Shown: positions 1 to 64,000 of the stretch, piece after piece
Position numbering within the stretch: the stretch's first letter is position 1
Layout: each line of letters begins with the position of its first letter
NCBI RefSeq assembly: GCF_000974785.1
Contig: NZ_BBWV01000001.1
Location: forward strand, 310,001 to 374,000
Direction of reading: 5' to 3'
DNA: 64,000 nucleotides
Origin: Flavihumibacter petaseus NBRC 106054
GTDB taxonomy: Bacteria; Bacteroidota; Bacteroidia; Chitinophagales; Chitinophagaceae
The notes under the pieces: model-generated
Told to the model about the DNA's origin: nothing
What the model saw: only the letters and a program-made list of their open reading frames with translations
Databases searched by the model: none
Translations under genes and position numbers: made by a program

Positions 1-753
1 GGTAACCGATTTCGGATCCACTTTTTTATCGGCCAGGATGGCTGCAGCAACGGGTGTTGCCTTTACATCATTGGGAACTGCAGTCACCGGCGCGTTGGCA
101 GCTGCGGGTTTAGCTGTACTGCCTGCAGCAACGGGAGCGGCGGCAGCTGCAGCTTTTGCAACCGGTACAGGAATGTCGGTGTCAATGCGCGCAATGGTAT
201 CGCCGATCTTCACTACATCACCTTCTTTATGGAGGATGAACAGTTTGCCGGCTTCTTCGGCGTTCAGTTCAAAAGTTGCTTTCTCACTTTCCAGTTCACA
301 GATTACTTCATCGCGTTGAACGAGGTCTCCTTCATTTTTGGTCCACTTCAGCAAAGTCACTTCTGTAATGGATTCACCAACAACGGGAACTTTTATATCG
401 ATCTTTCCTTTTCCGACAGCCTTGGGCGCTTCTTCCGCTGGTGCGGCAGCCGCAGCTGGTGCAGGTGCAGCAGCCGGAGCGGCAGCCGCTTTGTTTTCAG
501 TAGCACCGGCAGCGGGAGCAGCCGTTTCATCAATAGCCGCTACCACATCACCAATTTTAAGGGTATCCCCTTCATTGGCACGGGTTTGCAATACACCGGC
601 CTGTTCGGCATTCAGTTCAAACGTTGCCTTTTCGCTTTCGAGTTCAGCAATCACTTCATCACGCTGTACATAACTGCCGTTCGGTTTGAGCCACTTGATC
701 AGGGTTACTTCTGTGATGGACTCTCCTACTGTCGGAACTTTTATATCGATCAT
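1..753 (-). CDS. sucB: 2-oxoglutarate dehydrogenase E2 (dihydrolipoyl succinyltransferase), N-terminal part
   Basis: The reading frame runs off the left edge; 251 codons are visible from an ATG at 753. It encodes two lipoyl domains in tandem (about residues 1-75 and 117-192). Each carries the lipoyl-lysine loop ESEKATFEL; the first lysine is residue 42. They are joined by a long Ala/Pro-rich flexible linker. A second Ala-rich linker leads into what looks like the start of the E1/E3-binding domain (ATPVAAAILA). The catalytic domain lies outside the window. E2 moves the succinyl group from E1 to CoA in the TCA cycle. It sits 84 bp downstream of the E1 gene on the same strand, so the two probably form an operon. 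E. coli SucB has one lipoyl domain, so the duplication is notable. A pyruvate dehydrogenase E2 is possible from domain layout alone, but the E1 neighbour argues for OdhB. Confidence 0.9.
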   Translation of the reverse strand, partial: MIDIKVPTVGESITEVTLIKWLKPNGSYVQRDEVIAELESEKATFELNAEQAGVLQTRANEGDTLKIGDVVAAIDETAAPAAGATENKAAAAPAAAPAPAAAAAPAEEAPKAVGKGKIDIKVPVVGESITEVTLLKWTKNEGDLVQRDEVICELESEKATFELNAEEAGKLFILHKEGDVVKIGDTIARIDTDIPVPVAKAAAAAAPVAAGSTAKPAAANAPVTAVPNDVKATPVAAAILADKKVDPKSVT

Positions 754-837
754 GGTGTAAAATTCTTTGTCAACTTCAATAACCGGGGGTCAAAAACGGA
801 CCCGAAGGTAGCAAGAACACATTAATTGTCCGATACC

Positions 838-3582
838 CTAAATGCCAAATGCGGTATCAATGATCTCGGCCTGTTCCTGCGCATGCACTTTCGCATATCC
901 GGTAGCGGTGGAAGCGCTGGGCTGGCGGCTGATTACGCCGAAATTAATGGTCGTCAGGTTCATTTTCAGGTAAGCGGCAGCACCCATGTTGAGGGGTTCT
1001 TCCTGTACCCAGAACCAGGTTGCTTTCTGATACTTGTTGTACAGGGCATCCAGCTGCTTTTGAGGAAGCGGATACAACTGCTCCATGCGGATAATGGCTA
1101 CATCCTGCACATTTTCTTTCTGCTGCCTGGCTGCGAGATCGAAATAGACCTTGCCACTGCAGAAAAGTACTTTCTTCACATGTGCTGCATCCGGATTGGT
1201 GGGATCGTCAATCACTTCCCGGAACCTGCCGGAGATGAACTCCTTTTTATCGGAATAGGTATCGGGCAGGCGGAGATTTGCTTTCGGCGAGAAGTTGATC
1301 ATTGGTTTGCGGAAAGGCCATGCCAGCTGACGGCGCAGTGCGTGGAAGAAGTTTACGGATGTGGTAATGTTCGTCACAACCATATTCATTTCAGCACACA
1401 GCTGCAGGAATCTCTCCAGGCGGGCGGAACTATGCTCCGGTCCCTGTCCCTCATATCCATGCGGCAGCAGCATCACCACACCGTTCATGCGATTCCATTT
1501 CTGCTCACCGGCTGCGATAAACTGATCGATCATAGTCTGCGCGCCGTTACAGAAATCACCGAACTGCGCTTCCCAGAGTACCAATCCATTTGGATTGGCC
1601 ATTGCGTAGCCGTATTCAAATCCCAGCACACCATATTCGCTGAGCAGGGAATTATAGATCCTGAATTTTCCGGCTGCGCCATCAATGCGGCTCAGGCGGT
1701 TGTAGGCTGCATCAGTCACCTCGTCGCGCAATACTGCATGGCGGTGACTGAAGGTGCCCCGGCGTACATCCTGGCCGCTCATGCGCACATCATTTCCGTC
1801 CAGCAGCAGGCTGGCGTAGGCCATGAGTTCTGCAGTAGCCCAGTCGAGTTTCCCCTCTTCCTGGAACAGTTTTACTTTATCCTGCAGAATCTTCTCCACT
1901 TTTTTCAGTGGCTTGAAATCATCCGGCCAGGCCATGATGCTGTTGAACAGCTTCTGGAAATCTGCTTCATTAATTCCCGTTTCAGGAGACTGATCAAAAT
2001 CTTCTTCTGTTGCTCTGCGCAGGCTTCTCCATGCGATTTCCGGCAACTGGTATTTGTAGGGCAGCGGATTCTGCTTGATCTCATCGAGACGCTCCTGCAG
2101 ATCGGCCCAGAATTTCTTTTCCATATCCTGCGCCATCTGGCGGGCATCCGCTTCTCCGTTTTCCAGGAGGTAACTGGTGTACACTTCGCGCGGATTGGCG
2201 TGTTTCTCGATCAGGCCGTACAGTTTGGGCTGGGTGAATTTCGGATCGTCACCTTCGTTATGCCCGTGCTTCCGGTAGCAGACCATGTCGATGAAAATAT
2301 CCGAATTGAATTCCTGGCGGTAGCGGGTAGCCAATTCCACACACTTCACAACAGCTTCCGCATCGTCTCCATTCACATGGAATACAGGTGCCTGCACGGT
2401 AGCAGCCAGGGAAGTACAGTAGTCGGAACTGCGTGCATCTTCAAAGTCTGTCGTGAACCCTATCTGGTTGTTGATGACGAAGTGCATGGTTCCTCCCGTA
2501 TAGTACCCTTCCAGGTTGCTCATCTGGAGCACTTCGTAAACGATACCCTGCCCGGCAACACTGGCGTCACCGTGGATCAGGATGGGAAGTATTTTGTCGT
2601 AATCGCTGGCATACAGCACATCTGCTTTGGCGCGCGCAAATCCCACAACAACAGGATCCACAGCTTCCAGGTGCGAGGGGTTGGGACAAAGTTTGAGGTG
2701 CACGGTTTTACCGTCGTGGGTAGTCACATCGCTGCTGTACCCCATGTGATATTTCACATCACCGCTGCCCATGGTCTGGTCCATCACCTGGGTGCCTTCA
2801 AATTCACTGAAAATATGTTCGTAGGTTTTACCCATCACGTTAGCCAGCACATTGAGGCGGCCGCGGTGAGCCATTCCGATCACCACTTCCTGAACATCCA
2901 TCGAACCGGCTGTATTGATGATGGTATCCAGCGCGGCAATTGTCGTTTCTCCCCCTTCAAGGCTGAAACGTTTCTGGCCGATGTATTTGGTATGAAGGAA
3001 TTTTTCGAAGATGACACCCTGGTTCAGTTTTTCCAGGATGCGGCGTTGCTGATCTACCTTCAGCGGCTGCTGGAATTCCTTTTCCATGGCATTGGTAAGG
3101 AAGTCCACTTTCTTCTGATTGCTGATGTATTTGAATTCTATACCGACATGATTGGCATAGGTATCCTGCAGGTGTTTGAGGATGTCGCGCAATTTAGCCG
3201 TACCAATGCCGATGCGGTTGCCGGCATAGAAAGAGCGGTCGAGGTCTGCTTCGGTGAAACCAAAGAATTCCAGGTCGAGATTTGCGCCTCTGTCCTTACG
3301 GGAACGGATAGGGTTGGTTTTGGCCAGCAGGTGTCCCTTGTTGCGGTATCCCAGGATCAGCCTGTAGGCAGCAATTTCCTTTTTGATATCGATATCAGCA
3401 GGCAGCGCCGTTGCTGCAGGAACAGAATGGCCATTGGTGCCTATTTTGTCTACAGCAAAATCGAAACCTTCAAAAAATCTTCTGAATTCCGGGTCCACAC
3501 TGCCGGGATCTTTTACAAAATCCTGGTACAGAGACTCAATAAATGCCGGGGATGCGCTGGTGATATACGAGAAATCCTTCAT
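838..3582 (-). CDS. sucA: 2-oxoglutarate dehydrogenase E1 component
   Basis: The protein has 914 residues from the ATG at 3582, close to the family's usual length of about 930. This start gives MKDFSYITSASPAFIESLYQDF, the typical N-terminus that docks to E2. An upstream in-frame start would add 13 unlike residues. Family motifs are clear: the thiamine diphosphate region around GDASVAGQGIVYEVLQMS, then NNQIGFTT, then RKHGHNEGDDPKFTQP. The enzyme is thiamine-dependent and decarboxylates 2-oxoglutarate, passing the succinyl group to the lipoyl arm of E2, encoded next. The antisense strand carries a reading frame of about 930 codons with no recognisable domain; I treat it as a by-product of codon use here. 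Confidence 0.96.
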   Translation of the reverse strand: MKDFSYITSASPAFIESLYQDFVKDPGSVDPEFRRFFEGFDFAVDKIGTNGHSVPAATALPADIDIKKEIAAYRLILGYRNKGHLLAKTNPIRSRKDRGANLDLEFFGFTEADLDRSFYAGNRIGIGTAKLRDILKHLQDTYANHVGIEFKYISNQKKVDFLTNAMEKEFQQPLKVDQQRRILEKLNQGVIFEKFLHTKYIGQKRFSLEGGETTIAALDTIINTAGSMDVQEVVIGMAHRGRLNVLANVMGKTYEHIFSEFEGTQVMDQTMGSGDVKYHMGYSSDVTTHDGKTVHLKLCPNPSHLEAVDPVVVGFARAKADVLYASDYDKILPILIHGDASVAGQGIVYEVLQMSNLEGYYTGGTMHFVINNQIGFTTDFEDARSSDYCTSLAATVQAPVFHVNGDDAEAVVKCVELATRYRQEFNSDIFIDMVCYRKHGHNEGDDPKFTQPKLYGLIEKHANPREVYTSYLLENGEADARQMAQDMEKKFWADLQERLDEIKQNPLPYKYQLPEIAWRSLRRATEEDFDQSPETGINEADFQKLFNSIMAWPDDFKPLKKVEKILQDKVKLFQEEGKLDWATAELMAYASLLLDGNDVRMSGQDVRRGTFSHRHAVLRDEVTDAAYNRLSRIDGAAGKFRIYNSLLSEYGVLGFEYGYAMANPNGLVLWEAQFGDFCNGAQTMIDQFIAAGEQKWNRMNGVVMLLPHGYEGQGPEHSSARLERFLQLCAEMNMVVTNITTSVNFFHALRRQLAWPFRKPMINFSPKANLRLPDTYSDKKEFISGRFREVIDDPTNPDAAHVKKVLFCSGKVYFDLAARQQKENVQDVAIIRMEQLYPLPQKQLDALYNKYQKATWFWVQEEPLNMGAAAYLKMNLTTINFGVISRQPSASTATGYAKVHAQEQAEIIDTAFGI

Positions 3583-3648
3583 ATGGATGGCCCTTTTATA
3601 GGTCTGGAATTGGGATAGCAAATATCGGAGAAAGTTGGGAGTTCTGCT

Positions 3649-3688
3649 GTTTAGTGGTTTAGAAGTTTACCAGTTTAGTTGTTTGAAC
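3649..3688 (+). repeat. Array of five 8-bp units GTTTANNN
   Basis: Five consecutive units fit GTTTANNN in perfect 8-bp register: GTTTAGTG, GTTTAGAA, GTTTACCA, GTTTAGTT and the diverged GTTTGAAC. The array lies in the 380-bp gene-free stretch between sucA and rpsT (3583-3962). A mirror copy lies at 3858-3897 in opposite orientation. Function unknown. Confidence 0.75.
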
Positions 3689-3857
3689 TCCTATGTTCGT
3701 GAATACTGGTTATTTTTGGTGGGTTCATGGTTAAATTATGGTTTTGAACGACCCGCTTGCTTCGGAAGAAAATTCTGGTCAGAAACGCGGGGTAGATGGA
3801 AATAATTGTTTTCAGGTATTAAACAGTTCAGATTCAATAGAGTTCAGGCGTATAAAG

Positions 3858-3897
3858 GGCTGAACTACTAAACTTGTAAACTGATAAACTTTTAAAC
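3858..3897 (-). repeat. Inverted partner array of five 8-bp units
   Basis: Read on the minus strand, this stretch gives GTTTAAAA, GTTTATCA, GTTTACAA, GTTTAGTA and the diverged GTTCAGCC. It is again five units of 8 bp, in the opposite orientation to the array at 3649-3688 and 169 bp away. It ends 15 bp upstream of the rpsT -33 element. The rest of this gene-free stretch is AT-rich and holds a short inverted repeat AGTTCAG/CTGAACT (3841-3847 and 3860-3866). Confidence 0.75.
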
Positions 3898-3911
3898 TTC
3901 CTGTACTTTTT

Positions 3912-3943
3912 TTTGTCGCTTTCCCCTCTCCTTCCTACCTTTG
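3912..3943 (+). promoter_or_regulatory. rpsT promoter, Bacteroidota type
   Basis: TTTG at 3912-3915 and TACCTTTG at 3936-3943 are separated by 20 bp. This matches the Bacteroidota primary-sigma consensus TTTG-N19-21-TAnnTTTG. The rpsT start codon lies 19 bp downstream, giving a short leader. Confidence 0.65.
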
Positions 3944-3962
3944 CCGTCCTAAATTTTCAAGA

Positions 3963-4226
3963 ATGGCTAATCATAAGGCAACGAAAAAAGATGTGCGTCA
4001 GGCTGCTAAACGCCGCGACCGGAACCGTTACTACGGTAAAACTACCCGTAACGCTATCCGCGACCTGAAAGCAATCGAAGAGAAAAAAGCCGCTGACGAA
4101 AGCTTGCCGAATGTTCTTTCCATGATTGACAAACTCGCTAAAAGAGGTGTCATTCATAAAAACAAAGCTTCTAACCTGAAGAGCAAGCTCACCCTCCGGA
4201 ACAACCGTCTGGGCGCTACTGCTTAA
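3963..4226 (+). CDS. rpsT: 30S ribosomal protein S20
   Basis: This 87-residue, strongly basic protein starts MANHKATKKDVRQAAKRRDRN, the usual S20 N-terminus. It contains the helical RNA-binding core ending in NKASNLKSKLTLR. S20 binds 16S rRNA early in 30S assembly. The ATG at 3963 follows a clear promoter, and a rho-independent terminator follows at 4253-4278, so the gene is transcribed alone. Length and composition are normal. Confidence 0.96.
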   Translation: MANHKATKKDVRQAAKRRDRNRYYGKTTRNAIRDLKAIEEKKAADESLPNVLSMIDKLAKRGVIHKNKASNLKSKLTLRNNRLGATA

Positions 4227-4252
4227 TTGCTCTTCCCGGAATACAACGTATT

Positions 4253-4278
4253 GGCCCTGTTACCACAGGGCCTTTTTA
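4253..4278 (+). terminator. Rho-independent terminator of rpsT
   Basis: Stem GGCCCTGT/ACAGGGCC (8 perfect pairs) with loop TACC is followed by five T. It starts 26 bp after the rpsT stop codon and lies upstream of the next gene's ATG at 4296. Confidence 0.85.
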
Positions 4279-4295
4279 CATTCAAATCCACTGAT

Positions 4296-6065
4296 ATGCC
4301 GCGCTTCCGCCTGGTTCAATTCGCTCTGCTGCCTGTCTTTCTGTTTTGTTCCGGGCTTCCCGGATTTGGCCAGTCCGCAGGCAGGCCCCGGCAATTGCCA
4401 CCCACGCCATTCGAACAATCCAATGGCCGGCAAACTGCCACCTATGCCCAGGTAATCGCCTATTATGAGCTGTTGGACAAAGCATCCACCCGCCTGACAC
4501 TTAAGAAAGCCGGACCTACAGACAGTGGATTTCCGCTGCATATTGCTCTCTACAGCAACGATGGTACCGCTGACCCGGCCCTGTGGCACCGCAAGGGAAA
4601 ACTGGTCATCCTGATCAATAACGGCATTCATCCCGGCGAACCGGATGGCGTGGATGCTACGATGGCCCTGCTCCGCGACCTGGTTGCCGGCAGGATCACG
4701 CTACCCGACAACCTTGCCCTCGCTATTATTCCCCTGTACAATATCGGTGGCGCCCTGAACCGTTCGCCTTATTTCAGGGTGGATCAGAACGGTCCCGATG
4801 CCTTTGGCTCCAGGGGAAGCTCTGCCTATTATGACCTGAACCGCGACTTTATCAAATCCGACTCCCGGGAAGCAAGGAGTTTTACGGAGATCTTCCACTG
4901 GGTGGATCCGGAGGTCTTTGTTGACAACCATGTGAGCAATGGCGCTGATTACCAGCACGTAATGACGCTGATCTGCTCCCAGCACGATAAACTCGGCGGC
5001 GCGATGGGCCGGTTTATGAAAAACAGTTTCGAACCGGGCATGTACCGGACCATGAAAGAAAGGGGGTATGATCTGATCCCCTATGTCAACAACTTTGAAG
5101 ACACACCGGTATCCGGCTGGCCCGAATTCCTGGAGGGTCCCCGTTTCAGTACCGGCTATGCCAGCCTTTGGCACAGCTTTGCGTTCATGCCTGAGACCCA
5201 TATGCTGAAACCTTACCCCCAAAGGGTAAAGGCGAGTTATGATCTCATGCGGTCTTTTATTGATTTCTCTTCCCGTAACCACGACAGCATCCTGGAGACC
5301 CGGAGCCAGGATATCCGGGAAAGCCTCAATGCTGCCCGGTTCCCGCTGCAATGGACGCTGGATAAGTCACAGTACAGCGAACTGCTTTTCCGTGGTTTCG
5401 AGGCTGGCTATAAAGCCAGTGAGGTAAGCGGACTGAGCCGCCTGTACTACGACCGGAACAAGCCATTCGAGAAAATGGTAAAATTTTATAATACTTATAA
5501 TTCGAGCCTTTTTGTCCAAAAACCCAGGGCATATGTGTTGCCCCAGGGGTGGTGGAAGGTTGCTGAACGTCTCCAGTTGAATAAAGTGGTCATGAAACAG
5601 CTTAAAAATGACACGACGATCAAAGTGGAGTATTATCAGTTGCTGGGTTACAAATCCAATCCGCGGCCATTCGAAGGCCATCATCTGAACACGATTGATT
5701 CGATGAAAACGGAATCGCAGGAAATGCATTTCCGCAAAGGAGACTGGTGGATTCCCATGAATCAGCCGGCAAACCGGTTTATTGCAGAAGTACTTGAACC
5801 GCAGGCAATGGATTCCTATTTCACCTGGAACTTTTTTGATCCGATCCTGAACCAGAAAGAAGGTTACAGCGCCTATATGTTTGAAGATACCGCTGCTGCT
5901 TACCTGAAATCCAATGCAGCATTACAGGTGCTACTGCAGGAAAAGCGCAACAGCGATACGGCCTTTGCAAAAAGCGCCTCGCGGCAATTGGATTTTGTTT
6001 TCAAAAACTCACCCTGGTATGAGCCGGACCACAACCGGTACCCGGTTTTCCGCGTGATGCAATAA
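4296..6065 (+). CDS. Secreted M14-family zinc carboxypeptidase
   Basis: The protein has 589 residues from the ATG at 4296. This start opens a signal peptide (MPRFRLVQFALLPVFLFCSG). A frame extending upstream to 4227 would run through the rpsT terminator, so I reject it. The peptidase_M14 core shows the zinc ligands of the HxxE motif (NNGIHPGEPDGVDA), the DLNRDF segment, a downstream histidine in DNHVSNGADYQH, and the late PETHMLKPYPQR segment. M14 enzymes remove C-terminal residues from peptides or cleave murein-type peptides; the substrate here cannot be read from sequence. The C-terminal 200 residues (including SYFTWNFFDPILNQKEGYSAY) resemble the tail common in Bacteroidota members. It is probably periplasmic or outer-membrane facing. 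Confidence 0.85.
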   Translation: MPRFRLVQFALLPVFLFCSGLPGFGQSAGRPRQLPPTPFEQSNGRQTATYAQVIAYYELLDKASTRLTLKKAGPTDSGFPLHIALYSNDGTADPALWHRKGKLVILINNGIHPGEPDGVDATMALLRDLVAGRITLPDNLALAIIPLYNIGGALNRSPYFRVDQNGPDAFGSRGSSAYYDLNRDFIKSDSREARSFTEIFHWVDPEVFVDNHVSNGADYQHVMTLICSQHDKLGGAMGRFMKNSFEPGMYRTMKERGYDLIPYVNNFEDTPVSGWPEFLEGPRFSTGYASLWHSFAFMPETHMLKPYPQRVKASYDLMRSFIDFSSRNHDSILETRSQDIRESLNAARFPLQWTLDKSQYSELLFRGFEAGYKASEVSGLSRLYYDRNKPFEKMVKFYNTYNSSLFVQKPRAYVLPQGWWKVAERLQLNKVVMKQLKNDTTIKVEYYQLLGYKSNPRPFEGHHLNTIDSMKTESQEMHFRKGDWWIPMNQPANRFIAEVLEPQAMDSYFTWNFFDPILNQKEGYSAYMFEDTAAAYLKSNAALQVLLQEKRNSDTAFAKSASRQLDFVFKNSPWYEPDHNRYPVFRVMQ

Positions 6066-6137
6066 CGAGATTAAATCTGTATTATAAGGGGTTAGAGGCT
6101 GCGAAAAGGACTAGCTTTGCAGTAATTGCTTGCAGCC

Positions 6138-6743
6138 ATGAAACACAGCTTTACGGGATGTGTTGCAGTTATCTGCTGCGCACTCTCGCTCAACACACAC
6201 GCACAGTTTTCCACGCTGGAAAAAGTCACCTCCCTTACATCACTGGAATGGCATGAAAACTCACCTGTATCTGTAAACGATGGGAAATTCCGCTATGGCA
6301 TACCTGATGGGGAATGGAGGGGATATTACCCGAATGGACAAACGAAGTTTATCCGCAGTTACAGCGCCGACAAATACCAGCGCATCAAACAGGAAATGCG
6401 GAAAGACAGCCGGCAGATCTTTACACCGCTGGCCCAGGCAGCCAAAGAAGATCAGCGCGTCTTTTACACCGTCACCTCCGGTAACAACCGCCTGCTCAAT
6501 CATGGCCTGTACATGAACTTTTACCCCAGTGGCCTGGTGAAAGATTCAGGCTACTATGTGAACGGGCTCCGGGAAGACTACTGGATAGAGTTTACGGATA
6601 ATGGCAGTTTCCGTACAGCCGGACGCTACCTGCATGGCAGGAAAGCAGGCGTCTGGACGCTGCATGCTGCCGACGGAAAACTGCTGGTCCTTACCCGGTA
6701 TTCCCGGAAAGGAAAAGTGCTCTCCCAGAAAAAATATTCGTGA
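6138..6743 (+). CDS. Secreted MORN-repeat-like (YwqK-type) protein
   Basis: The protein has 201 residues from the ATG at 6138 and begins with a signal peptide ending near THAQF. It contains several degenerate YPNGQ/GxYxNGxxxGxW-type segments (GEWRGYYPNGQTKF, MNFYPSGLVKDSGYYVNGLREDYW, GRYLHGRKAGVW). These resemble the MORN-like repeats of the YwqK antitoxin family. A -7-like element TAGCTTTG lies at 6112-6119, 18 bp before the start. No toxin gene is adjacent, so the family label should not be read as a toxin-antitoxin function. It ends head-to-head with the next gene: the two stop codons abut with no spacing. Confidence 0.6.
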   Translation: MKHSFTGCVAVICCALSLNTHAQFSTLEKVTSLTSLEWHENSPVSVNDGKFRYGIPDGEWRGYYPNGQTKFIRSYSADKYQRIKQEMRKDSRQIFTPLAQAAKEDQRVFYTVTSGNNRLLNHGLYMNFYPSGLVKDSGYYVNGLREDYWIEFTDNGSFRTAGRYLHGRKAGVWTLHAADGKLLVLTRYSRKGKVLSQKKYS

Positions 6744-7463
6744 TCAGTCGATCTTGCGAAGGTTCCCGCTCCCTTTGATGTCGGTGCGGATGGCAGGATT
6801 GCCGCGGTAACTTACGTCTCCGCTACCCTTGATATCGATCTCCAGTTCTTTTGAAGCATTTACGGATGCGTTGCCGCTACCCCTGATATCTACCGAAACC
6901 TTTTCTGCTTCCAGGTTTTCGGCCACCAGGTTGCCGCTGCCGGTGGTAGACAATTCCGTATGGTTTGACTGTCCGCTCAGCGTGATATTGCCACTGCCCA
7001 TTGATTCCGCTTTTAATTCCGGTACTGTGACCTGGATATTGATGTCGCCACTGCCCCGGGTGCTGACTTCCAGGGAGCCGTCGCCTCTCAGCATGCCTGA
7101 CCCGCTGATATTGCCCGATCCGTTGGACTGGATCCCCTTATAGCCGGGAGCAATCACGGTGATCCGGATATCTTTGGTCGGCTGCAGGTTAAACCCTTTC
7201 CGGGTGCGGATCACCAGTACGCCCCCTTCGGTATCGGTTTCAATATGTTCCGCAATATTCTCCTCTGCTTCAATACGTACTTCATGGTTGGCGCCAGACT
7301 GGAGTACCACATCAAAGGAGCCACGCTGTTCCACCCTGCTGAACGCAGCCGGCTGACGGTTCTGGGTGACAACATGGCCATCCCCCTTCACTCTTTTTCC
7401 AAAATCCAGTACACAGGCATTCAGGGAAACAAGCAGTACAGCTGCCAGCAGGTAAGTTCTCAT
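6744..7463 (-). CDS. Head-GIN domain (DUF2807) lipoprotein
   Basis: The protein has 239 residues from the ATG at 7463. The N-terminus is a lipoprotein-type signal with cysteine in SLNAC. The rest is a repetitive beta-helix with many GSGN/GSGD turns (NGSGNISGSG, STRGSGDINIQ, SMGSGNITLSG, DIKGSGDVSYRG), diagnostic of the DUF2807 head-GIN fold common in Bacteroidota. Its molecular role is not established. A longer frame beginning at 7493 would lose the signal peptide at the N-terminus, so I chose the internal ATG. It is transcribed divergently from guaA, whose -7 element (7499-7506) lies only 36 bp from this start. Confidence 0.8.
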   Translation of the reverse strand: MRTYLLAAVLLVSLNACVLDFGKRVKGDGHVVTQNRQPAAFSRVEQRGSFDVVLQSGANHEVRIEAEENIAEHIETDTEGGVLVIRTRKGFNLQPTKDIRITVIAPGYKGIQSNGSGNISGSGMLRGDGSLEVSTRGSGDINIQVTVPELKAESMGSGNITLSGQSNHTELSTTGSGNLVAENLEAEKVSVDIRGSGNASVNASKELEIDIKGSGDVSYRGNPAIRTDIKGSGNLRKID

Positions 7464-7513
7464 ATGAATAGTTAAGTGTTTCTTGACGAACAAAATTCTA
7501 CCTTTGCGCGACC

Positions 7514-9049
7514 ATGACAGAAAAAATCCTCATTTTAGATTTTGGCTCCCAATATACGCAATTGATCGCCAGGGCTGTGCGTGAGGCGAATGTATATTGT
7601 GAGATTCTTCCCTATTATCAGTCATTTCAATATGAGCCCGGATTAAAAGGCATCATCCTTTCCGGCTCGCCTTTTTCGGTAAATGATCCGAAGGCGCCGG
7701 ACGTCGACATCCGTGCGATGATCGCCAAAGTTCCGGTACTGGGCGTTTGTTATGGGGCACAGCTGACTGCCAAACAATTTGGCGGCCGCGTGGAAAAAAG
7801 TGAGAAACGGGAATACGGCAGGGCGATCATCCAGCTCAAGAAAGAAGATCCGATCCTGCATGGCATGACCAACAGTTCACAGGTCTGGATGAGTCACGGA
7901 GACTCCATCAAAGAGTTGCCCAATGGCTTTGAATTGCTGGCAGATACGGAATCCATCCCGGTCGCTGCTTTCAAAAAAACACCTGGTGACGGCGTATTGT
8001 ACGCCGTGCAGTTTCACCCTGAAGTATATCATTCCATAGAAGGAAAAAAACTACTCAAAAACTTCCTCGTCGATATTTGTGGTTGCAGCCAGGACTGGAC
8101 GCCAGCACATTTCGTGACCGATACCGTTGCTGCCCTTAAAAAGCAGATCGGCGACCGCAAAGTAATCATGGCACTGAGCGGTGGCGTTGACAGCACGGTA
8201 GCGGCAACATTGATCTCCCGCGCTATCGGTGATAATCTTTACGGCATTTTTGTAGACAATGGGGTACTGCGGAAAGGAGAATTTGAGCAGGTACTGAAAA
8301 CCTACAAAGACAACCTGCACCTCAATGTAAAAGGTGTAGATGCAAAAGATGCTTTCTACCGTGAACTGGAAGGCAAAACCGATCCTGAAGCAAAACGGAA
8401 AGTGATCGGCAGGATGTTTATTGAAATATTCCAGGAAGAGGCCCATAAGATCAGCGGCATTGAAATGCTGGGCCAGGGAACCATCTACCCCGATGTAATT
8501 GAAAGTGTTTCTGTTCACGGTCCCTCACAAACGATCAAATCGCACCACAACGTGGGCGGGTTACCGGATACGATGAAAATGTCGCTGGTGGAACCACTTC
8601 GTTTTCTGTTCAAAGATGAAGTGCGGCGTGTTGGCCGCGAACTGGGCATCCCCGATGAACTGCTTGACCGCCATCCCTTCCCCGGGCCAGGTCTGGCCAT
8701 CCGGATCCTCGGAGAAATTACCCCGGAAAAAGTGGCCCTTCTCCAGGAAGCAGATGCCCGTTATATCAACGGTCTGAAGGAACACAATCTTTATAAAACC
8801 GTATGGCAGGCCGGTGCAATCCTCCTGCCGGTGAAAAGTGTGGGCGTGATGGGTGATGAAAGAACCTATGAATTTACCGTAGCCCTGCGTGCCGTTACCT
8901 CGGTAGATGGCATGACAGCGGACTGGGCACATCTTCCCTACGATTTTTTGGCATATATTTCGAATGATATCATCAACAATGTCAGAGGAATCAACCGGGT
9001 AGTGTATGATATAAGCAGTAAGCCTCCGGCAACGATTGAATGGGAATAA
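7514..9049 (+). CDS. guaA: GMP synthase (glutamine-hydrolysing)
   Basis: The protein has 511 residues, full length. The N-terminal class I glutamine amidotransferase has its nucleophile Cys79 in GVCYGAQ and the His/Glu pair in QFHPEVYHS. The ATP-pyrophosphatase domain follows with the PP-loop SGGVDS near residue 221. The C-terminal dimerisation domain ends with the conserved [10 protein letters not shown]. It converts XMP to GMP with ATP and glutamine. A -7 element TACCTTTG (7499-7506) lies 7 bp before the ATG, so the leader is nearly absent; no matching TTTG is visible upstream. Confidence 0.97.
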
Positions 9050-9065
9050 AGCACAAACACAGCCG

Positions 9066-10256
9066 ATGAAAGTATTCAGCAGGCGCTTATTGTTTATTGT
9101 TATCTTAATCGCAGCCCTCCTGCCCTCCCGGGCCCAGGACGTTACATCCCCCCGCCCGGCGAAACAGGTACTGACCATTGTATTGCCCCTCTACCTGGAT
9201 TCGGCATTTGATGGTGCCGGCCAATACCGGTTTGGTAAACAGTTTCCCAAATATTTCCTGCCGGGTCTGGAATTTTATGAAGGGGTGCAGCTGGCAGTTG
9301 ACTCCCTGAACAAGGAAAAGTTACCGCTTGAAGTGCATGTGGTGGATAGTAAATCGAAGAAATCCATCTTTGATGTATTGCAGGAACCTGCGCTTCAGTC
9401 AGCCAACCTGATACTTGCGCAGGTAGCCAATAATGAGATCCGGGCCTTTGCGGATTTTGCCACCAAAAAACAGATCCCTTTCATCAATGTGAACCTTCCC
9501 AATGATGGCGGCATCACCAACAATCCATTTATGGTGATCCTGAACAGTACACTGGCAACACATTGCGAAGGCATCTATAAATTCCTCCAGAAAAACCACG
9601 CCGGTTCGACAGTCATCGTCTTCCGGAAAGCAGGTGCCCAGGAAGACAGGCTCAGGAACTACTTCAACGACGTTGAAAAAAGCACTACCGGTCCGAAAGT
9701 GAAGATCCGCTGGGTAACACTGCCGTCCACTTTTACTGCTGATCAGCTGACTCCTTATCTCGACAGCGGCAAAACCACCCTCTGTGTTGCAGGCAGTCTC
9801 GATGAGAATTTTGCCAGGACGCTTTGTGCACAGTTGTCTGCCATTCATACCGAGTATCCCGTACAGGTAATGGGTATGCCAACCTGGGACAATATCAAAG
9901 AATTCGACAGGAAAGATTTCAAGGACCTTGAGATCCTTTATACCACACCCTTCAATCCGTTGCGTACAGATCCCCTCAGTGAATCCATCAATACATATTT
10001 CAGGGACAAACTGTATTCACGACCCAGCGATATGGTATTTCGCGGATATGAAACCACTTACCGTTTCGGCCGCCTCCTGGTGGAAATGGGACCCAATATT
10101 GCTTCCGGTATCGGGGTCAAAAAGTATAAGGTGTTCACCGATTTCGACATTCAACCCGTGCTGCTGGACAAACAGAAGCAACAACTCGATTATTTCGAAA
10201 ACAGGAAGATCTACGTTATCAAGAAACTCAACGGCGTAGCGAGCACGGTTTTTTAA
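9066..10256 (+). CDS. Periplasmic-binding-protein-like (type 1) exported protein
   Basis: The protein has 396 residues from the ATG at 9066, with a signal peptide (MKVFSRRLLFIVILIAALLPSRAQ). The rest resembles a type 1 periplasmic-binding fold of the LivJ/LppC kind: GLEFYEGVQLAVDSLN, alternating beta-alpha segments such as STVIVFRKAG, and FRGYETTYRFGRLLVE near the end. In Bacteroidota such domains are often fused to LysM repeats; none is visible here. No ABC permease or ATPase lies next to it, so a transport role is not supported. It may bind a cell-wall or peptide ligand. It starts 16 bp after guaA and could be cotranscribed. Confidence 0.55.
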   Translation: MKVFSRRLLFIVILIAALLPSRAQDVTSPRPAKQVLTIVLPLYLDSAFDGAGQYRFGKQFPKYFLPGLEFYEGVQLAVDSLNKEKLPLEVHVVDSKSKKSIFDVLQEPALQSANLILAQVANNEIRAFADFATKKQIPFINVNLPNDGGITNNPFMVILNSTLATHCEGIYKFLQKNHAGSTVIVFRKAGAQEDRLRNYFNDVEKSTTGPKVKIRWVTLPSTFTADQLTPYLDSGKTTLCVAGSLDENFARTLCAQLSAIHTEYPVQVMGMPTWDNIKEFDRKDFKDLEILYTTPFNPLRTDPLSESINTYFRDKLYSRPSDMVFRGYETTYRFGRLLVEMGPNIASGIGVKKYKVFTDFDIQPVLLDKQKQQLDYFENRKIYVIKKLNGVASTVF

Positions 10257-10266
10257 TAGCGTCCGC

Positions 10267-11256
10267 ATGGAGCTGATCCGCATGACTGATGCCGGCCTGT
10301 ATTGTGTTCCGGGAGGCTTTCACATTGACCCCTGGAAACCAGTACACAAGGCAGTAATTACCCATGCCCACAGTGATCACGCCAGGGCCGGGTCGGAACA
10401 CTATTGTTGTCACGTGCATACCCGGCCATTGTTGCAGGCGAGGCTGGGCGCCACATCCATTGAAACGTTGCAGTGGAATCAGCCGGTGACCATCAACGGG
10501 GTGACCATGACCCTGTTCCCCGCAGGTCATATTATCGGCTCATCGCAGGTGCGGTTGGAACATGGCGGGGATACCTGGGTAGTAAGCGGCGATTTCAAAA
10601 CCGTTGATGACGGGATCAGCGGAGCTTTTGAACCTGTACGTTGCCAGCATTTCATTACCGAATCCACCTTCGGATTGCCGATCTACCAATGGGCTCCACC
10701 TGAAACTATTTTTGAAGACATGCGCCATTGGATCAGGCAAAACCAGGAAAACGGTTTTAACGCTGTAATACTCGCGTACAGCCTCGGCAAGGCACAACGG
10801 GTCATCCGGGCAATTGGTGAGGATTTCGGAAAAATCTATGCTCACGGCGCTGTTGCCAATATGCAGGACCTGCTGATCAACGCCGGCTGGCAATTTCCAC
10901 CGGTGGTCTATATCAATCCGCTTGAACCGCCGCCATCAATAAAAGGAGCTGTTATCCTGGCGCCACCCAGTGCAGAAAGCAGCAACTGGCTGAAGAAATT
11001 TCAGCCTTATAAACTAGCGGTTTGCAGCGGATGGATGCAGGTGAGGGGAAATCAGCGGAGACGCAATGCAGACCGTGGCTTTGTGCTGAGTGATCATGCT
11101 GACTGGGAAGGACTTCTGACGGTAACACGTGCAACGGAAGCAGCGCATGTATATGTAACCCATGGATTTCAAAGTGTATTTGCCCGGTATCTGAATGAGC
11201 AGGGCATACATGCCATGGAACTCGAAACAGCATTTGGAAAGGAGGAAGAATCATGA
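10267..11256 (+). CDS. Ligase-associated DNA exonuclease (metallo-beta-lactamase fold)
   Basis: The protein has 329 residues and is the first gene of the ligase-associated cluster. Metallo-beta-lactamase motifs are visible: THAHSDHAR (HxHxDH), AGHIIGSSQVRL, SGDFK and the late LSDHADW. This is the beta-CASP-like architecture of the exonuclease family that travels with bacterial ATP-dependent ligase, Lhr-type helicase and PdeM phosphoesterase. The predicted role is trimming of DNA ends before ligation. The stop codon overlaps the ligase start (ATGA at 11253-11256), so translation is probably coupled. The start is 10 bp from the upstream gene, which may be fortuitous read-through. Confidence 0.88.
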   Translation: MELIRMTDAGLYCVPGGFHIDPWKPVHKAVITHAHSDHARAGSEHYCCHVHTRPLLQARLGATSIETLQWNQPVTINGVTMTLFPAGHIIGSSQVRLEHGGDTWVVSGDFKTVDDGISGAFEPVRCQHFITESTFGLPIYQWAPPETIFEDMRHWIRQNQENGFNAVILAYSLGKAQRVIRAIGEDFGKIYAHGAVANMQDLLINAGWQFPPVVYINPLEPPPSIKGAVILAPPSAESSNWLKKFQPYKLAVCSGWMQVRGNQRRRNADRGFVLSDHADWEGLLTVTRATEAAHVYVTHGFQSVFARYLNEQGIHAMELETAFGKEEES

Positions 11257-12854
11257 TGCGGCTGTTTGCCAACCTGTTTGTTGACCTGGGTAATGTTACC
11301 AGGACTTCGGAGAAAACGGCCCTCCTGGCTAACTATTTCCAACAGGCACCACCGGAAGATGCGATCTGGGTAATAGCTCTTTTCAGTGGTCGCAGGCCCA
11401 AACGAATTGTCAACAGCACCCTGCTTGGGGAATGGTGCCGTGAACTTACGACACTCCCTTTATGGCTATTTGAAGAATCCTATCATACCGTAGGAGACCT
11501 CGCTGAGACGATTGCCCTGTTGCTGCCGGATTCCGGCGAAAGCCATTCTTCGCTGCCGCTTCATCAATACATCGATGCGCTCCGCCAGCTTGAATCGTCC
11601 ACACCAGAAGAAAAAAAACACTATATACAGTCCGCCTGGTCAGAATTGAACCGTACGGAAAAACTGGTATTCAATAAGCTGATAACAGGAGGTTTCAGGA
11701 TTGGTGTTTCGCAGCAACTGATGGTGCAGGCGTTGGCGGAGATAATCCCACTGGAGCCCAGTCAGGTTGCCCATCAGATCAGTGGAAAATGGGATCCGGC
11801 CACTACTACCTTTCAACAATTATTTGATCCGGGTGCGATCAAAACCGATGTATCTAAACCCTATCCTTTTTTCCTGGCTTATGCCGTTGAGGATGATCCC
11901 AGCGGTCTCGGCGAGCCGGACGAATGGCAGGCGGAATGGAAATGGGATGGCATCCGTGGACAATTGGTGAAGCGGGAGGGAAAAGCTTTTGTATGGAGCC
12001 GTGGGGAAGAGCTGATGACGGAAAAGTTTCCGGAGTATTCCTTAATGCTGGAAAAATTACCGGATGGTACTGTGCTTGACGGCGAGATCCTGCCAGCGAA
12101 AGATGGGCGTCCCTTACCATTTGCCCTTTTGCAGACGAGGATCGGCCGTAAAAATGTTACCCGTAAACAGCTGGAGGCAGTACCGGTTGCTTTTTTTGCA
12201 TATGATCTCCTCGAGTGGCAGGGTCGTGACATCAGAGAACTGCAACTGGAAGAAAGGAGAGCACTTTTGGAACAGGTGGTGACCGCCGTTTCGTCACCGC
12301 AGTTACTACTATCGCCGGTTGTTTCATTTGACAATTGGGAAGCCCTCGCCGGATTGCGTGGTCAATCCAGGGAGGCATTTGCAGAAGGTTTCATGATAAA
12401 GCGCAAGCGATCGTCTTATCAGTCGGGCAGGCGCCGGGGTGACTGGTGGAAATGGAAGATCGATCCCCTGCACATTGATGCCGTCATGATTTATGCGCAG
12501 AAGGGGCATGGCAGGCGGAGTAACCTGTACACCGATTACACTTTTGCCGTTCGGGATGGCGACAAACTGGTAGCCTTCGCAAAAGCCTACAGTGGGTTAA
12601 CGGACCGGGAAATCGCCCAGGTGGATGCCTTTGTGAAACAAAATGCCCTAGAAAAATTCGGACCGGTAAGGACGGTGAAGCCGGAGCTGGTTTTTGAGAT
12701 TGCGTTTGAAGGTATTGCCGCATCGGGCAGGCATAAAAGTGGTGTAGCGTTGCGGTTTCCCAGGATCAGCCGTTGGCGGCAAGATAAAAAACCAGACGAG
12801 ATCAATACCCTGGAAGACCTGCATGAACTGCTGCAGCGTTATGGCAAAACCTAG
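11253..12854 (+). CDS. ATP-dependent DNA ligase (cluster-associated)
   Basis: The protein has 533 residues. The N-terminal DNA-binding domain (about residues 1-200) precedes the nucleotidyltransferase core. The adenylated lysine is Lys230 in EWKWDGIR (motif I, KxDGxR). Later motifs are visible: DGEILP, FFAYDLLE, EGFMIKRK and the motif V-like WWKWKID. The oligonucleotide-binding domain follows and ends with PRISRWRQDK. It seals nicks using ATP, unlike the NAD-dependent LigA that bacteria use for replication, and is thought to work in repair with its neighbours. Two consecutive ATG codons open the frame (11253 and 11256); either may be used. Confidence 0.92.
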   Translation: MMRLFANLFVDLGNVTRTSEKTALLANYFQQAPPEDAIWVIALFSGRRPKRIVNSTLLGEWCRELTTLPLWLFEESYHTVGDLAETIALLLPDSGESHSSLPLHQYIDALRQLESSTPEEKKHYIQSAWSELNRTEKLVFNKLITGGFRIGVSQQLMVQALAEIIPLEPSQVAHQISGKWDPATTTFQQLFDPGAIKTDVSKPYPFFLAYAVEDDPSGLGEPDEWQAEWKWDGIRGQLVKREGKAFVWSRGEELMTEKFPEYSLMLEKLPDGTVLDGEILPAKDGRPLPFALLQTRIGRKNVTRKQLEAVPVAFFAYDLLEWQGRDIRELQLEERRALLEQVVTAVSSPQLLLSPVVSFDNWEALAGLRGQSREAFAEGFMIKRKRSSYQSGRRRGDWWKWKIDPLHIDAVMIYAQKGHGRRSNLYTDYTFAVRDGDKLVAFAKAYSGLTDREIAQVDAFVKQNALEKFGPVRTVKPELVFEIAFEGIAASGRHKSGVALRFPRISRWRQDKKPDEINTLEDLHELLQRYGKT

Positions 12855-12889
12855 GGAACATCACTTATTTTTATGCAAAGATCCTGTTG

Positions 12890-14254
12890 ATGAAACTGCT
12901 TATCTTATTGCCCGCATGTTTGCTGGCAGGTGTACTATGCACGATGGCATGGGATCCGGGCAAAGGAATTCCCATTCCCCCTTCCCCGCAAAGATCCGGT
13001 GATCCGGCTAAAGGATTTGAGTATCTGACCACCGGCGACTATGTGAAAGGCGGGATACCGCTTGATCTGTTCCGGATGACCAGGAACAAAGATGTTAAAG
13101 AACACCTGAAACGCCAGGGAGACAATGCAGGCATCCCTTATGGATTCACCGTGATCACCGCAGATAATGGGGAAAAGCTTGTGGCACCGAATTGTCTTCA
13201 ATGCCACGCGCAGATATTTAACGACAGTCTCATCATCGGGATGGGCAACAGCCTCATGGATTTTTCCGGTGGGCAGCAGTTGTCGTCACGCGCCGTTACG
13301 ATGGCAGCCAAGGTGTTGGAGCAGCGGGCGCCGGAGAAATATGCCGCGGCAAAAGACTTTCTCCAGGTATCCGCCACCGTTGGCCCGAAACTGATTACGG
13401 CAACCCGCGGCGTGAATGCCGCGGACCGGTTGGCAGCAGTACTGGCGGCGCACCGCGATCCTGTTACATTCAAATGGTCAGATTCTGCATTAATGCCCCT
13501 TCCGGAAAAAGTAATTCCCAGCGATGTACCGGCGTGGTGGTTGCTGAAGCACAAAAATGCCATGTTTTATAATGGATTCGGAAGAGGTGATTTTGGCCGA
13601 TTCCTGATGGCGTCCAATTTGCTCACCGTAAGAGATACCACTGAAGCTGCAGCTGTAGACAGGAGGATCAGCGATGTACTGGCGTGGATCAACCAGTTGC
13701 AGGCACCCAAGTACCCGGGCACCGTGAACGCGGCGTTGGCCGCAAAAGGACAAATCGTTTATCAGGCGAGTTGTCAAAAGTGCCATGGTCACGGAGACGA
13801 CTATCCCAACCTGCTGATCCCTGCAGATATTATCAAAACGGATCCCGCACTGTTCAGTAATAATTACCAGCAACCCCAGTTTGTCAATTGGTTCAACAGC
13901 AGCTGGTTTGCACAGGGTGATCACCCTGCCCGCCTGGTTCCCTTCAATGGGTATATTGCGCCGCCGCTGGACGGCGTGTGGTGCACCGCGCCATATTTTC
14001 ATAACGGCTCTGTGCCCAGCATCATGGCCGTTCTCAACAGCAGGATCCGGCCCCGCTACTGGAGCAGAAGTTTTGACCAGCCCCGTTACGATTATGAACA
14101 GCTCGGATGGGTTTATGAGTCGAAAACCGAAGCTGCCGGTCCACAGGTTTATAATACCACACTGGAAGGCTACGGAAATAGCGGGCACTATTTTGGAGAT
14201 AAACTTTCTGACAGTGACAGAAGTGCGGTGATTGAATACCTCAAGACATTGTGA
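12890..14254 (+). CDS. Di-haem c-type cytochrome embedded in the repair cluster
   Basis: The protein has 454 residues from the ATG at 12890, with a signal peptide (MKLLILLPACLLAGVLC). Two CxxCH haem-c sites are present: NCLQCHAQ near residue 105 and SCQKCHGHG near residue 300. The C-terminal APYFHNGSVPS segment resembles large cytochromes of the RoxA/di-haem peroxidase neighbourhood. It is therefore a periplasmic redox protein. Yet it sits between the ligase and helicase genes, 35 bp after the former and overlapping the latter by one base (TGATG at 14252-14256). I cannot name its electron partner or substrate. It may only share the transcript with the repair genes. Confidence 0.75.
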   Translation: MKLLILLPACLLAGVLCTMAWDPGKGIPIPPSPQRSGDPAKGFEYLTTGDYVKGGIPLDLFRMTRNKDVKEHLKRQGDNAGIPYGFTVITADNGEKLVAPNCLQCHAQIFNDSLIIGMGNSLMDFSGGQQLSSRAVTMAAKVLEQRAPEKYAAAKDFLQVSATVGPKLITATRGVNAADRLAAVLAAHRDPVTFKWSDSALMPLPEKVIPSDVPAWWLLKHKNAMFYNGFGRGDFGRFLMASNLLTVRDTTEAAAVDRRISDVLAWINQLQAPKYPGTVNAALAAKGQIVYQASCQKCHGHGDDYPNLLIPADIIKTDPALFSNNYQQPQFVNWFNSSWFAQGDHPARLVPFNGYIAPPLDGVWCTAPYFHNGSVPSIMAVLNSRIRPRYWSRSFDQPRYDYEQLGWVYESKTEAAGPQVYNTTLEGYGNSGHYFGDKLSDSDRSAVIEYLKTL

Positions 14255-16713
14255 TGAAGGGGAGCCCGGGATATGACACCATTATTGAGTGGCTGACCGC
14301 TAAAGATTTCCGGCCTTTTGGCTTCCAGGAAGAAGCGTGGACTGCGATCGCCCAGGGCGAAAGCGGGCTGGTCAACGCCCCCACGGGTTATGGTAAAACT
14401 TACTCTGTTTTCCTGGGCAGTGTGATCCGGTATATCAATGAGCATCCAGGTGACTTCCGCAGCCGGCGGCCGGATGCGCTGCAATTACTTTGGGTCACGC
14501 CCCTGCGTGCTCTTGCTAAAGATATCGCCAGGGCAATGGAGGAAGCCCTGCAGGAACTTGGAATTCCCTGGAAGGTAGGCATCCGGAATGGTGATACCAC
14601 ACCCGCTGAAAGGCAGCGGCAACGAAACCGATTGCCGGAGATCCTGATCATTACTCCGGAGAGCCTGCACCTCCTGCTGGCGCAAAAAGATTATCCCCGA
14701 AACCTGCGATCGGTTAACCTGGTCGCAATAGACGAATGGCACGAACTGCTAGGCAGCAAACGTGGCGTACAGGTTGAACTGGCTTTATCACGCATAGTTG
14801 CCTTACGGCCGGATACACCTCCCGCCATCTTCGGCATTTCAGCTACGGTGGGCAACCTGGAACAGGCAATGGAAGTATTACTTTTCCCGCTGGGCGGCAA
14901 AGGCAGCATTATCCGCGCAACACTGCCCAAGAAGATGGAGATACTGTCTGTGTATCCTGACGAAATTGAGAAATATCCCTGGGCGGGGCACCTCGGCATC
15001 AAATTGGTGGACAAGATCATTCCCATTATCCGGGAAAGCCGCACAACACTTGTTTTCATCAATACCCGCGGCATGACTGAGCGCTGGTATCAGGCAATCC
15101 TGGATGCAGCACCCGATCTTGCCGGTGCAATTGCCATTCATCACGGCAGTATTGAACAGGAGCTCCGGATCTGGGTGGAGGAAGCATTGCATGCCGGCAC
15201 CCTGAAAGTTGTGGTGTGTACCGCCAGCCTGGATCTTGGTGTGGATTTCCGGCCTGTTGAAACCGTTATCCAGGTAGGCTCCCCAAAAGGCGTTGCGCGA
15301 TTCCTGCAAAGAGCAGGCAGAAGCGGTCATCAGCCCGGCGCCACCAGCAGGATCTGGTTTCTGCCCACCCATTCCCTTGAACTCGTTGAAGCTGCAGCAC
15401 TGCAGGAAGCAATACAGGAAAACCTTATTGAATCAAGACCGCCCCAGATGCGCTGTTTTGATGTGTTGCTGCAATACTGCTGTACCCTGGCTGTATCAGA
15501 AGGCTTTGATCCGGACAGCCTTTTTCATGAAGTGCGCAGTACGCATTGTTACCAGGATTTATCGGAAGACGAATGGCAGTGGCTGACAGCATTCCTGCAT
15601 AAAGGAGGCAAAGCCCTTCAGCAATATGATGATTACAACAAACTGGAATGGATCGATGACCGTTTCCGGATCACCAGCCGGAGAATGGCTATGCGCCACC
15701 GGTTGCATATCGGCACAATTGTAAGCGATGCCATGTTAAAGGTCCGCTTTGTTACCGGCGGCTATATCGGCATCATTGAAGAGTATTTTATTTCCAGGCT
15801 TGAACCAGGTGATGTTTTTACGCTTGCCGGTAAGAATCTTGAACTGGTGATGATCAAGGACATGACCGTGCTGGTGCGAAAATCCAATTCCAGGAAATCG
15901 ATCGTTCCCAGCTGGAACGGAGGCCGGATGCCGCTTTCCGCTAACCTTGGTAAAATGTTGCGGCGACAGTTCAATGAGGCGGGTGCCCTGAACAGCAACA
16001 GCAAAAGGGAACTGAGGGTACTGGAGCCGCTGTTCTCATTGCAGTCTGAACTGAGTCATGTGCCCCGTGCGGATGAGCTGCTCATCGAACAGATTGAAAC
16101 CAGGGATGGTTTCCATCTTTTTGTGTTTCCTTTCGAAGGCAGGTTGGTGCATGAAGCGATGGCTGCCATTCTTGCCTGGCGCATCAGCAAAATCAGGCCT
16201 ATTACCTTTTCATTTGCCATGAACGACTATGGATTTGAGTTGCTCAGCGATCAGCCCATTCCCGTTGATGATACCAACGTGTATGCTTTATTTTCTCCTG
16301 AAGATTTATATCTCGATATCCAACGCAGTGTGAACAGCACCGAAATGGCCAGGCGTAAATTCAGGGACATTGCCGTTATCGGCGGTCTGATTTTCCAGGG
16401 GATGCCAGGCGAGCATAAAAAAGCGAGGCACCTGCAAGCAAGCGCCTCGCTTCTATTCAATGTATTCCGGGAATATGATCCGGATAATCTCCTGCTCAGG
16501 CAGGCCTACCAGGAAGTATTTGACCAACAGATGGAAGAGGTCCGGTTACGCGACATGCTGGAAAGAATCCAGCAGAGTCGTATTGTTTTAACTTTTCCTG
16601 ACCGCCTCACGCCGTTCTGTTTCCCGGTGAAGGTTGACAGTTTACGGGAGGAGTTGTCTTCAGAGAAACTGGAAGACAGGATCCGCAAAATGCAACTTCA
16701 ACTGGCCAGATGA
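14254..16713 (+). CDS. Ligase-associated Lhr-type DEXH helicase
   Basis: The protein has 819 residues from the ATG overlapping the cytochrome stop. Superfamily 2 motifs are in order: Walker A APTGYGKT (Lys48), DEWH box at 160-163, SAT-like GISATVG, then motifs V/VI around TASLDLGVDF and QRAGRSGH. A long Lhr-type C-terminal region (winged helix, Lhr-core beta barrel) follows. Lhr-core helicases translocate 3' to 5' on single-stranded DNA and unwind RNA:DNA hybrids. This subfamily accompanies the exonuclease, ligase and PdeM genes found here. Length agrees with the family (about 800-830). Confidence 0.9.
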   Translation: MKGSPGYDTIIEWLTAKDFRPFGFQEEAWTAIAQGESGLVNAPTGYGKTYSVFLGSVIRYINEHPGDFRSRRPDALQLLWVTPLRALAKDIARAMEEALQELGIPWKVGIRNGDTTPAERQRQRNRLPEILIITPESLHLLLAQKDYPRNLRSVNLVAIDEWHELLGSKRGVQVELALSRIVALRPDTPPAIFGISATVGNLEQAMEVLLFPLGGKGSIIRATLPKKMEILSVYPDEIEKYPWAGHLGIKLVDKIIPIIRESRTTLVFINTRGMTERWYQAILDAAPDLAGAIAIHHGSIEQELRIWVEEALHAGTLKVVVCTASLDLGVDFRPVETVIQVGSPKGVARFLQRAGRSGHQPGATSRIWFLPTHSLELVEAAALQEAIQENLIESRPPQMRCFDVLLQYCCTLAVSEGFDPDSLFHEVRSTHCYQDLSEDEWQWLTAFLHKGGKALQQYDDYNKLEWIDDRFRITSRRMAMRHRLHIGTIVSDAMLKVRFVTGGYIGIIEEYFISRLEPGDVFTLAGKNLELVMIKDMTVLVRKSNSRKSIVPSWNGGRMPLSANLGKMLRRQFNEAGALNSNSKRELRVLEPLFSLQSELSHVPRADELLIEQIETRDGFHLFVFPFEGRLVHEAMAAILAWRISKIRPITFSFAMNDYGFELLSDQPIPVDDTNVYALFSPEDLYLDIQRSVNSTEMARRKFRDIAVIGGLIFQGMPGEHKKARHLQASASLLFNVFREYDPDNLLLRQAYQEVFDQQMEEVRLRDMLERIQQSRIVLTFPDRLTPFCFPVKVDSLREELSSEKLEDRIRKMQLQLAR

Positions 16714-16716
16714 TTC

Positions 16717-17205
16717 TTAACGCAGGTATTTCAGCTGCGTAGTATACAGGATAATAAACAGTACCGGGAACAACAAAATCCAGCTCATGCCACCGGCAAA
16801 ACCAATCCCCAGGAAAATAATGCTGCCGATAATCGGTAATATTTCTCCGATCAGCCACATAAAGTAGCCTGATTTCTGAAGTTTGCGCATCTGGATGGCG
16901 CCGTAGGCACACAGGCATACCCCCACCAGCACAATAATCAGGATGGGTACACGGTTCTCATAGGCAACCCTTGCCCGTTCCAATGCTTCCGGACCTGCCA
17001 GTTTTTTCATGAATTCCGGCGCATTGTCCAGCTGCCCGCTGGTTTGCAACTCTTCGAGCTTATCGAGGTTCTTCCTGCCACTGATAAAATTCCAGCCGTT
17101 GGATATCAGGTCAACTGCGCACCCGACAAACGTAAGAATGGTCAATACATTCAGGAGGGAAGGAAGTTTTTTCTCCTCCTTTAAAAATGGATCTTGTGTA
17201 GACAT
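16717..17205 (-). CDS. Small integral membrane protein
   Basis: The protein has 162 residues. A charged cytoplasmic N-terminus (MSTQDPFLKEEKKLP) is followed by about four predicted membrane segments (LLNVLTILTFVGCAVDLIS, VPILIIVLVGVCLCAYGAI, YFMWLIGEILPIIGSIIFLG, MSWILLFPVLFIILY). No known family is recognisable. It is on the opposite strand inside the repair cluster, between helicase and PdeM. Its stop lies 3 bp from the helicase stop, so it interrupts any single transcript across the cluster. Confidence 0.7.
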   Translation of the reverse strand: MSTQDPFLKEEKKLPSLLNVLTILTFVGCAVDLISNGWNFISGRKNLDKLEELQTSGQLDNAPEFMKKLAGPEALERARVAYENRVPILIIVLVGVCLCAYGAIQMRKLQKSGYFMWLIGEILPIIGSIIFLGIGFAGGMSWILLFPVLFIILYTTQLKYLR

Positions 17206-17262
17206 GAAGTAGGTTTTGGTTGAAAATCGATTTTAAAAATAACCATTTAGATTTGTATCCGA

Positions 17263-17916
17263 ATGCAGGCACCTTTTTCTTTTTCCATTGCAGGGCAGCA
17301 ATTGTGGTTATCCCCTTCGCGGGTCATTTACTGGGAGAATGAACAAACCCTGATCCTTTCGGATAGCCATTTCGGAAAGACCGGGCATTTCCGTAAAGCC
17401 GGAATAGCCATACCCCAACAGGTGTACCAGACAGATTTGCAGCGGCTTTTTTCGCTGCTGCAGTACTTTCAGCCGCAACGGCTGGTGATTGTCGGAGACT
17501 TTTTTCATAGTACGATCAACAAGGAGGCCCAGCTTTTTGCCCGCTGGCGGCATGACCATGCGCATATCCGGATGGACCTGGTAAAGGGAAATCATGATAT
17601 CCTTGATCCTTCATGGTACGCCGGAAACGACATCGCGCTGCATCATTCCTTACTGTGCATGGGGCCATTTGGATTCATTCATGAATTTGATGCTTCTCCG
17701 GGCGGATGCGAATATTATTTTTCGGGGCACCTGCATCCCGGCGTAGTCATGCAGGGTATGGGCAGGCAGCATTTGCTGCTCCCCTGCTTCTATTTTTCGC
17801 CACATTATGCTATCCTTCCCGCCTTTGGTGGATTTACCGGACTGGCCCGGGTTCGTCCGGTTAAGGAGGACAATGTCTTCGTGATTGCTGAACATCAAAT
17901 CCTGTCGCTGCAATGA
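17263..17916 (+). CDS. pdeM: Ligase-associated metallophosphoesterase
   Basis: The protein has 217 residues. Calcineurin-type phosphoesterase motifs are present: SDSHFGK (DxH), GDFFHS (GDxx), KGNHD (GNHD) and SGHLHPG (GHxH). This is the PdeM/MPE branch, a Mn-dependent phosphodiesterase linked genetically to the exonuclease, ATP-dependent ligase and Lhr helicase upstream. A TAGATTTG -7-like element lies at 17248-17255, just before the ATG, so it may have its own promoter. Its stop overlaps the start of the deacetylase gene (ATGA at 17913-17916). Confidence 0.9.
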   Translation: MQAPFSFSIAGQQLWLSPSRVIYWENEQTLILSDSHFGKTGHFRKAGIAIPQQVYQTDLQRLFSLLQYFQPQRLVIVGDFFHSTINKEAQLFARWRHDHAHIRMDLVKGNHDILDPSWYAGNDIALHHSLLCMGPFGFIHEFDASPGGCEYYFSGHLHPGVVMQGMGRQHLLLPCFYFSPHYAILPAFGGFTGLARVRPVKEDNVFVIAEHQILSLQ

Positions 17917-18830
17917 CAGGATCAGGATTGTTTGTCGCCTATGATCCGGCATACGTGCAACCACTCCCCCCGGATCATCGCTTTCCGATGATCAAGTATG
18001 AGTTGCTGGCGGAACAATTGGTTTATGAGGGACTGGTACAGTCGGGGCATTTTCATACTCCCGGCCGCTGCCTGACGGAAATTGCCGGGCTCACCCATAC
18101 CCAGGAGTACCAGCACAAGTTGCTCCATCAGCAGTTAACCCCGAGAGAACAACGCGTGATCGGGTTTCCACAATCCCCCGCCCTGACCCACCGGGAGTAT
18201 GTGATCACTCAGGGAACCATAGACTGTTGCCTGCATGCCCTGCATGGTGGTGTGGCACTGAATATTGCGGGTGGCACCCATCATGCATTTGCTGACCATG
18301 GTGAGGGTTTCTGCCTGTTGAATGATTTTGCTGTTGCTGCCAATTACCTCCTGCACGCGGGAGTAGCGAAAAAGGTGCTGATCATCGACCTTGACGTACA
18401 CCAGGGAAACGGAACAGCATCGATCTTCAGTAACAATCCGGATGTGTTCACCTTCAGTATGCACGGCGGGAACAACTACCCATTCCACAAAGAAAATTCA
18501 GATGTCGATATCCCCCTTGAAGACGGCATCAGCGATACTGCGTACCTGGGCATCCTGCACGAGGCCCTGCCGCCTGTGATCGCTGCCTTTCAACCGGACT
18601 TTGCATTTTACCTCAGCGGCGTTGATATCCTGGCGACTGACCGCTTTGGGAAACTGAAAGTGACGGCAGCTGGTTGCTCCGCACGCGACCGTTTTGTTTT
18701 CAGTGCACTGAAAACCGCAGGGATACCTGTTACAGTAGCCATGGGCGGTGGTTATTCTCCGCATGTGCGGGACATTGTAAATGCACATTGCCAGACTTTC
18801 CGTGAAGCGGCCCGTATATTCGGCAAATAG
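17913..18830 (+). CDS. Class II histone-deacetylase-like amidohydrolase
   Basis: The protein has 305 residues and belongs to the arginase/deacetylase fold. It shows the catalytic His pair in GGTHHAFADHGEGFCLLND, zinc ligands in DLDVHQGNG and a later Asp in SGVDILATD, then GGGYS at the C-terminus. Such bacterial HDAC-like enzymes deacetylate acetylpolyamines, acetoin or protein lysines; the substrate is unknown here. A 4-bp overlap with pdeM indicates translational coupling. The gene ends before a convergent terminator at 18837-18864. Confidence 0.85.
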   Translation: MTGSGLFVAYDPAYVQPLPPDHRFPMIKYELLAEQLVYEGLVQSGHFHTPGRCLTEIAGLTHTQEYQHKLLHQQLTPREQRVIGFPQSPALTHREYVITQGTIDCCLHALHGGVALNIAGGTHHAFADHGEGFCLLNDFAVAANYLLHAGVAKKVLIIDLDVHQGNGTASIFSNNPDVFTFSMHGGNNYPFHKENSDVDIPLEDGISDTAYLGILHEALPPVIAAFQPDFAFYLSGVDILATDRFGKLKVTAAGCSARDRFVFSALKTAGIPVTVAMGGGYSPHVRDIVNAHCQTFREAARIFGK

Positions 18831-18836
18831 TGCAGG

Positions 18837-18864
18837 CAAAAAAAAGCCCCGCAGACGCGGGGCT
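18837..18864 (-). terminator. Terminator between HDAC-like gene and S24 regulator
   Basis: The perfect 8-bp stem AGCCCCGC/GCGGGGCT with loop AGAC is flanked by an A-run on the plus strand. This is a T-run after the hairpin for transcripts read on the minus strand. It mainly ends the regulator gene at 18923 and may also stop the convergent plus-strand transcript. Confidence 0.75.
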
Positions 18865-18922
18865 CTTACTAACCCATAAAAACTAAAAAAACAACACTCT
18901 TTCGTCGTGGTTTACGATATCA

Positions 18923-19672
18923 TCAATTCATTTTCTTTTTCAATGTGGTCACCTGCTCCTGCAGGTTGGTTACGATAGATGCGAGCTGGTTGACATCCCA
19001 GCGTTGTTGCTGATTGGCCCGGGTCAGGATCATTTGCGCCTGCCATACTTCAACGATATCTGCGGCTTCTACCTGGTAGGGCTGATATACCGGGTTGTCG
19101 CTCACCAGGGTGTACCTGTGTTTCGCTTTCGGGCTCTTCATAATTCGTTTGTAGACAATTCCCTCCTGCTTCGAAACAACGATATAGGTATTGCTGTTTT
19201 TAAGGCCTTCCAGATCTTCGATCTTCTCTCCCACGATCACAGAACCGCTTGGTGTTGGCAGCATTGAATCTCCCATTATCTCAAATGCCCTGTAGGTTCC
19301 CGGCGCAAGCATCGGCAGGGTGAATGTATTCAGTTCATCAATAAATTCAGGGTCCGCATATCCGGCGAGATAACCCGCGGCAGCTTTTACCGGAACGAAC
19401 TGGATCGTTGTCGGCTCAGAAGCCAGCTTCTGGGCACGTCTTTTAGCGATGTAATTGCCTTTGGTTTCACCGAGATCTTTCAGAAAAAGTTCATCAAGGC
19501 TGACCTTGAAAATATCACTGACAATTTCCAGCACTTCAAGACGCGGTTCTGCCCGTTCCTCTTCATAAGCGCCGAGTAATGATCGTTTGATCTTCAGTTT
19601 GGCAGCAAAATCTTCCTGTGTCCATCCCCTGAGTTTTCTCAGGTATTTAAGGTTTTTACCGGCATAAGACAT
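18923..19672 (-). CDS. XRE-family regulator with LexA-like S24 peptidase domain
   Basis: The protein has 249 residues. The N-terminal helix-turn-helix (about residues 5-62, LRGWTQEDFAAKLKIKRSLL) is followed by a LexA/CI-type self-cleaving domain. Ser136 lies in GDSM, Lys175 in GIVYKR, and an Ala-Gly pair (residues 99-100) in AAAGYLAG is the likely cleavage point. A coiled-coil tail (LQEQVTTLKKKMN) ends the protein. Such regulators repress genes until DNA damage or another signal triggers autoproteolysis. A 20-bp palindrome at 19682-19701 overlaps its own -7 element, which suggests self-repression. No phage genes are near, so this looks like a host regulator rather than a prophage repressor. 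Confidence 0.88.
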   Translation of the reverse strand: MSYAGKNLKYLRKLRGWTQEDFAAKLKIKRSLLGAYEEERAEPRLEVLEIVSDIFKVSLDELFLKDLGETKGNYIAKRRAQKLASEPTTIQFVPVKAAAGYLAGYADPEFIDELNTFTLPMLAPGTYRAFEIMGDSMLPTPSGSVIVGEKIEDLEGLKNSNTYIVVSKQEGIVYKRIMKSPKAKHRYTLVSDNPVYQPYQVEAADIVEVWQAQMILTRANQQQRWDVNQLASIVTNLQEQVTTLKKKMN

Positions 19673-19681
19673 GCTAATAGA

Positions 19682-19701
19682 TTTAGTGTAAAAATACTAA
19701 A
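19682..19701. promoter_or_regulatory. Palindromic operator of the S24 regulator
   Basis: TTTAGTGTAAAAATACTAAA is an inverted repeat whose outer 6 bp pair perfectly and whose 8-bp arms match at 7 of 8 positions. It begins 10 bp upstream of the regulator's start codon and covers the putative -7 element, the position expected for autorepression. Confidence 0.55.
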
Positions 19702-19718
19702 ATTATTAACAAGGCAAA
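19689..19718 (-). promoter_or_regulatory. Promoter of the S24 regulator
   Basis: On the minus strand TTTG (19718-19715) and TATTTTTA (19696-19689) are 18 bp apart, one base short of the usual spacing; the -7 box matches the consensus at 7 of 8 positions. It lies inside the palindromic operator. Confidence 0.4.
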
Positions 19719-19794
19719 AAAAGAATGAAAAAAATCGGGAAAAAGTCTTTGTTACCTTCGGGTCCGATTTTGAATTTATTTTAGCAATAAGCAT

Positions 19795-20598
19795 ATGCCT
19801 ACCAGGAAGAAAACAGCCACCCGAAAGTCATCGAAAGAACCGCCTGTCATCCTGGTTACCAATGACGATGGCGTAACAGCTCCGGGTATCCGCAACCTGG
19901 TAGAAGCAGTAAAAGATCTTGGCAAGGTGGTGGTGGTGGCTCCGGACAAGCCACAGAGTGGCATGGGTCATGCCATTACCATCGGTTCGCCGCTGCGGTT
20001 AAGTCCGGTTACCCTTTATGAGGATGTTGAAGCATACCAGTGTACCGGCACGCCGGTGGACTGTGTGAAGCTGGCGGTCGATAAGGTGCTGCACAGGAAA
20101 CCCGATATCTGCCTGAGTGGCATTAACCACGGCGCCAACCATTCGATCAACGTCATCTATTCCGGTACCATGTCTGCGGCAGTGGAGGCAGCCATTGAAA
20201 GTATTCCTTCGATTGGGTTCTCCCTGCTCGATTACAGCATTGAGGCTGATTTCAGTGCGGCCCGGGTATATGCCCGCAAGCTGACACAGATGGTATTGGC
20301 CAAAAAGCTGGATAAACACCTCGTATTAAATGTCAATATCCCTGCGTTGCCCGAGGAAGAGATCAGGGGGATCAGGGTATGCCGTCAGGCCTATGCGAAA
20401 TACCAGGAGGATTTCCTGGAACGGAAGGACCCCCATGGCAGGCAGTATTACTGGCTGACGGGCGCCTTCACCAATTTCGACAAGGGACGGGATACGGATG
20501 TGTGGGCACTCAACAATAATTACGTGAGCGTGGTTCCCGTACAATTTGATCTGACCAATTACGTTTTAAAAGCCAAACTGGAAAAAAGCTGGAAATAA
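19795..20598 (+). CDS. surE: 5'/3'-nucleotidase SurE
   Basis: The protein has 267 residues. After a basic N-terminal tail (MPTRKKTATRKSSKEPP) the SurE core begins with VTNDDGV, whose Asp pair binds the metal. SGINHGAN and SGTMSAAVEA follow, all typical of the family. It dephosphorylates nucleoside monophosphates and related substrates and is linked with stress survival. It begins a plus-strand run with the small membrane protein (2 bp gap) and lpxB. The basic tail is longer than in E. coli SurE (253 residues) but harmless to the fold. Confidence 0.95.
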   Translation: MPTRKKTATRKSSKEPPVILVTNDDGVTAPGIRNLVEAVKDLGKVVVVAPDKPQSGMGHAITIGSPLRLSPVTLYEDVEAYQCTGTPVDCVKLAVDKVLHRKPDICLSGINHGANHSINVIYSGTMSAAVEAAIESIPSIGFSLLDYSIEADFSAARVYARKLTQMVLAKKLDKHLVLNVNIPALPEEEIRGIRVCRQAYAKYQEDFLERKDPHGRQYYWLTGAFTNFDKGRDTDVWALNNNYVSVVPVQFDLTNYVLKAKLEKSWK

Positions 20599-20600
20599 TA

Positions 20601-20900
20601 ATGCTGAAAAAAGACAATCTCCGCCTGGGTATCCTGTTAGGACTGCTGGCGCCATTCATCGGCCTTGTGATTTATTATTTTGCAGCATTCTATACCCGCA
20701 ACGTCAGTTTTGAAGAGTTCCTTGCCTTCATGCGTCAGAATAAATCGCTGCTTACTGCGGTCAGCAGTATCAGTCTTTTCGCCAACGCCATCCTTTTTAC
20801 TATTTATATCAACAGCCGGCGCGACAAAACAGCCAAAGGGGTTTTTGTCGCTACCCTGATATATGGTATCGGGGTATTGTTGCTGAAGGTGGTTGGTTAA
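20601..20900 (+). CDS. Small membrane protein between surE and lpxB
   Basis: The protein has 99 residues with about three hydrophobic stretches (LGILLGLLAPFIGLVIYYFAA, LLTAVSSISLFANAILFTIY, GVFVATLIYGIGVLLLKVVG). No family can be named from sequence. It starts 2 bp after the surE stop and ends 10 bp before the lpxB start, so it is almost certainly cotranscribed with both. Confidence 0.75.
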   Translation: MLKKDNLRLGILLGLLAPFIGLVIYYFAAFYTRNVSFEEFLAFMRQNKSLLTAVSSISLFANAILFTIYINSRRDKTAKGVFVATLIYGIGVLLLKVVG

Positions 20901-20910
20901 CTTTGCTTCC

Positions 20911-22050
20911 ATGAAGTATTATATCATCGCCGGCGAAGCCAGCGGAGACCTGCACGGCAGCAACCTGATCCGGGAAATCCATCATCTTGACCGTGCTGCC
21001 GAAATCCGCTGCTGGGGCGGCGACCTGATGCAAAAAGCGGGTGCTTCCCTTGTAAAGCATTACCGCGATCTGGCCTTCATGGGATTTGTTGAAGTACTGG
21101 CCAACCTGCGAACCATCTTCCGGAATATTGACTACTGCAAGGCCGACATCACGGCATTTGCTCCGGATTGCATCATTTTTATCGATTACCCCGGCTTTAA
21201 CCTTCGGATTGCCGCATGGGCAAAGGAAGCCGGGTACCGAACAATATATTATATCTCTCCGCAGGTATGGGCGTGGAAAGAAAACAGGGTAAAGGCCATC
21301 CGCCAGCATATTGACAAGATGCTGGTGATCCTTCCGTTCGAAAAACCTTTTTACGATAAATGGGAATACCCGGTGGAATATGTTGGTCACCCGCTGCTGG
21401 AAGTGATCGATCGTTTCCGAAGGGAGAACACGTCGATTCTGCCAGATGAAAAGCTGGTTGTGCTTTTACCGGGAAGCAGGCGTCAGGAAATTCTCAAAAA
21501 ACTTCCCGTGATGCTGTCTGTTACCCCGGATTTTCCGGACTACCGCTTTATCGTTGCGAAGGCGCCGGGGCAATCAGATGAATTTTATGCACCCCTGCTG
21601 GCTCCTTATCCCAACGTTGGTGCCGCAAGCAACAGCACCTACGCTCTGCTGATGCAGGCAAGGGCTGCGCTGGTAACGTCTGGTACCGCCACCCTGGAAA
21701 CAGCATTGTTCGGCGTACCGGAAGTAGTTTGTTATAAAGGGAACCGCCTCTCCTACCTGATCGCCCGTCAACTGATCAGGGTCAAATACATTTCGCTGGT
21801 CAACCTGATCATGGACCGTCTGATCGTTAAGGAACTTATCCAGGACGATCTAAACAAGGAAAACCTGGTGACTGAATTAAACCGCCTGTTGAAAGATGAT
21901 GGATACCGGCAACATATGATGAATGACTATTCCCAGCTGCGGGCAGAACTGCATAAGGGCGGGAAAGCATCTGAACAAGCTGCTAAAAGCATCTGGAGCT
22001 TTCTCAGTGGGTCAACGGCGGAAAAACAAAAAGCGGATCAGCATAAATAA
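20911..22050 (+). CDS. lpxB: Lipid-A-disaccharide synthase
   Basis: The protein has 379 residues from the ATG at 20911, the usual length. The start gives MKYYIIAGEASGDLHG, the family's N-terminal nucleotide-fold motif. IDYPGFNLR, YYISPQVWAWKENR, LPGSRRQEI and TSGTATLE are also conserved. LpxB joins UDP-diacylglucosamine and lipid X to make the lipid A disaccharide at the inner membrane. A frame opening 6 codons earlier is less likely, because TAACTTTG (20898-20905) resembles a -7 box immediately before the ATG. The 3' end overlaps an antisense small gene by 39 bp. Confidence 0.95.
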   Translation: MKYYIIAGEASGDLHGSNLIREIHHLDRAAEIRCWGGDLMQKAGASLVKHYRDLAFMGFVEVLANLRTIFRNIDYCKADITAFAPDCIIFIDYPGFNLRIAAWAKEAGYRTIYYISPQVWAWKENRVKAIRQHIDKMLVILPFEKPFYDKWEYPVEYVGHPLLEVIDRFRRENTSILPDEKLVVLLPGSRRQEILKKLPVMLSVTPDFPDYRFIVAKAPGQSDEFYAPLLAPYPNVGAASNSTYALLMQARAALVTSGTATLETALFGVPEVVCYKGNRLSYLIARQLIRVKYISLVNLIMDRLIVKELIQDDLNKENLVTELNRLLKDDGYRQHMMNDYSQLRAELHKGGKASEQAAKSIWSFLSGSTAEKQKADQHK

Positions 22051-22182
22051 CAGCGCTGCTGCAAACATGAGAATCGAGATCCGGTTAATGCCATGCATGT
22101 AGGAGATCCATTTGCTTTTTGGAGCCTGCGGATCTTTTTTCCTTAGGTACAGGTATTCTGCCAACTGTTTCAAAATGCCCAT
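22012..22182 (-). CDS. Small DUF6728-like membrane protein
   Basis: A 56-residue frame opens at ATG 22182 with MGILKQLAEYLYLRKKDP, then KSKWISYMHGINRIS, then a single membrane helix (ILMFAAALLFMLIRFLFF) and a basic tail. This layout matches the short DUF6728 proteins I know from Chitinophagaceae, recalled rather than searched. Its last 39 bp lie antisense to the end of lpxB. Function is unknown; a small inner-membrane protein is the safest reading. It is too short for many gene finders. Confidence 0.72.
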   Translation of the reverse strand: MGILKQLAEYLYLRKKDPQAPKSKWISYMHGINRISILMFAAALLFMLIRFLFFRR

Positions 22183-22248
22183 CAGCGATCTTTTACAGTA
22201 CGAAATTAGTCATTTATTGTTTGCTTATCTTTAGCAAAACCCTCCATA

Positions 22249-22851
22249 ATGCGTTATCTCCCTTTGCTCGCCGTTATCCTGATGATACTGTCCTGCGGCA
22301 CTTCGCAACCTGCTGCGGGAACTGAGAGTTATATCCGTCCCGGGTATGAAAAAGTAAAGTACAAACAGATCCTGGTAATCGCTACCATGAAAGATATCGT
22401 GGGTCGCCGCAAGGCAGAGAATGCGATGGTTGATCTGCTGAACAGGAGCGGTTACCATGGCACCGCCAGCTACCCTGTGGTTGACCTCAATACCATCAAA
22501 CATATTGACACCCTTAAGGCCGTGCTTGCCCCGGTTGATTTCGATGCCGTGATCGTACTCAACTACCTCGGTCAGTCGGGCACCATCAATGATAAGGTTT
22601 CCCTAAACCCTACTACCCCGGTTGCTTCCCTGAGCTATTTCGAATTCTATACCAGTCCGGCTTATGACTTTTCCTTTGACTCGGAAAGCAGGAAAAGCGG
22701 ACTTGTTCAGGCATCTTTCTTTACCAAGGCTGCCTATCAGAAGGAATGGAATTCCATGGTGCAGGTGAATGCAGACAACGGCGTTGACATTGCTGTTGAA
22801 ATCCTTGCCGGCATGACGCTTTCACGCCTCAAAAGGGATAAAATCCTGTAA
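22249..22851 (+). CDS. Hypothetical lipoprotein
   Basis: The protein has 200 residues. The signal sequence MRYLPLLAVILMILSCG has a lipobox (ILSC, Cys16), so the mature protein should be lipid-anchored. The body alternates beta strands and helices (KYKQILVIATMK, DAVIVLNYLGQSG), somewhat like small lipoproteins with a DUF4136-like fold, but I cannot assign a family. Its stop overlaps the start of the TauE gene (TAATG at 22849-22853), so the two are translationally coupled. Confidence 0.7.
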   Translation: MRYLPLLAVILMILSCGTSQPAAGTESYIRPGYEKVKYKQILVIATMKDIVGRRKAENAMVDLLNRSGYHGTASYPVVDLNTIKHIDTLKAVLAPVDFDAVIVLNYLGQSGTINDKVSLNPTTPVASLSYFEFYTSPAYDFSFDSESRKSGLVQASFFTKAAYQKEWNSMVQVNADNGVDIAVEILAGMTLSRLKRDKIL

Positions 22852-23657
22852 TGATTGCCGGATATATCGCAGCGTTGCTGATTGGCCTGACGCTTGGCCT
22901 GATCGGCGGCGGCGGCTCAATCCTCACTGTTCCCGTACTGGTATATCTGCTGCGGGTTGATGCGGTGACGGCCACAGCCTATTCCCTCTTTATTGTCGGC
23001 GTCACCAGCCTGGTTGGCGTGTATCCAAAATACCGGAATCAGGAAGTTGATCTGCAGGATGCACTGTTATTCGGTCTGCCTTCACTCGTCAGCGTATTTT
23101 TTACCCGCCGATTTATTGTTCCGGCTTTACCGCAACAATTATGGCAGGTAAAGGGCTACTGGATAACAAAAAGTGACTTTCTCCTCCTGGCCTTCGCCCT
23201 TATTATGATCATCGCGGCATTTACCATGATCAGGGGAAAAAAAGCCGGGGATGAATCTTTTCATAAACCCCATCCTTTTGTACTTCCATTTCTGGGGCTT
23301 TGTGAAGGTTTTACCAGCGGGTTGGTGGGTGCCGGTGGAGGCTTCCTGATCATCCCCGCACTGGTACTGCTGGGCAATCTCCCCATGAAAAAGGCGGTCG
23401 GAACATCGTTACTCATCATCGCCGTAAAATCGCTGCTGGGTTTCACCGGTGACCTCGGTCATCAGGTGATCAACTGGGGGTTGTTGCTGACGGTTACCGC
23501 GCTGGCTGTAGGTGGGGTACTGACAGGCAACAGGCTGTCACGCGAGGTACCTTCGGAACGCCTTAAAAAGTGGTTTGGCTGGTTTGTACTCCTGATGGGT
23601 TGCTTTATCCTCTGGCGCGAAGGGCAGGCTATTTTCCTTGCCGGAAGTAAAAAGTGA
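22851..23657 (+). CDS. TauE/SafE-family membrane transporter
   Basis: The protein has 268 residues and about eight hydrophobic segments. The two family repeats are marked by LGLIGGGGSILTVPVL near the N-terminus and GLVGAGGGFLIIPALVLLG in the second half. TauE/SafE proteins are predicted exporters of sulfite, sulfoacetate or similar anions; the substrate is not readable here. Its 3' end overlaps the convergent phospholipase-D-type gene by 29 bp. Confidence 0.88.
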   Translation: MIAGYIAALLIGLTLGLIGGGGSILTVPVLVYLLRVDAVTATAYSLFIVGVTSLVGVYPKYRNQEVDLQDALLFGLPSLVSVFFTRRFIVPALPQQLWQVKGYWITKSDFLLLAFALIMIIAAFTMIRGKKAGDESFHKPHPFVLPFLGLCEGFTSGLVGAGGGFLIIPALVLLGNLPMKKAVGTSLLIIAVKSLLGFTGDLGHQVINWGLLLTVTALAVGGVLTGNRLSREVPSERLKKWFGWFVLLMGCFILWREGQAIFLAGSKK

Positions 23658-24801
23658 ACACAAAAAAAATCAGCCTGACCGTTTCATAGGCAAGTTTCTG
23701 CATGATCCGCTGGCCCAGGTGTTCACGCGATAACCAGTTTTCACTGGTTATCGGAACGCAGTCTTCTGCGATGACTGTATCGAGTTGTTGTTTCAGGCTT
23801 ACGGCAAACTGGTCATCGAGGATTTCGAGATTGAGTTCGATACTGGCAAAAGCGCTGATAAAATTTACATTATAAGAACCTACGGTCGTCCACCTGCAAT
23901 CTGCCGTGCTGATCTTCCCGTGAAGGATATTCGCCTGGTATTCGAAAAGCCGGATATTGTTTTTCAGCAACCACCGGTACAGATACCGTTCGGCTGCCTT
24001 GGCCAGCCAGACGTCTGATTTCCCTGCGGCTATGACCTTTACGATAACCCCACGCTGCGCTGCCCTGGCCAGCGCCCGCCGCATTTGCGGGCCGGGAAGA
24101 AAATAACTGGAAAGCAACACAACTTCTTCTTCTGCTGATGCCAGCATGCTGAGATAGCTCCTGGAAATTTCCGACTTGCTGCGCACCCAGTCTTCCCTTC
24201 TCACCCGAACGAGCTGGTCACCTTTTGCCTTCCCTTCAACCGGTGCAGGACGGTAATTCCTGTTTTTCTTTTTACCCCAACCTGCCTTATTGAAGATATT
24301 AAAGCATATTGTATTTAACTGGCGTGCCGCTTCTCCGCCGGTGAGAACGGCCCAGTCAAGCCACGCATGGTTTTCCGGAAGGTCGTTGTAGCGGTTGCTG
24401 ATATTGACCCCGCCTACGAGCGCCTTATCGCCGTCTACTACCATTACCTTGTGATGCAACCTCCTGCCGAAATAAAAGTGAGACGCGCGGAGCAAGGGCT
24501 CAAACCAACGGAAATGAATACCGGCTGCCTTCACTTCAGCTACCCACTGCCGGGAAAACTGCTGTGAGCCATAAGCATCCAGCAGCAGGTACACTGCAAC
24601 TTTCCGGCTGGCAGCATTCAGCAGTGCGTCCACGATCCTGCGCCCGGTTTCATCCTTCTCAAAAATATACACCTGGAGGTGAATGGTACTGGCCGCTGCA
24701 TTGATCAACTCAAGCATGGCATCAAAATAGGGTTGCCCACCCCTTAGCAGGCGAACCGAATTATGCCGGGTATACCCTTCACTTGACAGCGGACTTGTCA
24801 T
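23629..24801 (-). CDS. Phospholipase-D-type enzyme, cardiolipin-synthase-like
   Basis: The protein has 390 residues with two HxKx4D catalytic motifs: HHKVMVVD followed by KALVGGVNISNRY, and HGKISTAD followed by VGSYNVN. This is the PLD fold of ClsB-type cardiolipin synthases. No N-terminal membrane helices are seen, which fits ClsB rather than ClsA. The likely reaction joins two phospholipid head groups to make cardiolipin; other phosphodiesterases of the family cannot be excluded. It overlaps the end of the convergent TauE gene. Confidence 0.85.
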   Translation of the reverse strand: MTSPLSSEGYTRHNSVRLLRGGQPYFDAMLELINAAASTIHLQVYIFEKDETGRRIVDALLNAASRKVAVYLLLDAYGSQQFSRQWVAEVKAAGIHFRWFEPLLRASHFYFGRRLHHKVMVVDGDKALVGGVNISNRYNDLPENHAWLDWAVLTGGEAARQLNTICFNIFNKAGWGKKKNRNYRPAPVEGKAKGDQLVRVRREDWVRSKSEISRSYLSMLASAEEEVVLLSSYFLPGPQMRRALARAAQRGVIVKVIAAGKSDVWLAKAAERYLYRWLLKNNIRLFEYQANILHGKISTADCRWTTVGSYNVNFISAFASIELNLEILDDQFAVSLKQQLDTVIAEDCVPITSENWLSREHLGQRIMQKLAYETVRLIFFVFTFYFRQGK

Positions 24802-24879
24802 GGTTTGTTAAATTAAAGAAAACTGGTATTGTATTTGGTACCTTTAGGAAGAAAGATTCCTTCAATAAAATCAATCATC

Positions 24880-25128
24880 ATGACAAACACCAACAAGATC
24901 CTGGCTGCATTGGCTGCGGGAGTTGCCCTTGGTAGTGTGCTGGGAATTTTATTTGCTCCTGACAAGGGAGAGCATACCAGGAAAAAAATTGCTGATAACA
25001 GCAAGCGCTTATCCGATTCGCTGAGGGACAAAATGAACGAAGGCAAGCATAAACTTGCTGGCTTGCGTGATAACCTTCGCGGAAAAGCCGAGTCGATCAA
25101 AGATTCAGTGGGTGAATATGCCAGCTGA
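24880..25128 (+). CDS. YtxH-domain protein
   Basis: The protein has 82 residues from the ATG at 24880. A membrane segment (ILAALAAGVALGSVLGILFAPDKG) is followed by a lysine-rich helical tail (TRKKIADNSKRLSDSLRDKM). The GxxxGxLFAPxxG pattern is the YtxH family signature. YtxH proteins are general-stress-associated in other bacteria; the molecular role is unknown. A terminator follows at 25159-25184. Confidence 0.85.
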   Translation: MTNTNKILAALAAGVALGSVLGILFAPDKGEHTRKKIADNSKRLSDSLRDKMNEGKHKLAGLRDNLRGKAESIKDSVGEYAS

Positions 25129-25158
25129 AAGAGCAGACCGTCTTCCTTCAAAACACTC

Positions 25159-25184
25159 AAGCCTCCTATGGAGGCTTTATTTTT
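25159..25184 (+). terminator. Bidirectional terminator after the YtxH gene
   Basis: Stem AAGCCTCC/GGAGGCTT (8 pairs) with loop TAT is followed by TATTTTT. It overlaps the stop codon of the convergent hydrolase gene at 25177, so it probably serves both transcripts. Confidence 0.75.
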
Positions 25185-26187
25185 GCCCTTTTATCCTTCG
25201 CAGCAGTGACCGGAATACTTCTCTGTTCCATCCCGCAAGCCTCCCTCTTTGGACTACCAGGTCATTGGCAGCGATATCATCAAGAAAATAGTGAAACACA
25301 AAAGGATTGGTGCCCTCTTTCCAGCCCGTGACCTGTCCGAACCGCAGGTCATTAAATACCAGGCTGTCGGTATATTTCTCTACTGTATAGAATTCCTGGG
25401 AAAAGCGGATAAGCTGCTGAACATCGCGCCTGTCCGCATATGGTCTTAACCACTCCCGTTGTGAAGGAAAATAGTGCAGGGTAATTTTATCCCTGTCAAA
25501 TACTGACCGGTAACCTGTATAATATCCTGAATCGTTTCCCGCTACAACAAACCAGAGCCATGTATTCAAGGGCGCCGGGGTAGTAAAATAACGGGAACCG
25601 GCAGGAAGCCCGGTTATTACTTCTTCCCTGACTGCGCGATCAATAACAGCCTTATTCAACAAAGCATAACCCAGGTACAATGCAGGCAAAACGCAACCCC
25701 AGGCTGCAATGCGCTTTCTTCGGGTTGCCGTGAGCGGAAGCATCAGCAGAAGTATCCCGCCAACCAGCGGAGCGATAGTGAGGAATGGATCCGCAACATA
25801 AATGGTGTTCCAGCTGAACCGCCGATGGCTGAAGGGTTCCAGCCATCCCGTTCCGTAATTATTGAAACTGTCCAGGAAGATATGAACCAGCATTTCAACG
25901 CCTATCAGCAGTAACATCCGGAAGTATGTCACAGGTAATTTCCGGTAGGCGACATGTAATAACCACGCAAAAACCGGAGAAAAAAGAATAACAAACAGGA
26001 AAGAGTGCGTAAATCCCCGGTGTGCCAGCAGTTCGGATGGAAGGTCCATCCAGGCAGCGGCGACCACATCGATATCGGGGAAACTTTGCGCCACTGCACC
26101 CCACAGCAAGGCTTTTTTTCCCAGTTGTTTTCCGGCAATCAGTTCACCAATACAGGCGCCCAATACAATATGTGTTACTGAATCCAT
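25177..26187 (-). CDS. YdjM-like membrane-bound metal-dependent hydrolase
   Basis: The protein has 336 residues. The N-terminal half carries the family's conserved metal-site pattern: DSVTHIVLGA, PDIDV and HRGFTHSF. At least four hydrophobic segments follow (LFVILFSPVFAWLLH, MLLLIGVEMLVHIFLD, LTIAPLVGGILLLMLP, WGCVLPALYLGYALL). A hydrophilic C-terminal region of about 130 residues lies probably outside the membrane. The substrate of this family is unknown. The stop codon is shared with the terminator of the YtxH gene. Confidence 0.82.
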   Translation of the reverse strand: MDSVTHIVLGACIGELIAGKQLGKKALLWGAVAQSFPDIDVVAAAWMDLPSELLAHRGFTHSFLFVILFSPVFAWLLHVAYRKLPVTYFRMLLLIGVEMLVHIFLDSFNNYGTGWLEPFSHRRFSWNTIYVADPFLTIAPLVGGILLLMLPLTATRRKRIAAWGCVLPALYLGYALLNKAVIDRAVREEVITGLPAGSRYFTTPAPLNTWLWFVVAGNDSGYYTGYRSVFDRDKITLHYFPSQREWLRPYADRRDVQQLIRFSQEFYTVEKYTDSLVFNDLRFGQVTGWKEGTNPFVFHYFLDDIAANDLVVQRGRLAGWNREVFRSLLRRIKGQK

Positions 26188-26229
26188 GTTTCCGGCAGCG
26201 ATAAAACTAATTAACTTTAAGGAGCCTGC

Positions 26230-27015
26230 ATGATCCGTTATTATACCATACAGCCTCCTGCAACATTAAAACATTTTGTAAGATTCTTCTGGGTGCTTGA
26301 AGGCACCGGGGGATATCAGCATCATTCAATGGCTACACCATGCCCTGAACTGATCTTTCACTACCAGGGTATATTCGAAGAACCGGGTGGCACCACATCG
26401 TTCAGCAGTGGCCTCCATGCATCCTGTACACAGAGCCGGCGGTTTACGACCGACACTTCTTTCGGAATATTTGGCGCGTATCTCTATCCCTATGCTGTGC
26501 CGCATTTGTTTATTCAGTCTGCAGCCAATTGCCGCGACGAGATGCCCAGCCTTAATGAACTGCTGGGTCTGCCGGGCAAATTCCTGGAAGAACAAATGAT
26601 GACTGCCCCGGATAATACAGCACGGCTCCGGTTGCTGACCAGTTTCCTGGAATTGCGTCTGCCACATAAAAATCCGGAAGCCGACCCGGTCTGTGCTGTC
26701 ATTCGCAAGATGGTTACTACCAGTGAAAAGAAGATCATCACGCAACTTGCCAATGATGCATTTCTATCGCAGCGGCAGTTTGAAAGAAAATTCAGCCAGC
26801 TTACCGGGATGACACCGGTATTGTTCAGCCGGATCACGAGGTTTCAGCTTGCCCTGAATCAATTCGGGCAAAAAAGGGCACTCACTGACATAGCACTGGA
26901 CTGTGGCTATTATGATCAGGCGCATTTTATTCATGATTTCAAAAGGTTCTCAGGTACCCTGCCCAAAGAATATTTTGCTGGAAAGGTACCTGGCCAGGAA
27001 TGGCGTTTCCAATAA
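26230..27015 (+). CDS. AraC-family transcriptional regulator
   Basis: The protein has 261 residues. A cupin-like N-terminal domain with CPELIFHYQG is followed by a C-terminal AraC double helix-turn-helix (about residues 155-250: ITQLANDAFLSQRQFERKFSQLTGMTPVLFSR and ALTDIALDCGYYDQAHFIHDFKRFSG). This layout is common in Bacteroidota regulators annotated DUF6597 plus HTH. The ligand is unknown. It sits 55 bp upstream of the VOC-family gene, which could be its target. Confidence 0.88.
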   Translation: MIRYYTIQPPATLKHFVRFFWVLEGTGGYQHHSMATPCPELIFHYQGIFEEPGGTTSFSSGLHASCTQSRRFTTDTSFGIFGAYLYPYAVPHLFIQSAANCRDEMPSLNELLGLPGKFLEEQMMTAPDNTARLRLLTSFLELRLPHKNPEADPVCAVIRKMVTTSEKKIITQLANDAFLSQRQFERKFSQLTGMTPVLFSRITRFQLALNQFGQKRALTDIALDCGYYDQAHFIHDFKRFSGTLPKEYFAGKVPGQEWRFQ

Positions 27016-27070
27016 TGTCGTTTTTTTCCAATTCCCGCGATCCGGACAGCGCTAGTTTTGTGAAAAAAAG

Positions 27071-27442
27071 ATGAACATTCCTACAACACACAACACGCTG
27101 ATGCCCTGCCTGACGCTTGACAACGCTGAGGCATTTGAAGGATTTCTTCAGTCAGTTTTCGGTGGTGACCTGCATTACAAAAGCCTGCGGGAAGATGGTA
27201 AATCCATCATGCATGCCGAATTCAGGATCGACGGTCAAACGATCATGTACAGCCAGAAAAGTGAGCAATGGCCGGTCAGAACAGGGGACTTTTTTATTTA
27301 TGTGGATAACGCAGACCAGTCGTTTCAGAAAGCGCTGAATGCGGGAGCAACAGTAATTATGGAACCTGCTGATCAGTCATATGGCCGGAGCGGCGGTATA
27401 AAAGACCCCTTCGGAAATTCGTGGTGGATCACTTCACTGTAG
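27071..27442 (+). CDS. VOC-superfamily protein, PhnB-like
   Basis: The protein has 123 residues with the paired beta-alpha-beta-beta-beta modules of the vicinal-oxygen-chelate fold. Features include MPCLTLDNAEAFEGFLQSVFGG, MHAEFRIDGQTIMYS and the C-terminal RSGGIKDPFGNSWWITSL. PhnB/DUF1428-like members are often of unknown function, with catalytic metal sites partly lost. A TAGTTTTG -7-like box lies at 27053-27060, 10 bp before the ATG. Confidence 0.8.
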   Translation: MNIPTTHNTLMPCLTLDNAEAFEGFLQSVFGGDLHYKSLREDGKSIMHAEFRIDGQTIMYSQKSEQWPVRTGDFFIYVDNADQSFQKALNAGATVIMEPADQSYGRSGGIKDPFGNSWWITSL

Positions 27443-27472
27443 CACTTACCCGGGGTGGCTTATCTTTGCCTC

Positions 27473-27988
27473 ATGGAAAGAATAGCAATTGACATGGATG
27501 GTGTGCTTGCAGATGTGTATGCGCAGTTCTCTGACTGGCACTATAAAGTAACGGGCATCAGGAAACGCCCCGAGGATGTTTATGGCCTGAAAGAAATGGA
27601 AGCCTTTCCGGATGCCCGTAAGTATGTATACACCCCGGGATTCTTCAGGAATGCCCCGGTGATTGAAGGCAGCAGGGAGATCATGGAAGCATTGAATGAC
27701 CGCTATGAGGTTTTTATTGTATCTGCTGCTATGGAGTTTCCGCAAAGTCTGCCGGAAAAGCAACAATGGCTGAATGAACATTTCCCCTTCTTAACCTGGC
27801 AACAGATTGTCTTCTGCGGCTCAAAGGCGATCGTGAAAGCGGATATCATGATTGACGACCATTTCAAGAATCTCGACCTGTTCAGCGGAAGAACATTGTT
27901 ATTTGATCAGCCTCATAATCACCTGGCACCAGATGGTAATCATCAGCGGGTATTTTCATGGAAAGAGGTCGGCGGCTTTTTGCTGTAA
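27473..27988 (+). CDS. 5'(3')-deoxyribonucleotidase (NT5C type)
   Basis: The protein has 171 residues from the ATG at 27473. The HAD nucleophile motif is IDMDGVLAD (first Asp nucleophile), with VSAA as motif II, and K-ADIMIDDH supplying motifs III/IV. This is the NT5C-type 5' nucleotidase family (PF06941). Members remove 5' phosphate from deoxyribonucleotides and so tune dNTP pools. A TATCTTTG -7 box lies at 27461-27468, 4 bp before the ATG. A longer frame from 27455 would include that box, so I did not use it. Confidence 0.85.
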   Translation: MERIAIDMDGVLADVYAQFSDWHYKVTGIRKRPEDVYGLKEMEAFPDARKYVYTPGFFRNAPVIEGSREIMEALNDRYEVFIVSAAMEFPQSLPEKQQWLNEHFPFLTWQQIVFCGSKAIVKADIMIDDHFKNLDLFSGRTLLFDQPHNHLAPDGNHQRVFSWKEVGGFLL

Positions 27989-28185
27989 GGAAAATGTAGC
28001 TGATCATACCATTCCTGTTTAAACAATGTTTCGGGAAACAAAACATGAAAAGTATCTGTGCATTTATTCCTTTACCTGCGACAAGGGTAAGTGAACAAAA
28101 CTCAAGGAACTGTGTTCTCTGAAACCAACCGGGTAAAATTCCATTAGGGGAGAATCCCGGTTCTTTGGTAATTTACAGTTCTATT

Positions 28186-30117
28186 ATGCGTAAACTGGCA
28201 GCAATACTATTTGCGGACATGACCGGCTACACGCAACTGGTGCAGGAAAACGAAGGGCTGGCACGGGACAAAAGGAAAAAACTGAAGGAGGTCATGGAAG
28301 TAAAGGTCCGCGACTTTCATGGTGAAGTATTACAATACTATGGAGATGGCTGTCTTGTCATTTTTCCCAGTGCTACGGAGTCAGTTTTATGTGCCATCGA
28401 GATTCAGCAACAACTGCGGAAGGAACCCGAAGTTCCGGTAAGAATCGGCATTCATACAGGCGACGTCAGCATTGAAGACGACGCGATTTATGGCGAAGGC
28501 GTGAACCTCGCATCCCGCATTGAAACCCTTGCGGTTCCCGGTGGCATATTTATTTCTGAAAAAGTGTATGACGAGATCCATAATAAAGGGAATATCCGGA
28601 CTATGGCACTCGGGTATTTTGAACTCAAACATGTGAAGGAACCGGTCAGGATTTATGCTGTGGTAAATGATGGCATTGCAGTGCCCGGCCGGGATGCCAT
28701 GAAAGGAAAAATTGCCCCACCACGCAACCGGCTGGCGGTATTACCATTTGTAAATATGAGCGCAGATCCTGAGAATGAATATTTCAGTGACGGGATCACT
28801 GAAGAATTGCTGAATGCCCTGACCCGCGTAAAGGGTTTGCAGGTAACTTCAAGAACATCGGCCTTTGCTTTCAAAGGCAGGAACCATGATATCCGGGATA
28901 TCGCGCTTCAACTAAATGTGGATAAGGTATTGGAAGGGAGTGTAAGGAAATCCGGGAATAAAGTACGTATCACCGCACAGCTGATCAATGCAGCAGATGG
29001 CTATCATATCTGGAGTGAAAATTACGACCGCAACCTGACCGACATTTTTGAAGTGCAGGATGAGATCAGCGGTATCATTGCCAACCGGCTCCGGGAAAAC
29101 CTGGACGTATCACCTAAAGAAGGGACTCACCGGGCACCGGTTCAGAATCTTACCGCATATACATTTTACCTGAAGGGATTGCATTTCTGGAACCGGCTTA
29201 CGCCTCCGGATATCCGGAAGTCCATTGACTATTTCCAGGAAGCGATATTGATGGATCCCGGTTATGCACAGGCGCATGCTATGGTCGCAGCTGCACACAG
29301 TTACCTGGGCGCAACGGGTCAGATGCAACCCGAAAAGGCTTTTCGGATCGTACATGAATATGCAGACAAGGCTATCGCCCTGAATGGTGAGATAGCGGAA
29401 GGTTATTGTGCGAAAGCCGCTGCCTATCTCCTGCACGACTGGAACTGGAAAAAAGCAAAAGAATTCCTCGATAAATCGCTGTCGCTTAATCCCATTTACG
29501 GTGAGGCATTTGAATTGCTGGCATACTACTATATCTGTGTAGACAATAAGCAGGCCGCAGTGAATGTAATGGAAGAGGCGATTTCCCATGACCCGCTTTC
29601 CATCAGTGTCCTGCAAAGTCTTGGCAACATGTACCTGATGGCAGAGCGATATACCGAAGCCATGGAACAGGCCGAAAAATTGCTCGAGATCAGTCCTCAA
29701 TTGCGGATTGCGATCGAACTGAAAGGCTGGGCACTTGGCATGCAGGGTGACTGGCTGGCCGCGCTGGAGCAATTTACCCGTTACCAGCAGCTTACCCACC
29801 ATCCGCTGAAGGGCATGATGGGACTGGGATATGCGCATGCACGCCTGGGTAATCACAAAGAAGCCCTGGAATGTATCCGCAAAATGGAATTAAGGGCACG
29901 CGAAGAACCCGACACTGTATTGGACGCAGACCTCGCCGCAGTGTGGTTCGGATTGGGCGATAATGATAAAGCATTTCATCATCTGAATCTCTGTGTTGAT
30001 AAAAAACTTGGACCCATTAACTACATTCTGCAATACCCTGCCTACCTGCCGATTCGCACAGACCCGCGTTATGAAGCACTGATGGGCCGTATGCCAGCTA
30101 TTGAGACCGCGGGTTAG
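28186..30117 (+). CDS. Class III nucleotide cyclase fused to TolB-like and TPR domains
   Basis: The protein has 643 residues. The N-terminal class III cyclase domain (about 1-165) has its two metal-binding aspartates at Asp11 (ADMTGY) and Asp54 (YGDG), 43 residues apart as expected. Next comes a TolB/FlgO-like region (LAVLPFVNMSADPENEYFSDGITEELLNAL, about 180-320). TPR repeats follow to the end. Cytoplasmic, with no membrane segment. It probably makes cAMP, although the substrate-specifying residues were not checked. The 197 bp before it (27989-28185) hold no gene, only the perfect 6-bp inverted repeat TGTTTCGGGAAACA at 28027-28040. Confidence 0.85.
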   Translation: MRKLAAILFADMTGYTQLVQENEGLARDKRKKLKEVMEVKVRDFHGEVLQYYGDGCLVIFPSATESVLCAIEIQQQLRKEPEVPVRIGIHTGDVSIEDDAIYGEGVNLASRIETLAVPGGIFISEKVYDEIHNKGNIRTMALGYFELKHVKEPVRIYAVVNDGIAVPGRDAMKGKIAPPRNRLAVLPFVNMSADPENEYFSDGITEELLNALTRVKGLQVTSRTSAFAFKGRNHDIRDIALQLNVDKVLEGSVRKSGNKVRITAQLINAADGYHIWSENYDRNLTDIFEVQDEISGIIANRLRENLDVSPKEGTHRAPVQNLTAYTFYLKGLHFWNRLTPPDIRKSIDYFQEAILMDPGYAQAHAMVAAAHSYLGATGQMQPEKAFRIVHEYADKAIALNGEIAEGYCAKAAAYLLHDWNWKKAKEFLDKSLSLNPIYGEAFELLAYYYICVDNKQAAVNVMEEAISHDPLSISVLQSLGNMYLMAERYTEAMEQAEKLLEISPQLRIAIELKGWALGMQGDWLAALEQFTRYQQLTHHPLKGMMGLGYAHARLGNHKEALECIRKMELRAREEPDTVLDADLAAVWFGLGDNDKAFHHLNLCVDKKLGPINYILQYPAYLPIRTDPRYEALMGRMPAIETAG

Positions 30118-30127
30118 CCATGAATTT

Positions 30128-31108
30128 CTAGGAAGCTTCTCCCGGAACGACCACGACCGTTTGCTGGAAGCCTTCCCGAAGTACTGATACTACAACTTCT
30201 TCCCCGATCAGTTCTGCACTGAGCTTACTATAGAGCTCATCGATACCACCAATCGTTTTTCCATTAAGACCAATGATAATATCGCCATTTCTCAAAGACT
30301 CGTTGATCACGGGCGCATCCCTCAAAACTTCAGCAACATAGATACCCGATTTGCCATTGAGCTGATTCGCGGCAATCATCCGGTCGCTCAGTTGAACAGT
30401 AGTGCCGGCTATACCGAGAATTGCCCGACGCACCCGGCCTTCCAGGATGATCTTACCAGCCACATAGGCTGCGAGATTACTGCTGACGGCAAAACAAAGG
30501 TTTTGTGAGCCATTGATAATGGCAGTGTTCACACCGATAACTTTCCCGGCACTATTGAGCAGGGGACCGCCACTGTTTCCCGGATTGAGGGCTGCGTCGG
30601 TTTGGATCACATCATCAATCAGGCGGCCATTACCGGCGCGAAGACTTCTCCCCAGGGCACTTACCACACCTGCAGTTACGGTAAACTGAAGTCCCAACGG
30701 ATTTCCTATGGCAATGGCAATTTGTCCGGGCTGGAGTTGGCTACTATCGGTAAACTGCAGGGACCGGAGCCCCGGAACATCCACTTTAAGGATAGCGATA
30801 TCGGTACTGGGGTCGGAGCCTTTCAGGGAGGCAGCAACCTGCTGACCGGTGGAGAGGGTGACCATATAGCGCAGTCCGCCTTCAATCACATGATGATTCG
30901 TCACAATATAACCATCTGTGCTGATGACAAAACCGGTTCCGCTGCTTTGACGGGAGTCGGGGTTACGGTTTCCTGAGGCAGGCGACCTGGCGACAATAAT
31001 ATGAACAACGGCCTTGCCTGCGTCTCCTGCCACCTGGCTGACCGTGTTGCTGTAGGCATCCAGGAGGTTGCTATCAGCAACAGGCTGGAAAAAGACAGTA
31101 GTAGACAT
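30128..31108 (-). CDS. S1C (HtrA-like) serine protease with PDZ domain, no signal peptide
   Basis: The protein has 326 residues. The chymotrypsin-like triad is intact: His73 in NHHVIEGG, Asp103 in STDIAILK and Ser179 in PGNSGGP. One PDZ domain follows (about 235-320, including SLRNGDIIIGLNGK). The N-terminus (MSTTVFFQPVADSNLLDAY) has no hydrophobic stretch, unlike periplasmic HtrA/DegP, so the protein is probably cytoplasmic. It would then act as a cytosolic quality-control or regulatory protease. It is divergent from the TetR gene, with 150 bp between the starts. Confidence 0.85.
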   Translation of the reverse strand: MSTTVFFQPVADSNLLDAYSNTVSQVAGDAGKAVVHIIVARSPASGNRNPDSRQSSGTGFVISTDGYIVTNHHVIEGGLRYMVTLSTGQQVAASLKGSDPSTDIAILKVDVPGLRSLQFTDSSQLQPGQIAIAIGNPLGLQFTVTAGVVSALGRSLRAGNGRLIDDVIQTDAALNPGNSGGPLLNSAGKVIGVNTAIINGSQNLCFAVSSNLAAYVAGKIILEGRVRRAILGIAGTTVQLSDRMIAANQLNGKSGIYVAEVLRDAPVINESLRNGDIIIGLNGKTIGGIDELYSKLSAELIGEEVVVSVLREGFQQTVVVVPGEAS

Positions 31109-31222
31109 AATTATCTGATAACAAACTATCTACCATATGATTTTCAGCGACATTATGGCAGCAAAACGGAGGAAAACACGCCAATTAACGAGTGATTAAC
31201 TAAAATAAATACTTATATCAAT

Positions 31223-31242
31223 CAAACGTTTGTTTAACTTTG
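31223..31242 (+). promoter_or_regulatory. TetR operator and -7 element
   Basis: The perfect 10-bp palindrome CAAACGTTTG (31223-31232) is followed 2 bp later by a -7 box TAACTTTG (31235-31242). The tetR start codon is 16 bp further on. The palindrome sits where a bound repressor would block RNA polymerase, as expected for an autoregulated TetR-type efflux operon. No TTTG at -33 is visible. Confidence 0.55.
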
Positions 31243-31258
31243 CGCTTCAAATTCAACC

Positions 31259-31900
31259 ATGAGTGTAAATAAAGACTATAACGAGAAACAGGGGCAGATC
31301 CTCACCACAGCGGAATCGCTGTTCTCGGAAAAAGGCTTTGACGGCACTTCCGTTCGGGACATTGCCGAAAAGGCCGGGGTGAATGTGGCGATGATCTCCT
31401 ACTATTTCGGTTCCAAGGAGAAGCTGATGGAAACCATTTTCGAACGGCGTACCGAGCATATCAGGCTGCGGGTGGAAAGCCTGATGAAAGATGACAGCAT
31501 CGACTATATCGGAAAAGTTCACCTGATCATTGACGAACATATCGAGAAAGCATTCAGCAAATTCCAGTTTTATAAGCTGATGGTCTGCGAACAGGTGATT
31601 AACAAGAACCCGGTGATCCTTGACATCATCAAGGAAGTGAAGAAGCGCAATATGCAGGTCATTACCGAGTTGATCCGGAAAGGACAGGAAGCAGGCGTTT
31701 TCAGGAGTGATGTGGATGTCATTCTGCTGTTTTCAACAATGTATGGAACCGTTTCCCATATGATAATAGGCAGCGATCTCTACAGGGAGATCAGTGGCCT
31801 CACCCACCTCTCCGAAGAAGAATACTATCAGCACCTGAAACAACTGTTGAGCAAGCATCTGAAACAAATTTTCAAAGCAATTCTGACACATGAAGCATAG
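31259..31900 (+). CDS. TetR/AcrR-family repressor of the efflux operon
   Basis: The protein has 213 residues. The N-terminal TetR helix-turn-helix is typical (ILTTAESLFSEKGFDGTSVRDIAEKAGVNVAMISYYFGSKEKLM, about residues 13-56). The C-terminal helical domain is the ligand-binding and dimerisation part. It overlaps the TolC gene by 11 bp and leads a four-gene efflux operon, so it most likely represses that operon until a substrate binds. Confidence 0.92.
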   Translation: MSVNKDYNEKQGQILTTAESLFSEKGFDGTSVRDIAEKAGVNVAMISYYFGSKEKLMETIFERRTEHIRLRVESLMKDDSIDYIGKVHLIIDEHIEKAFSKFQFYKLMVCEQVINKNPVILDIIKEVKKRNMQVITELIRKGQEAGVFRSDVDVILLFSTMYGTVSHMIIGSDLYREISGLTHLSEEEYYQHLKQLLSKHLKQIFKAILTHEA

Positions 31901-33245
31901 ATTAAACCGAATCCCGGCGTTCCTGGCTGCTACTCTCCTCATCATGGGAACTGTTGCACAAGCCCAGGATTCCACAGTAAACCTCAACTTACAAAAGGCG
32001 GTAAGCCTCAGCCTTCAGAACAGCAAGATCATCAAGGCAAACATGGCAAAAGTTGATGAAGCTACTGCAGGACTGAAACAGGCGCGGGATAACAAATTAC
32101 CCGATCTGAGTGTGACCGGCGGGTACATGTACCTGCCTGTTACGCCAAATATTGACATGAAGATGAAATCCGGCAGCGGTTCAGGCAGCGGTTCAGGCGA
32201 AAGCATTGAAGCTCATCAGGCTGCCTACGGACTGGTAAACGCCTCTCTCCCGCTGTTTGCCGGTGGTAAGATTAAGTACGGCATTCAGTCTGCGCAGTAT
32301 CTGCTTGAAGCTACCCGGCTGGATGCTGAAAATGACCGTGAGGCGATTGCCCAGAACGCTATCGAAGCTTTTACCAACCTGTATAAGGCACAACAATCCG
32401 TAGTGATTATCCAGGAAAGCCTCGATCAGTCCAGGGCGCGTGATAAAGACCTGCTGAATATGGAGAATAATGGTTTGCTGGCCCGCAACGACCGGTTAAA
32501 GGCGCAGCTTCAGACCAACAATATTGAACTCACGCTGCTGGATGCGCAGACCAACCTGAAGGTGGCTGCCGTGAACATGAACCTGTTGCTGGGACTACCC
32601 GAAGCAACCGTACTCAACCTTGTTGCGGACACTTCGAAGCAGCCGGTAACGCCTCAACCCATAGAGCAGTACGAACAGCTTGGACTTACCAACCGGAAAG
32701 ATGTTGCTGCGCTCGACAACCGGAAAAAAGCGGCAGAGCAGCAGATCCGAATCGCCAATGCAGACAAATATCCCAGCCTTGCGTTAACGGGCGGCTATAT
32801 CGCTGCCGATATTCCGAAAGTGCTTTCCATCACCAACGCGGTGAATGTAGGTGTCGGTCTTTCTTACAATGTTTCATCACTCTGGAAATCGAAAGCAAAA
32901 GTGCAGCAGGCAGAGGCATCTGACCGCCAGTTGATGTTCCGCCAGGCTGCCATGCAGGATGAAATCCGCCGCGAAGTGAACCGTGCCTATCAGCAATATG
33001 TGGTCAGCATCAAGAAGATCGATGTGTACCAACTGGCACTTGAGCAGGCAGAGGAAAATTATAAGATCACCAAAAACAAGTTCGACAACAGCCTTGTGAC
33101 CACAACTGACCTTCTTGACGCGAATGTATCGCGAATCCAGAGCAGGATCAATCACGCCTTTGCCAAAGCAGAGTCATTGCAGGCTTACAGCAAACTCCTG
33201 GAAACATCAGGCACCCTCCTTTCCAACGGAACCATCAACCAGTAA
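31890..33245 (+). CDS. TolC-family outer-membrane efflux protein
   Basis: The protein has 451 residues with a signal peptide (MKHRLNRIPAFLAATLLIMGTVAQAQ). Two outer-membrane-efflux repeats consist of long amphipathic helices (SKIIKANMAKVDEATAGLKQARDNKLPDLSVTGGY; IRIANADKYPSLALTGGYIA). It forms the outer-membrane channel of the tripartite pump with the EmrA- and EmrB-type proteins downstream. A run of alternating Ser-Gly (SGSGSGSGSGE, near residue 92) lies in the first periplasmic-to-barrel strand region and looks like a low-complexity insertion. Confidence 0.9.
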   Translation: MKHRLNRIPAFLAATLLIMGTVAQAQDSTVNLNLQKAVSLSLQNSKIIKANMAKVDEATAGLKQARDNKLPDLSVTGGYMYLPVTPNIDMKMKSGSGSGSGSGESIEAHQAAYGLVNASLPLFAGGKIKYGIQSAQYLLEATRLDAENDREAIAQNAIEAFTNLYKAQQSVVIIQESLDQSRARDKDLLNMENNGLLARNDRLKAQLQTNNIELTLLDAQTNLKVAAVNMNLLLGLPEATVLNLVADTSKQPVTPQPIEQYEQLGLTNRKDVAALDNRKKAAEQQIRIANADKYPSLALTGGYIAADIPKVLSITNAVNVGVGLSYNVSSLWKSKAKVQQAEASDRQLMFRQAAMQDEIRREVNRAYQQYVVSIKKIDVYQLALEQAEENYKITKNKFDNSLVTTTDLLDANVSRIQSRINHAFAKAESLQAYSKLLETSGTLLSNGTINQ

Positions 33246-33278
33246 ACCAAAGAAATTAACGTATAAGCATACCCGATT

Positions 33279-34397
33279 ATGTCAACACAACATCAAGAAT
33301 CAGCAGCGCACCACGGCAATAGTGGTCCCCAGAAGCGGAACAAAACTTTCATTTTTGTACTTGCAGCACTGGTGATCGCAGGCGGATGGTTTGGCATCAG
33401 CAAATATGTTCATGGCAAACACCATGAAGAGACAGATGACGCCCAGGTAGAGGCGCATATCAGTCCGATTATTCCCCGCATTTCCGGATATGTGAAAGAA
33501 GTTCGGGTGAAAGACAACCAGGTCGTGAAGAAAGGGGATACCCTTTTAATTATCGATGACCGTGATATCCAGATCAGGCTGGCGCAGGCTGAAGCGGCCC
33601 TGGCCACAGCGCAAAGCAACCTGGTTCAGGCTAAAGCGTTGTCTGGCGCCGCGAATGCCAATATTGGCACGTCACGTGCAGCGCTTCCGACCATTGATGC
33701 ACAAATGGAGACCGCCAAAATCAATGTATGGCGCACCACGCAGGATTATAACCGCTACAGCAACCTGATCAAGGACCACTCTATCACGCAACAGCAATTT
33801 GAGCAGGCACAGGCAGCAAAAGAAACAGCAGAGCGGCAATTGCAGGTACTGGAGCAACAAAGAGCACAAGCCGCTGTTCAGACCCATGCAGTAGCATCAC
33901 AGAGCAATGCGACAGCAGCGCAGGTAGGAATTGCCGAAGCAGCCATCAAACAGCGCCAGGTTGATGTGGAGGAAGCCAAACTCAATCTCACCTATACGGT
34001 GATCACCGCGCAGGAAGACGGCATGCTGTCTAAAGTGAACATCCAGGCCGGACAATTCCTGAATGCAGGCCAGCAGCTTTTCAGTCTTGTATTGGATCAG
34101 CATACCTGGATTGTAGCCAATTTTAAGGAAACACAGGTTGACCGGATCCGTGAAGGTCAGAAAGTGATTGTTCATGTGGATGCGTTTCCGGAACATGATT
34201 TCGAGGCAAAAGTATCATCCTTCTCCCCTGCTACCGGGGCCAAATTCGCTTTGCTTCCTCCGGATAACTCCAGCGGCAACTTTGTAAAAGTTGTTCAGCG
34301 CCTGCCTATCCGGATCGACTTTTCCAACGCACAGGATAGCCTGGTGACTTCCCTGAAAGCTGGAATGAATGTATTTGTGGACGTGCACCTGGATTAA
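33279..34397 (+). CDS. EmrA/HlyD-type membrane fusion protein
   Basis: The protein has 372 residues. A short cytoplasmic N-terminus leads to one membrane helix (TFIFVLAALVIAGGWFGISKY). The lipoyl-like half domain follows (AHISPIIPRISGYVKEVRVKDNQVVKKGDTLLIIDD), then a long coiled-coil hairpin rich in Gln/Ala, then the second lipoyl half and beta-barrel (AGQFLNAGQQLFSLV, WIVANFKETQVDRIREGQKV). It bridges the inner-membrane EmrB-type pump to the TolC channel. It starts 33 bp after tolC. Confidence 0.92.
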   Translation: MSTQHQESAAHHGNSGPQKRNKTFIFVLAALVIAGGWFGISKYVHGKHHEETDDAQVEAHISPIIPRISGYVKEVRVKDNQVVKKGDTLLIIDDRDIQIRLAQAEAALATAQSNLVQAKALSGAANANIGTSRAALPTIDAQMETAKINVWRTTQDYNRYSNLIKDHSITQQQFEQAQAAKETAERQLQVLEQQRAQAAVQTHAVASQSNATAAQVGIAEAAIKQRQVDVEEAKLNLTYTVITAQEDGMLSKVNIQAGQFLNAGQQLFSLVLDQHTWIVANFKETQVDRIREGQKVIVHVDAFPEHDFEAKVSSFSPATGAKFALLPPDNSSGNFVKVVQRLPIRIDFSNAQDSLVTSLKAGMNVFVDVHLD

Positions 34398-34406
34398 TAT
34401 TAATCT

Positions 34407-35984
34407 ATGACAGATCAAAATTCTTTGGTTGAATACGGTGCCCGGAGGGTGATCATCACCATTACGGCCATCATGTGTGCGCTCCTTGAGATCGTAGACA
34501 CGACCATCGTGAACGTAGCCCTCAATGAAATGAGGGGAAACCTTGGCGCTACCTTAACGGAAGTCGGCTGGGTAATCACGGCCTATGCGATCGGTAACGT
34601 GATCATAGTACCGATGACAAGCTGGCTTTCACAGCAGTTTGGCAGGTCGAATTATTTCGCTGCGTCCATTATCCTGTTTACTGTTTGTTCTTTCCTATGT
34701 GGTAATTCTACCAACATCTGGGAACTGGTTCTTTTCCGGTTCCTTCAGGGTGTAGGCGGTGGTGCATTGCTGGTTACCTCCCAAACCATCATCACGGAAA
34801 GCTATCCGGTTGAAAAACGCGGAATGGCGCAGGCAATTTATGGACTCGGGGTGATCATCGGTCCAACCCTTGGTCCGCCGCTCGGCGGATACATTGTGGA
34901 TCATGCGAGCTGGCCGCTGATTTTTTACATCAACATTCCCATTGGCGTAATCGCCACCCTGCTGACACTGCAGTTTGTGCGCAGTCCCAGATATGGTGAA
35001 AAAAGCAGGGCTAAAGATGTGGATTGGCTGGGTATTGGCCTGTTGGCAGTTGCAGTTGGCTCCCTGCAGTATGTGCTGGAAAAAGGCCAGGATGATGACT
35101 GGTTCAATGATACTACGATTATTTTCCTGACGGTTACCGCCATACTTGGATTCATCTTCTTCATATGGAGACAGCTTAATTACAAAAACCCGATCGTTGA
35201 ATTAAGAGTGCTGGGAAATGGTAATCTCCGTGTGGGAACCATACTTTCCTTCATCATGGGATTCGGATTGTATGGGTCGACATTTATCGTGCCGCTCTAT
35301 ACGCAGTCGACCCTTGGCTGGACCGCGCAGCAGGCGGGTATGCTGATGATACCATCTGCACTAACCACGGCCTTTATGATGCCGATCATCGGCAAAATGC
35401 TGCAGAAAGGCGTACCGCAGCAATACCTCGTGGCTGGCGGCATGCTGCTGTTCTTTGTCTTTACTTTCTGGGGATATAAGATACTCACGATAAGCACCGG
35501 CGAAGACGCATTTTTCTGGCCGCTGATCATCAGGGGCATTGGGATGGGTATGTTGTTTATTCCGATCACCACACTCAGTCTGTCAACACTGAAGGGCAAA
35601 CAAATTGGCCAGGGTGCAGCGTTTACCGGCATGATGCGGCAACTGGGTGGCTCCTTCGGGGTGGCGATCATTACAACTTTTATCACCCGCCGGAATGTAT
35701 TTCACAGGCAAAGCCTGGTTAGTCACCTGGATGTTAATGATCCTGATGTGCAACAACGTGTCGCTGCGCTTCAGCACAGCTTCACCGGAAAGGGAATGCC
35801 GGTGGATGTTGCTGCCAAAAGCAGCTACCAGTTACTGGAAATGACTGTTAACCGGCAGGCTGTTGTATTGTCCTATATGGACGTGTTCCTTTACCTGGGT
35901 GTAATGTTCCTTTTGTGCGTACCGTTTGTGTTGATGGTAAGGAGAAACAGGAACAAAGTTGATGTTTCTGAAGCGATGCATTAA
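34407..35984 (+). CDS. EmrB/QacA-type (DHA2) MFS multidrug transporter
   Basis: The protein has 525 residues and about 14 membrane segments, the DHA2 topology. Motif D1-like LEIVDTTIVNVAL, motif A-like SQQFGRS and motif C GLGVIIGPTLGPPLGG are visible. As a proton antiporter it expels hydrophobic drugs through the EmrA- and TolC-type partners encoded before it. The gene starts 9 bp after the fusion-protein gene and closes the operon. Its stop is 3 bp from the stop of the convergent hydrolase gene. Confidence 0.93.
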   Translation: MTDQNSLVEYGARRVIITITAIMCALLEIVDTTIVNVALNEMRGNLGATLTEVGWVITAYAIGNVIIVPMTSWLSQQFGRSNYFAASIILFTVCSFLCGNSTNIWELVLFRFLQGVGGGALLVTSQTIITESYPVEKRGMAQAIYGLGVIIGPTLGPPLGGYIVDHASWPLIFYINIPIGVIATLLTLQFVRSPRYGEKSRAKDVDWLGIGLLAVAVGSLQYVLEKGQDDDWFNDTTIIFLTVTAILGFIFFIWRQLNYKNPIVELRVLGNGNLRVGTILSFIMGFGLYGSTFIVPLYTQSTLGWTAQQAGMLMIPSALTTAFMMPIIGKMLQKGVPQQYLVAGGMLLFFVFTFWGYKILTISTGEDAFFWPLIIRGIGMGMLFIPITTLSLSTLKGKQIGQGAAFTGMMRQLGGSFGVAIITTFITRRNVFHRQSLVSHLDVNDPDVQQRVAALQHSFTGKGMPVDVAAKSSYQLLEMTVNRQAVVLSYMDVFLYLGVMFLLCVPFVLMVRRNRNKVDVSEAMH

Positions 35985-35987
35985 TCC

Positions 35988-36899
35988 TCAGCTTTGTTTC
36001 GATTCTGTCAGCTCTTCCCAGGCAGCAGTAAGCGAACGTTCGATACCGTCTCCTACCCATTCCGTAACTCCCGGAATGCTGGTATTTTTCAGAAAGGCTT
36101 CTTTGGTGATGCCGGATTGTATTTCTTTTCCGGTGAACTCAAGAAGCCTTTCAAAATAACTTTTCATAGCGACGATTGCCTCTTTTTTTCCATAAACCGG
36201 AAAGCCTTCCGTAGCATGTCCGAATACAAAAGTGGTCTTGTCATCAAAGGTGGTTAGCGTTTTATTCAGCACACTGATCCAGCCTTTTATCGATGCCCCG
36301 GCGGTCCGGTCAATATAGGGATAACGCCGGTTGTTGATGAGGTCCCCCATATGCACAATTCCTGAAGTTTCAAAATATACCAGGCTGTCGCCATCGGTGT
36401 GTGCCGGACCAAAATAATGCATGCTGACTGTCTCTCTGCCAAACTTTCCGCTCCACTTTTCAGTAAAGGTGCTGTTCGGAAAATATTGTTTGTCTTCAGT
36501 CTTCTGTCTGATGGCAACGGTCCGCTGATTCTTTAATGAGTTCGCGTGGGCCACCACCTGGTCAGCCATGCTCTTGAAACTGATATTTCCCGAAGTATGG
36601 TCCCCATGATGGTGCGTATTGATCAGCACACTGACCGGCCGGGAAGACTTGCCTTTGATGACTGTGATCAGATGATCAGCCTGTTCCGGAAATTCAGTAT
36701 CCACCACGATGATATTGTCCTTTGCAACCTGAAAAAGAATGGTTCCTCCTTTTTCAGTAAAAACGCCCGTTGTCTTGTTCAGCATGGAAATTGTCCACGG
36801 ATCCTGGTACAATGGTTTGGAGAAGGCGCGTGGAATAAGTAACGCGCCTGCAGCAAGTGCGGAACCCTGCTGAATGAATTTCCTCCGGAGCATAGTCAT
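35988..36899 (-). CDS. Tat-exported metallo-beta-lactamase-fold hydrolase
   Basis: The protein has 303 residues from the ATG at 36899; another ATG at 36893 is equally possible. The N-terminus has a twin-arginine signal (LRRKFIQQGSALAAGALL). The metal-binding motif is NTHHHGDHTSG, with further ligands in FGPAHTDGDS, HMGDLI and VFGHATEG. This resembles the secreted subclass B-type hydrolase relatives (glyoxalase II-like or quinoprotein-relay-associated). The substrate is unknown; beta-lactamase activity is not implied. Export through Tat fits a protein that acquires its metal in the cytoplasm. Confidence 0.85.
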   Translation of the reverse strand: MTMLRRKFIQQGSALAAGALLIPRAFSKPLYQDPWTISMLNKTTGVFTEKGGTILFQVAKDNIIVVDTEFPEQADHLITVIKGKSSRPVSVLINTHHHGDHTSGNISFKSMADQVVAHANSLKNQRTVAIRQKTEDKQYFPNSTFTEKWSGKFGRETVSMHYFGPAHTDGDSLVYFETSGIVHMGDLINNRRYPYIDRTAGASIKGWISVLNKTLTTFDDKTTFVFGHATEGFPVYGKKEAIVAMKSYFERLLEFTGKEIQSGITKEAFLKNTSIPGVTEWVGDGIERSLTAAWEELTESKQS

Positions 36900-36951
36900 G
36901 ATTTAGCTAAAATTAGCAAAATCCTTCCGTTGAATTTAGTATCTTTTGTAT

Positions 36952-37524
36952 ATGCCTGCCAAACAGTTCGTGTCACAACATAAACTGAAAATCAGTTTGC
37001 TTTTTCTCTTCATGATTGCACTGATTGTGATCAATAACGTACACAACAGAAAAAATCTGACGGAGATGGACCATTCCGTGGCATCAATGTACCAGGACAG
37101 GCTGCTGGCTTCAACCTATCTTTTTGATCTGTCCAGCCAACTGCATGAAGGCGATATAAACGGACTGAAGAAAACGATCGATCAGTATGAAAAGACTTAC
37201 CTGATCCCCCAGGAAAAAATAAAGTGGCAGGAATTTAAATCCAGTATGGTTGCAGTGACGCATGCGCAACCCGGTAAGGCAGATAAATCCGCAGCCATGA
37301 AAGCAGCACAGGAAAACCTGAAGCAGTTAATTCACATCCAGGCGGAAGAAGGGAAAAGATTGTTCAGGCAGACCCATGCCGATATTCAATGGTCCTACCT
37401 GGGTTATTACCTGGAATTGTCCCTCCTCCTGATCATGTGCATGATGTCTATCCACCTGATGGGCATAACCAAGGACAGTTATGATCCACTGGCCGGCAAA
37501 AGTCCACTCCGGATAATTCCATAA
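36952..37524 (+). CDS. Two-helix membrane protein with four-helix-bundle sensor layout
   Basis: The protein has 190 residues. One membrane helix lies near the N-terminus (LKISLLFLFMIALIVINNV) and a second near residues 152-172 (LGYYLELSLLLIMCMMSIHLMG). Between them is a helical extracytoplasmic region rich in charged residues. This is the layout of the four-helix-bundle sensor of chemoreceptors (4HB_MCP), but no HAMP, kinase or methyl-accepting output follows. It ends 17 residues after the second helix. Function unknown. Confidence 0.6.
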   Translation: MPAKQFVSQHKLKISLLFLFMIALIVINNVHNRKNLTEMDHSVASMYQDRLLASTYLFDLSSQLHEGDINGLKKTIDQYEKTYLIPQEKIKWQEFKSSMVAVTHAQPGKADKSAAMKAAQENLKQLIHIQAEEGKRLFRQTHADIQWSYLGYYLELSLLLIMCMMSIHLMGITKDSYDPLAGKSPLRIIP

Positions 37525-37653
37525 AACGGAAACGAACAGTTGCTGTATCAATACCGGACATCTAATCGCACAAAACAGGTAGTAAATCATTGAGACACTT
37601 GACAATAACTCACTGGCACGACCTTGGTGGAAATTCACCAATAACCGAGCTCC

Positions 37654-40071
37654 ATGCCATCCCAGAACCTGCGCCTGGCTTTCCGGACACTCTGGAAAGA
37701 CCGCTTTTTTTCAGTATTGAACATTATCGGGCTTTCCACTGGCCTCGCCTGTACATTTTTTATCCTGTTGTGGGTTCAGGAAGAAAAAACAACCGGCAGG
37801 TTTGGAAAAGATGATGACCGGAGATACCAGGTATTGATGAACGTAACGGCACCTGATGGCATCCATACAGGACATCAGACACCGGGGTTGCTGGCACAAA
37901 CGCTGCAAAGCGAAATCCCGGAAATTGAACATGCAGTTGCAACCATATACCCGGGGGGACTGACCAGTGAAAAAGGCTATTTCAGGTATAACGGAAAGGC
38001 GACGGAGGCCCGCGCCCTTTTTGCCGGGGATCAACTACTCGATGTCTTCCCCTATCACCTGCTGTCCGGGAACCGGCAAAAACTTTTCCCGACAAGCCAG
38101 TCTATGCTCATTACACGATCCTTTGCCAAAAAGATCTTCGGCGCGGAAACGGTCGCCCCGGGGCGAATGCTTGAATGGAACCAGTTTGGAAATAGCGGAC
38201 TGTACAGCATCGCCGGAGTGCTGGACGATCTTCCACAAGCGGCAATTGACAGATTCGACGTTGTGTTTCCTTATGCACTGTTCCTGCAGAAAAACCCCAA
38301 ACTAAACAACTGGAACAACAACGATCCCTGTACTTTTCTCCTGTTGAATAAAGGAACAGATCCCATAGCAGTCAATAAGAAACTGACAGCGTTCATACAG
38401 GCAAAAAAGGGTAAAACCACCAGCGGCCTGTTATTACAACCTTATGGGGATATTTACCTTTATAACAACTACAAAAATGGTGCGGTAGACGGTGGCCGTG
38501 TCAGTTATGTAAAAACATTCACTGCAATAGCAGTCATCATCCTGTTGATTGCCTGTATCAATTTCGTGAATCTTTCTACAGCAAGAGCTTCGGGCAGAAT
38601 GAAAGGCACATTACTCAGAAAGGTTATGGGTGCAAAACGTCTTTCACTCATCGTTCAGAGCCTTCGGGAAGCCATGCTGCTTTCCTTTGGTGCAACGGCA
38701 CTGGCACTAATGATCGTAGTCTTTCTGCTCCCGCAATTCAACCTGATAACCGGTAAGAACATAATCGTTCAGGCAACGCTTTGGCAACTATCCGGAATCT
38801 TTGGCATAACGATTATCGTTGGGCTCCTGGCAGGCATTTATCCTGCATGCTACCTATCCGGATTCCGTTTGCCGGCAATGTTCCGGCAAAAGATACAACG
38901 CTCAAAGGAGGAAACAGTGTTCAGAAAGGCATTGGTCGTATTTCAGTTTGCGATCAGTGTAATCCTTCTAACCGGTGTACTGGTAGTTCATCAACAGATG
39001 CAACTCATCCAAAACAAAAACCTGGGATACAGCCGTAACAATGTAATCTACTTCGATTTCAGCGGATGGGTATCGGATCAGCAATCCGATTATCAGGCTG
39101 GTGGAAAATTTGAATCGGACCTTCACAGTTTCCTTGCTGAAGTCAGGCAGTTGCCGCATGTACTGCAGGCTGCAAATTTCAGACACAGCATCATTAACAG
39201 GCAGGGCGGTACAAGTGATGTCACCTGGCCGGGCAAACCACCAAACGCCAGTATAAATTTTACAGATATCGCAGCAGGATATGGTTTCATTGAAACCCTG
39301 GATATACAAATGGTGAGTGGCCGGCCTTTTTCGGAGAAATTCGGAGATAATAAATCATCAGTCATTCTAAACGAAGCCGCTGTCGCCGCAATGCAGCTGC
39401 CTGATCCGGTTGGCAAAGTGATCCGGGTATGGGGAGAAGACAAAACGATTATCGGGGTAACGAAAAATTTCAATTTCGAATCCTTGTATGAACCACTAAA
39501 ACCCTGTTTTTTTGATTTCACTTTCAGTAACCGGGCTTCGAAAGTAATGGTACGGACGGAGCCAGGTACAACACATGAAACAATTGAAAAGCTTTCGGTG
39601 CTGTATCAGTCGTTTCAGCCCGGGATTCCGTTTACCTATTATTTTCTGGAAGATGAATATGCAGCGCTGTATGCTTCAGAATACCGCGTTGCTGACCTTT
39701 CCGGTTATTTTGCCATACTTGCCGTAATCATTTCATGCCTGGGTTTGTTCGGGCTGGTTGCTTACACTATTGTCAGAAAACAAAAGGAGATCGGTATCCG
39801 TAAGGTGATTGGTGCCAGCGTCTTGAGTATACTTGTCCTGTTATCGAAAAACCTTTTACAACTCGTGGTTCTTGCAGTGGCAATCGGACTTCCCGTATCC
39901 TGGTGGATTGCGCAAAGATGGCTTGACAATTTTGAGTACCGCATTGTAGCCGGTCCGCTGCTTTTTGGAGCATCCGCTGCTATTGTACTGATCATCACAG
40001 CGATTACAATCAGCGTCCATACCGTGAGAGCAGCCCTGATCAATCCGGTCAAAGTATTGCATAACGATTGA
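37654..40071 (+). CDS. ABC transporter permease (MacB/FtsX type)
   Basis: The protein has 805 residues. It starts with a cytoplasmic tail and membrane helix (FFSVLNIIGLSTGLACTFFILLWV), then a MacB-type periplasmic core domain. A first FtsX block follows (IAVIILLIACINFVNLSTARASGRMKGTLLRKVMGAKR), then a second periplasmic domain, then a C-terminal FtsX block (ILAVIISCLGLFGLVAYTIVRKQKEIGIRKVIGAS). This duplicated form is common in Bacteroidota. No cognate ATPase gene is adjacent; the stand-alone ATPases elsewhere in the window may or may not serve it. The 129 bp before it (37525-37653) hold no gene. Confidence 0.9.
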   Translation: MPSQNLRLAFRTLWKDRFFSVLNIIGLSTGLACTFFILLWVQEEKTTGRFGKDDDRRYQVLMNVTAPDGIHTGHQTPGLLAQTLQSEIPEIEHAVATIYPGGLTSEKGYFRYNGKATEARALFAGDQLLDVFPYHLLSGNRQKLFPTSQSMLITRSFAKKIFGAETVAPGRMLEWNQFGNSGLYSIAGVLDDLPQAAIDRFDVVFPYALFLQKNPKLNNWNNNDPCTFLLLNKGTDPIAVNKKLTAFIQAKKGKTTSGLLLQPYGDIYLYNNYKNGAVDGGRVSYVKTFTAIAVIILLIACINFVNLSTARASGRMKGTLLRKVMGAKRLSLIVQSLREAMLLSFGATALALMIVVFLLPQFNLITGKNIIVQATLWQLSGIFGITIIVGLLAGIYPACYLSGFRLPAMFRQKIQRSKEETVFRKALVVFQFAISVILLTGVLVVHQQMQLIQNKNLGYSRNNVIYFDFSGWVSDQQSDYQAGGKFESDLHSFLAEVRQLPHVLQAANFRHSIINRQGGTSDVTWPGKPPNASINFTDIAAGYGFIETLDIQMVSGRPFSEKFGDNKSSVILNEAAVAAMQLPDPVGKVIRVWGEDKTIIGVTKNFNFESLYEPLKPCFFDFTFSNRASKVMVRTEPGTTHETIEKLSVLYQSFQPGIPFTYYFLEDEYAALYASEYRVADLSGYFAILAVIISCLGLFGLVAYTIVRKQKEIGIRKVIGASVLSILVLLSKNLLQLVVLAVAIGLPVSWWIAQRWLDNFEYRIVAGPLLFGASAAIVLIITAITISVHTVRAALINPVKVLHND

Positions 40072-40077
40072 TGCAAC

Positions 40078-40115
40078 AAAAAGCCCTGAAACAATTTTAG
40101 ATTGTTTCAGGGCTT
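40078..40115 (-). terminator. Terminator of tRNA-Ala and of the ABC permease gene
   Basis: A 15-bp perfect stem (40081-40095 with 40101-40115) has loop TTTAG. On the minus strand the hairpin is followed by TTTTTGTT, so it ends the tRNA transcript. It lies 10 bp after the permease stop and may work in both directions. Confidence 0.85.
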
Positions 40116-40121
40116 GTCTTG

Positions 40122-40195
<74 letters not shown>

Positions 40196-40223
40196 TTACA
40201 TTGTGCCTGCCTGAACAGGAGTG

Positions 40224-40254
40224 CAAATATAGACCGGGGAAGCATGCCGGCAAA
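40224..40254 (-). promoter_or_regulatory. tRNA-Ala promoter, full Bacteroidota consensus
   Basis: On the minus strand TTTG (40254-40251) and TATATTTG (40231-40224) are exactly 19 bp apart, a perfect match to TTTG-N19-TAnnTTTG. The tRNA begins about 29 bp downstream. Confidence 0.75.
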
Positions 40255-40261
40255 AAATAAA

Positions 40262-40789
40262 CTAGGCTTTTTTGATCAGTTCCACGTTGATTGACAACTT
40301 CACTTCGTCTGACACAACAATGCCGCCAGCTTCAGTTACAGCGCTCCAGGTGAGGCCGAAATCCTGCCTGTTGATCTTACCGGTCATTTCAAAACCAGCA
40401 ACAGTATTGCCATAAAAGTCTTGCTGCGTGCCACCGAATTCAGCCTGCAGGGTAACAGGATGTGTAGTGCCACGAATCGTAAGATTACCCTTCAGCAAAA
40501 ATTCATGATCCTTTTTAGGCGTAAGGGACTCAGATACGAAAGTCATTTTGGGATGTCCGCCGGCATCAAAAAAGTCAGGGGATTTCAGGTGCGCATCGCG
40601 CTGATCATTACCAGTGGTGATACTGTCAATGTCTGCCGAAAATTGCACTTTTGCATCGCTGAAATCTTCCTTCTCAGCTTCTACTGTTCCTTCAAAACTG
40701 CTGAATTTGCCGGATACCGTGGAGATCACGAGGTGTTTTACCTTAAAAGTGATCTCCGAATGATTGGGGTCTATGCTCCAGGTTGCCAT
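40262..40789 (-). CDS. YceI-family lipocalin-like protein
   Basis: The protein has 175 residues from the ATG at 40789, giving MATWSIDPNHSEITFKVKHLVIS. A longer frame would add 24 residues without homology and run through the likely promoter. The YceI beta-barrel pattern is clear (VSGKFSSFEGTV, IRGTTHPVTL, NRQDFGLTWSAVTEAGGIVVSDEVKL). The family binds isoprenoid or lipid ligands. There is no signal peptide here, so it is cytoplasmic, unlike E. coli YceI. Confidence 0.92.
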   Translation of the reverse strand: MATWSIDPNHSEITFKVKHLVISTVSGKFSSFEGTVEAEKEDFSDAKVQFSADIDSITTGNDQRDAHLKSPDFFDAGGHPKMTFVSESLTPKKDHEFLLKGNLTIRGTTHPVTLQAEFGGTQQDFYGNTVAGFEMTGKINRQDFGLTWSAVTEAGGIVVSDEVKLSINVELIKKA

Positions 40790-40809
40790 ATGATGTAGTT
40801 TTAATACTG

Positions 40810-40840
40810 TAAATCTAATGTTTAAACTTCGATATGCAAT
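40810..40840 (-). promoter_or_regulatory. Candidate promoter of the YceI gene
   Basis: On the minus strand ATTG (40840-40837) and TAGATTTA (40817-40810) are 19 bp apart. Each differs from the Bacteroidota consensus at one position. The YceI ATG is 20 bp downstream of the -7 box. Confidence 0.4.
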
Positions 40841-40841
40841 G

Positions 40842-40875
40842 TTAAAATAAAAAAAATCCAACAGTTGCTGGATTT
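40842..40875 (-). terminator. Terminator of the citrate synthase gene
   Basis: On the minus strand a 7-bp stem AAATCCA/TGGATTT (40875-40869 with 40860-40854) is followed by TTTTTATTTT. It begins 26 bp after the gltA stop and precedes the YceI promoter region. Confidence 0.65.
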
Positions 40876-40901
40876 CAATTATTTATATGACGAATAGGGG
40901 G

Positions 40902-42227
40902 TTAGTCTCCCCAAATTTCTTCCGTTCCGTTCAACCAGCCCCGCACCAGGTTCGTGGTTACAGACTTTGGCCGCTCAATCGGGAAGCCCAGGGCCCGGTC
41001 CCAGATCAGGCTGGCCATAACACCCAATGACCGGCTGACAGCGAACAATACGGTATAGAACTCATATTCCGTCATACCGTAATGCACCAGTAATGCGCCG
41101 CTGTGTGCGTCGACATTAGGCCAGGGGTTTTTGATCTTTCCAAGACTCTGCAGGATGGGCGGAACGGTGTCGTATATATTCCAGACAGTCTGACAAAGTG
41201 CATCATCAGGCATATGTTTCTTACCGAATTCCATCTGAGCAGTAAACCTTGGGTCGGTCTTCCGCAGAACGGCATGACCATATCCCGGCACAACTTTCCC
41301 GTTCGCCAGGGTCTCCTGTACGTATTTGCTGATCTGTTCCTTGCCGGGCAACTCTGTTCCCAATTGCTCCTGCATTTCAAAGATCCATTTGATCACTTCC
41401 TGGTTTGCAAGGCCATGCAAAGGACCTGCCAGGCCATTCATTCCCGCAGCAAAGCTGAGATAGGGATCACTCAGCGCTGAACCGACAAGATGCGTGGTAT
41501 GCGCGCTCACATTGCCACCTTCGTGATCAGCGTGAATGGTCATATACAACCGCATCAGTTCTTTAAACCCATCGTCTTCATATCCCAGCATGTGTGCAAA
41601 GTTGCCTGCCCAGTCAAGGAGGCCGTTTGGCTGGATATGTTCATTATTCTTGTACTTGCGGCGGTATACATAGGCAGCAATCCGGGGAAGGCGTGCGATG
41701 AGGTCCATCGCGTCATCAAACACATGTTCCCAGTAATCCTTCTTATTCAATCCCCGCGCATACTCTTTGGCAAAATTGCTTTCCGTTTGCAGTGCCATCA
41801 CACCAACCACAAACATTGTCATCGGATGAGTGTTGAGCGGCAATGCATCGATAGTATTGAACACATGGGTTGGCACATGGGATCTGCGCTGCAATTTGGC
41901 AGTCATCTCATTCATGTCTTCCTCACTGGGAAGTTCATCAAACAGCATAAGGTAAAAAATACCCTCGGGAAGTGGTTCGCTCCCTCCTTTTGCTTTTGGC
42001 AATTTCTCCTGCAACTCAGGTATCGTGTAACCCCTGAAGCGGATACCTTCATGCGCATCCAGTAAAGATGTTTCAGAAACAAGACCAGTAATGCCGCGCA
42101 TGCCCTGGTAAATCTGGGACAGCGTTACTTCTCCGATTTTCTTGTTACCATGCTCTTTGATAATGTCCTTGATTTCAGCGGCAGCCGCATCAGCCTTTGT
42201 TTTGAATTTTTCTTTATACGATCCCAT
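40902..42227 (-). CDS. gltA: Citrate synthase, eukaryote-like type
   Basis: The protein has 441 residues. It belongs to the mitochondrial-like branch of citrate synthases, with a long N-terminus and the sequence RGITGLVSETSLLDAHEGIRFRGYTIPEL. Catalytic residues are visible: the His in GPLHGLANQ, the His in PGYGHAVLRKTDPR and the Asp in NVDAHSG. It condenses acetyl-CoA and oxaloacetate at the entry to the TCA cycle, in keeping with the odhAB genes at the start of this window. It is followed by its own terminator. Confidence 0.95.
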   Translation of the reverse strand: MGSYKEKFKTKADAAAAEIKDIIKEHGNKKIGEVTLSQIYQGMRGITGLVSETSLLDAHEGIRFRGYTIPELQEKLPKAKGGSEPLPEGIFYLMLFDELPSEEDMNEMTAKLQRRSHVPTHVFNTIDALPLNTHPMTMFVVGVMALQTESNFAKEYARGLNKKDYWEHVFDDAMDLIARLPRIAAYVYRRKYKNNEHIQPNGLLDWAGNFAHMLGYEDDGFKELMRLYMTIHADHEGGNVSAHTTHLVGSALSDPYLSFAAGMNGLAGPLHGLANQEVIKWIFEMQEQLGTELPGKEQISKYVQETLANGKVVPGYGHAVLRKTDPRFTAQMEFGKKHMPDDALCQTVWNIYDTVPPILQSLGKIKNPWPNVDAHSGALLVHYGMTEYEFYTVLFAVSRSLGVMASLIWDRALGFPIERPKSVTTNLVRGWLNGTEEIWGD

Positions 42228-42317
42228 GTAGAACTTTTTAAATGTGTTCAGAGTGTCGCGCAGGGTTGACTATAACCGATAAAATTAGGTTATTCTGCAT
42301 TAAAACGGAATGAAAAA

Positions 42318-43406
42318 CTATTTGGGAGCGTTCCTGTAAAGTATCGTGGCAACGATGGCAAAAACGATATTGGGAAGCCATGCTGCAAGGAATGGCGGAA
42401 AGTTTCCTTTGGTGCTGAATACTGTTGAAAATTTATCCATCACCACAAAAAGTGCGGCAGATACTATTCCGAAAGCGAGGTGAAGTCCGCTGCCTCCCCT
42501 TGTCTTTCGGGCTGCCACCGCAACCCCCATCAACGTAAGGATAATGACCGAAACAGGTGTGGCAAACCGCCGGAACAACTCGACCTTATAGGTGTTCAGA
42601 CCCTCGGTACCGCGGCCCTCTTCCTTTTTGATGAACTCCCATAATTCCGGTGAGTTCATTTTATCCTTCATGTATTCATCGCGCCGCAACTCACCAGGCT
42701 TCATATTGATGTCCAGCAGGAAAGTTGTATGTTTCGTCACGGTTTCATGCAAGCCGTCTATTTTCCGCTCCACGGCATTCTCTACCCGCCATTTTCTGGC
42801 AGCCGTATCCCATCGCACATAATCGCCCCGCAGGTTATAAATAACCTGGTTCCCCCGGATTCTGTCCATAAAAATGACACTTGCACTTTTATTGACTGTG
42901 TCATAATATTTTATCCCGATAAAACTGTTGGAGTCAGCACGGAAATAAAAATCCCTGCTGTTTCCACCCGCCTGATAGGAACTGTTCCGGTCAATGTACA
43001 CTGATTTAAAATCACTGTAAATCTGGTTGGCTCTTGGTATGACGAATGCATTTGCCCAGGCCATGATCCCTGCGAGCAGGAAGGCGCCGATCATATAAGG
43101 CCGCAACATACGGTTGTAGGGGATGCCTGCTGCAAGTATGGCAACCGTTTCGGACCTGCCGGCCATTTTGGAGGTGAAAAAGATAACAGCGATGAACACG
43201 ATCAGCGGAAAGATCATGGAAATCAGGAAAGGAATAAACCCGAAGTAGTACTTTGAAATAATCCCCCAAAAGGATAGACCGGACTTCACGAAATCATCTG
43301 TCTTTTCACTGGTATCGATCACTACAGCGATTACCGTTATGCACATAATGGCAAACAGGAAAGTGACCATGAACTTTTTAAATATATACCAGTCGAGTTT
43401 CTTCAT
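42318..43406 (-). CDS. LptF/LptG-family permease
   Basis: The protein has 362 residues. N-terminal membrane helices (FMVTFLFAIMCITVIAVVI, FGFIPFLISMIFPLIVFIAVIFF) precede SETVAILAAGIPYNRMLRPY, the family motif. A periplasmic jellyroll domain (about 130-255) is followed by three C-terminal helices. LptF and LptG form the inner-membrane part of the lipopolysaccharide export machine with LptB. Only one copy is here, and sequence alone does not separate F from G. It fits with lpxB earlier in the window. Confidence 0.9.
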   Translation of the reverse strand: MKKLDWYIFKKFMVTFLFAIMCITVIAVVIDTSEKTDDFVKSGLSFWGIISKYYFGFIPFLISMIFPLIVFIAVIFFTSKMAGRSETVAILAAGIPYNRMLRPYMIGAFLLAGIMAWANAFVIPRANQIYSDFKSVYIDRNSSYQAGGNSRDFYFRADSNSFIGIKYYDTVNKSASVIFMDRIRGNQVIYNLRGDYVRWDTAARKWRVENAVERKIDGLHETVTKHTTFLLDINMKPGELRRDEYMKDKMNSPELWEFIKKEEGRGTEGLNTYKVELFRRFATPVSVIILTLMGVAVAARKTRGGSGLHLAFGIVSAALFVVMDKFSTVFSTKGNFPPFLAAWLPNIVFAIVATILYRNAPK

Positions 43407-43422
43407 TTGGATGATTGCGCTC

Positions 43423-43455
43423 TAAATGTACTTGAAATTGTATTTCTGGTTCAAA
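43423..43455 (-). promoter_or_regulatory. Promoter of the LptF/G gene
   Basis: On the minus strand TTTG (43455-43452) and TACATTTA (43430-43423) are 21 bp apart. The -7 box matches at 7 of 8 positions. The start codon lies 16 bp downstream. Confidence 0.5.
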
Positions 43456-43477
43456 AGCACCCTGTTAAAACCATGTA

Positions 43478-44617
43478 TCAAAGCCTGGTTTTGAGCAGGG
43501 GGATCATTTCGTTCTTCCACGAGAAATAGTCACCGGCTACTATGTGTGCCCTTGCCTCCCTGACCAGCCACAGGTAAAAAGCAAGGTTATGTACACTGGC
43601 GATGGTGAGACCCAGTATCTCCTTTGATTTTACCAGGTGTCTCAGATAGGCTTTGCTGTAGTACGCGCTGATTCCGCTTCCGATCCCTTCATCGATGGGT
43701 GAAAAATCCTTTTCCCATTTCTTGTTATCAATATTAATAACACCCTGGCTCGTAAACAGCATGCCGTTTCGACCGTTTCGCGTGGGCATTACACAGTCAA
43801 ACATGTCTATCCCAAGCGCAATATTCTCAAGAATATTCCAAGGCGTTCCCACTCCCATCAGGTAGCGGGGCTTCTCCACAGGGAGGTTTTCACAGCATAA
43901 TGCAGTAAGTTCATACATCATGCTTTCCGGCTCTCCCACACTCAAACCGCCAATTGCATTGCCGGCAGCACCTCTGCTGCTGATATAATCACAGGAAGCT
44001 TTCCTTAAGTCAGGGAAAGTACTGCCCTGCACAATGGGAAACAGATTTTGCGTATAGCCATACAGGTCGGGAGTGTCGTCCAGCCGGGCGATACAACGGT
44101 CCACCCACCGATGGGTAAGCTCCATTGATTTTTTGGCATATCCATAGTCACTGGGGTATGGCGGACATTCATCGAATGCCATGATGATGTCCGCACCAAT
44201 ACTGCGCTGAATATCCATTACATTCTCAGCAGTAAAGAGGTGCTTTGAACCATCAATGTGGGATTGAAACAACGCGCCTTCCTCTGTCAGCTTCCGGTTG
44301 GCAGCCAGCGAAAACACCTGGTAACCGCCGCTATCCGTCAGAATGGGCTTGTTCCAGCCCATAAACCTGTGTAAACCACCCGCTGCTTCGAGTACTTCAG
44401 TACCGGGCCGGAGATAAAGGTGGTAGGTATTGCCAAGTATAATTTCTGCCTGAACATCATGCTGCAGCTGCTGCTGCGAAACTGCCTTAACGCTGCCTAC
44501 AGTGCCCACCGGCATGAAAATGGGTGTTTCCACAATCCCGTGATCGGTATAAATCGTTCCTCGTCTTGCGCTGGAACCCGGATCCCGGTGGGTCATTTCA
44601 AACTTCAAAACTGGCAT
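43478..44617 (-). CDS. tgt: tRNA-guanine transglycosylase without zinc-binding cysteines
   Basis: The protein has 379 residues, normal length. The TIM-barrel enzyme exchanges guanine for preQ1 at tRNA position 34 on the way to queuosine. Asp95 lies in TDSGGYQ, the nucleophile Asp271 in GIDMFDCVMPTRNGRNG, and the recognition loop in FDECPPYP. The C-terminal zinc site is odd. Bacterial Tgt normally has CxCxxC plus His; here those three positions are Ile312, Ser314 and Ser317 (IDEGIGSGISAYYSKAYL). His343 (VHNL) is retained. I confirmed the codons on the minus strand, so this is not a frame error. A -7 box TACCTTTG (44632-44625) lies 7 bp before the ATG. Confidence 0.93.
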   Translation of the reverse strand: MPVLKFEMTHRDPGSSARRGTIYTDHGIVETPIFMPVGTVGSVKAVSQQQLQHDVQAEIILGNTYHLYLRPGTEVLEAAGGLHRFMGWNKPILTDSGGYQVFSLAANRKLTEEGALFQSHIDGSKHLFTAENVMDIQRSIGADIIMAFDECPPYPSDYGYAKKSMELTHRWVDRCIARLDDTPDLYGYTQNLFPIVQGSTFPDLRKASCDYISSRGAAGNAIGGLSVGEPESMMYELTALCCENLPVEKPRYLMGVGTPWNILENIALGIDMFDCVMPTRNGRNGMLFTSQGVINIDNKKWEKDFSPIDEGIGSGISAYYSKAYLRHLVKSKEILGLTIASVHNLAFYLWLVREARAHIVAGDYFSWKNEMIPLLKTRL

Positions 44618-44679
44618 AAGCCAGCAAAGGTAAGGTTTGCCGGTTTTAAGTATTATTTTCGCGCCAACCCTAGTCGTTT

Positions 44680-45813
44680 ATGGATTTACTGCAGTTCCAC
44701 TGGAATGGGGCATGGACCGCCTTCCTGATTTTCTGTATCGTTACAATTATCCAGCTCCTGTATTATTGGGGCATCTTCAGCCGTCTTGCATTTTACCGGA
44801 AGAAAACCAGGGAGCAAAACCAGCAGCATCCGGTTTCGGTAATTATCTGCGCCCGCGATGAAGCTGCCAACCTTGCCCGCAATTTACCGGGTGTATTATT
44901 TCAGCAATATCCTACCACGCATGAGCTCGTTGTAGTAAATCATAACAGCCAGGACGATACGCGTTTCCTGCTGGAAGAATTCAGAAAAACATTTAAGAGC
45001 CTTGAAATCGTCAACCTGGAACAGGAAGCGAAAGGTATTCCCGGCAAGAAATACCCCCTATCCATTGGCATAAGGGAGGCCAATCATGAAATTGTGCTGC
45101 TCACCGATGCAGATTGCGTGCCCGCTTCTGAATTCTGGATACACCGGATGCAGGATGCTTACGAAAACGGTGTTGACATTGTTCTGGGATATAGCCCCTA
45201 TCACAAAAAGCCTGGACTGCTCAATAAGCTTATACGTTTTGAAACTTTCCACACCGGCATGCAATACCTCTCTTTCGCATTGGCCGGAATGCCCTATATG
45301 GGAGTGGGAAGAAACCTTTCCTACAAACGTCAGCTATTCCTTGCCAACAAGGGTTTTTCCAACATCAATCACCTTCCCGGAGGAGATGACGACCTCTTTA
45401 TCCATAAAGTGGCCCGGGGAAATAATACCCGGATTGTTATTGATCCGGAAGCGTTTACACTGTCAGAGCCAAAACAAAAATTTGGTGACTGGCTTCGGCA
45501 AAAGAACAGGCACTATAGCACCGGTAAGTATTATTCAACCCGTTTCAAATGGATGCTGGGGGCATATTCCTTTACGCAGTTCATCTACTACCCGGCCCTG
45601 CTTTTCAGCCTTTTTCTCTTCGACTGGAAACTGACCCTGGCAGTATTCGGCCTGAGATTTTTGTCACAGGCATACGTAAGTTACCAATGCATGAAAAAGC
45701 TGGAAGAAAAAGACCTGTGGCCCTGGTGGTGGATGCTTGACATCTGGATGTTCTTTTATTATTGCATCTTTGCACCTGCAATATGGAAAAAGCCCCGTCA
45801 AAGCTGGGTCTGA
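44680..45813 (+). CDS. Membrane-bound family 2 glycosyltransferase
   Basis: The protein has 377 residues. One N-terminal membrane helix (AFLIFCIVTIIQLLYYWGIF) precedes a GT-A domain that starts at PVSVIICARDEAANL. The metal-binding DxD-type motif is LTDADCVP, and GGDDDLFIHKVA with the later KNRHYSTG resemble the acceptor/QxxRW region. Two or three helices close the protein. It is probably active at the inner membrane on a lipid or polysaccharide acceptor; the sugar is unknown. Its 3' end overlaps rsmG by 31 bp, so the two are cotranscribed. Confidence 0.88.
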   Translation: MDLLQFHWNGAWTAFLIFCIVTIIQLLYYWGIFSRLAFYRKKTREQNQQHPVSVIICARDEAANLARNLPGVLFQQYPTTHELVVVNHNSQDDTRFLLEEFRKTFKSLEIVNLEQEAKGIPGKKYPLSIGIREANHEIVLLTDADCVPASEFWIHRMQDAYENGVDIVLGYSPYHKKPGLLNKLIRFETFHTGMQYLSFALAGMPYMGVGRNLSYKRQLFLANKGFSNINHLPGGDDDLFIHKVARGNNTRIVIDPEAFTLSEPKQKFGDWLRQKNRHYSTGKYYSTRFKWMLGAYSFTQFIYYPALLFSLFLFDWKLTLAVFGLRFLSQAYVSYQCMKKLEEKDLWPWWWMLDIWMFFYYCIFAPAIWKKPRQSWV

Positions 45814-46433
45814 TCGAGACCTATTTCAGTGAATTCACGCCCAAACAGCTTGAGCAGCTGGCAGCGCTGGAAGGTTTGTATGACGAATGGAACAGCAAAA
45901 TCAATGTGATTTCGCGTAAGGATATCAGCCAGTTATATCAGAACCATGTGTTGCATAGCCTGGCCATCGCGGCTGCATATCCATTCCCCAAAGGGGTACA
46001 GGTACTTGATATTGGTACCGGCGGCGGTTTTCCGGGCATTCCGCTCGCGATCTTCTATCCGGAGGTGAAGTTTTTCCTGGCGGACAGTATCAACAAGAAA
46101 TTGACTGTTGTAAAAGAAATCGCAGGTGCTATCGGGCTACAGAATATTGAAACACGGCATACGAGGGTAGAAGAAATCAGGGACCGGAAATTTGACTATG
46201 TCGTTTCCCGTGCTGTTGCACCGCTCGGAGACCTCTGGAAATGGGCAAGACCCCTATTGCTGAAACGGCCTTCAGAAGGCGAATTCCCCGCATCCGGACT
46301 GATCTGTCTCAAGGGAGGCGATCTCGCAGCCGAAATCGCCGCATCAGGCACCCGACCGCGATTACAGGAAGTATTTGATTTCTTCCCCGAACCATATTTC
46401 CGGGAGAAATACATACTTTACGTTCACCGATAA
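45783..46433 (+). CDS. rsmG: 16S rRNA (guanine-N7)-methyltransferase
   Basis: The protein has 216 residues from the ATG at 45783, giving MEKAPSKLGLIETYF. An upstream start would lie deeper inside the glycosyltransferase gene. The S-adenosylmethionine motif is VLDIGTGGGFPGIPLAI, and NVISRKD, VKEIAGAIGL and VVSRAVAPL are family-typical. RsmG methylates G527 of 16S rRNA; loss gives low-level streptomycin resistance in other bacteria. It overlaps the glycosyltransferase gene, a pairing that looks positional rather than functional. Confidence 0.95.
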   Translation: MEKAPSKLGLIETYFSEFTPKQLEQLAALEGLYDEWNSKINVISRKDISQLYQNHVLHSLAIAAAYPFPKGVQVLDIGTGGGFPGIPLAIFYPEVKFFLADSINKKLTVVKEIAGAIGLQNIETRHTRVEEIRDRKFDYVVSRAVAPLGDLWKWARPLLLKRPSEGEFPASGLICLKGGDLAAEIAASGTRPRLQEVFDFFPEPYFREKYILYVHR

Positions 46434-46447
46434 AATGCTGTTTGATC

Positions 46448-47101
46448 ATGGCTATTACAGTTTGCATTGTAGATGACACGAACGATATTCGCCAGGCGCT
46501 GGAAGAAATTATCCGTTTGTCGGATGAATTCAGACTCCTTGGCAGCTTTTCCAGTGGCGAAGACGCATTGGTCAAATTGCCGGTTCTCCAGCCAAATGTG
46601 GTATTGATGGATATCAACCTGGGCGGTATGAGTGGTATCGAATGTGTCCGTCGGTTAAAACCGGACAACAAAGAGATCCTGTTCATGATGTGTACGGTAT
46701 ATGAGGAAGACGAGAAAATATTTGAGGCACTCAGCGCTGGTGCCAGCGGTTATATCCTGAAAAAAACCTCCCCGGTCAAACTGCTTGATGCGATCCGTGA
46801 ATTGAATGAAGGCGGGGCACCGATGAGTTCACAGATCGCACGAAAAGTTGTTGCGGCATTTCAACAGAAAAACGCTGTTAATGAGCTGCCGGTCGCCGGC
46901 AATTCGAACGGAAAACTGAATACCCTGAGCAATCGCGAAATGGAGATCCTGGAACTGTTGTCTAAAGGAATGCTCTATAAAGAGATCGCCGCCCAGTTGT
47001 TCATCAGCCAGGAAACAGTACGTAAACACGTGTATCATATGTACGAAAAACTACATGTAAACAACAGGATCGAAGCGGTAAACAAGTTTTTTGGCAGGTA
47101 A
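46448..47101 (+). CDS. NarL/LuxR-family response regulator
   Basis: The protein has 217 residues from the ATG at 46448. The receiver domain has the acidic pair in VDDTND, the phosphorylation Asp in VVLMDINLGG, the Thr in MCTVYEE and the Lys in GYILKKTS. The C-terminal LuxR helix-turn-helix is LSNREMEILELLSKGMLYKEIAAQLFISQETVRKHVYHMYEKL. No histidine kinase gene is adjacent, so it is an orphan here. It begins 14 bp after rsmG and ends before a shared terminator at 47231-47268. Confidence 0.92.
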   Translation: MAITVCIVDDTNDIRQALEEIIRLSDEFRLLGSFSSGEDALVKLPVLQPNVVLMDINLGGMSGIECVRRLKPDNKEILFMMCTVYEEDEKIFEALSAGASGYILKKTSPVKLLDAIRELNEGGAPMSSQIARKVVAAFQQKNAVNELPVAGNSNGKLNTLSNREMEILELLSKGMLYKEIAAQLFISQETVRKHVYHMYEKLHVNNRIEAVNKFFGR

Positions 47102-47230
47102 AATACCCACTTTGTGGTATGCCAAATTAAATGAGGCGTGGTATTTTTGATAATCCGGGATGCCCAAATATTGTTAATCATTAACCTTGCCTCTCCAATT
47201 CCGACAACCCTTACATTAAAACCTTGTCAT

Positions 47231-47268
47231 AAAAAAAGCCGCCGCTAACAGCGACGGCTATATTTTTT
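47231..47268. terminator. Bidirectional terminator between response regulator and M1 peptidase
   Basis: Stem AGCCGCCGCT/AGCGACGGCT (one mismatch, loop AAC) has seven A before it and TATTTTTTT after it. T-runs therefore follow the hairpin on both strands. It lies between convergent genes ending at 47101 and 47283. Confidence 0.8.
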
Positions 47269-47282
47269 TACTGACTGCGTGC

Positions 47283-49196
47283 CTACCAGGTCAATTCCAG
47301 AAGGTTATCTTTTCTGTTCACATCTGCCATCCGCTGCGACGGATCGATCTCTACTTTTACAATTTCCTGCAAAGGTTTCTTCGTCTGGATCTCATACTGC
47401 GGTTGTGTCCATTTCCATGGCTGATAAACAGTTCTGTTCATCTTTGGCGTTTCCTCGGGTTTACCACCGAACATCAGGTCAAGCGGCACATAGTGTAATT
47501 CCTTACTGCCATCTTTGAAAGTAATCACAACATCTACTGGCATAGGCATCTTACCAGTCCTTTTTAACCTGATCTTCGTTGCGCCATCCTGCTGGTACAG
47601 GCTGTCTACACCGTAATCAATGGTTTTAGTAGTATTCACCCAGTATTCCCTGTACCAGTCCAGCTGGATCCCACTGCGGTTCTCCGCAACACGGATAAAA
47701 TCATTTACGTTCGGGTGCTTAAAATGCCATAGCCGGTAATAATCCAACAGTACTGCATCGCGCACCGATGCTCCGGTTATATAACCGAGTTGCTCCAGGA
47801 AAACCTCCCCTTTTGAATAGGCTGCTATGCTGTATGCCATATTCGTCTCGAAATGGTCCGCATGGGTCGTCATGGGCTCTTCCCTTCCGGACTTCACCAG
47901 GTAGAAATATCCATCATAAGCGCCTTTGTGAATATTTTCAGGAGAAGCCTCCCCTTTGGCGGGTCCTGTACCTGCGGCATGCGTGGTTTGTGCGCCGCCA
48001 TGCAGGCCGGCATAGTATTCTGACACCAGGGATTCTGCATAAGAAGTGAATCCTTCATCCATCCAGGCATACAGGCTCTCATTGGTGCCCATCAGCATCT
48101 GGTACCAGGTATGCATCCATTCATGAAAGGCAGTACCGAGGCTTGGACCACTGATCAGCGTGCTCATGGGATATTCCATGCCGCCATCACCGCCATGAAT
48201 AAACGAATATTGCTTGTAGGGATACTTCCCAAAATTCTTTTCAATAAAAGGAAGCACTTCCACCGCGGCATCTGCAACCCTGTTCCATGCCTCATCATTT
48301 TTGGCGTCATTCTCCTTGTAATTGTACAACACATGGATCGTTGGTCCGTTCGGCACCTGTCTTACCAGGTGTTTGTATTCGGGATCCGCCGCCCACATGA
48401 AGTCATGAACTTCCGGCGCTACGAAGCGCCACGCCAGCTTGGGTGTATTGGGTACCGTGAGTTTGGCTCCGGGTGTCTCATACCCATGCCCTATAGCATT
48501 GGGATTCTGCAGGTACCCGGTTCCTCCCAGCGTGTAATTTTTATCAATTCGTATGGTGACATCAAAGTCACCCCATACCCCATAGAATTCACGCGCAACA
48601 TACAGCGTCGGATGCCATCCTTCATAATCATATTCGCACAATTTCGGATACCACTGGCTCATGCTGTACCGCACGCCGGTATTGGGATTGTCGCGTCCTG
48701 CGCGTCTTACCTGCAAGGGTACCTGCGCCTCGAAATCCATATTAAGCGTGACCTTACTGTGTGGCAGGATCGGCCGGCTAAGGTCTACCACCAGGATGGT
48801 TTCCTGTACGGTAAATTTCTGCTCTACGCCATTCATCTTCAATGACTGGATTTTCTGATATCCGATCTCATCAGGCTTGAGATTGAGGATCCGGTCCTTT
48901 ACCCGCTGATCCCAGTCTGGACGGTTATTGATCGATATTTTGCCTAACTCCCTGCTCCGCTGGTCCATGTTGCTGTTTGGCTGAAAGGCGTTCCAGTAGA
49001 GGTGATAGTATATTCGTTTTAAGGTATCAGGAGAGTTATTGGTGTATTCGAGTTCCTGTTTGCCGGTGAAACGATTGGTATTGACATCCATGTCGATATC
49101 CATCTTGTATTTCACGCGTTGCTGCCACCTGTCGGGCTGCGCCTGAGAAAACAGCGCCAGGAGGGCAAGGATGAGGGTTAACGAGCCTTTTTGCAT
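47283..49196 (-). CDS. Secreted M1-family zinc metallopeptidase
   Basis: The protein has 637 residues with a signal peptide (MQKGSLTLILALLALFSQAQ). The gluzincin motif HEWMH (about residues 355-359) is followed by DEGFTSYAES, whose Glu completes the zinc site. The M1 substrate motif appears as GGMEYPMSTL in place of the usual GAMEN. N-terminal beta domain sequences (DVNTNRFTGKQELEYTNNSPDTL) are typical. It is an exported aminopeptidase-like enzyme, probably for peptide scavenging. Ends at the shared terminator. Confidence 0.9.
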   Translation of the reverse strand: MQKGSLTLILALLALFSQAQPDRWQQRVKYKMDIDMDVNTNRFTGKQELEYTNNSPDTLKRIYYHLYWNAFQPNSNMDQRSRELGKISINNRPDWDQRVKDRILNLKPDEIGYQKIQSLKMNGVEQKFTVQETILVVDLSRPILPHSKVTLNMDFEAQVPLQVRRAGRDNPNTGVRYSMSQWYPKLCEYDYEGWHPTLYVAREFYGVWGDFDVTIRIDKNYTLGGTGYLQNPNAIGHGYETPGAKLTVPNTPKLAWRFVAPEVHDFMWAADPEYKHLVRQVPNGPTIHVLYNYKENDAKNDEAWNRVADAAVEVLPFIEKNFGKYPYKQYSFIHGGDGGMEYPMSTLISGPSLGTAFHEWMHTWYQMLMGTNESLYAWMDEGFTSYAESLVSEYYAGLHGGAQTTHAAGTGPAKGEASPENIHKGAYDGYFYLVKSGREEPMTTHADHFETNMAYSIAAYSKGEVFLEQLGYITGASVRDAVLLDYYRLWHFKHPNVNDFIRVAENRSGIQLDWYREYWVNTTKTIDYGVDSLYQQDGATKIRLKRTGKMPMPVDVVITFKDGSKELHYVPLDLMFGGKPEETPKMNRTVYQPWKWTQPQYEIQTKKPLQEIVKVEIDPSQRMADVNRKDNLLELTW

Positions 49197-49218
49197 ATGG
49201 TGTGTTTAATAAAAGCGG

Positions 49219-49668
49219 TCAGAGCGTGAGTTTGTCTTTCAGAAGACGTCCTTTATCGCTGAATGTCAGGTCTCTTTTATTGAGGTCAGATTTACGTACA
49301 ACCAGCCTGTATTCATGGTGATCATCAGGAAAGATCATTTGGTAGTATGTATCAACCGACCAGTCGGCATATTTACTTTTTTCCAGGCCATCTTCAACGG
49401 AACCGGGAAGTTGATCTTTGGTGATTTCTTTTTGCGAACCGCTCCAGGTTCCATCATTCTTAAAAGCAGCCTGGTACTTATCGCCATTCAGAATAAAACT
49501 AACCTGGAAGTGGGATAGCTTGTCTTTCCATTCCACACTTTCTGCGTTACGGTATTTGTATGTAAATGCATCAGTCACGACTCCCGGGATTTTCCGGATC
49601 TGTGCAGTGGAGTGCTTTGTTACCAAACTAAAACCTATAACCAGACAAATCAATAAGGCGGATCTCAT
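49219..49668 (-). CDS. PepSY-like domain exported protein
   Basis: The protein has 149 residues from the ATG at 49668, with a signal peptide (MRSALLICLVIGFSLVTKHSTAQ). The body shows the PepSY-like/BLIP-like pattern of Bacteroidota: IPGVVTDAFTYKYRNAESVEWKDK, FILNGDKYQAAFKNDGTWSGSQKEI. These small periplasmic proteins have no settled role. It lies 22 bp upstream of the M1 peptidase gene on the same strand and may be cotranscribed with it. A longer frame from 49749 would overlap the end of rsmI and lacks the signal peptide. Confidence 0.82.
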   Translation of the reverse strand: MRSALLICLVIGFSLVTKHSTAQIRKIPGVVTDAFTYKYRNAESVEWKDKLSHFQVSFILNGDKYQAAFKNDGTWSGSQKEITKDQLPGSVEDGLEKSKYADWSVDTYYQMIFPDDHHEYRLVVRKSDLNKRDLTFSDKGRLLKDKLTL

Positions 49669-49726
49669 AGTATATAACATTGGTTCGTACAAATATCGAT
49701 GCAGGGCTGATAAGGAAATCACAAAA

Positions 49727-50395
49727 TCAATCCGGTTTACCACCAACAACTATCACGATCTCCCCTTTAACAGCTTTCTCACGGTAATGGTCAGCTACTG
49801 TTTGCAAGGTGCCCCGGATTGTCTCTTCAAACATTTTGGTCAGTTCCCTGCTGACGGAGCAGGCGCGTTCGCTGCCGAAGTACTGGGCTAATTCGTCGAG
49901 CGTCTTCACCAGGCGGAGTGGTGACTCATAAAACACCATCGTCCTGGGTTCCGCAGACAATTGCTTTAACAGGGTTTGCCGTCCTTTTTTAGGCGGGAGG
50001 AAACCTTCAAAACAAAACCGGTTGATGGGAAGTCCGCTGTTTACCAGAGCGGGTACAAACGCTGTGGCTCCCGGCAGGCACTCTACGCGAACAGCATTGC
50101 GAATACATTCCCGCACCAGCAAAAAGGCGGGGTCAGAGATTCCCGGCGTGCCGGCATCAGTAAGCACAGCCATAGTTTTTCCTGCCACCAGCTGATCAAC
50201 CAGGTGTTGCAGGATGCGATGTTCGTTGTGCTGATGGTAAGGCGACAGCGGTTTCTGGATGTCAAAATGCGCCAGGAGCCTGGCTGAAGTACGCGTATCT
50301 TCTGCCAGTATCACATCGACACTGCGCAACACTTCGATTGCACGCAATGTCATGTCCTGGAGATTCCCGATTGGTGATGGAACGAGATACAGCAC
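49727..50395 (-). CDS. rsmI: 16S rRNA (cytidine-2'-O)-methyltransferase
   Basis: The protein has 222 residues, starting with GTG at 50395. The tetrapyrrole-methylase fold is marked by LYLVPSPIGNLQDMTLRA, AEDTRTSARLL, LTDAGTPGISDPAF and PGATAFVPALVNSGLP. RsmI methylates the ribose of C1402 in 16S rRNA. It starts 3 bp after the purS stop, so it belongs to the pepP-pssA-purS-rsmI transcript. It is slightly short compared with E. coli RsmI (286), a size common in Bacteroidota. Confidence 0.93.
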   Translation of the reverse strand: MLYLVPSPIGNLQDMTLRAIEVLRSVDVILAEDTRTSARLLAHFDIQKPLSPYHQHNEHRILQHLVDQLVAGKTMAVLTDAGTPGISDPAFLLVRECIRNAVRVECLPGATAFVPALVNSGLPINRFCFEGFLPPKKGRQTLLKQLSAEPRTMVFYESPLRLVKTLDELAQYFGSERACSVSRELTKMFEETIRGTLQTVADHYREKAVKGEIVIVVGGKPD

Positions 50396-50398
50396 TGT

Positions 50399-50644
50399 TT
50401 AGTTCACACTGATTTCGAACTGCTCCATTACCGGGTTGGCAAGCAGTTTTTTGGCAGCCTGTTCAGCAATGGATTTTGCTTCTTCAGCAGTTTGAGCTTC
50501 TACCTGTAAAGTGATATTCTTGCCAATCCTGACATCCTGGATAGATGAAAGGCCGAGATTGCCAAGACCACCCATTACGGCTTTGCCCTGGGGGTCGAGA
50601 AGTTCCTTGAGTGGCATCACTTTTACCTGTACTGAGAAAGTCAT
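50399..50644 (-). CDS. purS: Phosphoribosylformylglycinamidine synthase subunit PurS
   Basis: The protein has 81 residues, typical of PurS, with VQVKVMPLKELLDPQGKAV, GLSSIQDVRIGKNI and AKKLLANPVMEQFEI. PurS bridges PurL and PurQ in the FGAM synthetase complex of purine synthesis. No purQ or purL lies nearby. The ATG overlaps the pssA stop by 4 bp, so translation is coupled to a phospholipid gene, an arrangement with no obvious functional logic. Confidence 0.93.
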   Translation of the reverse strand: MTFSVQVKVMPLKELLDPQGKAVMGGLGNLGLSSIQDVRIGKNITLQVEAQTAEEAKSIAEQAAKKLLANPVMEQFEISVN

Positions 50645-51405
50645 TCTTGGTGCGTTTTAAGGGTCAAAGATAAGACAATGTAGGCTAGGAAAATAACCGG
50701 CATGGCTGCCCATTTCAGGAAAATAAGCGCCAGCAGGGCGATTGCGAGCACAAGGTAACGGGCAAGATTGTTCTTTACACTGTAATCCCTGAACTTAAAC
50801 GCCATCAGCGGTAACTTACTGACCATTAGGAAACTCAACAGGATTATGATAACGTACAGGAACCAGCGGTTCATCAGCAGGTTGATCAGGGTGACGCTTT
50901 CTGTATGCCAATAAATAAGAGGCAGGGATGCGACAACCAACCCAACTGCAGGTACTGGTACACCCTTAAAGCCATAAGACTGGCTCGTATCAATGTTAAA
51001 CCGGGCCAACCGGTAAGCCGCCGCACAGGGAACGAGCACTGCCGGCAATAGCCAGACCACCCCGGTATCCAGTGCATGTGATTCCCGGGCGATACTCAAC
51101 CTGAGGAACTGGTAAAGGATCAATCCCGGCGCCACGCCGAAACTTACAACATCAGCCAGTGAGTCAAGCTGCTTTCCCATCTCGGAACTGGCCTTGAGTA
51201 ACCGTGCCACAAAACCATCCAGGAAATCAATTACCGCAGCAAGGCCGATAAACAGCGCTGCCAGCCAGATGCGTTCAGGAAGATCAAGCAGGTATTCGCC
51301 GTTTGAACCGGTGTTAAAGGCAATACCATTTTGCAGAATCACCACGATGGCCAAGCAGCCGAATACAAGATTCAACAGCGTAAAAATGTTAGGGATTTGT
51401 TTCAT
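50641..51405 (-). CDS. pssA: CDP-diacylglycerol-serine O-phosphatidyltransferase
   Basis: The protein has 254 residues. The CDP-alcohol phosphatidyltransferase motif is DFLDGFVARLLKASSEMGKQLDSLADVVSFG (DGxxAR-x8-G-x3-D-x3-D), with about seven hydrophobic segments. The N-terminus IPNIFTLLNLVFGCLAIV is typical of the PssA type II subgroup. It makes phosphatidylserine, the precursor of phosphatidylethanolamine, in the inner membrane. It lies 7 bp after pepP and overlaps purS. Confidence 0.92.
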   Translation of the reverse strand: MKQIPNIFTLLNLVFGCLAIVVILQNGIAFNTGSNGEYLLDLPERIWLAALFIGLAAVIDFLDGFVARLLKASSEMGKQLDSLADVVSFGVAPGLILYQFLRLSIARESHALDTGVVWLLPAVLVPCAAAYRLARFNIDTSQSYGFKGVPVPAVGLVVASLPLIYWHTESVTLINLLMNRWFLYVIIILLSFLMVSKLPLMAFKFRDYSVKNNLARYLVLAIALLALIFLKWAAMPVIFLAYIVLSLTLKTHQE

Positions 51406-51412
51406 AAGCAGG

Positions 51413-52723
51413 TCAAGATTTTACTTTGGCTTTTTTTGCGTTCATGAATTTCTCAATTTCATCTGCATGTATGGGAATTTTTGCCATCAGGTCTTTGTTG
51501 CCTGTTTTAGTCAGCCAGACATTGTTCTCTATTCTGATGCCCATTTGCTCATTTTCAATATATATACCCGGTTCAACAGTCAGCACCATGCCTGCCTGCA
51601 GCGGTTCCGTACGCGTTCCGAGATCGTGTACATCAATTCCCAGGTGATGACTGATCCCATGATACAGAAATTTCCGGTACGCCGGGTTGTCTTTGTCCTG
51701 GTTTTTGACATCTGATCTGGACAACAGACCAAGTTTGACAAACTCTTTGGTCGCCTCAATGCCGACCTTGTCAGTATAGTCCAACAGTGTAATGCCCGGC
51801 TTAAGGATCGATTTCGCATAATCATGCAACCGGAGACAGGCATCATATACTTCCTTCTGCCGGGGCGTGAACCTGCCATTCACAGGTATCGTTCGCGTCA
51901 GGTCAGCACAGTATCCCCCGTATTCAGCACCAAAATCCATCAGGACCAACTCACCATTTTTACATTCCTGATTATTCTCAATATAGTGAAGTACACGCGC
52001 CCTGTTGCCGCTTGCGATAATGCTGTTATATGCTGGTCTGGTAGCACGGTTCCTGATGAATTCGTGCCAGATCTCCGCCTCGATCTCGTATTCCATTACT
52101 CCCGGCCGTACAAACTGAAGGACCCGTTCAAAGGTCTTCTGCGTGATGTCTATCGCCTGTTGCATCACCGCAATTTCACCCGGAAGTTTAACGGCACGAA
52201 GCAGTTTAAGGATAGGTGCACTGCGGCGATACTGGTGTAACGGATACCGGTGCCGCATCTCGGCGGCAAACCGGTAATCCCGAACAGGTACCTGATTATT
52301 CTTCCGGTCATTTTCATTGGTGTTCAGGTACACTGTTTCAGCGAGATGTATCATCGGCTGTAACAGACCATCAAGGGAATCAAGCCAAACTATTTGCCGT
52401 ATACCCGAAATGTTCATAGCCTCCTCCCGCCGGAGCCGGTGGCCGTCCCATTTCTCTTTCAGTTCATTGGGCCGCGTCAGCACCAGGAATTCTCTGAATC
52501 GCTGGTCTGGGTTACCGGGAAACAACACAAGCATGGAATCTTCCTGTACGATACCAGTAAGCCAGTACAGATCCGAATTCTGCCTGAAAGGATGCAATGC
52601 ATCGCCATTGGAGGGCAATTCATCATTGCTGTTGAAAATAGCGATCGAACCGGGTACCATCTGCTTTACAAACCGATCGCGATTTTTCGTGTAGATCGCA
52701 TTATCGAGCGGGGGGTATTTCAT
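51413..52723 (-). CDS. pepP: Xaa-Pro aminopeptidase (M24)
   Basis: The protein has 436 residues. The N-terminal domain (about 1-175) includes FRQNSDLYWLTGIVQEDSMLVLFPG. The pita-bread catalytic domain has metal ligands in LMDFGAEYGGYCADLTRT (two Asp), HGISHHLGIDVHD (His), VLTVEPGIYIE (Glu) and GIRIENNVWLT (Glu). It releases an N-terminal residue next to proline. It is the first gene of the four-gene minus-strand operon and is transcribed divergently from pckA across a 289-bp region that holds two palindromes. Confidence 0.94.
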   Translation of the reverse strand: MKYPPLDNAIYTKNRDRFVKQMVPGSIAIFNSNDELPSNGDALHPFRQNSDLYWLTGIVQEDSMLVLFPGNPDQRFREFLVLTRPNELKEKWDGHRLRREEAMNISGIRQIVWLDSLDGLLQPMIHLAETVYLNTNENDRKNNQVPVRDYRFAAEMRHRYPLHQYRRSAPILKLLRAVKLPGEIAVMQQAIDITQKTFERVLQFVRPGVMEYEIEAEIWHEFIRNRATRPAYNSIIASGNRARVLHYIENNQECKNGELVLMDFGAEYGGYCADLTRTIPVNGRFTPRQKEVYDACLRLHDYAKSILKPGITLLDYTDKVGIEATKEFVKLGLLSRSDVKNQDKDNPAYRKFLYHGISHHLGIDVHDLGTRTEPLQAGMVLTVEPGIYIENEQMGIRIENNVWLTKTGNKDLMAKIPIHADEIEKFMNAKKAKVKS

Positions 52724-52841
52724 GGAAGCAGTTCAAATTTTCCGGCAAATATTCACTAAACCGGCTGATTATTACCAAAAAGGTTGAAAATCAAAGATGT
52801 TCCTTTCCCACGAGAGCGGCATCAAAATTTAGTTTTTAAGC

Positions 52842-52861
52842 AAACTAACAGTTGTTAGTTT
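52842..52861. promoter_or_regulatory. 20-bp palindrome between pepP and pckA
   Basis: AAACTAACAGTTGTTAGTTT has perfect 8-bp arms around a 4-bp centre. It lies in the divergent region, with no T-run on either side, so an operator is more likely than a terminator. The core TAACAGTT recurs in the second palindrome at 52940-52952. Confidence 0.5.
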
Positions 52862-52939
52862 AGATAATAACAAATTGCTCCGCCGCAGATAAAAAACAAT
52901 TTCAAATAAATATGCCCTGTTATTAGACAGAATCTATAA

Positions 52940-52952
52940 TGTAACAGTTACA
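52940..52952. promoter_or_regulatory. 13-bp palindrome upstream of pckA
   Basis: TGTAACAGTTACA has perfect 6-bp arms around one base. It lies 30 bp upstream of the pckA -7 box TAGATTTG (52982-52989). The TGTAAC/GTTACA arms are reminiscent of CRP/FNR-superfamily sites. The rest of the 289-bp gap (52724-53012) shows no gene. Confidence 0.5.
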
Positions 52953-53012
52953 CATTACTAGGGCAAAGTGTCGTCAACCACTAGATTTGTGAAAATCAAC
53001 GACTGTTTTGTT

Positions 53013-54620
53013 ATGTCAGTACCGAGTTTTCTGATCCCCCTGAAGCAGATGGTAGCAACTGGCCTGAAGCACACTGAAAACGTTCATTATCAAACTCCTC
53101 CGGAAGAACTGGTCCAGCAATCACTGGCTATGGGAGAAGGCGTTCTGAACGATACCGGAGCACTGGTCGTAATGACCGGGAAATTCACCGGCAGGAGCCC
53201 GTTAGACAAATACATTGTACGGGACGAAGTAACCGCAGATACGATAAACTGGAACGAATTCAACCATTCCATTGAGGAAAAGACATTCCTTGCCATCCGG
53301 CAACAGATCAACGACCACCTGGCTTCCTGCCCGGCTATCTGGGTTCGGGATGCCTATGCCTGTGCCGATCCCCGGTATCGGTTGAACATCCGCGTGGTTA
53401 CCGATAAACCATGGTTGAGTCTTTTTGCCTATAACATGTTTCTCCGGCCCACTGAGGAGGAGCTGGACGGTTTTGACCAGGAATGGACCATTCTGGCGGC
53501 GCCTGATCTCCAGCTGGACGCGAAGGCCCTTAACATCAGGCAGTCCAATGCTGCCGTGATTTCCTTCCGCCACAAGACAATTGCCATCGCCGGCACCGGG
53601 TATACCGGAGAGACAAAAAAAGGCATTTTCACGGTGCTGAATTACATCCTGCCCATGAAGCACGATGTATTGAGCATGCATTGCTCCGCCAATAAGGGAG
53701 TTAATGGTGATACTGCACTGTTTTTCGGCCTTAGCGGAACCGGAAAAACAACCCTCAGTGCCGACCCCTCCCGTCAGTTGATCGGTGATGACGAACACGG
53801 CTGGACCGACAACAATGTGTTTAACTTCGAAGGTGGCTGTTATGCAAAGTGTATTAATCTGTCCGCGGACAAAGAACCGGAGATCTATGGCGCCATCCGG
53901 CCCGGTGCATTGGTGGAAAATACCCGGTTCTTGAAAGGCACCAACAAAATTGACTTTGATGACGCTACGATAACTGAAAATACCAGGGTTTCTTATCCGC
54001 TCGATTATATCAGCAATGCAGCTGATCCTTCAGTCGGTGCTATCCCGGATAATATTTTCTTTCTGACCTGTGATGCCTATGGCGTTTTACCACCAATTTC
54101 CAGGTTGACGGCACCACAGGCCATGTATCAATTCATTTCGGGCTATACCGCCAAGGTCGCCGGCACTGAAACGGGTGTAACCTGTCCGAAATCAACATTC
54201 AGCGCATGTTTCGGTGCCCCCTTTCTGCCGTTGCATCCCGGTCGCTATGCAGAAATGCTGGGTCAGCGGCTGATCCGCCACAAGGTAAAAGTGTGGCTGA
54301 TCAATACTGGCTGGACTGGCGGACCCTATGGTACCGGGCACCGCATGAAACTGTCTTTCACCAGGTCAATGATCAAAGCGGCTATTGACGGCAAACTGGA
54401 TGGGGTAGCGTATGAAAAAGATCCGGTATTCGGCATGGCAGTACCGCTTTCCTGTCCGGGCGTTCCGGTTGAATTGCTGCAACCCAGGAATACCTGGGCC
54501 GACTCAGCCGCTTACGATCAGCAGGCCGCCTGCCTGGCTGCTGCGTTCCAGCAAAACTTTAGTAAATACGCTTCAGGTGTCTCAGCAGAAATCCTTGCTG
54601 CCGGGCCCCTGGTTCAATAA
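53013..54620 (+). CDS. pckA: Phosphoenolpyruvate carboxykinase (ATP)
   Basis: The protein has 535 residues from the ATG at 53013. An in-frame upstream extension of 15 residues would run through the -7 box TAGATTTG, so it is rejected. The kinase-1a P-loop is FFGLSGTGKTTLSADP, with metal site LIGDDEHGW, then GCYAKCINLS and GRSPLDKYIV (substrate site). It converts oxaloacetate to phosphoenolpyruvate with ATP, the committing step of gluconeogenesis. Length matches E. coli PckA (540). A strong terminator follows. Confidence 0.96.
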   Translation: MSVPSFLIPLKQMVATGLKHTENVHYQTPPEELVQQSLAMGEGVLNDTGALVVMTGKFTGRSPLDKYIVRDEVTADTINWNEFNHSIEEKTFLAIRQQINDHLASCPAIWVRDAYACADPRYRLNIRVVTDKPWLSLFAYNMFLRPTEEELDGFDQEWTILAAPDLQLDAKALNIRQSNAAVISFRHKTIAIAGTGYTGETKKGIFTVLNYILPMKHDVLSMHCSANKGVNGDTALFFGLSGTGKTTLSADPSRQLIGDDEHGWTDNNVFNFEGGCYAKCINLSADKEPEIYGAIRPGALVENTRFLKGTNKIDFDDATITENTRVSYPLDYISNAADPSVGAIPDNIFFLTCDAYGVLPPISRLTAPQAMYQFISGYTAKVAGTETGVTCPKSTFSACFGAPFLPLHPGRYAEMLGQRLIRHKVKVWLINTGWTGGPYGTGHRMKLSFTRSMIKAAIDGKLDGVAYEKDPVFGMAVPLSCPGVPVELLQPRNTWADSAAYDQQAACLAAAFQQNFSKYASGVSAEILAAGPLVQ

Positions 54621-54648
54621 TTTTTTTCGGTCTCAACGTTGCTTGCAG

Positions 54649-54680
54649 TCCGCCCTGTTCACAGGGCGGAATTTTTTTTA
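54649..54680 (+). terminator. Rho-independent terminator of pckA
   Basis: Stem TCCGCCCTG/CAGGGCGGA (9 pairs) with loop TTCA is followed by a run of eight T. It begins 29 bp after the pckA stop. Confidence 0.88.
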
Positions 54681-54747
54681 AATATTTAGGATTTTTTGTA
54701 ACAAAGACGTGTTTAATAATTTCCATCTTTGCCTTAAAGCGTAACTG

Positions 54748-55350
54748 GTGACAATCGTTCATTTCCTGTTATTGGTCCCGTCCCTTCTGGTTCACCCGGA
54801 TCCTCCCCCACTTCAAACGAATTGTTCGCACGAAAGCGTTATTGCATTTCCCTCATTTAATTCACCTGACGCCGAGAAAATCAACTGGAAAGAAAGAAGA
54901 TTACTGACCTGGACGGATTTCAAAGCTGCCCCCGTTGAATCCGCACCCAATGCCGCGCTGACCAGCACATCCATCCTTTTTGGCTATCACTTTGGTGAAG
55001 GTGGTCTGACCTATACCCTTCAATGTGTATTCTATCCGCACAAATCCTGGACGAAAGTCCGGTCTGAAAGAATACTTTCCCATGAACAGGGGCATTTCGA
55101 CATATCGGAGTTGTTTACCCGAAAACTGCATCAGGCCCTTGCCGCATATAAACCAAGGGAAAATTCACTTGAACCGGACATAAACGCCATTTACCAAAAA
55201 GTCGCCCAGGATCAGGCCGCGTATCAGAAACAGTATGATACGGAAACCAATTATTCCCGCGATCTTGAAGGCCAGTCCAGGTGGTCACAGCGCATCAGGC
55301 TTGAACTGGAACAGTTACAAAAGTTTGCCGGCTATCCCCAACCGCAATAA
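54748..55350 (+). CDS. DUF922 secreted putative zinc protease
   Basis: The protein has 200 residues. The only reasonable start is GTG at 54748, which opens a signal-like segment (MTIVHFLLLVPSLLVHP). The DUF922 body follows (ERRLLTWTDFKAAP) with a zinc-binding HExxH in LSHEQGHFDISELF. A coiled C-terminal helix ends the protein. The family is classed as putative secreted zinc proteases, with no known substrate. Downstream (55351-55899) there is no gene. Confidence 0.8.
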   Translation: MTIVHFLLLVPSLLVHPDPPPLQTNCSHESVIAFPSFNSPDAEKINWKERRLLTWTDFKAAPVESAPNAALTSTSILFGYHFGEGGLTYTLQCVFYPHKSWTKVRSERILSHEQGHFDISELFTRKLHQALAAYKPRENSLEPDINAIYQKVAQDQAAYQKQYDTETNYSRDLEGQSRWSQRIRLELEQLQKFAGYPQPQ

Positions 55351-55430
55351 TCCATTGCCGGAAAGCAGCGTTGTTGATACCCTTTTGCCATTCTTTTGTT
55401 TATCCTTTGGTAACCCGGCGTGTAGCCAGA

Positions 55431-55486
55431 TTTTACCCGGATTCTACCTAGTTTTCATAGGGAAAACGGGTCATTTCCGGGTAAAA
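55431..55486. repeat. Nested inverted repeat in gene-free region
   Basis: Perfect 11-bp arms TTTTACCCGGA (55431-55441) and TCCGGGTAAAA (55476-55486) enclose a second 6-bp inverted pair GTTTTC/GAAAAC (55451-55456 and 55462-55467). A further 9-bp inverted pair (GGTAACCCG about 55409-55417, CGGGTTACC about 55605-55613) lies around it. Together these would fold into a branched hairpin if transcribed. Confidence 0.6.
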
Positions 55487-55717
55487 CCCGGATAACCAAT
55501 GAGGTTCCAAAGGCTTATCAACAGGGTAACATCAGGGTAGATGTAGAAAAAGACTAAAGTTCGTCCATGGAAAACAGAGTTCGTTGCTGTTTCTCCCCCG
55601 GAAACGGGTTACCAGTTATTCCAGTTGCCAAAAACTAAGTATCATTTCAGCAGATGTTCAGCTTTGAGCGAGTATAGCCGTATTAAGCTGGAAAATAGTG
55701 CAGCCCTGGTGTAAACT

Positions 55718-55806
55718 ACCACCGGTCCTACAGCCGACCTGCACCCGTCCCCCGGCAAACCCACCCTTTCGCTGGGGGACCGCTGTAGGTTTGCTGGTGG
55801 TCGGCT
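55718..55806. repeat. Complex GC-rich inverted repeat downstream of the peptide exporter
   Basis: Several inverted pairs are interleaved here. CCTACAGC (55727-55734) pairs with GCTGTAGG (55782-55789), and GTCCCCC (55747-55753) with GGGGGAC (55774-55780), nested one inside the other. AGCCGACC (55732-55739) can alternatively pair with GGTCGGCT (55799-55806), and ACCACC (55718-55723) with GGTGGT (55796-55801). It lies in the 549-bp gene-free stretch 55351-55899. No open frame, T-run or tRNA-like fold is seen, so it is not an obvious terminator. Confidence 0.6.
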
Positions 55807-55899
55807 ATCGGGCGGTTGCTGGATGACCCGGGCAAAACTGATAGTGTTAGTGTGGCTGGCTGATGAAGCAAGTACCCCAGTTTGCCTGCGCAGGAATCG

Positions 55900-58035
55900 T
55901 CAACCCAAAACTGGCCGATCCAAAGCTGCCGTGGATTTTAGGCAGCCGTCTTCCATTGCCAGCACTTCGTCGCAGATCTCCAGCAGGTGGCGGTGATGGG
56001 TGATCAGCAGGATCGTCATCCCCCCGGTACAATAGGCCCTGAGCATATTCAGCATCTCTGTTTCAGCAGTAGCGTCAAGATGCGCAGTGGCTTCGTCCAG
56101 AATCAGTAATAATGGCTCACGGTACAGCGCGCGGGCCAGGTACAACCGTTGCCATTGTCCGGCCGAAAATTGCCCGGAACGTTCCTTCAATTGCGTATTA
56201 TACTGATCAGGCAGACGTGTGACCAGTTCGTCAATACCTGTTTCCTGGCAGACTTTCAACATACGTTCCCAGTCGGGAGAATCATTATGAAGGCAAATAT
56301 TCTCCCAAACCGTACCGGTAATTGCCTGTTGGTCCTGCGACAACCAACAGATTTGTTTGCGAATAGAATACAGACTGAAATTATTAAAACCGAATCCGCC
56401 CGCCGATATGCTTCCGGACTGGGGTTCCAGGTGTCGCTGAAGTAATGCCGCAATGGTGGATTTACCACTCCCGCTGCTGCCCGTTAATGCTATCAGCTTC
56501 CCGGCAGAAATCGTAAAGCTGATATTTTTCAAAGCCATAAACCCATTGGGATAGCGAAAACTGACATCATCAAAGGAAATGCCACCAAAGTAGCGTTTTC
56601 CAAATGTCAAATTGCAACGGTCAGCAATGACTTCAGGTTTTAAAGCTATCATACCAAACAACCGGTCCGCTGCTGCCAGCCCTTCCTGTATCGACCTCCC
56701 TGATGCCAGAATGGTCAGCAGGGCAGAGGAAAAATAACCCAACAATGTATAAAATGAAATCAATTCCCCGGCAGTAAGCTTGTGGTCAATCACTGCGCCG
56801 CCACAATACCACAGCAACGTAACAGTAATACCTTTCATGAAAAACTCCGAAGCCTGGTTCAGAAGACTATTATTGATCACAGACCTTCGCATACCTGCCA
56901 TAAATGTGATCCAATAGTTTTCAAATCTGCTGACCATACCAGGCTCAATTGACATTTTTTTTACCATGGGCATCAACTGTATGGATTCCACAATTGCAGC
57001 CTCAACTTTTGCCGCTGCTTCCAATATCATTCTGAATGCGTTTCGGTTGTACCGATGAATGAGCCAGCATAAGAGTAATAAAACCGGTAATGTAGCGAAT
57101 ACCATCAGCATCAATCGAACATGGTAAAATCCCATAATTGTCATGGTACAGATAGCTATCATCAGCTGAAGCAAAATCCCGACACCGGCATCACTCACCA
57201 ACATTCTGATTTTCATGGCATCTCCAACCCTGCTGCTGATCTCACCACTGCTGTATGCTTCCGTAACAGTAAGCGGCAATCTGAAAAGATGATTGATGTA
57301 AGACATGACCAGCTGATGATCAATTTGTTGCCCTGACAACAATACCAGCATGTCACGTGATATACCTATGAAACCCTGCAGCAACAGTACAGCAATCATT
57401 ATAATGACCATGGTATTCAGCGTATCGGGATTAGCCTGATTGAGCACTTCATCCACAACCTGCTGGAGATAGATAGCCATGGTACAGGTCAGCAGCGAAT
57501 ATAATGCGGCGCCCAGGACCACTTTTACCAATAAACTTTTCTGCCATTGAATCAGCGGCCATAATCTCATTATCACAGATGCCTGACCGGTTTTATTACC
57601 AGGAACCAGAATTGACGGTGAATTTTCCTGCTTTTTAAATACGATTGCAATCCCTGTCCATTGCTTCATGAAATCCCCAACCGGCAACTTCGAATGTTTG
57701 CCGGCAGCGGGATCCATGATTTCAAGGAAATCCGGTGTACACTTCTTCACGCATACATAGTGAAACTGCCCATTCGTGTACCTGATATGTGCAATGATGG
57801 GAATGGAAAACGACGATAGCTGATCATAAGACATCCGGATCGCACTGGCTTCCACGCCAAAGGAAGCCGCGGCCTGTACAAGTCCCCATAGTGACGTACC
57901 GCTTTTATCAGTTCCCGCAGCAATACGGAGTGTCGTCAGTGGCATCCGGAGTCCTAATCTACGCATCACATATGCCAGGCACGCAGGGCCGCAATCTGTG
58001 GCATCCTGCTGCCTGACTGGCTTTGACCACCACAT
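55900..58035 (-). CDS. C39-peptidase-containing ABC exporter (PCAT) for double-glycine peptides
   Basis: The protein has 711 residues from the ATG at 58035, which puts the catalytic cysteine at residue 15, the usual place; an ATG at 58068 is in frame but overlaps the previous gene. The C39 peptidase domain has Cys15 (QQDATDCGPACL), His92 (FHYVCVK) and Asp108 (IMDPAAG). A six-helix membrane domain follows (about 160-450). The ATPase has Walker A GSSGSGKST (near 515), signature FSAGQWQR (near 623) and Walker B LLLILDEAT (near 640). The enzyme cuts leader peptides after Gly-Gly and exports the mature part. It lies one base after the adaptor gene and two genes after a peptide with such a leader. 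Confidence 0.94.
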   Translation of the reverse strand: MWWSKPVRQQDATDCGPACLAYVMRRLGLRMPLTTLRIAAGTDKSGTSLWGLVQAAASFGVEASAIRMSYDQLSSFSIPIIAHIRYTNGQFHYVCVKKCTPDFLEIMDPAAGKHSKLPVGDFMKQWTGIAIVFKKQENSPSILVPGNKTGQASVIMRLWPLIQWQKSLLVKVVLGAALYSLLTCTMAIYLQQVVDEVLNQANPDTLNTMVIIMIAVLLLQGFIGISRDMLVLLSGQQIDHQLVMSYINHLFRLPLTVTEAYSSGEISSRVGDAMKIRMLVSDAGVGILLQLMIAICTMTIMGFYHVRLMLMVFATLPVLLLLCWLIHRYNRNAFRMILEAAAKVEAAIVESIQLMPMVKKMSIEPGMVSRFENYWITFMAGMRRSVINNSLLNQASEFFMKGITVTLLWYCGGAVIDHKLTAGELISFYTLLGYFSSALLTILASGRSIQEGLAAADRLFGMIALKPEVIADRCNLTFGKRYFGGISFDDVSFRYPNGFMALKNISFTISAGKLIALTGSSGSGKSTIAALLQRHLEPQSGSISAGGFGFNNFSLYSIRKQICWLSQDQQAITGTVWENICLHNDSPDWERMLKVCQETGIDELVTRLPDQYNTQLKERSGQFSAGQWQRLYLARALYREPLLLILDEATAHLDATAETEMLNMLRAYCTGGMTILLITHHRHLLEICDEVLAMEDGCLKSTAALDRPVLG

Positions 58036-58036
58036 G

Positions 58037-59149
58037 TCAGATTGATTTGGAAGGTTTAAACCAGTCATCGGGTTTGTCGAATAACACCTGCCAAATTTTT
58101 CGTCGTGCGATCACTATAGTTATTCCAACCGGAATCCCGGCAATCCAGGAAAAACTGAAACCATTCGGGAGCGTGAACGAATGCGGCGGAAGCCGGCAGA
58201 CAATCCGTCGGCACGCCATGCCATTTTTATCTATCGATACAGGGTCAACCTGAATCACCCTGGCGTCAACCGAATTGAAATGATGACTGTAAGCAGCAGC
58301 CAACCGGATTCTCGCCGGCATGTTACCATGTATTATCGCCATCTGGATTCCGGAAACAAATCCTTCCACAACAAGGCTATCACCAAAAATGATCCGGCAC
58401 AACGGTTCCCCTTTCTGCACAAACATACCCGGCATCGCAGCAGCCATCAGCTGAATATTTCCCGCCCCCGGCGCTTTGGCCAGCTTTTCTTTTTGCTCCC
58501 ATTCAGCACCGTTACGCAACACTTGTTTTGACCGGTTTTCTGCCTGATATGCTTCAATACGTTCCTGCCATTGTTTTTGTGCAGAATAGCGGTATTGCTG
58601 TAGCCGGAGCGCAGCAGCAGTCTGCGTTGCCAATTTCTCTTCCCATTCCGACGCCGGTATGATGTGTTCCTGGAAAAGCGGTCTGTTCCGCATTATTTCA
58701 AGATCCGCTTTGCCGAGGTCATGTAGCAGCAGTTTTTCATCAGCCAAAAACTGTTGCCAGATTATTTTGCCATTATCTGTTTTCAATTGTAAAGAATCGT
58801 TGTTGCGGTGTGACAGCCAGGCGATCAACCCGGCCAGTTCAGTTGCCATTGCTGCACGCAATGTTTCTTCATGGAGCAACTGATGATATCGTACAAGGTT
58901 AACTTCGTCCCGCATGGAAAAGATGGCCTGACCTTTCTTCACTGCCGATCCATCCTGAACATAGATGGTATCAATAGAACCGGATTCACGTGCGTAGAGC
59001 ACAACTGATTCCCGTGAAGGTGTTACCCGACCGGCAGCCTGCACAACAACATCTGCATTGAGGAAGAAAATCAAAAGGCAAACAACTCCTGTGAGCAACA
59101 ACGTTATGCAATAGATCCAGTTCATCCAGGCTGGCAGTGTTTGTTTCAT
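58037..59149 (-). CDS. HlyD-type adaptor of the peptide exporter
   Basis: The protein has 370 residues from the ATG at 59149. One N-terminal membrane helix (WIYCITLLLTGVVCLLIFFLN) precedes the barrel-sandwich half VVLYARESGSIDTIYVQDGSAVKKGQAIFSM. A long helical hairpin region (about 90-240) follows, then the second half (MPGMFVQKGEPLCRIIFGDSLVV). It links the ABC exporter to an outer-membrane channel. No TolC gene is next to it; the TolC protein encoded at 31890 could serve. The stop lies one base before the exporter ATG. Confidence 0.88.
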   Translation of the reverse strand: MKQTLPAWMNWIYCITLLLTGVVCLLIFFLNADVVVQAAGRVTPSRESVVLYARESGSIDTIYVQDGSAVKKGQAIFSMRDEVNLVRYHQLLHEETLRAAMATELAGLIAWLSHRNNDSLQLKTDNGKIIWQQFLADEKLLLHDLGKADLEIMRNRPLFQEHIIPASEWEEKLATQTAAALRLQQYRYSAQKQWQERIEAYQAENRSKQVLRNGAEWEQKEKLAKAPGAGNIQLMAAAMPGMFVQKGEPLCRIIFGDSLVVEGFVSGIQMAIIHGNMPARIRLAAAYSHHFNSVDARVIQVDPVSIDKNGMACRRIVCRLPPHSFTLPNGFSFSWIAGIPVGITIVIARRKIWQVLFDKPDDWFKPSKSI

Positions 59150-59157
59150 GGCAATTG

Positions 59158-59181
59158 AAAAGAGGCCGGTTGCCCGGCCTC
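59158..59181 (-). terminator. Hairpin with short T-run between precursor and adaptor genes
   Basis: On the minus strand a perfect 8-bp stem GAGGCCGG/CCGGCCTC (59181-59174 with 59169-59162) is followed by four T. It begins 4 bp after the precursor stop codon and ends just before the adaptor ATG at 59149. The short T-run suggests a leaky terminator or an mRNA-stabilising 3' stem. Confidence 0.65.
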
Positions 59182-59184
59182 CTG

Positions 59185-59367
59185 CTACTTTTTGGCAATA
59201 GATGACTGTGTATCGGAAACCATTTTTCCCAGTTCCCACAAGCTTTGCAGTGCTTTAGCACCTAACTGTGCCAGTTCTCCCGCCAATGTACCTTCACCTG
59301 CTGATCCGCCACTGATGCGGGTCATCTCTTCGATGGAAAGCGTTTCCATCGCTTCATGGTTTTTCAT
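59185..59367 (-). CDS. Double-glycine-leader secreted peptide precursor (bacteriocin- or pheromone-like)
   Basis: A 60-residue precursor. Residues 1-21 form a classic double-glycine leader, with METLSIEEMTRISGG matching the LSxEEhxxhxGG pattern cut by C39 peptidases. The predicted mature peptide is residues 22-60: 39 residues, no cysteine, small residues and Gly/Ala spaced through an amphipathic stretch (LAQLGAKALQSLWELGKMV), ending in two Lys. No modification enzyme is adjacent, so an unmodified class II-like bacteriocin or a signalling peptide is most likely. The adaptor and C39 exporter genes follow on the same strand. No immunity gene is apparent. A second Met at residue 7 could also start a 15-residue leader. 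Confidence 0.82.
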   Translation of the reverse strand: MKNHEAMETLSIEEMTRISGGSAGEGTLAGELAQLGAKALQSLWELGKMVSDTQSSIAKK

Positions 59368-59384
59368 GCTAACGATTTTTCTGT

Positions 59385-59421
59385 GATTGTTTTATTTGTT
59401 AACCGGGAACAAATTACAATC
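59385..59421. promoter_or_regulatory. Palindrome upstream of the peptide precursor gene
   Basis: ATTTGTT (59394-59400) and AACAAAT (59408-59414) are perfect 7-bp arms around AACCGGG. An outer pair GATTGT (59385-59390) and ACAATC (59416-59421) extends it asymmetrically. It lies 17 bp upstream of the precursor start codon. There is no T-run, so a regulator-binding site or 5' leader structure is more likely than a terminator of the kinase gene. Confidence 0.5.
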
Positions 59422-59456
59422 ACCCAATCGCGTATACCAGCGTGTTTTGACGGGAA

Positions 59457-60092
59457 TTAAAAGAGGCCAAATAACTGGGCATCTACCTTGCTGATGATCT
59501 CTCCCAGGTCTTCTTCTTTTTCGGCAAATTTGTTCTTGTCGACATCAATCACCAACAGTGGTCCTTCCTGGTAGGCACCGATCCACTTCGCATAAAAATC
59601 GTTCAGCCGTTTGAGGTAATCAAGGCGAATATTTTCTTCGTATTCGCGCCCGCGCTTCTGAATCTGCCCGACGAGTGTCGGTACGGACGCCTGGAGGTAA
59701 ATTAAAAGGTCCGGAGGTTGGACCATGGATTTGAGCGTCTGAAAAAACAGGAAATAGTTGTCGAAATCGCGTTTGCTCATCAACTGCATTTCATGCAGAT
59801 TGGGTGCAAAAATATGGGCGTCTTCGTATATCGTTCTGTCCTGGATAACAGTTTCGGTACCACGATGAATATCAAGTATCTGATTGATTCTGCTATTCAG
59901 AAAAAATATCTGGAGATTAAAACTCCAGCGGGGCATGTCTTCGTAAAAATCATTCAGGTAAGGATTGTGATCAACATCTTCAAATTGTGGAATCCACTTA
60001 TAATGTTTGCTGAGCATTTCTGTGAGGGTAGTTTTACCTGCACCGATATTGCCAGCAATCGCGATATGTTTTGGTTTTTTGCCCTTTGCCAT
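59457..60092 (-). CDS. Deoxynucleoside kinase
   Basis: The protein has 211 residues. P-loop GNIGAGKT is at residues 14-21, with the DRT motif of the family in VIQDRTIYED and the lid-region RGREYEENI. The dCK/dGK/dNK family phosphorylates deoxynucleosides for salvage. Which nucleoside is preferred cannot be told from sequence. It lies 41 bp after trpS on the same strand and precedes the peptide-export genes. Confidence 0.9.
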   Translation of the reverse strand: MAKGKKPKHIAIAGNIGAGKTTLTEMLSKHYKWIPQFEDVDHNPYLNDFYEDMPRWSFNLQIFFLNSRINQILDIHRGTETVIQDRTIYEDAHIFAPNLHEMQLMSKRDFDNYFLFFQTLKSMVQPPDLLIYLQASVPTLVGQIQKRGREYEENIRLDYLKRLNDFYAKWIGAYQEGPLLVIDVDKNKFAEKEEDLGEIISKVDAQLFGLF

Positions 60093-60133
60093 AAGTTATA
60101 ACCTGCCGGGTGGCCAGCTTCAAGATAATTAAA

Positions 60134-61141
60134 TTAATAGTATTTCAGCCCCATTGCCTCCCGTACTTTTTCAAGCGTGGCCTGTGCGCTCTTTCTTGCT
60201 TTTTCAGCACCCATTTCCATCACCTCGCGCAGGTATTTTTCATCCTGCCGGATGGCTTCCGCTTTTTCGCGGATGGGTGCGATAAAAGTTACCATATCTT
60301 CCCCCAGCTGTTTTTTCATATCACCATACCGGATAGCGGCATCGTTGTAGTTCTTTTCAAATTGAGCAAGGGTATCCGGTTGGCTGACCAGCTGCATCAG
60401 CGCAAACAGGTTTTCAATATAGTCAGGCTTGGGGGTTCCCGGTTCGGTCGGACCAGCATCCGTTTTGGCTTTTTTTATTTTGTTACGGATCAGGTCGTCG
60501 GTATCTGCCAGGTAGATGGTCGCATTCTGATTTTCACTTTTGCTCATTTTGCCTGCTCCGTCAAGGCTGGGCACCTTTACCAGCTGCTCACCGAAATTGA
60601 AAGCATAGGGCTCCGGAAATACTTCGCCATAGCGGTGATTGAAGCGGTTGGCGAAATTACGCGTCATCTCCAGGTGCTGCTCCTGGTCTTTTCCTACAGG
60701 AACGTACGCGGCACGTTGCAACAGGATGTCAGCTGCCATCAGCACCGGGTAGGTGAGCAATCCGGCATTGATGTTTTCCGGATGCTGGCGTGCTTTATCC
60801 TTAAAGGTGGTCGTTTTCTCCAGTTCACCTTTGTAGGCCAGCATATTCAGGTAGAGGTAAAGTTCAGCCGTTTCCGGGATATGGCTCTGGCAATAAAGGG
60901 CCACTTTATGCGGGTCAAGACCACAGGCGATATTTTCGGCCAGAACCCGGTGAACGTTGGCCTTCAGTTCGCTGGTGTCGGGGTGGGTCGTGAGCGTATG
61001 CAGGTCTGCCACCATAAAATAACAGTCATAATCTTCCTGCATCCTGACGTAATTCTGCATGGCGCCAAAATAATTCCCCAGGTGGAGCATTCCGGTACTG
61101 CGGATACCGCTCATTACTATCCCTTTTTTTCCTTTTTCCAT
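60134..61141 (-). CDS. trpS: Tryptophan-tRNA ligase
   Basis: The protein has 335 residues, full length. The class I HIGH motif is HLGN (residues 20-23) and the KMSKS loop is near residue 199 (GAGKMSKSENQN). GLLTYPVLMAADILL and VPVGKDQEQHLEMTRNFANRFN are diagnostic of TrpRS. It charges tRNA-Trp. It is divergent from gatC with 40 bp between the starts. A long open frame antisense to it has no recognisable domain. Confidence 0.96.
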   Translation of the reverse strand: MEKGKKGIVMSGIRSTGMLHLGNYFGAMQNYVRMQEDYDCYFMVADLHTLTTHPDTSELKANVHRVLAENIACGLDPHKVALYCQSHIPETAELYLYLNMLAYKGELEKTTTFKDKARQHPENINAGLLTYPVLMAADILLQRAAYVPVGKDQEQHLEMTRNFANRFNHRYGEVFPEPYAFNFGEQLVKVPSLDGAGKMSKSENQNATIYLADTDDLIRNKIKKAKTDAGPTEPGTPKPDYIENLFALMQLVSQPDTLAQFEKNYNDAAIRYGDMKKQLGEDMVTFIAPIREKAEAIRQDEKYLREVMEMGAEKARKSAQATLEKVREAMGLKYY

Positions 61142-61181
61142 AGCGCGGCGAAGATAAGAACCTTATTTTTGTTGATAGCAT

Positions 61182-61472
61182 ATGGAAGTAACCAAAGAAC
61201 TTATCACACATCTCGCCGGGCTTGCCAGGTTAGAGTTCAATGAAGAGGATACCCGGCAGATTCAGGATGATCTGACCAGGATGATCAGTTTTGTGGAGAA
61301 GCTGAACCAGCTGGACACTTCAGGTGTTCAACCGTTACTTCACATGACCGATCAGACCGATGTACTGAGGGCGGACAGGCTGGAACCTTCGCTGGAAAGG
61401 AAAACTGCTTTGGAGCTGGCCCCGGACGCCGACGATCAATACTTCTATGTGCCAAAAGTGATCAAAAAATAA
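61182..61472 (+). CDS. gatC: Asp/Glu-tRNA amidotransferase subunit C
   Basis: The protein has 96 residues with the GatC pattern: [39 protein letters not shown] and [16 protein letters not shown]. GatC wraps GatA and GatB in the transamidation of mischarged Glu-tRNA(Gln) or Asp-tRNA(Asn). gatA and gatB are not in this window. A -7-like box TATTTTTG (61164-61171) lies 10 bp upstream. The ABC ATPase gene follows after 1 bp. Confidence 0.92.
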
Positions 61473-61473
61473 T

Positions 61474-62214
61474 ATGAGTCACCCGATCATCCATTTAAGC
61501 GCCATCCAAAAGAGTTATTATATGGGTAAACAGGCAATTCCTGTACTCAAGGGAATTACGCTTGATATCCATAAAAACGAATACGTGGCCCTGATGGGTC
61601 CTTCGGGCTCCGGCAAAAGCACCCTGATGAATATTCTGGGCTGCCTGGATTCACCAACCGCCGGAAAATATGTGCTCAATGGGCAGGATGTCAGTAAGAT
61701 GGATGATGACAGCCTCGCCGATGTGCGCAATAAAGAAATCGGATTTGTTTTCCAGCAGTTCAACCTGTTGCCGCGTCTTACCGCTGCAGAGAACGTTGCA
61801 CTTCCGCTGGTATATGCGGGACTGGCTAAGAAAACGCGCCATGAAATGGCCCTGGCGGTGCTGGAAAAGGTAGGGCTGGCGGAAAGAAGCCATCACAAAC
61901 CGAATGAACTCAGCGGTGGACAGTGCCAGCGGGTGGCAATCGCCCGGGCTTTGGTGAACAACCCTTCCCTGATCCTTGCCGATGAACCAACGGGAAACCT
62001 TGACACCAAGACTTCCATAGAGATCATGGACATCTTCGGAAAGATCCAGTCCGCCGGAAATACAGTTGTGCTGGTGACCCACGAGGAAGATATCGCCAAT
62101 CATGCACACCGCATCGTCCGGCTCCGTGATGGTCTTATTGAAACTGACCGCAGAAACGAACATCCAGCCAAATCTGCTCTACATGGCGTTGAAAATATAT
62201 ACGAGAACGGGTGA
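61474..62214 (+). CDS. MacB/LolD-type ABC ATPase
   Basis: The protein has 246 residues. Walker A is GPSGSGKST, the Q-loop [15 protein letters not shown], the signature LSGGQCQR (with Cys where Gln is usual), Walker [13 protein letters not shown] and the H-loop LVTHEEDI. The MacB/LolD/FtsE subfamily drives transporters with FtsX-type permeases. No permease gene adjoins it, although one is encoded at 37654. Its 3' end overlaps the adenosyltransferase gene by 32 bp. Confidence 0.9.
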
Positions 62215-62749
62215 TGCCGGTCACACCTCCCTGATCGGCGGTACAAAAGTGCCCAAAAGCCACCTTCGGATTGACACCTACGGAACTGTCGATGAACTGA
62301 ACTCCCATATCGGGTTCTGTGCAGACCAGTTAAAGGATCATGAGTCAGTATTGCGCCTGAAAGAAATCCAGGACCGGCTCTTTACTATCGGCGCTTCCCT
62401 GGCTACAGATCCGGAAAAAGAACCGCTGATGCGCATGCCGGATCTGCTACAATCTGATGTTGACCAGCTTGAAAAGTGGATTGATCAGATGAATGAAGTA
62501 TTGCCACCGATGAAATTCTTCATTCTTCCGGGTGGACATATGGCAATCTCCTCCCTGCATATAAGCCGGTGTGTGTGCCGGAGAGCTGAACGGCTTTGCG
62601 TTGCACTTCAGGACGGAGAGCATTTTATTGACCCGCTCGTCATCAAGTACATCAACAGGCTGAGTGATTACCTTTTCGTTCTCGCCAGGTATTCCGGCCA
62701 TCTGTTGGGTGTAGCGGAAATTCCCTGGAAACCAAGGGTGAAACAATAG
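62183..62749 (+). CDS. Cob(I)alamin adenosyltransferase, PduO type
   Basis: The protein has 188 residues from the ATG at 62183, giving [20 protein letters not shown], the family's ATP-binding N-terminus. [37 protein letters not shown] and [13 protein letters not shown] follow. It transfers adenosyl from ATP to cobalamin to make coenzyme B12 for enzymes such as methylmalonyl-CoA mutase. A longer frame back to 62102 lies inside the ATPase gene and is not supported. No other cobalamin gene is nearby, so salvage is more likely than synthesis. Confidence 0.93.
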
Positions 62750-62756
62750 CAGGGGG

Positions 62757-63413
62757 TCAGACGTCTGTCATTCTTCCGTCTTTCATGTGCAACACCCGGT
62801 CGCTCATCTTGGCCAGTTCTTCATTATGGGTCACAATGAGAAAAGTCTGGTTAAAATCAGCCCGCAGCCGGAAAAACAAATCATGCAAATCACGGGCATT
62901 GGCCGAATCAAGGTTACCTGTAGGCTCATCTGCGAATATGATACGTGGTTCGTTGATCAGTGCCCTGGCCACCGCCACCCGCTGCTGCTCACCTCCGGAG
63001 AGCGCCTGCGGCTTATGTTCTGCCCGTTCTGCCAGACCCAGGTGCCCCAGCAACTCCCTGCCACGCTGTTCCACCGCCTCCTTTGGCTTGCCCGCGATCC
63101 AACCGGGTATGCAGACATTTTCCAGGGCAGTAAATTCAGGCAACAGGTGATGGAATTGAAAGACGAACCCGATATACCGGTTCCGGAAAAAGGCAAGCTG
63201 CCTGTCCGTCATCCCGGTTATTTCCGTCTTGTTAAGCCCTATCTGCCCGGCATCCGCCTTATCCAGCGTCCCAAGTATGTGCAACAGGGTGCTTTTCCCC
63301 GCGCCTGAGGATCCCACAATACTTACGATTTCTCCTTCCTTCACTTCAATATCCACTCCTTTCAGTACCTCCAGTGAACCGTATTTCTTTTTTATCCCTT
63401 TTGCCTGCAACAT
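62757..63413 (-). CDS. lolD: Lipoprotein-releasing ABC ATPase
   Basis: The protein has 218 residues. Walker A is GSSGAGKST, then the Q-loop [19 protein letters not shown], a LolD-typical segment. The signature is LSGGEQQR, Walker [13 protein letters not shown] and the H-loop LIVTHNEEL. LolD powers the LolCE complex that releases lipoproteins from the inner membrane. LolC/E are not in the window. It is convergent with the adenosyltransferase gene, with 7 bp between stops. Confidence 0.9.
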
Positions 63414-63444
63414 GGCGCAATATTAAGCGTTGTAGGTGAAAGGA

Positions 63445-63475
63445 TTTGGAAATTTCGTTTTAACACCTACATTTG
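63445..63475 (+). promoter_or_regulatory. DUF2795 gene promoter, full Bacteroidota consensus
   Basis: TTTG (63445-63448) and TACATTTG (63468-63475) are exactly 19 bp apart, a perfect match to TTTG-N19-TAnnTTTG. The start codon is 23 bp downstream. Confidence 0.72.
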
Positions 63476-63498
63476 CCGGAAATTTAAACCCAGTACAG

Positions 63499-63720
63499 AT
63501 GTTTTGGACGCTAGAATTGGCTTCTTACCTGGAAGACGCTCCTTGGCCCGCCACCAAAGACGAGCTGATCGATTACGCAATCAGGAGCGGAGCGCCTATT
63601 GAGGTGGTTGAAAACCTGCAGGAACTGGAAGATGAAGGTGAAATCTATGAGGGGATCGACGACATCTGGCCAGACTATCCTTCCCAGGAAGACTTCTTTT
63701 TCAATGAAGACGAATATTAG
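63499..63720 (+). CDS. DUF2795-domain small acidic protein
   Basis: The protein has 73 residues from the ATG at 63499. The N-terminal part (MFWTLELASYLEDAPWPATKDELIDYAIRSGAPIEVVENLQEL) matches the small DUF2795 fold, a helical domain of unknown role. The C-terminal tail is very acidic and aromatic (IYEGIDDIWPDYPSQEDFFFNEDEY), a feature common in Bacteroidota members. It has its own promoter and terminator, so it is a single-gene unit. A longer frame from 63436 would include the promoter and is rejected. Confidence 0.85.
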   Translation: MFWTLELASYLEDAPWPATKDELIDYAIRSGAPIEVVENLQELEDEGEIYEGIDDIWPDYPSQEDFFFNEDEY

Positions 63721-63728
63721 TATGAAAT

Positions 63729-63756
63729 AAAAAAATCCCGCAGTGCGGGATTTTTT
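63729..63756. terminator. Bidirectional terminator between DUF2795 gene and fabI
   Basis: A perfect 11-bp stem (63731-63741 with 63745-63755, loop AGT) has an A-run on one side and a T-run on the other. It serves the plus-strand DUF2795 gene and the convergent fabI gene. Confidence 0.88.
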
Positions 63757-63782
63757 GTTAGCGCTATAGCGAAGCTTGCCGT

Positions 63783-64000
63783 TTATTCCACGCCAAGCTT
63801 GGTCATCACTTCCATACTTACGCCCGTGCTGGAATAACCACCATCGTGGAAAAGATTCTGCATCGTCACCATTTTGGTAAGATCTGAGAACAACGTAATA
63901 CAGTAATTCGCACAGTCTTCCGCTGTGGCGTTTCCGAGCGGGGCAATAGCATTCGCATAGTCGAAGAAATCACCAAAGCCCTTGATACCGGTCCCGGCAG
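63783..64000 (-). CDS. fabI: Enoyl-[acyl-carrier-protein] reductase (NADH), C-terminal part
   Basis: The right edge cuts this gene; 71 complete codons before the stop (TAA at 63785-63783) are visible on the minus strand. The segment reads GIKGFGDFFDYANAIAPLG, then TMQNLFHDGGYSSTGVS. This is the C-terminal segment of Bacteroidota FabI, with the substrate-binding loop and the final GG turn of the short-chain dehydrogenase fold. FabI reduces trans-2-enoyl-ACP in the last step of each fatty-acid elongation cycle. Catalytic residues lie outside the window. Confidence 0.88.
   Translation of the reverse strand, partial: AGTGIKGFGDFFDYANAIAPLGNATAEDCANYCITLFSDLTKMVTMQNLFHDGGYSSTGVSMEVMTKLGVE

Follow-up and report, generated by a model that had tools for sequence, protein, structure and literature searches.

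What does a compact unit made of one small double-glycine (GG) peptide, an adaptor and a peptidase-containing exporter send out of the cell, and how should the lack of an immunity gene at its side be understood? This question is raised by a locus of Flavihumibacter petaseus NBRC 106054 within the window, that is the whole stretch of 64,000 nucleotides analysed here. An earlier note on this DNA had described three genes on one strand, and we could confirm that all lie on the minus strand: a GG-leader precursor peptide gene of the pepB type (60 aa, 59185..59367), recognised as an ORF, by homology and by a hold-out profile; a gene for a HlyD-type periplasmic adaptor (370 aa, 58037..59149; Pfam); and a gene for an ABC exporter with a C39 peptidase domain (55900..58068, 722 aa when counted from the first ATG; Pfam and structure alignment). 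The ATG start of the adaptor leaves 35 nt after the peptide stop, and with the listed GTG start the two genes would overlap; the exporter has an alternative start, Met12, just past the adaptor stop. Around the peptide gene, 89 bp are free upstream and 35 bp downstream. The site is anchored by a minus-strand gene at 59457..60092, which we take to be deoxynucleoside-kinase-like and which is 91-97% identical in 14 other same-genus genomes (one partial), and is bordered on the exporter side by a plus-strand DUF922 gene (54748..55350, domain search). A candidate hairpin 3' of the exporter gene was rejected (z 0.01).

The exporter matched the Pfam models Peptidase_C39 (3.9e-32), ABC_membrane (2.2e-33) and ABC_tran (1.1e-28), and the adaptor exceeded the cut-offs of HlyD_D23 and HlyD_3. 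The C39 domain (exporter residues 16-148, 57625..58023; Pfam and alignments) holds an intact triad, Cys26/His103/Asp119 from the first ATG; the Cys15/His92/Asp108 reported before agree with a numbering from Met12. The ATPase core (residues 513-662, 56083..56532; Pfam and motif alignment) carries Walker A GSSGSGKST, signature SAGQ and Walker B LLILDEAT, with the H-loop His directly downstream. The triad and the ATPase motifs align with those of PCAT1 and of relatives, and, as in C39 exporters (PCATs) generally, a Cys-His-Asp C39 domain, a TMD and an NBD are found in a single chain. The protein resembles the PCAT1/ComA transporters in domain order, triad and ATPase motifs (4ry2, E 2.8e-98), but differs from them by its SAGQ signature and by a TMD that has diverged strongly (on average 32% identical to 14 relatives). 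No outer-membrane channel gene is linked to the cassette; the channel family PF02321 has 41 matches in the genome.

The first 21 precursor residues (59305..59367) had been read as a GG leader, and this reading held: they show hydrophobic residues at -12, -7 and -4 (L-12, M-7, I-4), an acidic one at -8 (E-8) and GG at -2/-1, next to a linked C39 exporter, and score 15.5 bits with TIGR01847 (bacteriocin_sig), just below its cut-off of 15.7. The leader pattern matched one of 439 window ORFs of 35-120 aa. Since random first-order Markov windows yield 0.53 matches each (30 windows), however, the leader motif alone is weak evidence. The predicted mature peptide (39 aa, 59188..59304; average mass 3975.48, monoisotopic 3973.08, both computed) has no Cys and a net charge of 0, and lacks part of the C-terminal YQ.SLP.NLKK conserved in pepB. 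AlphaFold2 places a low-confidence helix (mean pLDDT 63) over precursor residues 28-58. The peptide is significantly amphipathic (p 0.003), as are five of 11 family members (p<0.05), the other six not. In model searches of the peptide family no curated family covered the mature part; at E<=1, 6/8 members matched Pfam Bacteriocin_IIc, but the matches displayed for the window peptide do not include it.

Stronger evidence comes from conservation. A hold-out profile built from 10 relatives, with the window peptide excluded, recovered that peptide from the 960 ORFs of the window at E 2.1e-10, the second-best ORF reaching only E 1.8. In a same-genus genome with the same gene order, the peptide is 44% identical (E 1.8e-5 in a whole-genome search). 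We found 14 pepB cassettes, eight in Flavihumibacter and six in two other genera of the family, and every full-length pepB gene (14/14) adjoins an adaptor and a C39 exporter. The check set beforehand, by which the peptide reading would fall if relatives kept the exporter without the peptide, spoke for that reading, although in some relatives, G108 among them, the exporter is kept with other GG peptides. The conserved gene order supports well the proposal that the 39-residue Cys-free peptide is the cargo of a dedicated exporter and, judged from sequence, the unit is a real dedicated GG-peptide export unit.

The relatives also show what the window lacks. Their common order is pepA - pepB - CPBP/Abi - adaptor - exporter, with a second GG peptide (pepA) upstream of pepB in 10/14 and a CPBP/Abi gene exactly between pepB and the adaptor in 9/14, so that the earlier statement of no visible immunity gene holds for the window but not for most cassettes of the family. 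In the window there is one GG peptide only, the flanking gaps being too small for another, and the best match of the pepA profile in the genome has E 0.37. No immunity gene lies in the cassette, none of the four PF02517 matches of the genome falls at the locus, and no modification gene is present there. No CPBP remnant was found between pepB and the adaptor when five CPBP proteins were compared by tblastn with six stretches (best E about 0.05). In G272, a 1.1-kb gap separates pepB from the adaptor, without a CPBP match. All six CPBP proteins scanned, three of them from pepB cassettes, pass the PF02517 cut-off.

CPBP genes accompany C39 exporters at 14 of 24 loci with pepA or pepB versus 1 of 45 without. 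The 69 loci of this count are related, some of them had also served to train the CPBP, pepA and pepB profiles, and matches to the pepB profile were part of the reason for choosing 32 of them. The count leaves aside the window, L154 (no exporter found), L153 (a broken remnant), L156 (no exporter sought), L262 (a repeat of L144), L288, L293, the short loci L011-L040 and L075, a second G179 exporter at which the scan showed no CPBP, pepA or pepB. GxxxG is a feature of class IIb bacteriocins. It occurs in 9/11 mature pepA sequences and is not enriched in pepB (4/14, reached by 87 of 500 shuffles). In a close trio, dN/dS was 0.27-0.28 for pepB (two pairs; dS was 0 in the third), 0.08-0.23 for pepA and 0.06-0.14 for CPBP.

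From what can be read off the DNA, namely the genes, their motifs, family and order and a locus with neither pepA nor CPBP, we consider it probable that the window holds a functional export cassette of class II bacteriocin-like type, left by the reduction of a two-peptide system resembling class IIb. It would serve the type I secretion of a single small peptide without modifications: the C39 domain would recognise the leader and cut after Gly-Gly, and the 39-residue core would leave through the exporter, the HlyD-type adaptor and, in the outer membrane, a TolC-type channel encoded elsewhere. In the family, a class IIb-like bacteriocin system, CPBP would confer immunity; the window would keep pepB, adaptor and exporter only, pepA and CPBP having presumably been lost rather than gained elsewhere. 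The most likely product would be a helical peptide that acts on membranes and kills bacteria, with no immunity protein encoded beside it. Against the bacteriocin reading stand the zero net charge of the mature peptide, its incomplete C-terminal motif, the lack of GxxxG enrichment in pepB, and the missing partner peptide and CPBP, the two features to which the relatives owe their bacteriocin look.

As in class IIb systems of the plantaricin EF/JK type with Abi/CPBP immunity, the relatives have two adjacent GG peptides, a CPBP gene, then adaptor and C39 exporter, but here the host is Gram-negative and the route of the HlyD/TolC type, and the window has neither second peptide nor linked CPBP immunity gene. 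PlnI and PlnL are immunity proteins of the CPBP/Abi family, and the Abi proteins SkkI, PlnI and PlnL are reported to give protection against sakacin 23K, plantaricin EF and JK (PMC8538875); by contrast, a CAAX protease in a streptococcal bacteriocin locus was found to affect signal processing and not immunity (PMC9298176), which counts against CPBP as an immunity protein. Class II microcins share with the window a GG peptide, no modification gene and, beside the peptide gene, a C39 exporter and a HlyD adaptor (membrane fusion protein) but no outer-membrane channel; the window differs by its lack of a linked immunity gene, and no microcin family appeared among the weak model matches of the cassette or peptide family. 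Bacteroidetocins are antibacterial peptides of Bacteroidota with a GG leader and a C39 exporter, whose producers have no immunity protein; they have at least two Cys, leaders of 15-16 aa, a TM protein and, in most cases, a thiol oxidoreductase, in a four-gene region without HlyD (PMC6671954). The window peptide has no Cys and a 21-aa leader, HlyD is present, and no gene for such a TM protein or thiol oxidoreductase was seen by eye among the ORFs of the three-gene cassette.

The chromosomal site is common to five genus members, window included, and none of the five has CPBP there, which makes the missing immunity gene lineage-specific. G272 and G179 carry pepA and pepB at this site, and G295, G297 and the window pepB without pepA; the site is empty in 7/15 genus genomes, and G008 has a broken cassette remnant at another place. 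G664, from another genus, has a full pepA-pepB-CPBP cassette inside the same kinase-pckA interval, which has therefore held the full form; its exporter groups apart from the same-site clade in the tree, so that chance or replacement may account for the common interval. The window cassette is the most diverged copy found. Its adaptor, at 20-25% identity, and its exporter are far more diverged than the flanking genes. The exporter is 32-36% identical to 18 relatives, while the same-site exporters of G272, G179 and G295 are 53-65% alike; the exporter's end branch measures 4.1-5.4 versus 0.24 for flanking proteins. A search for a donor in 395 genomes of the phylum (E<=1e-110) gave 29 matches in 28 other genomes at the same 32-36% identity, none closer, and a first contig scan with the exporter as query gave no relative. 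With G297 included, the window exporter falls in the same-site group (99/100 with 20 rows; 94/100, not starred, with 22 rows); without G297, it sits on the branch between this group and the rest. Because long branches meet in these trees, orthology is carried by gene position. It can be tentatively proposed, although we regard it as rather doubtful, that one site was stripped stepwise, from A+B+CPBP to A+B (G272, G179) and to B alone (G295, G297, window), self-protection and partner being lost and the system repurposed while exporter and adaptor diverged together exceptionally fast. The exporter branch of G612, which keeps pepA and CPBP, is also rather long, so that fast change is not tied to reduction alone.

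GG peptides serve as signals in other systems. The window product, a single neutral amphipathic peptide with neither immunity nor modification gene at its locus, could likewise be a pheromone that the exporter, deprived of partner and CPBP, delivers to the producer's own population, and one of eight relatives' peptides weakly matches ComC models (E 0.00016 in NCBIfam, 0.0034 in Pfam). We find this unlikely, as pepA and CPBP of the relatives fit bacteriocins better, and as no gene for a sensor kinase, a response regulator or a receptor was seen in the ORF list from 50000 to 64000 (by eye, the DUF922 flank being domain-searched). Moreover, the earlier choice between immunity encoded elsewhere and a signal was too narrow: bacteroidetocins are antibacterial although their producers have no immunity protein, and a missing immunity gene alone is thus no argument for a signal (PMC6671954).

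Relaxed selection on exporter and adaptor is possible, and the low identities, the long end branch, the empty sites and the broken remnant in G008 would all suit a relic that drifts after the loss of pepA and CPBP. Yet the reading frames are intact, the C39 triad and the Walker A, Walker B, Q-loop and H-loop residues are retained, and of the columns invariant in 14 relatives the window keeps 28/33 in C39, 51/80 in the TMD and 38/55 in the ATPase; one would expect a frame of 722 codons without constraint to be interrupted across such divergence, and a relic appears quite improbable. That the peptide acts on its producer or its biofilm, in line with the missing immunity gene and with the reported involvement of GG peptides in the autolysis of Neisseria gonorrhoeae (PMC11798529) and in the biofilm of Synechococcus (PMC4997328), is very improbable given that CPBP in relatives suggests self-protection.

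We found no description of the pepB cassette family in the open-licence literature. If the bacteriocin reading is true, Chitinophagaceae have two-peptide bacteriocins resembling class IIb, with immunity of the Abi type and Gram-negative type I export. The series from full to stripped cassettes would then be a natural test of what purpose partner peptide and CPBP serve, and of whether a killing peptide can become something else after losing its immunity gene.

The window carries three genes on the minus strand: a 60-codon peptide gene of the pepB type (59185-59367), a HlyD-type adaptor with Pfam HlyD domains (58037-59149) and an exporter with Pfam C39, ABC membrane and ATPase domains (55900-58068). 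Peptide gene and adaptor are 35 bp apart, while the choice of exporter start decides whether adaptor and exporter overlap or abut. Residues 18-711 of the exporter align with PCAT1 (4ry2; E 2.8e-98), and ComA aligns too. The protein retains Cys26, His103 and Asp119 as well as the Walker A, Walker B, Q-loop and H-loop residues, has SAGQ as its ABC signature, and is the only C39 match in this genome.

The double-glycine (GG) leader pattern is by itself weak evidence for the peptide, since 1 of the 439 ORFs in the window carries it and random windows average 0.53 hits each. Conservation of the peptide is strong. First, a same-genus genome has a homologue in the same gene order, 44% identical over 50 residues. 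Second, a profile of ten relatives, built without the window peptide, picked it out of 960 ORFs at E 2.1e-10, with the next ORF at 1.8. These two observations bear out the earlier note, which had proposed a genuine 60-codon peptide with a dedicated export unit. In searches with class II leader models, Bacteriocin_IIc (at E<=1) and bacteriocin_sig weakly matched 6 and 4 of 8 pepB family members, respectively, the window peptide scoring 15.5 bits with bacteriocin_sig for a cut-off of 15.7; no curated family covered the mature part of the pepB peptides.

We ran profile searches in 394 genomes from the family and 396 from the order. Strong matches were confined to three genera; weaker matches, for the most part to the leader half, occurred outside them too. 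Fourteen pepB-family cassettes were compared: eight in Flavihumibacter, five in a second genus, g87 (G396, G216, G664, G619 and G612), and one in a third, g66 (G146). Ten of them (G272, G179, G231, G294, G300, G396, G146, G664, G619 and G612) have a second GG peptide, pepA, upstream; in G272 its leader ends in GA and its core is short. No pepA was found in the cassettes of the window, G295, G297 and G216. The absence of an immunity gene, as first described, holds for the window but not for the cassette family, as 9 of 14 members carry a CPBP/Abi gene between pepB and adaptor. It is absent from all five cassettes that the genus has at the kinase site, window included. The PF02517 cut-off was passed by all six CPBP proteins scanned, three of them from pepB cassettes.

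Class IIb operons such as that of plantaricin EF are laid out as pepA - pepB - Abi/CPBP, the same arrangement as in the fuller cassettes among the window's relatives. SkkI, PlnI and PlnL are described as Abi-family immunity proteins (PMC8538875). CPBP should not automatically be labelled as immunity, because SilX, a bacteriocin-locus CAAX protease of Streptococcus anginosus, is reported to affect signal processing and not immunity (PMC9298176). A missing immunity gene is no anomaly within the phylum, since bacteroidetocin producers are described as self-inhibited and without an immunity protein (PMC6671954). Class II candidates have reportedly been found across Bacteroidota in general by a mining study (PMC12648078); we found no description of the pepB cassette family in the open-licence literature.

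Of 69 exporter loci counted, 24 have pepA or pepB, and CPBP is nearby in 14 of these, compared with 1 of the 45 that have neither (Fisher 1.6e-7). This p-value is indicative only: part of the loci served to train the profiles, pepB matches were part of the reason for choosing 32 of the 69, and the loci are related to one another. GxxxG occurs in 9 of 11 pepA sequences, which are homologous, against a shuffle mean of 2.6, and in 4 of 14 pepB sequences, not above shuffles. Purifying selection was detected on pepB, pepA and CPBP in the trio G231/G294/G300, one pepB pair having a dS of 0. These three genomes also share a conserved 30-aa hydrophobic ORF between pepB and CPBP (L074 9276-9368, L062 3106-3198, L065 839-931). 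In G355, a transposase-like ORF (IS30-like by eye) separates CPBP from a shortened adaptor (L261 8018-9007). Another family of the class also has a pepA-like peptide with CPBP, there combined with other B-like peptides as the second one (L283 9457-10907, holding two CPBP genes; L275 10484-11364).

Across 15 same-genus genomes, the cassette lies between the DUF922 gene (named by domain search) and the kinase gene in five (window, G272, G179, G295 and G297); the two genes are adjacent in seven, and in the remaining three, other genes intervene or the area is rearranged. We take the other flanks to be kinase, trpS and pckA. The cassette has another location in G231, G294 and G300, G108 has a related exporter with different GG peptides, and G008 keeps a broken remnant, the C-terminal end of pepB beside a truncated exporter (L153 about 6575-7681). 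Out of 80 named kinase loci, two had pepB and exporter near the kinase, both without CPBP (L165, F. solisilvae; L170, F. profundi). In G664, from another genus, a full pepA-pepB-CPBP cassette sits between kinase and pckA, in the interval that also holds the window's cassette (L258 3590-13180); therefore this interval has held the full form, perhaps by descent, perhaps by independent insertion. A stretch of ~2.7 kb containing other ORFs separates the G664 cassette from the kinase, and its exporter groups with those of G396/G146, outside the same-site group. The interval may be a shared insertion spot. In G272, a 1.1-kb stretch with no clear gene occupies the CPBP position (L071 8780-9895), and no significant CPBP remnant was found in it.

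The window exporter shares 32-36% identity with 18 family exporters and 23% with an outlying one, whereas the same-site exporters of G272, G179 and G295 share 53-65% among themselves. Likewise, its adaptor shares 20-25% identity with those of 12 relatives, compared with 42-51% between the adaptors of those three genomes. End branches in the exporter tree, rough because of saturation, versus a tree of six flanking proteins were 4.1 (5.4 without G297) versus 0.24 for the window, 2.24 versus 0.16 for G297, 0.75 versus 0.11 for G179, 0.47 versus 0.13 for G272 and 0.28 versus 0.13 for G295. Fast exporter change is not limited to reduced cassettes, since the branch is 1.44 for G612, whose cassette retains both pepA and CPBP. 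Either relaxed or diversifying selection may underlie the divergence of the window exporter and adaptor; open frames and kept motifs speak against a dead gene.

Other GG peptides were observed near C39 exporters. Those of G108 (L073 8948-9435 and 10472-10959, arranged as repeated pairs) and G239 (L158 9780-10013) have cores with an initial hydrophobic run and then a GC or LAGC lipobox-like site. Cysteine-containing arrays surround the exporters of G198 and G040 (L150, L152), and Gly/Leu-rich peptides 56-99 aa long, of which each locus has two or three, are convergent to adaptor-exporter pairs in G214, G226, G002 and G259 (L145, L147, L148, L149).

Taken together, the sequence comparisons show that the window's cassette is real and dedicated to GG-peptide export, and it appears to be a class IIb-like system in reduced form. 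We do not file it as a class IIb bacteriocin, because neither a partner peptide nor an immunity gene was found in the window's cassette; in its working it probably resembles the exporters of class II bacteriocins or microcins.
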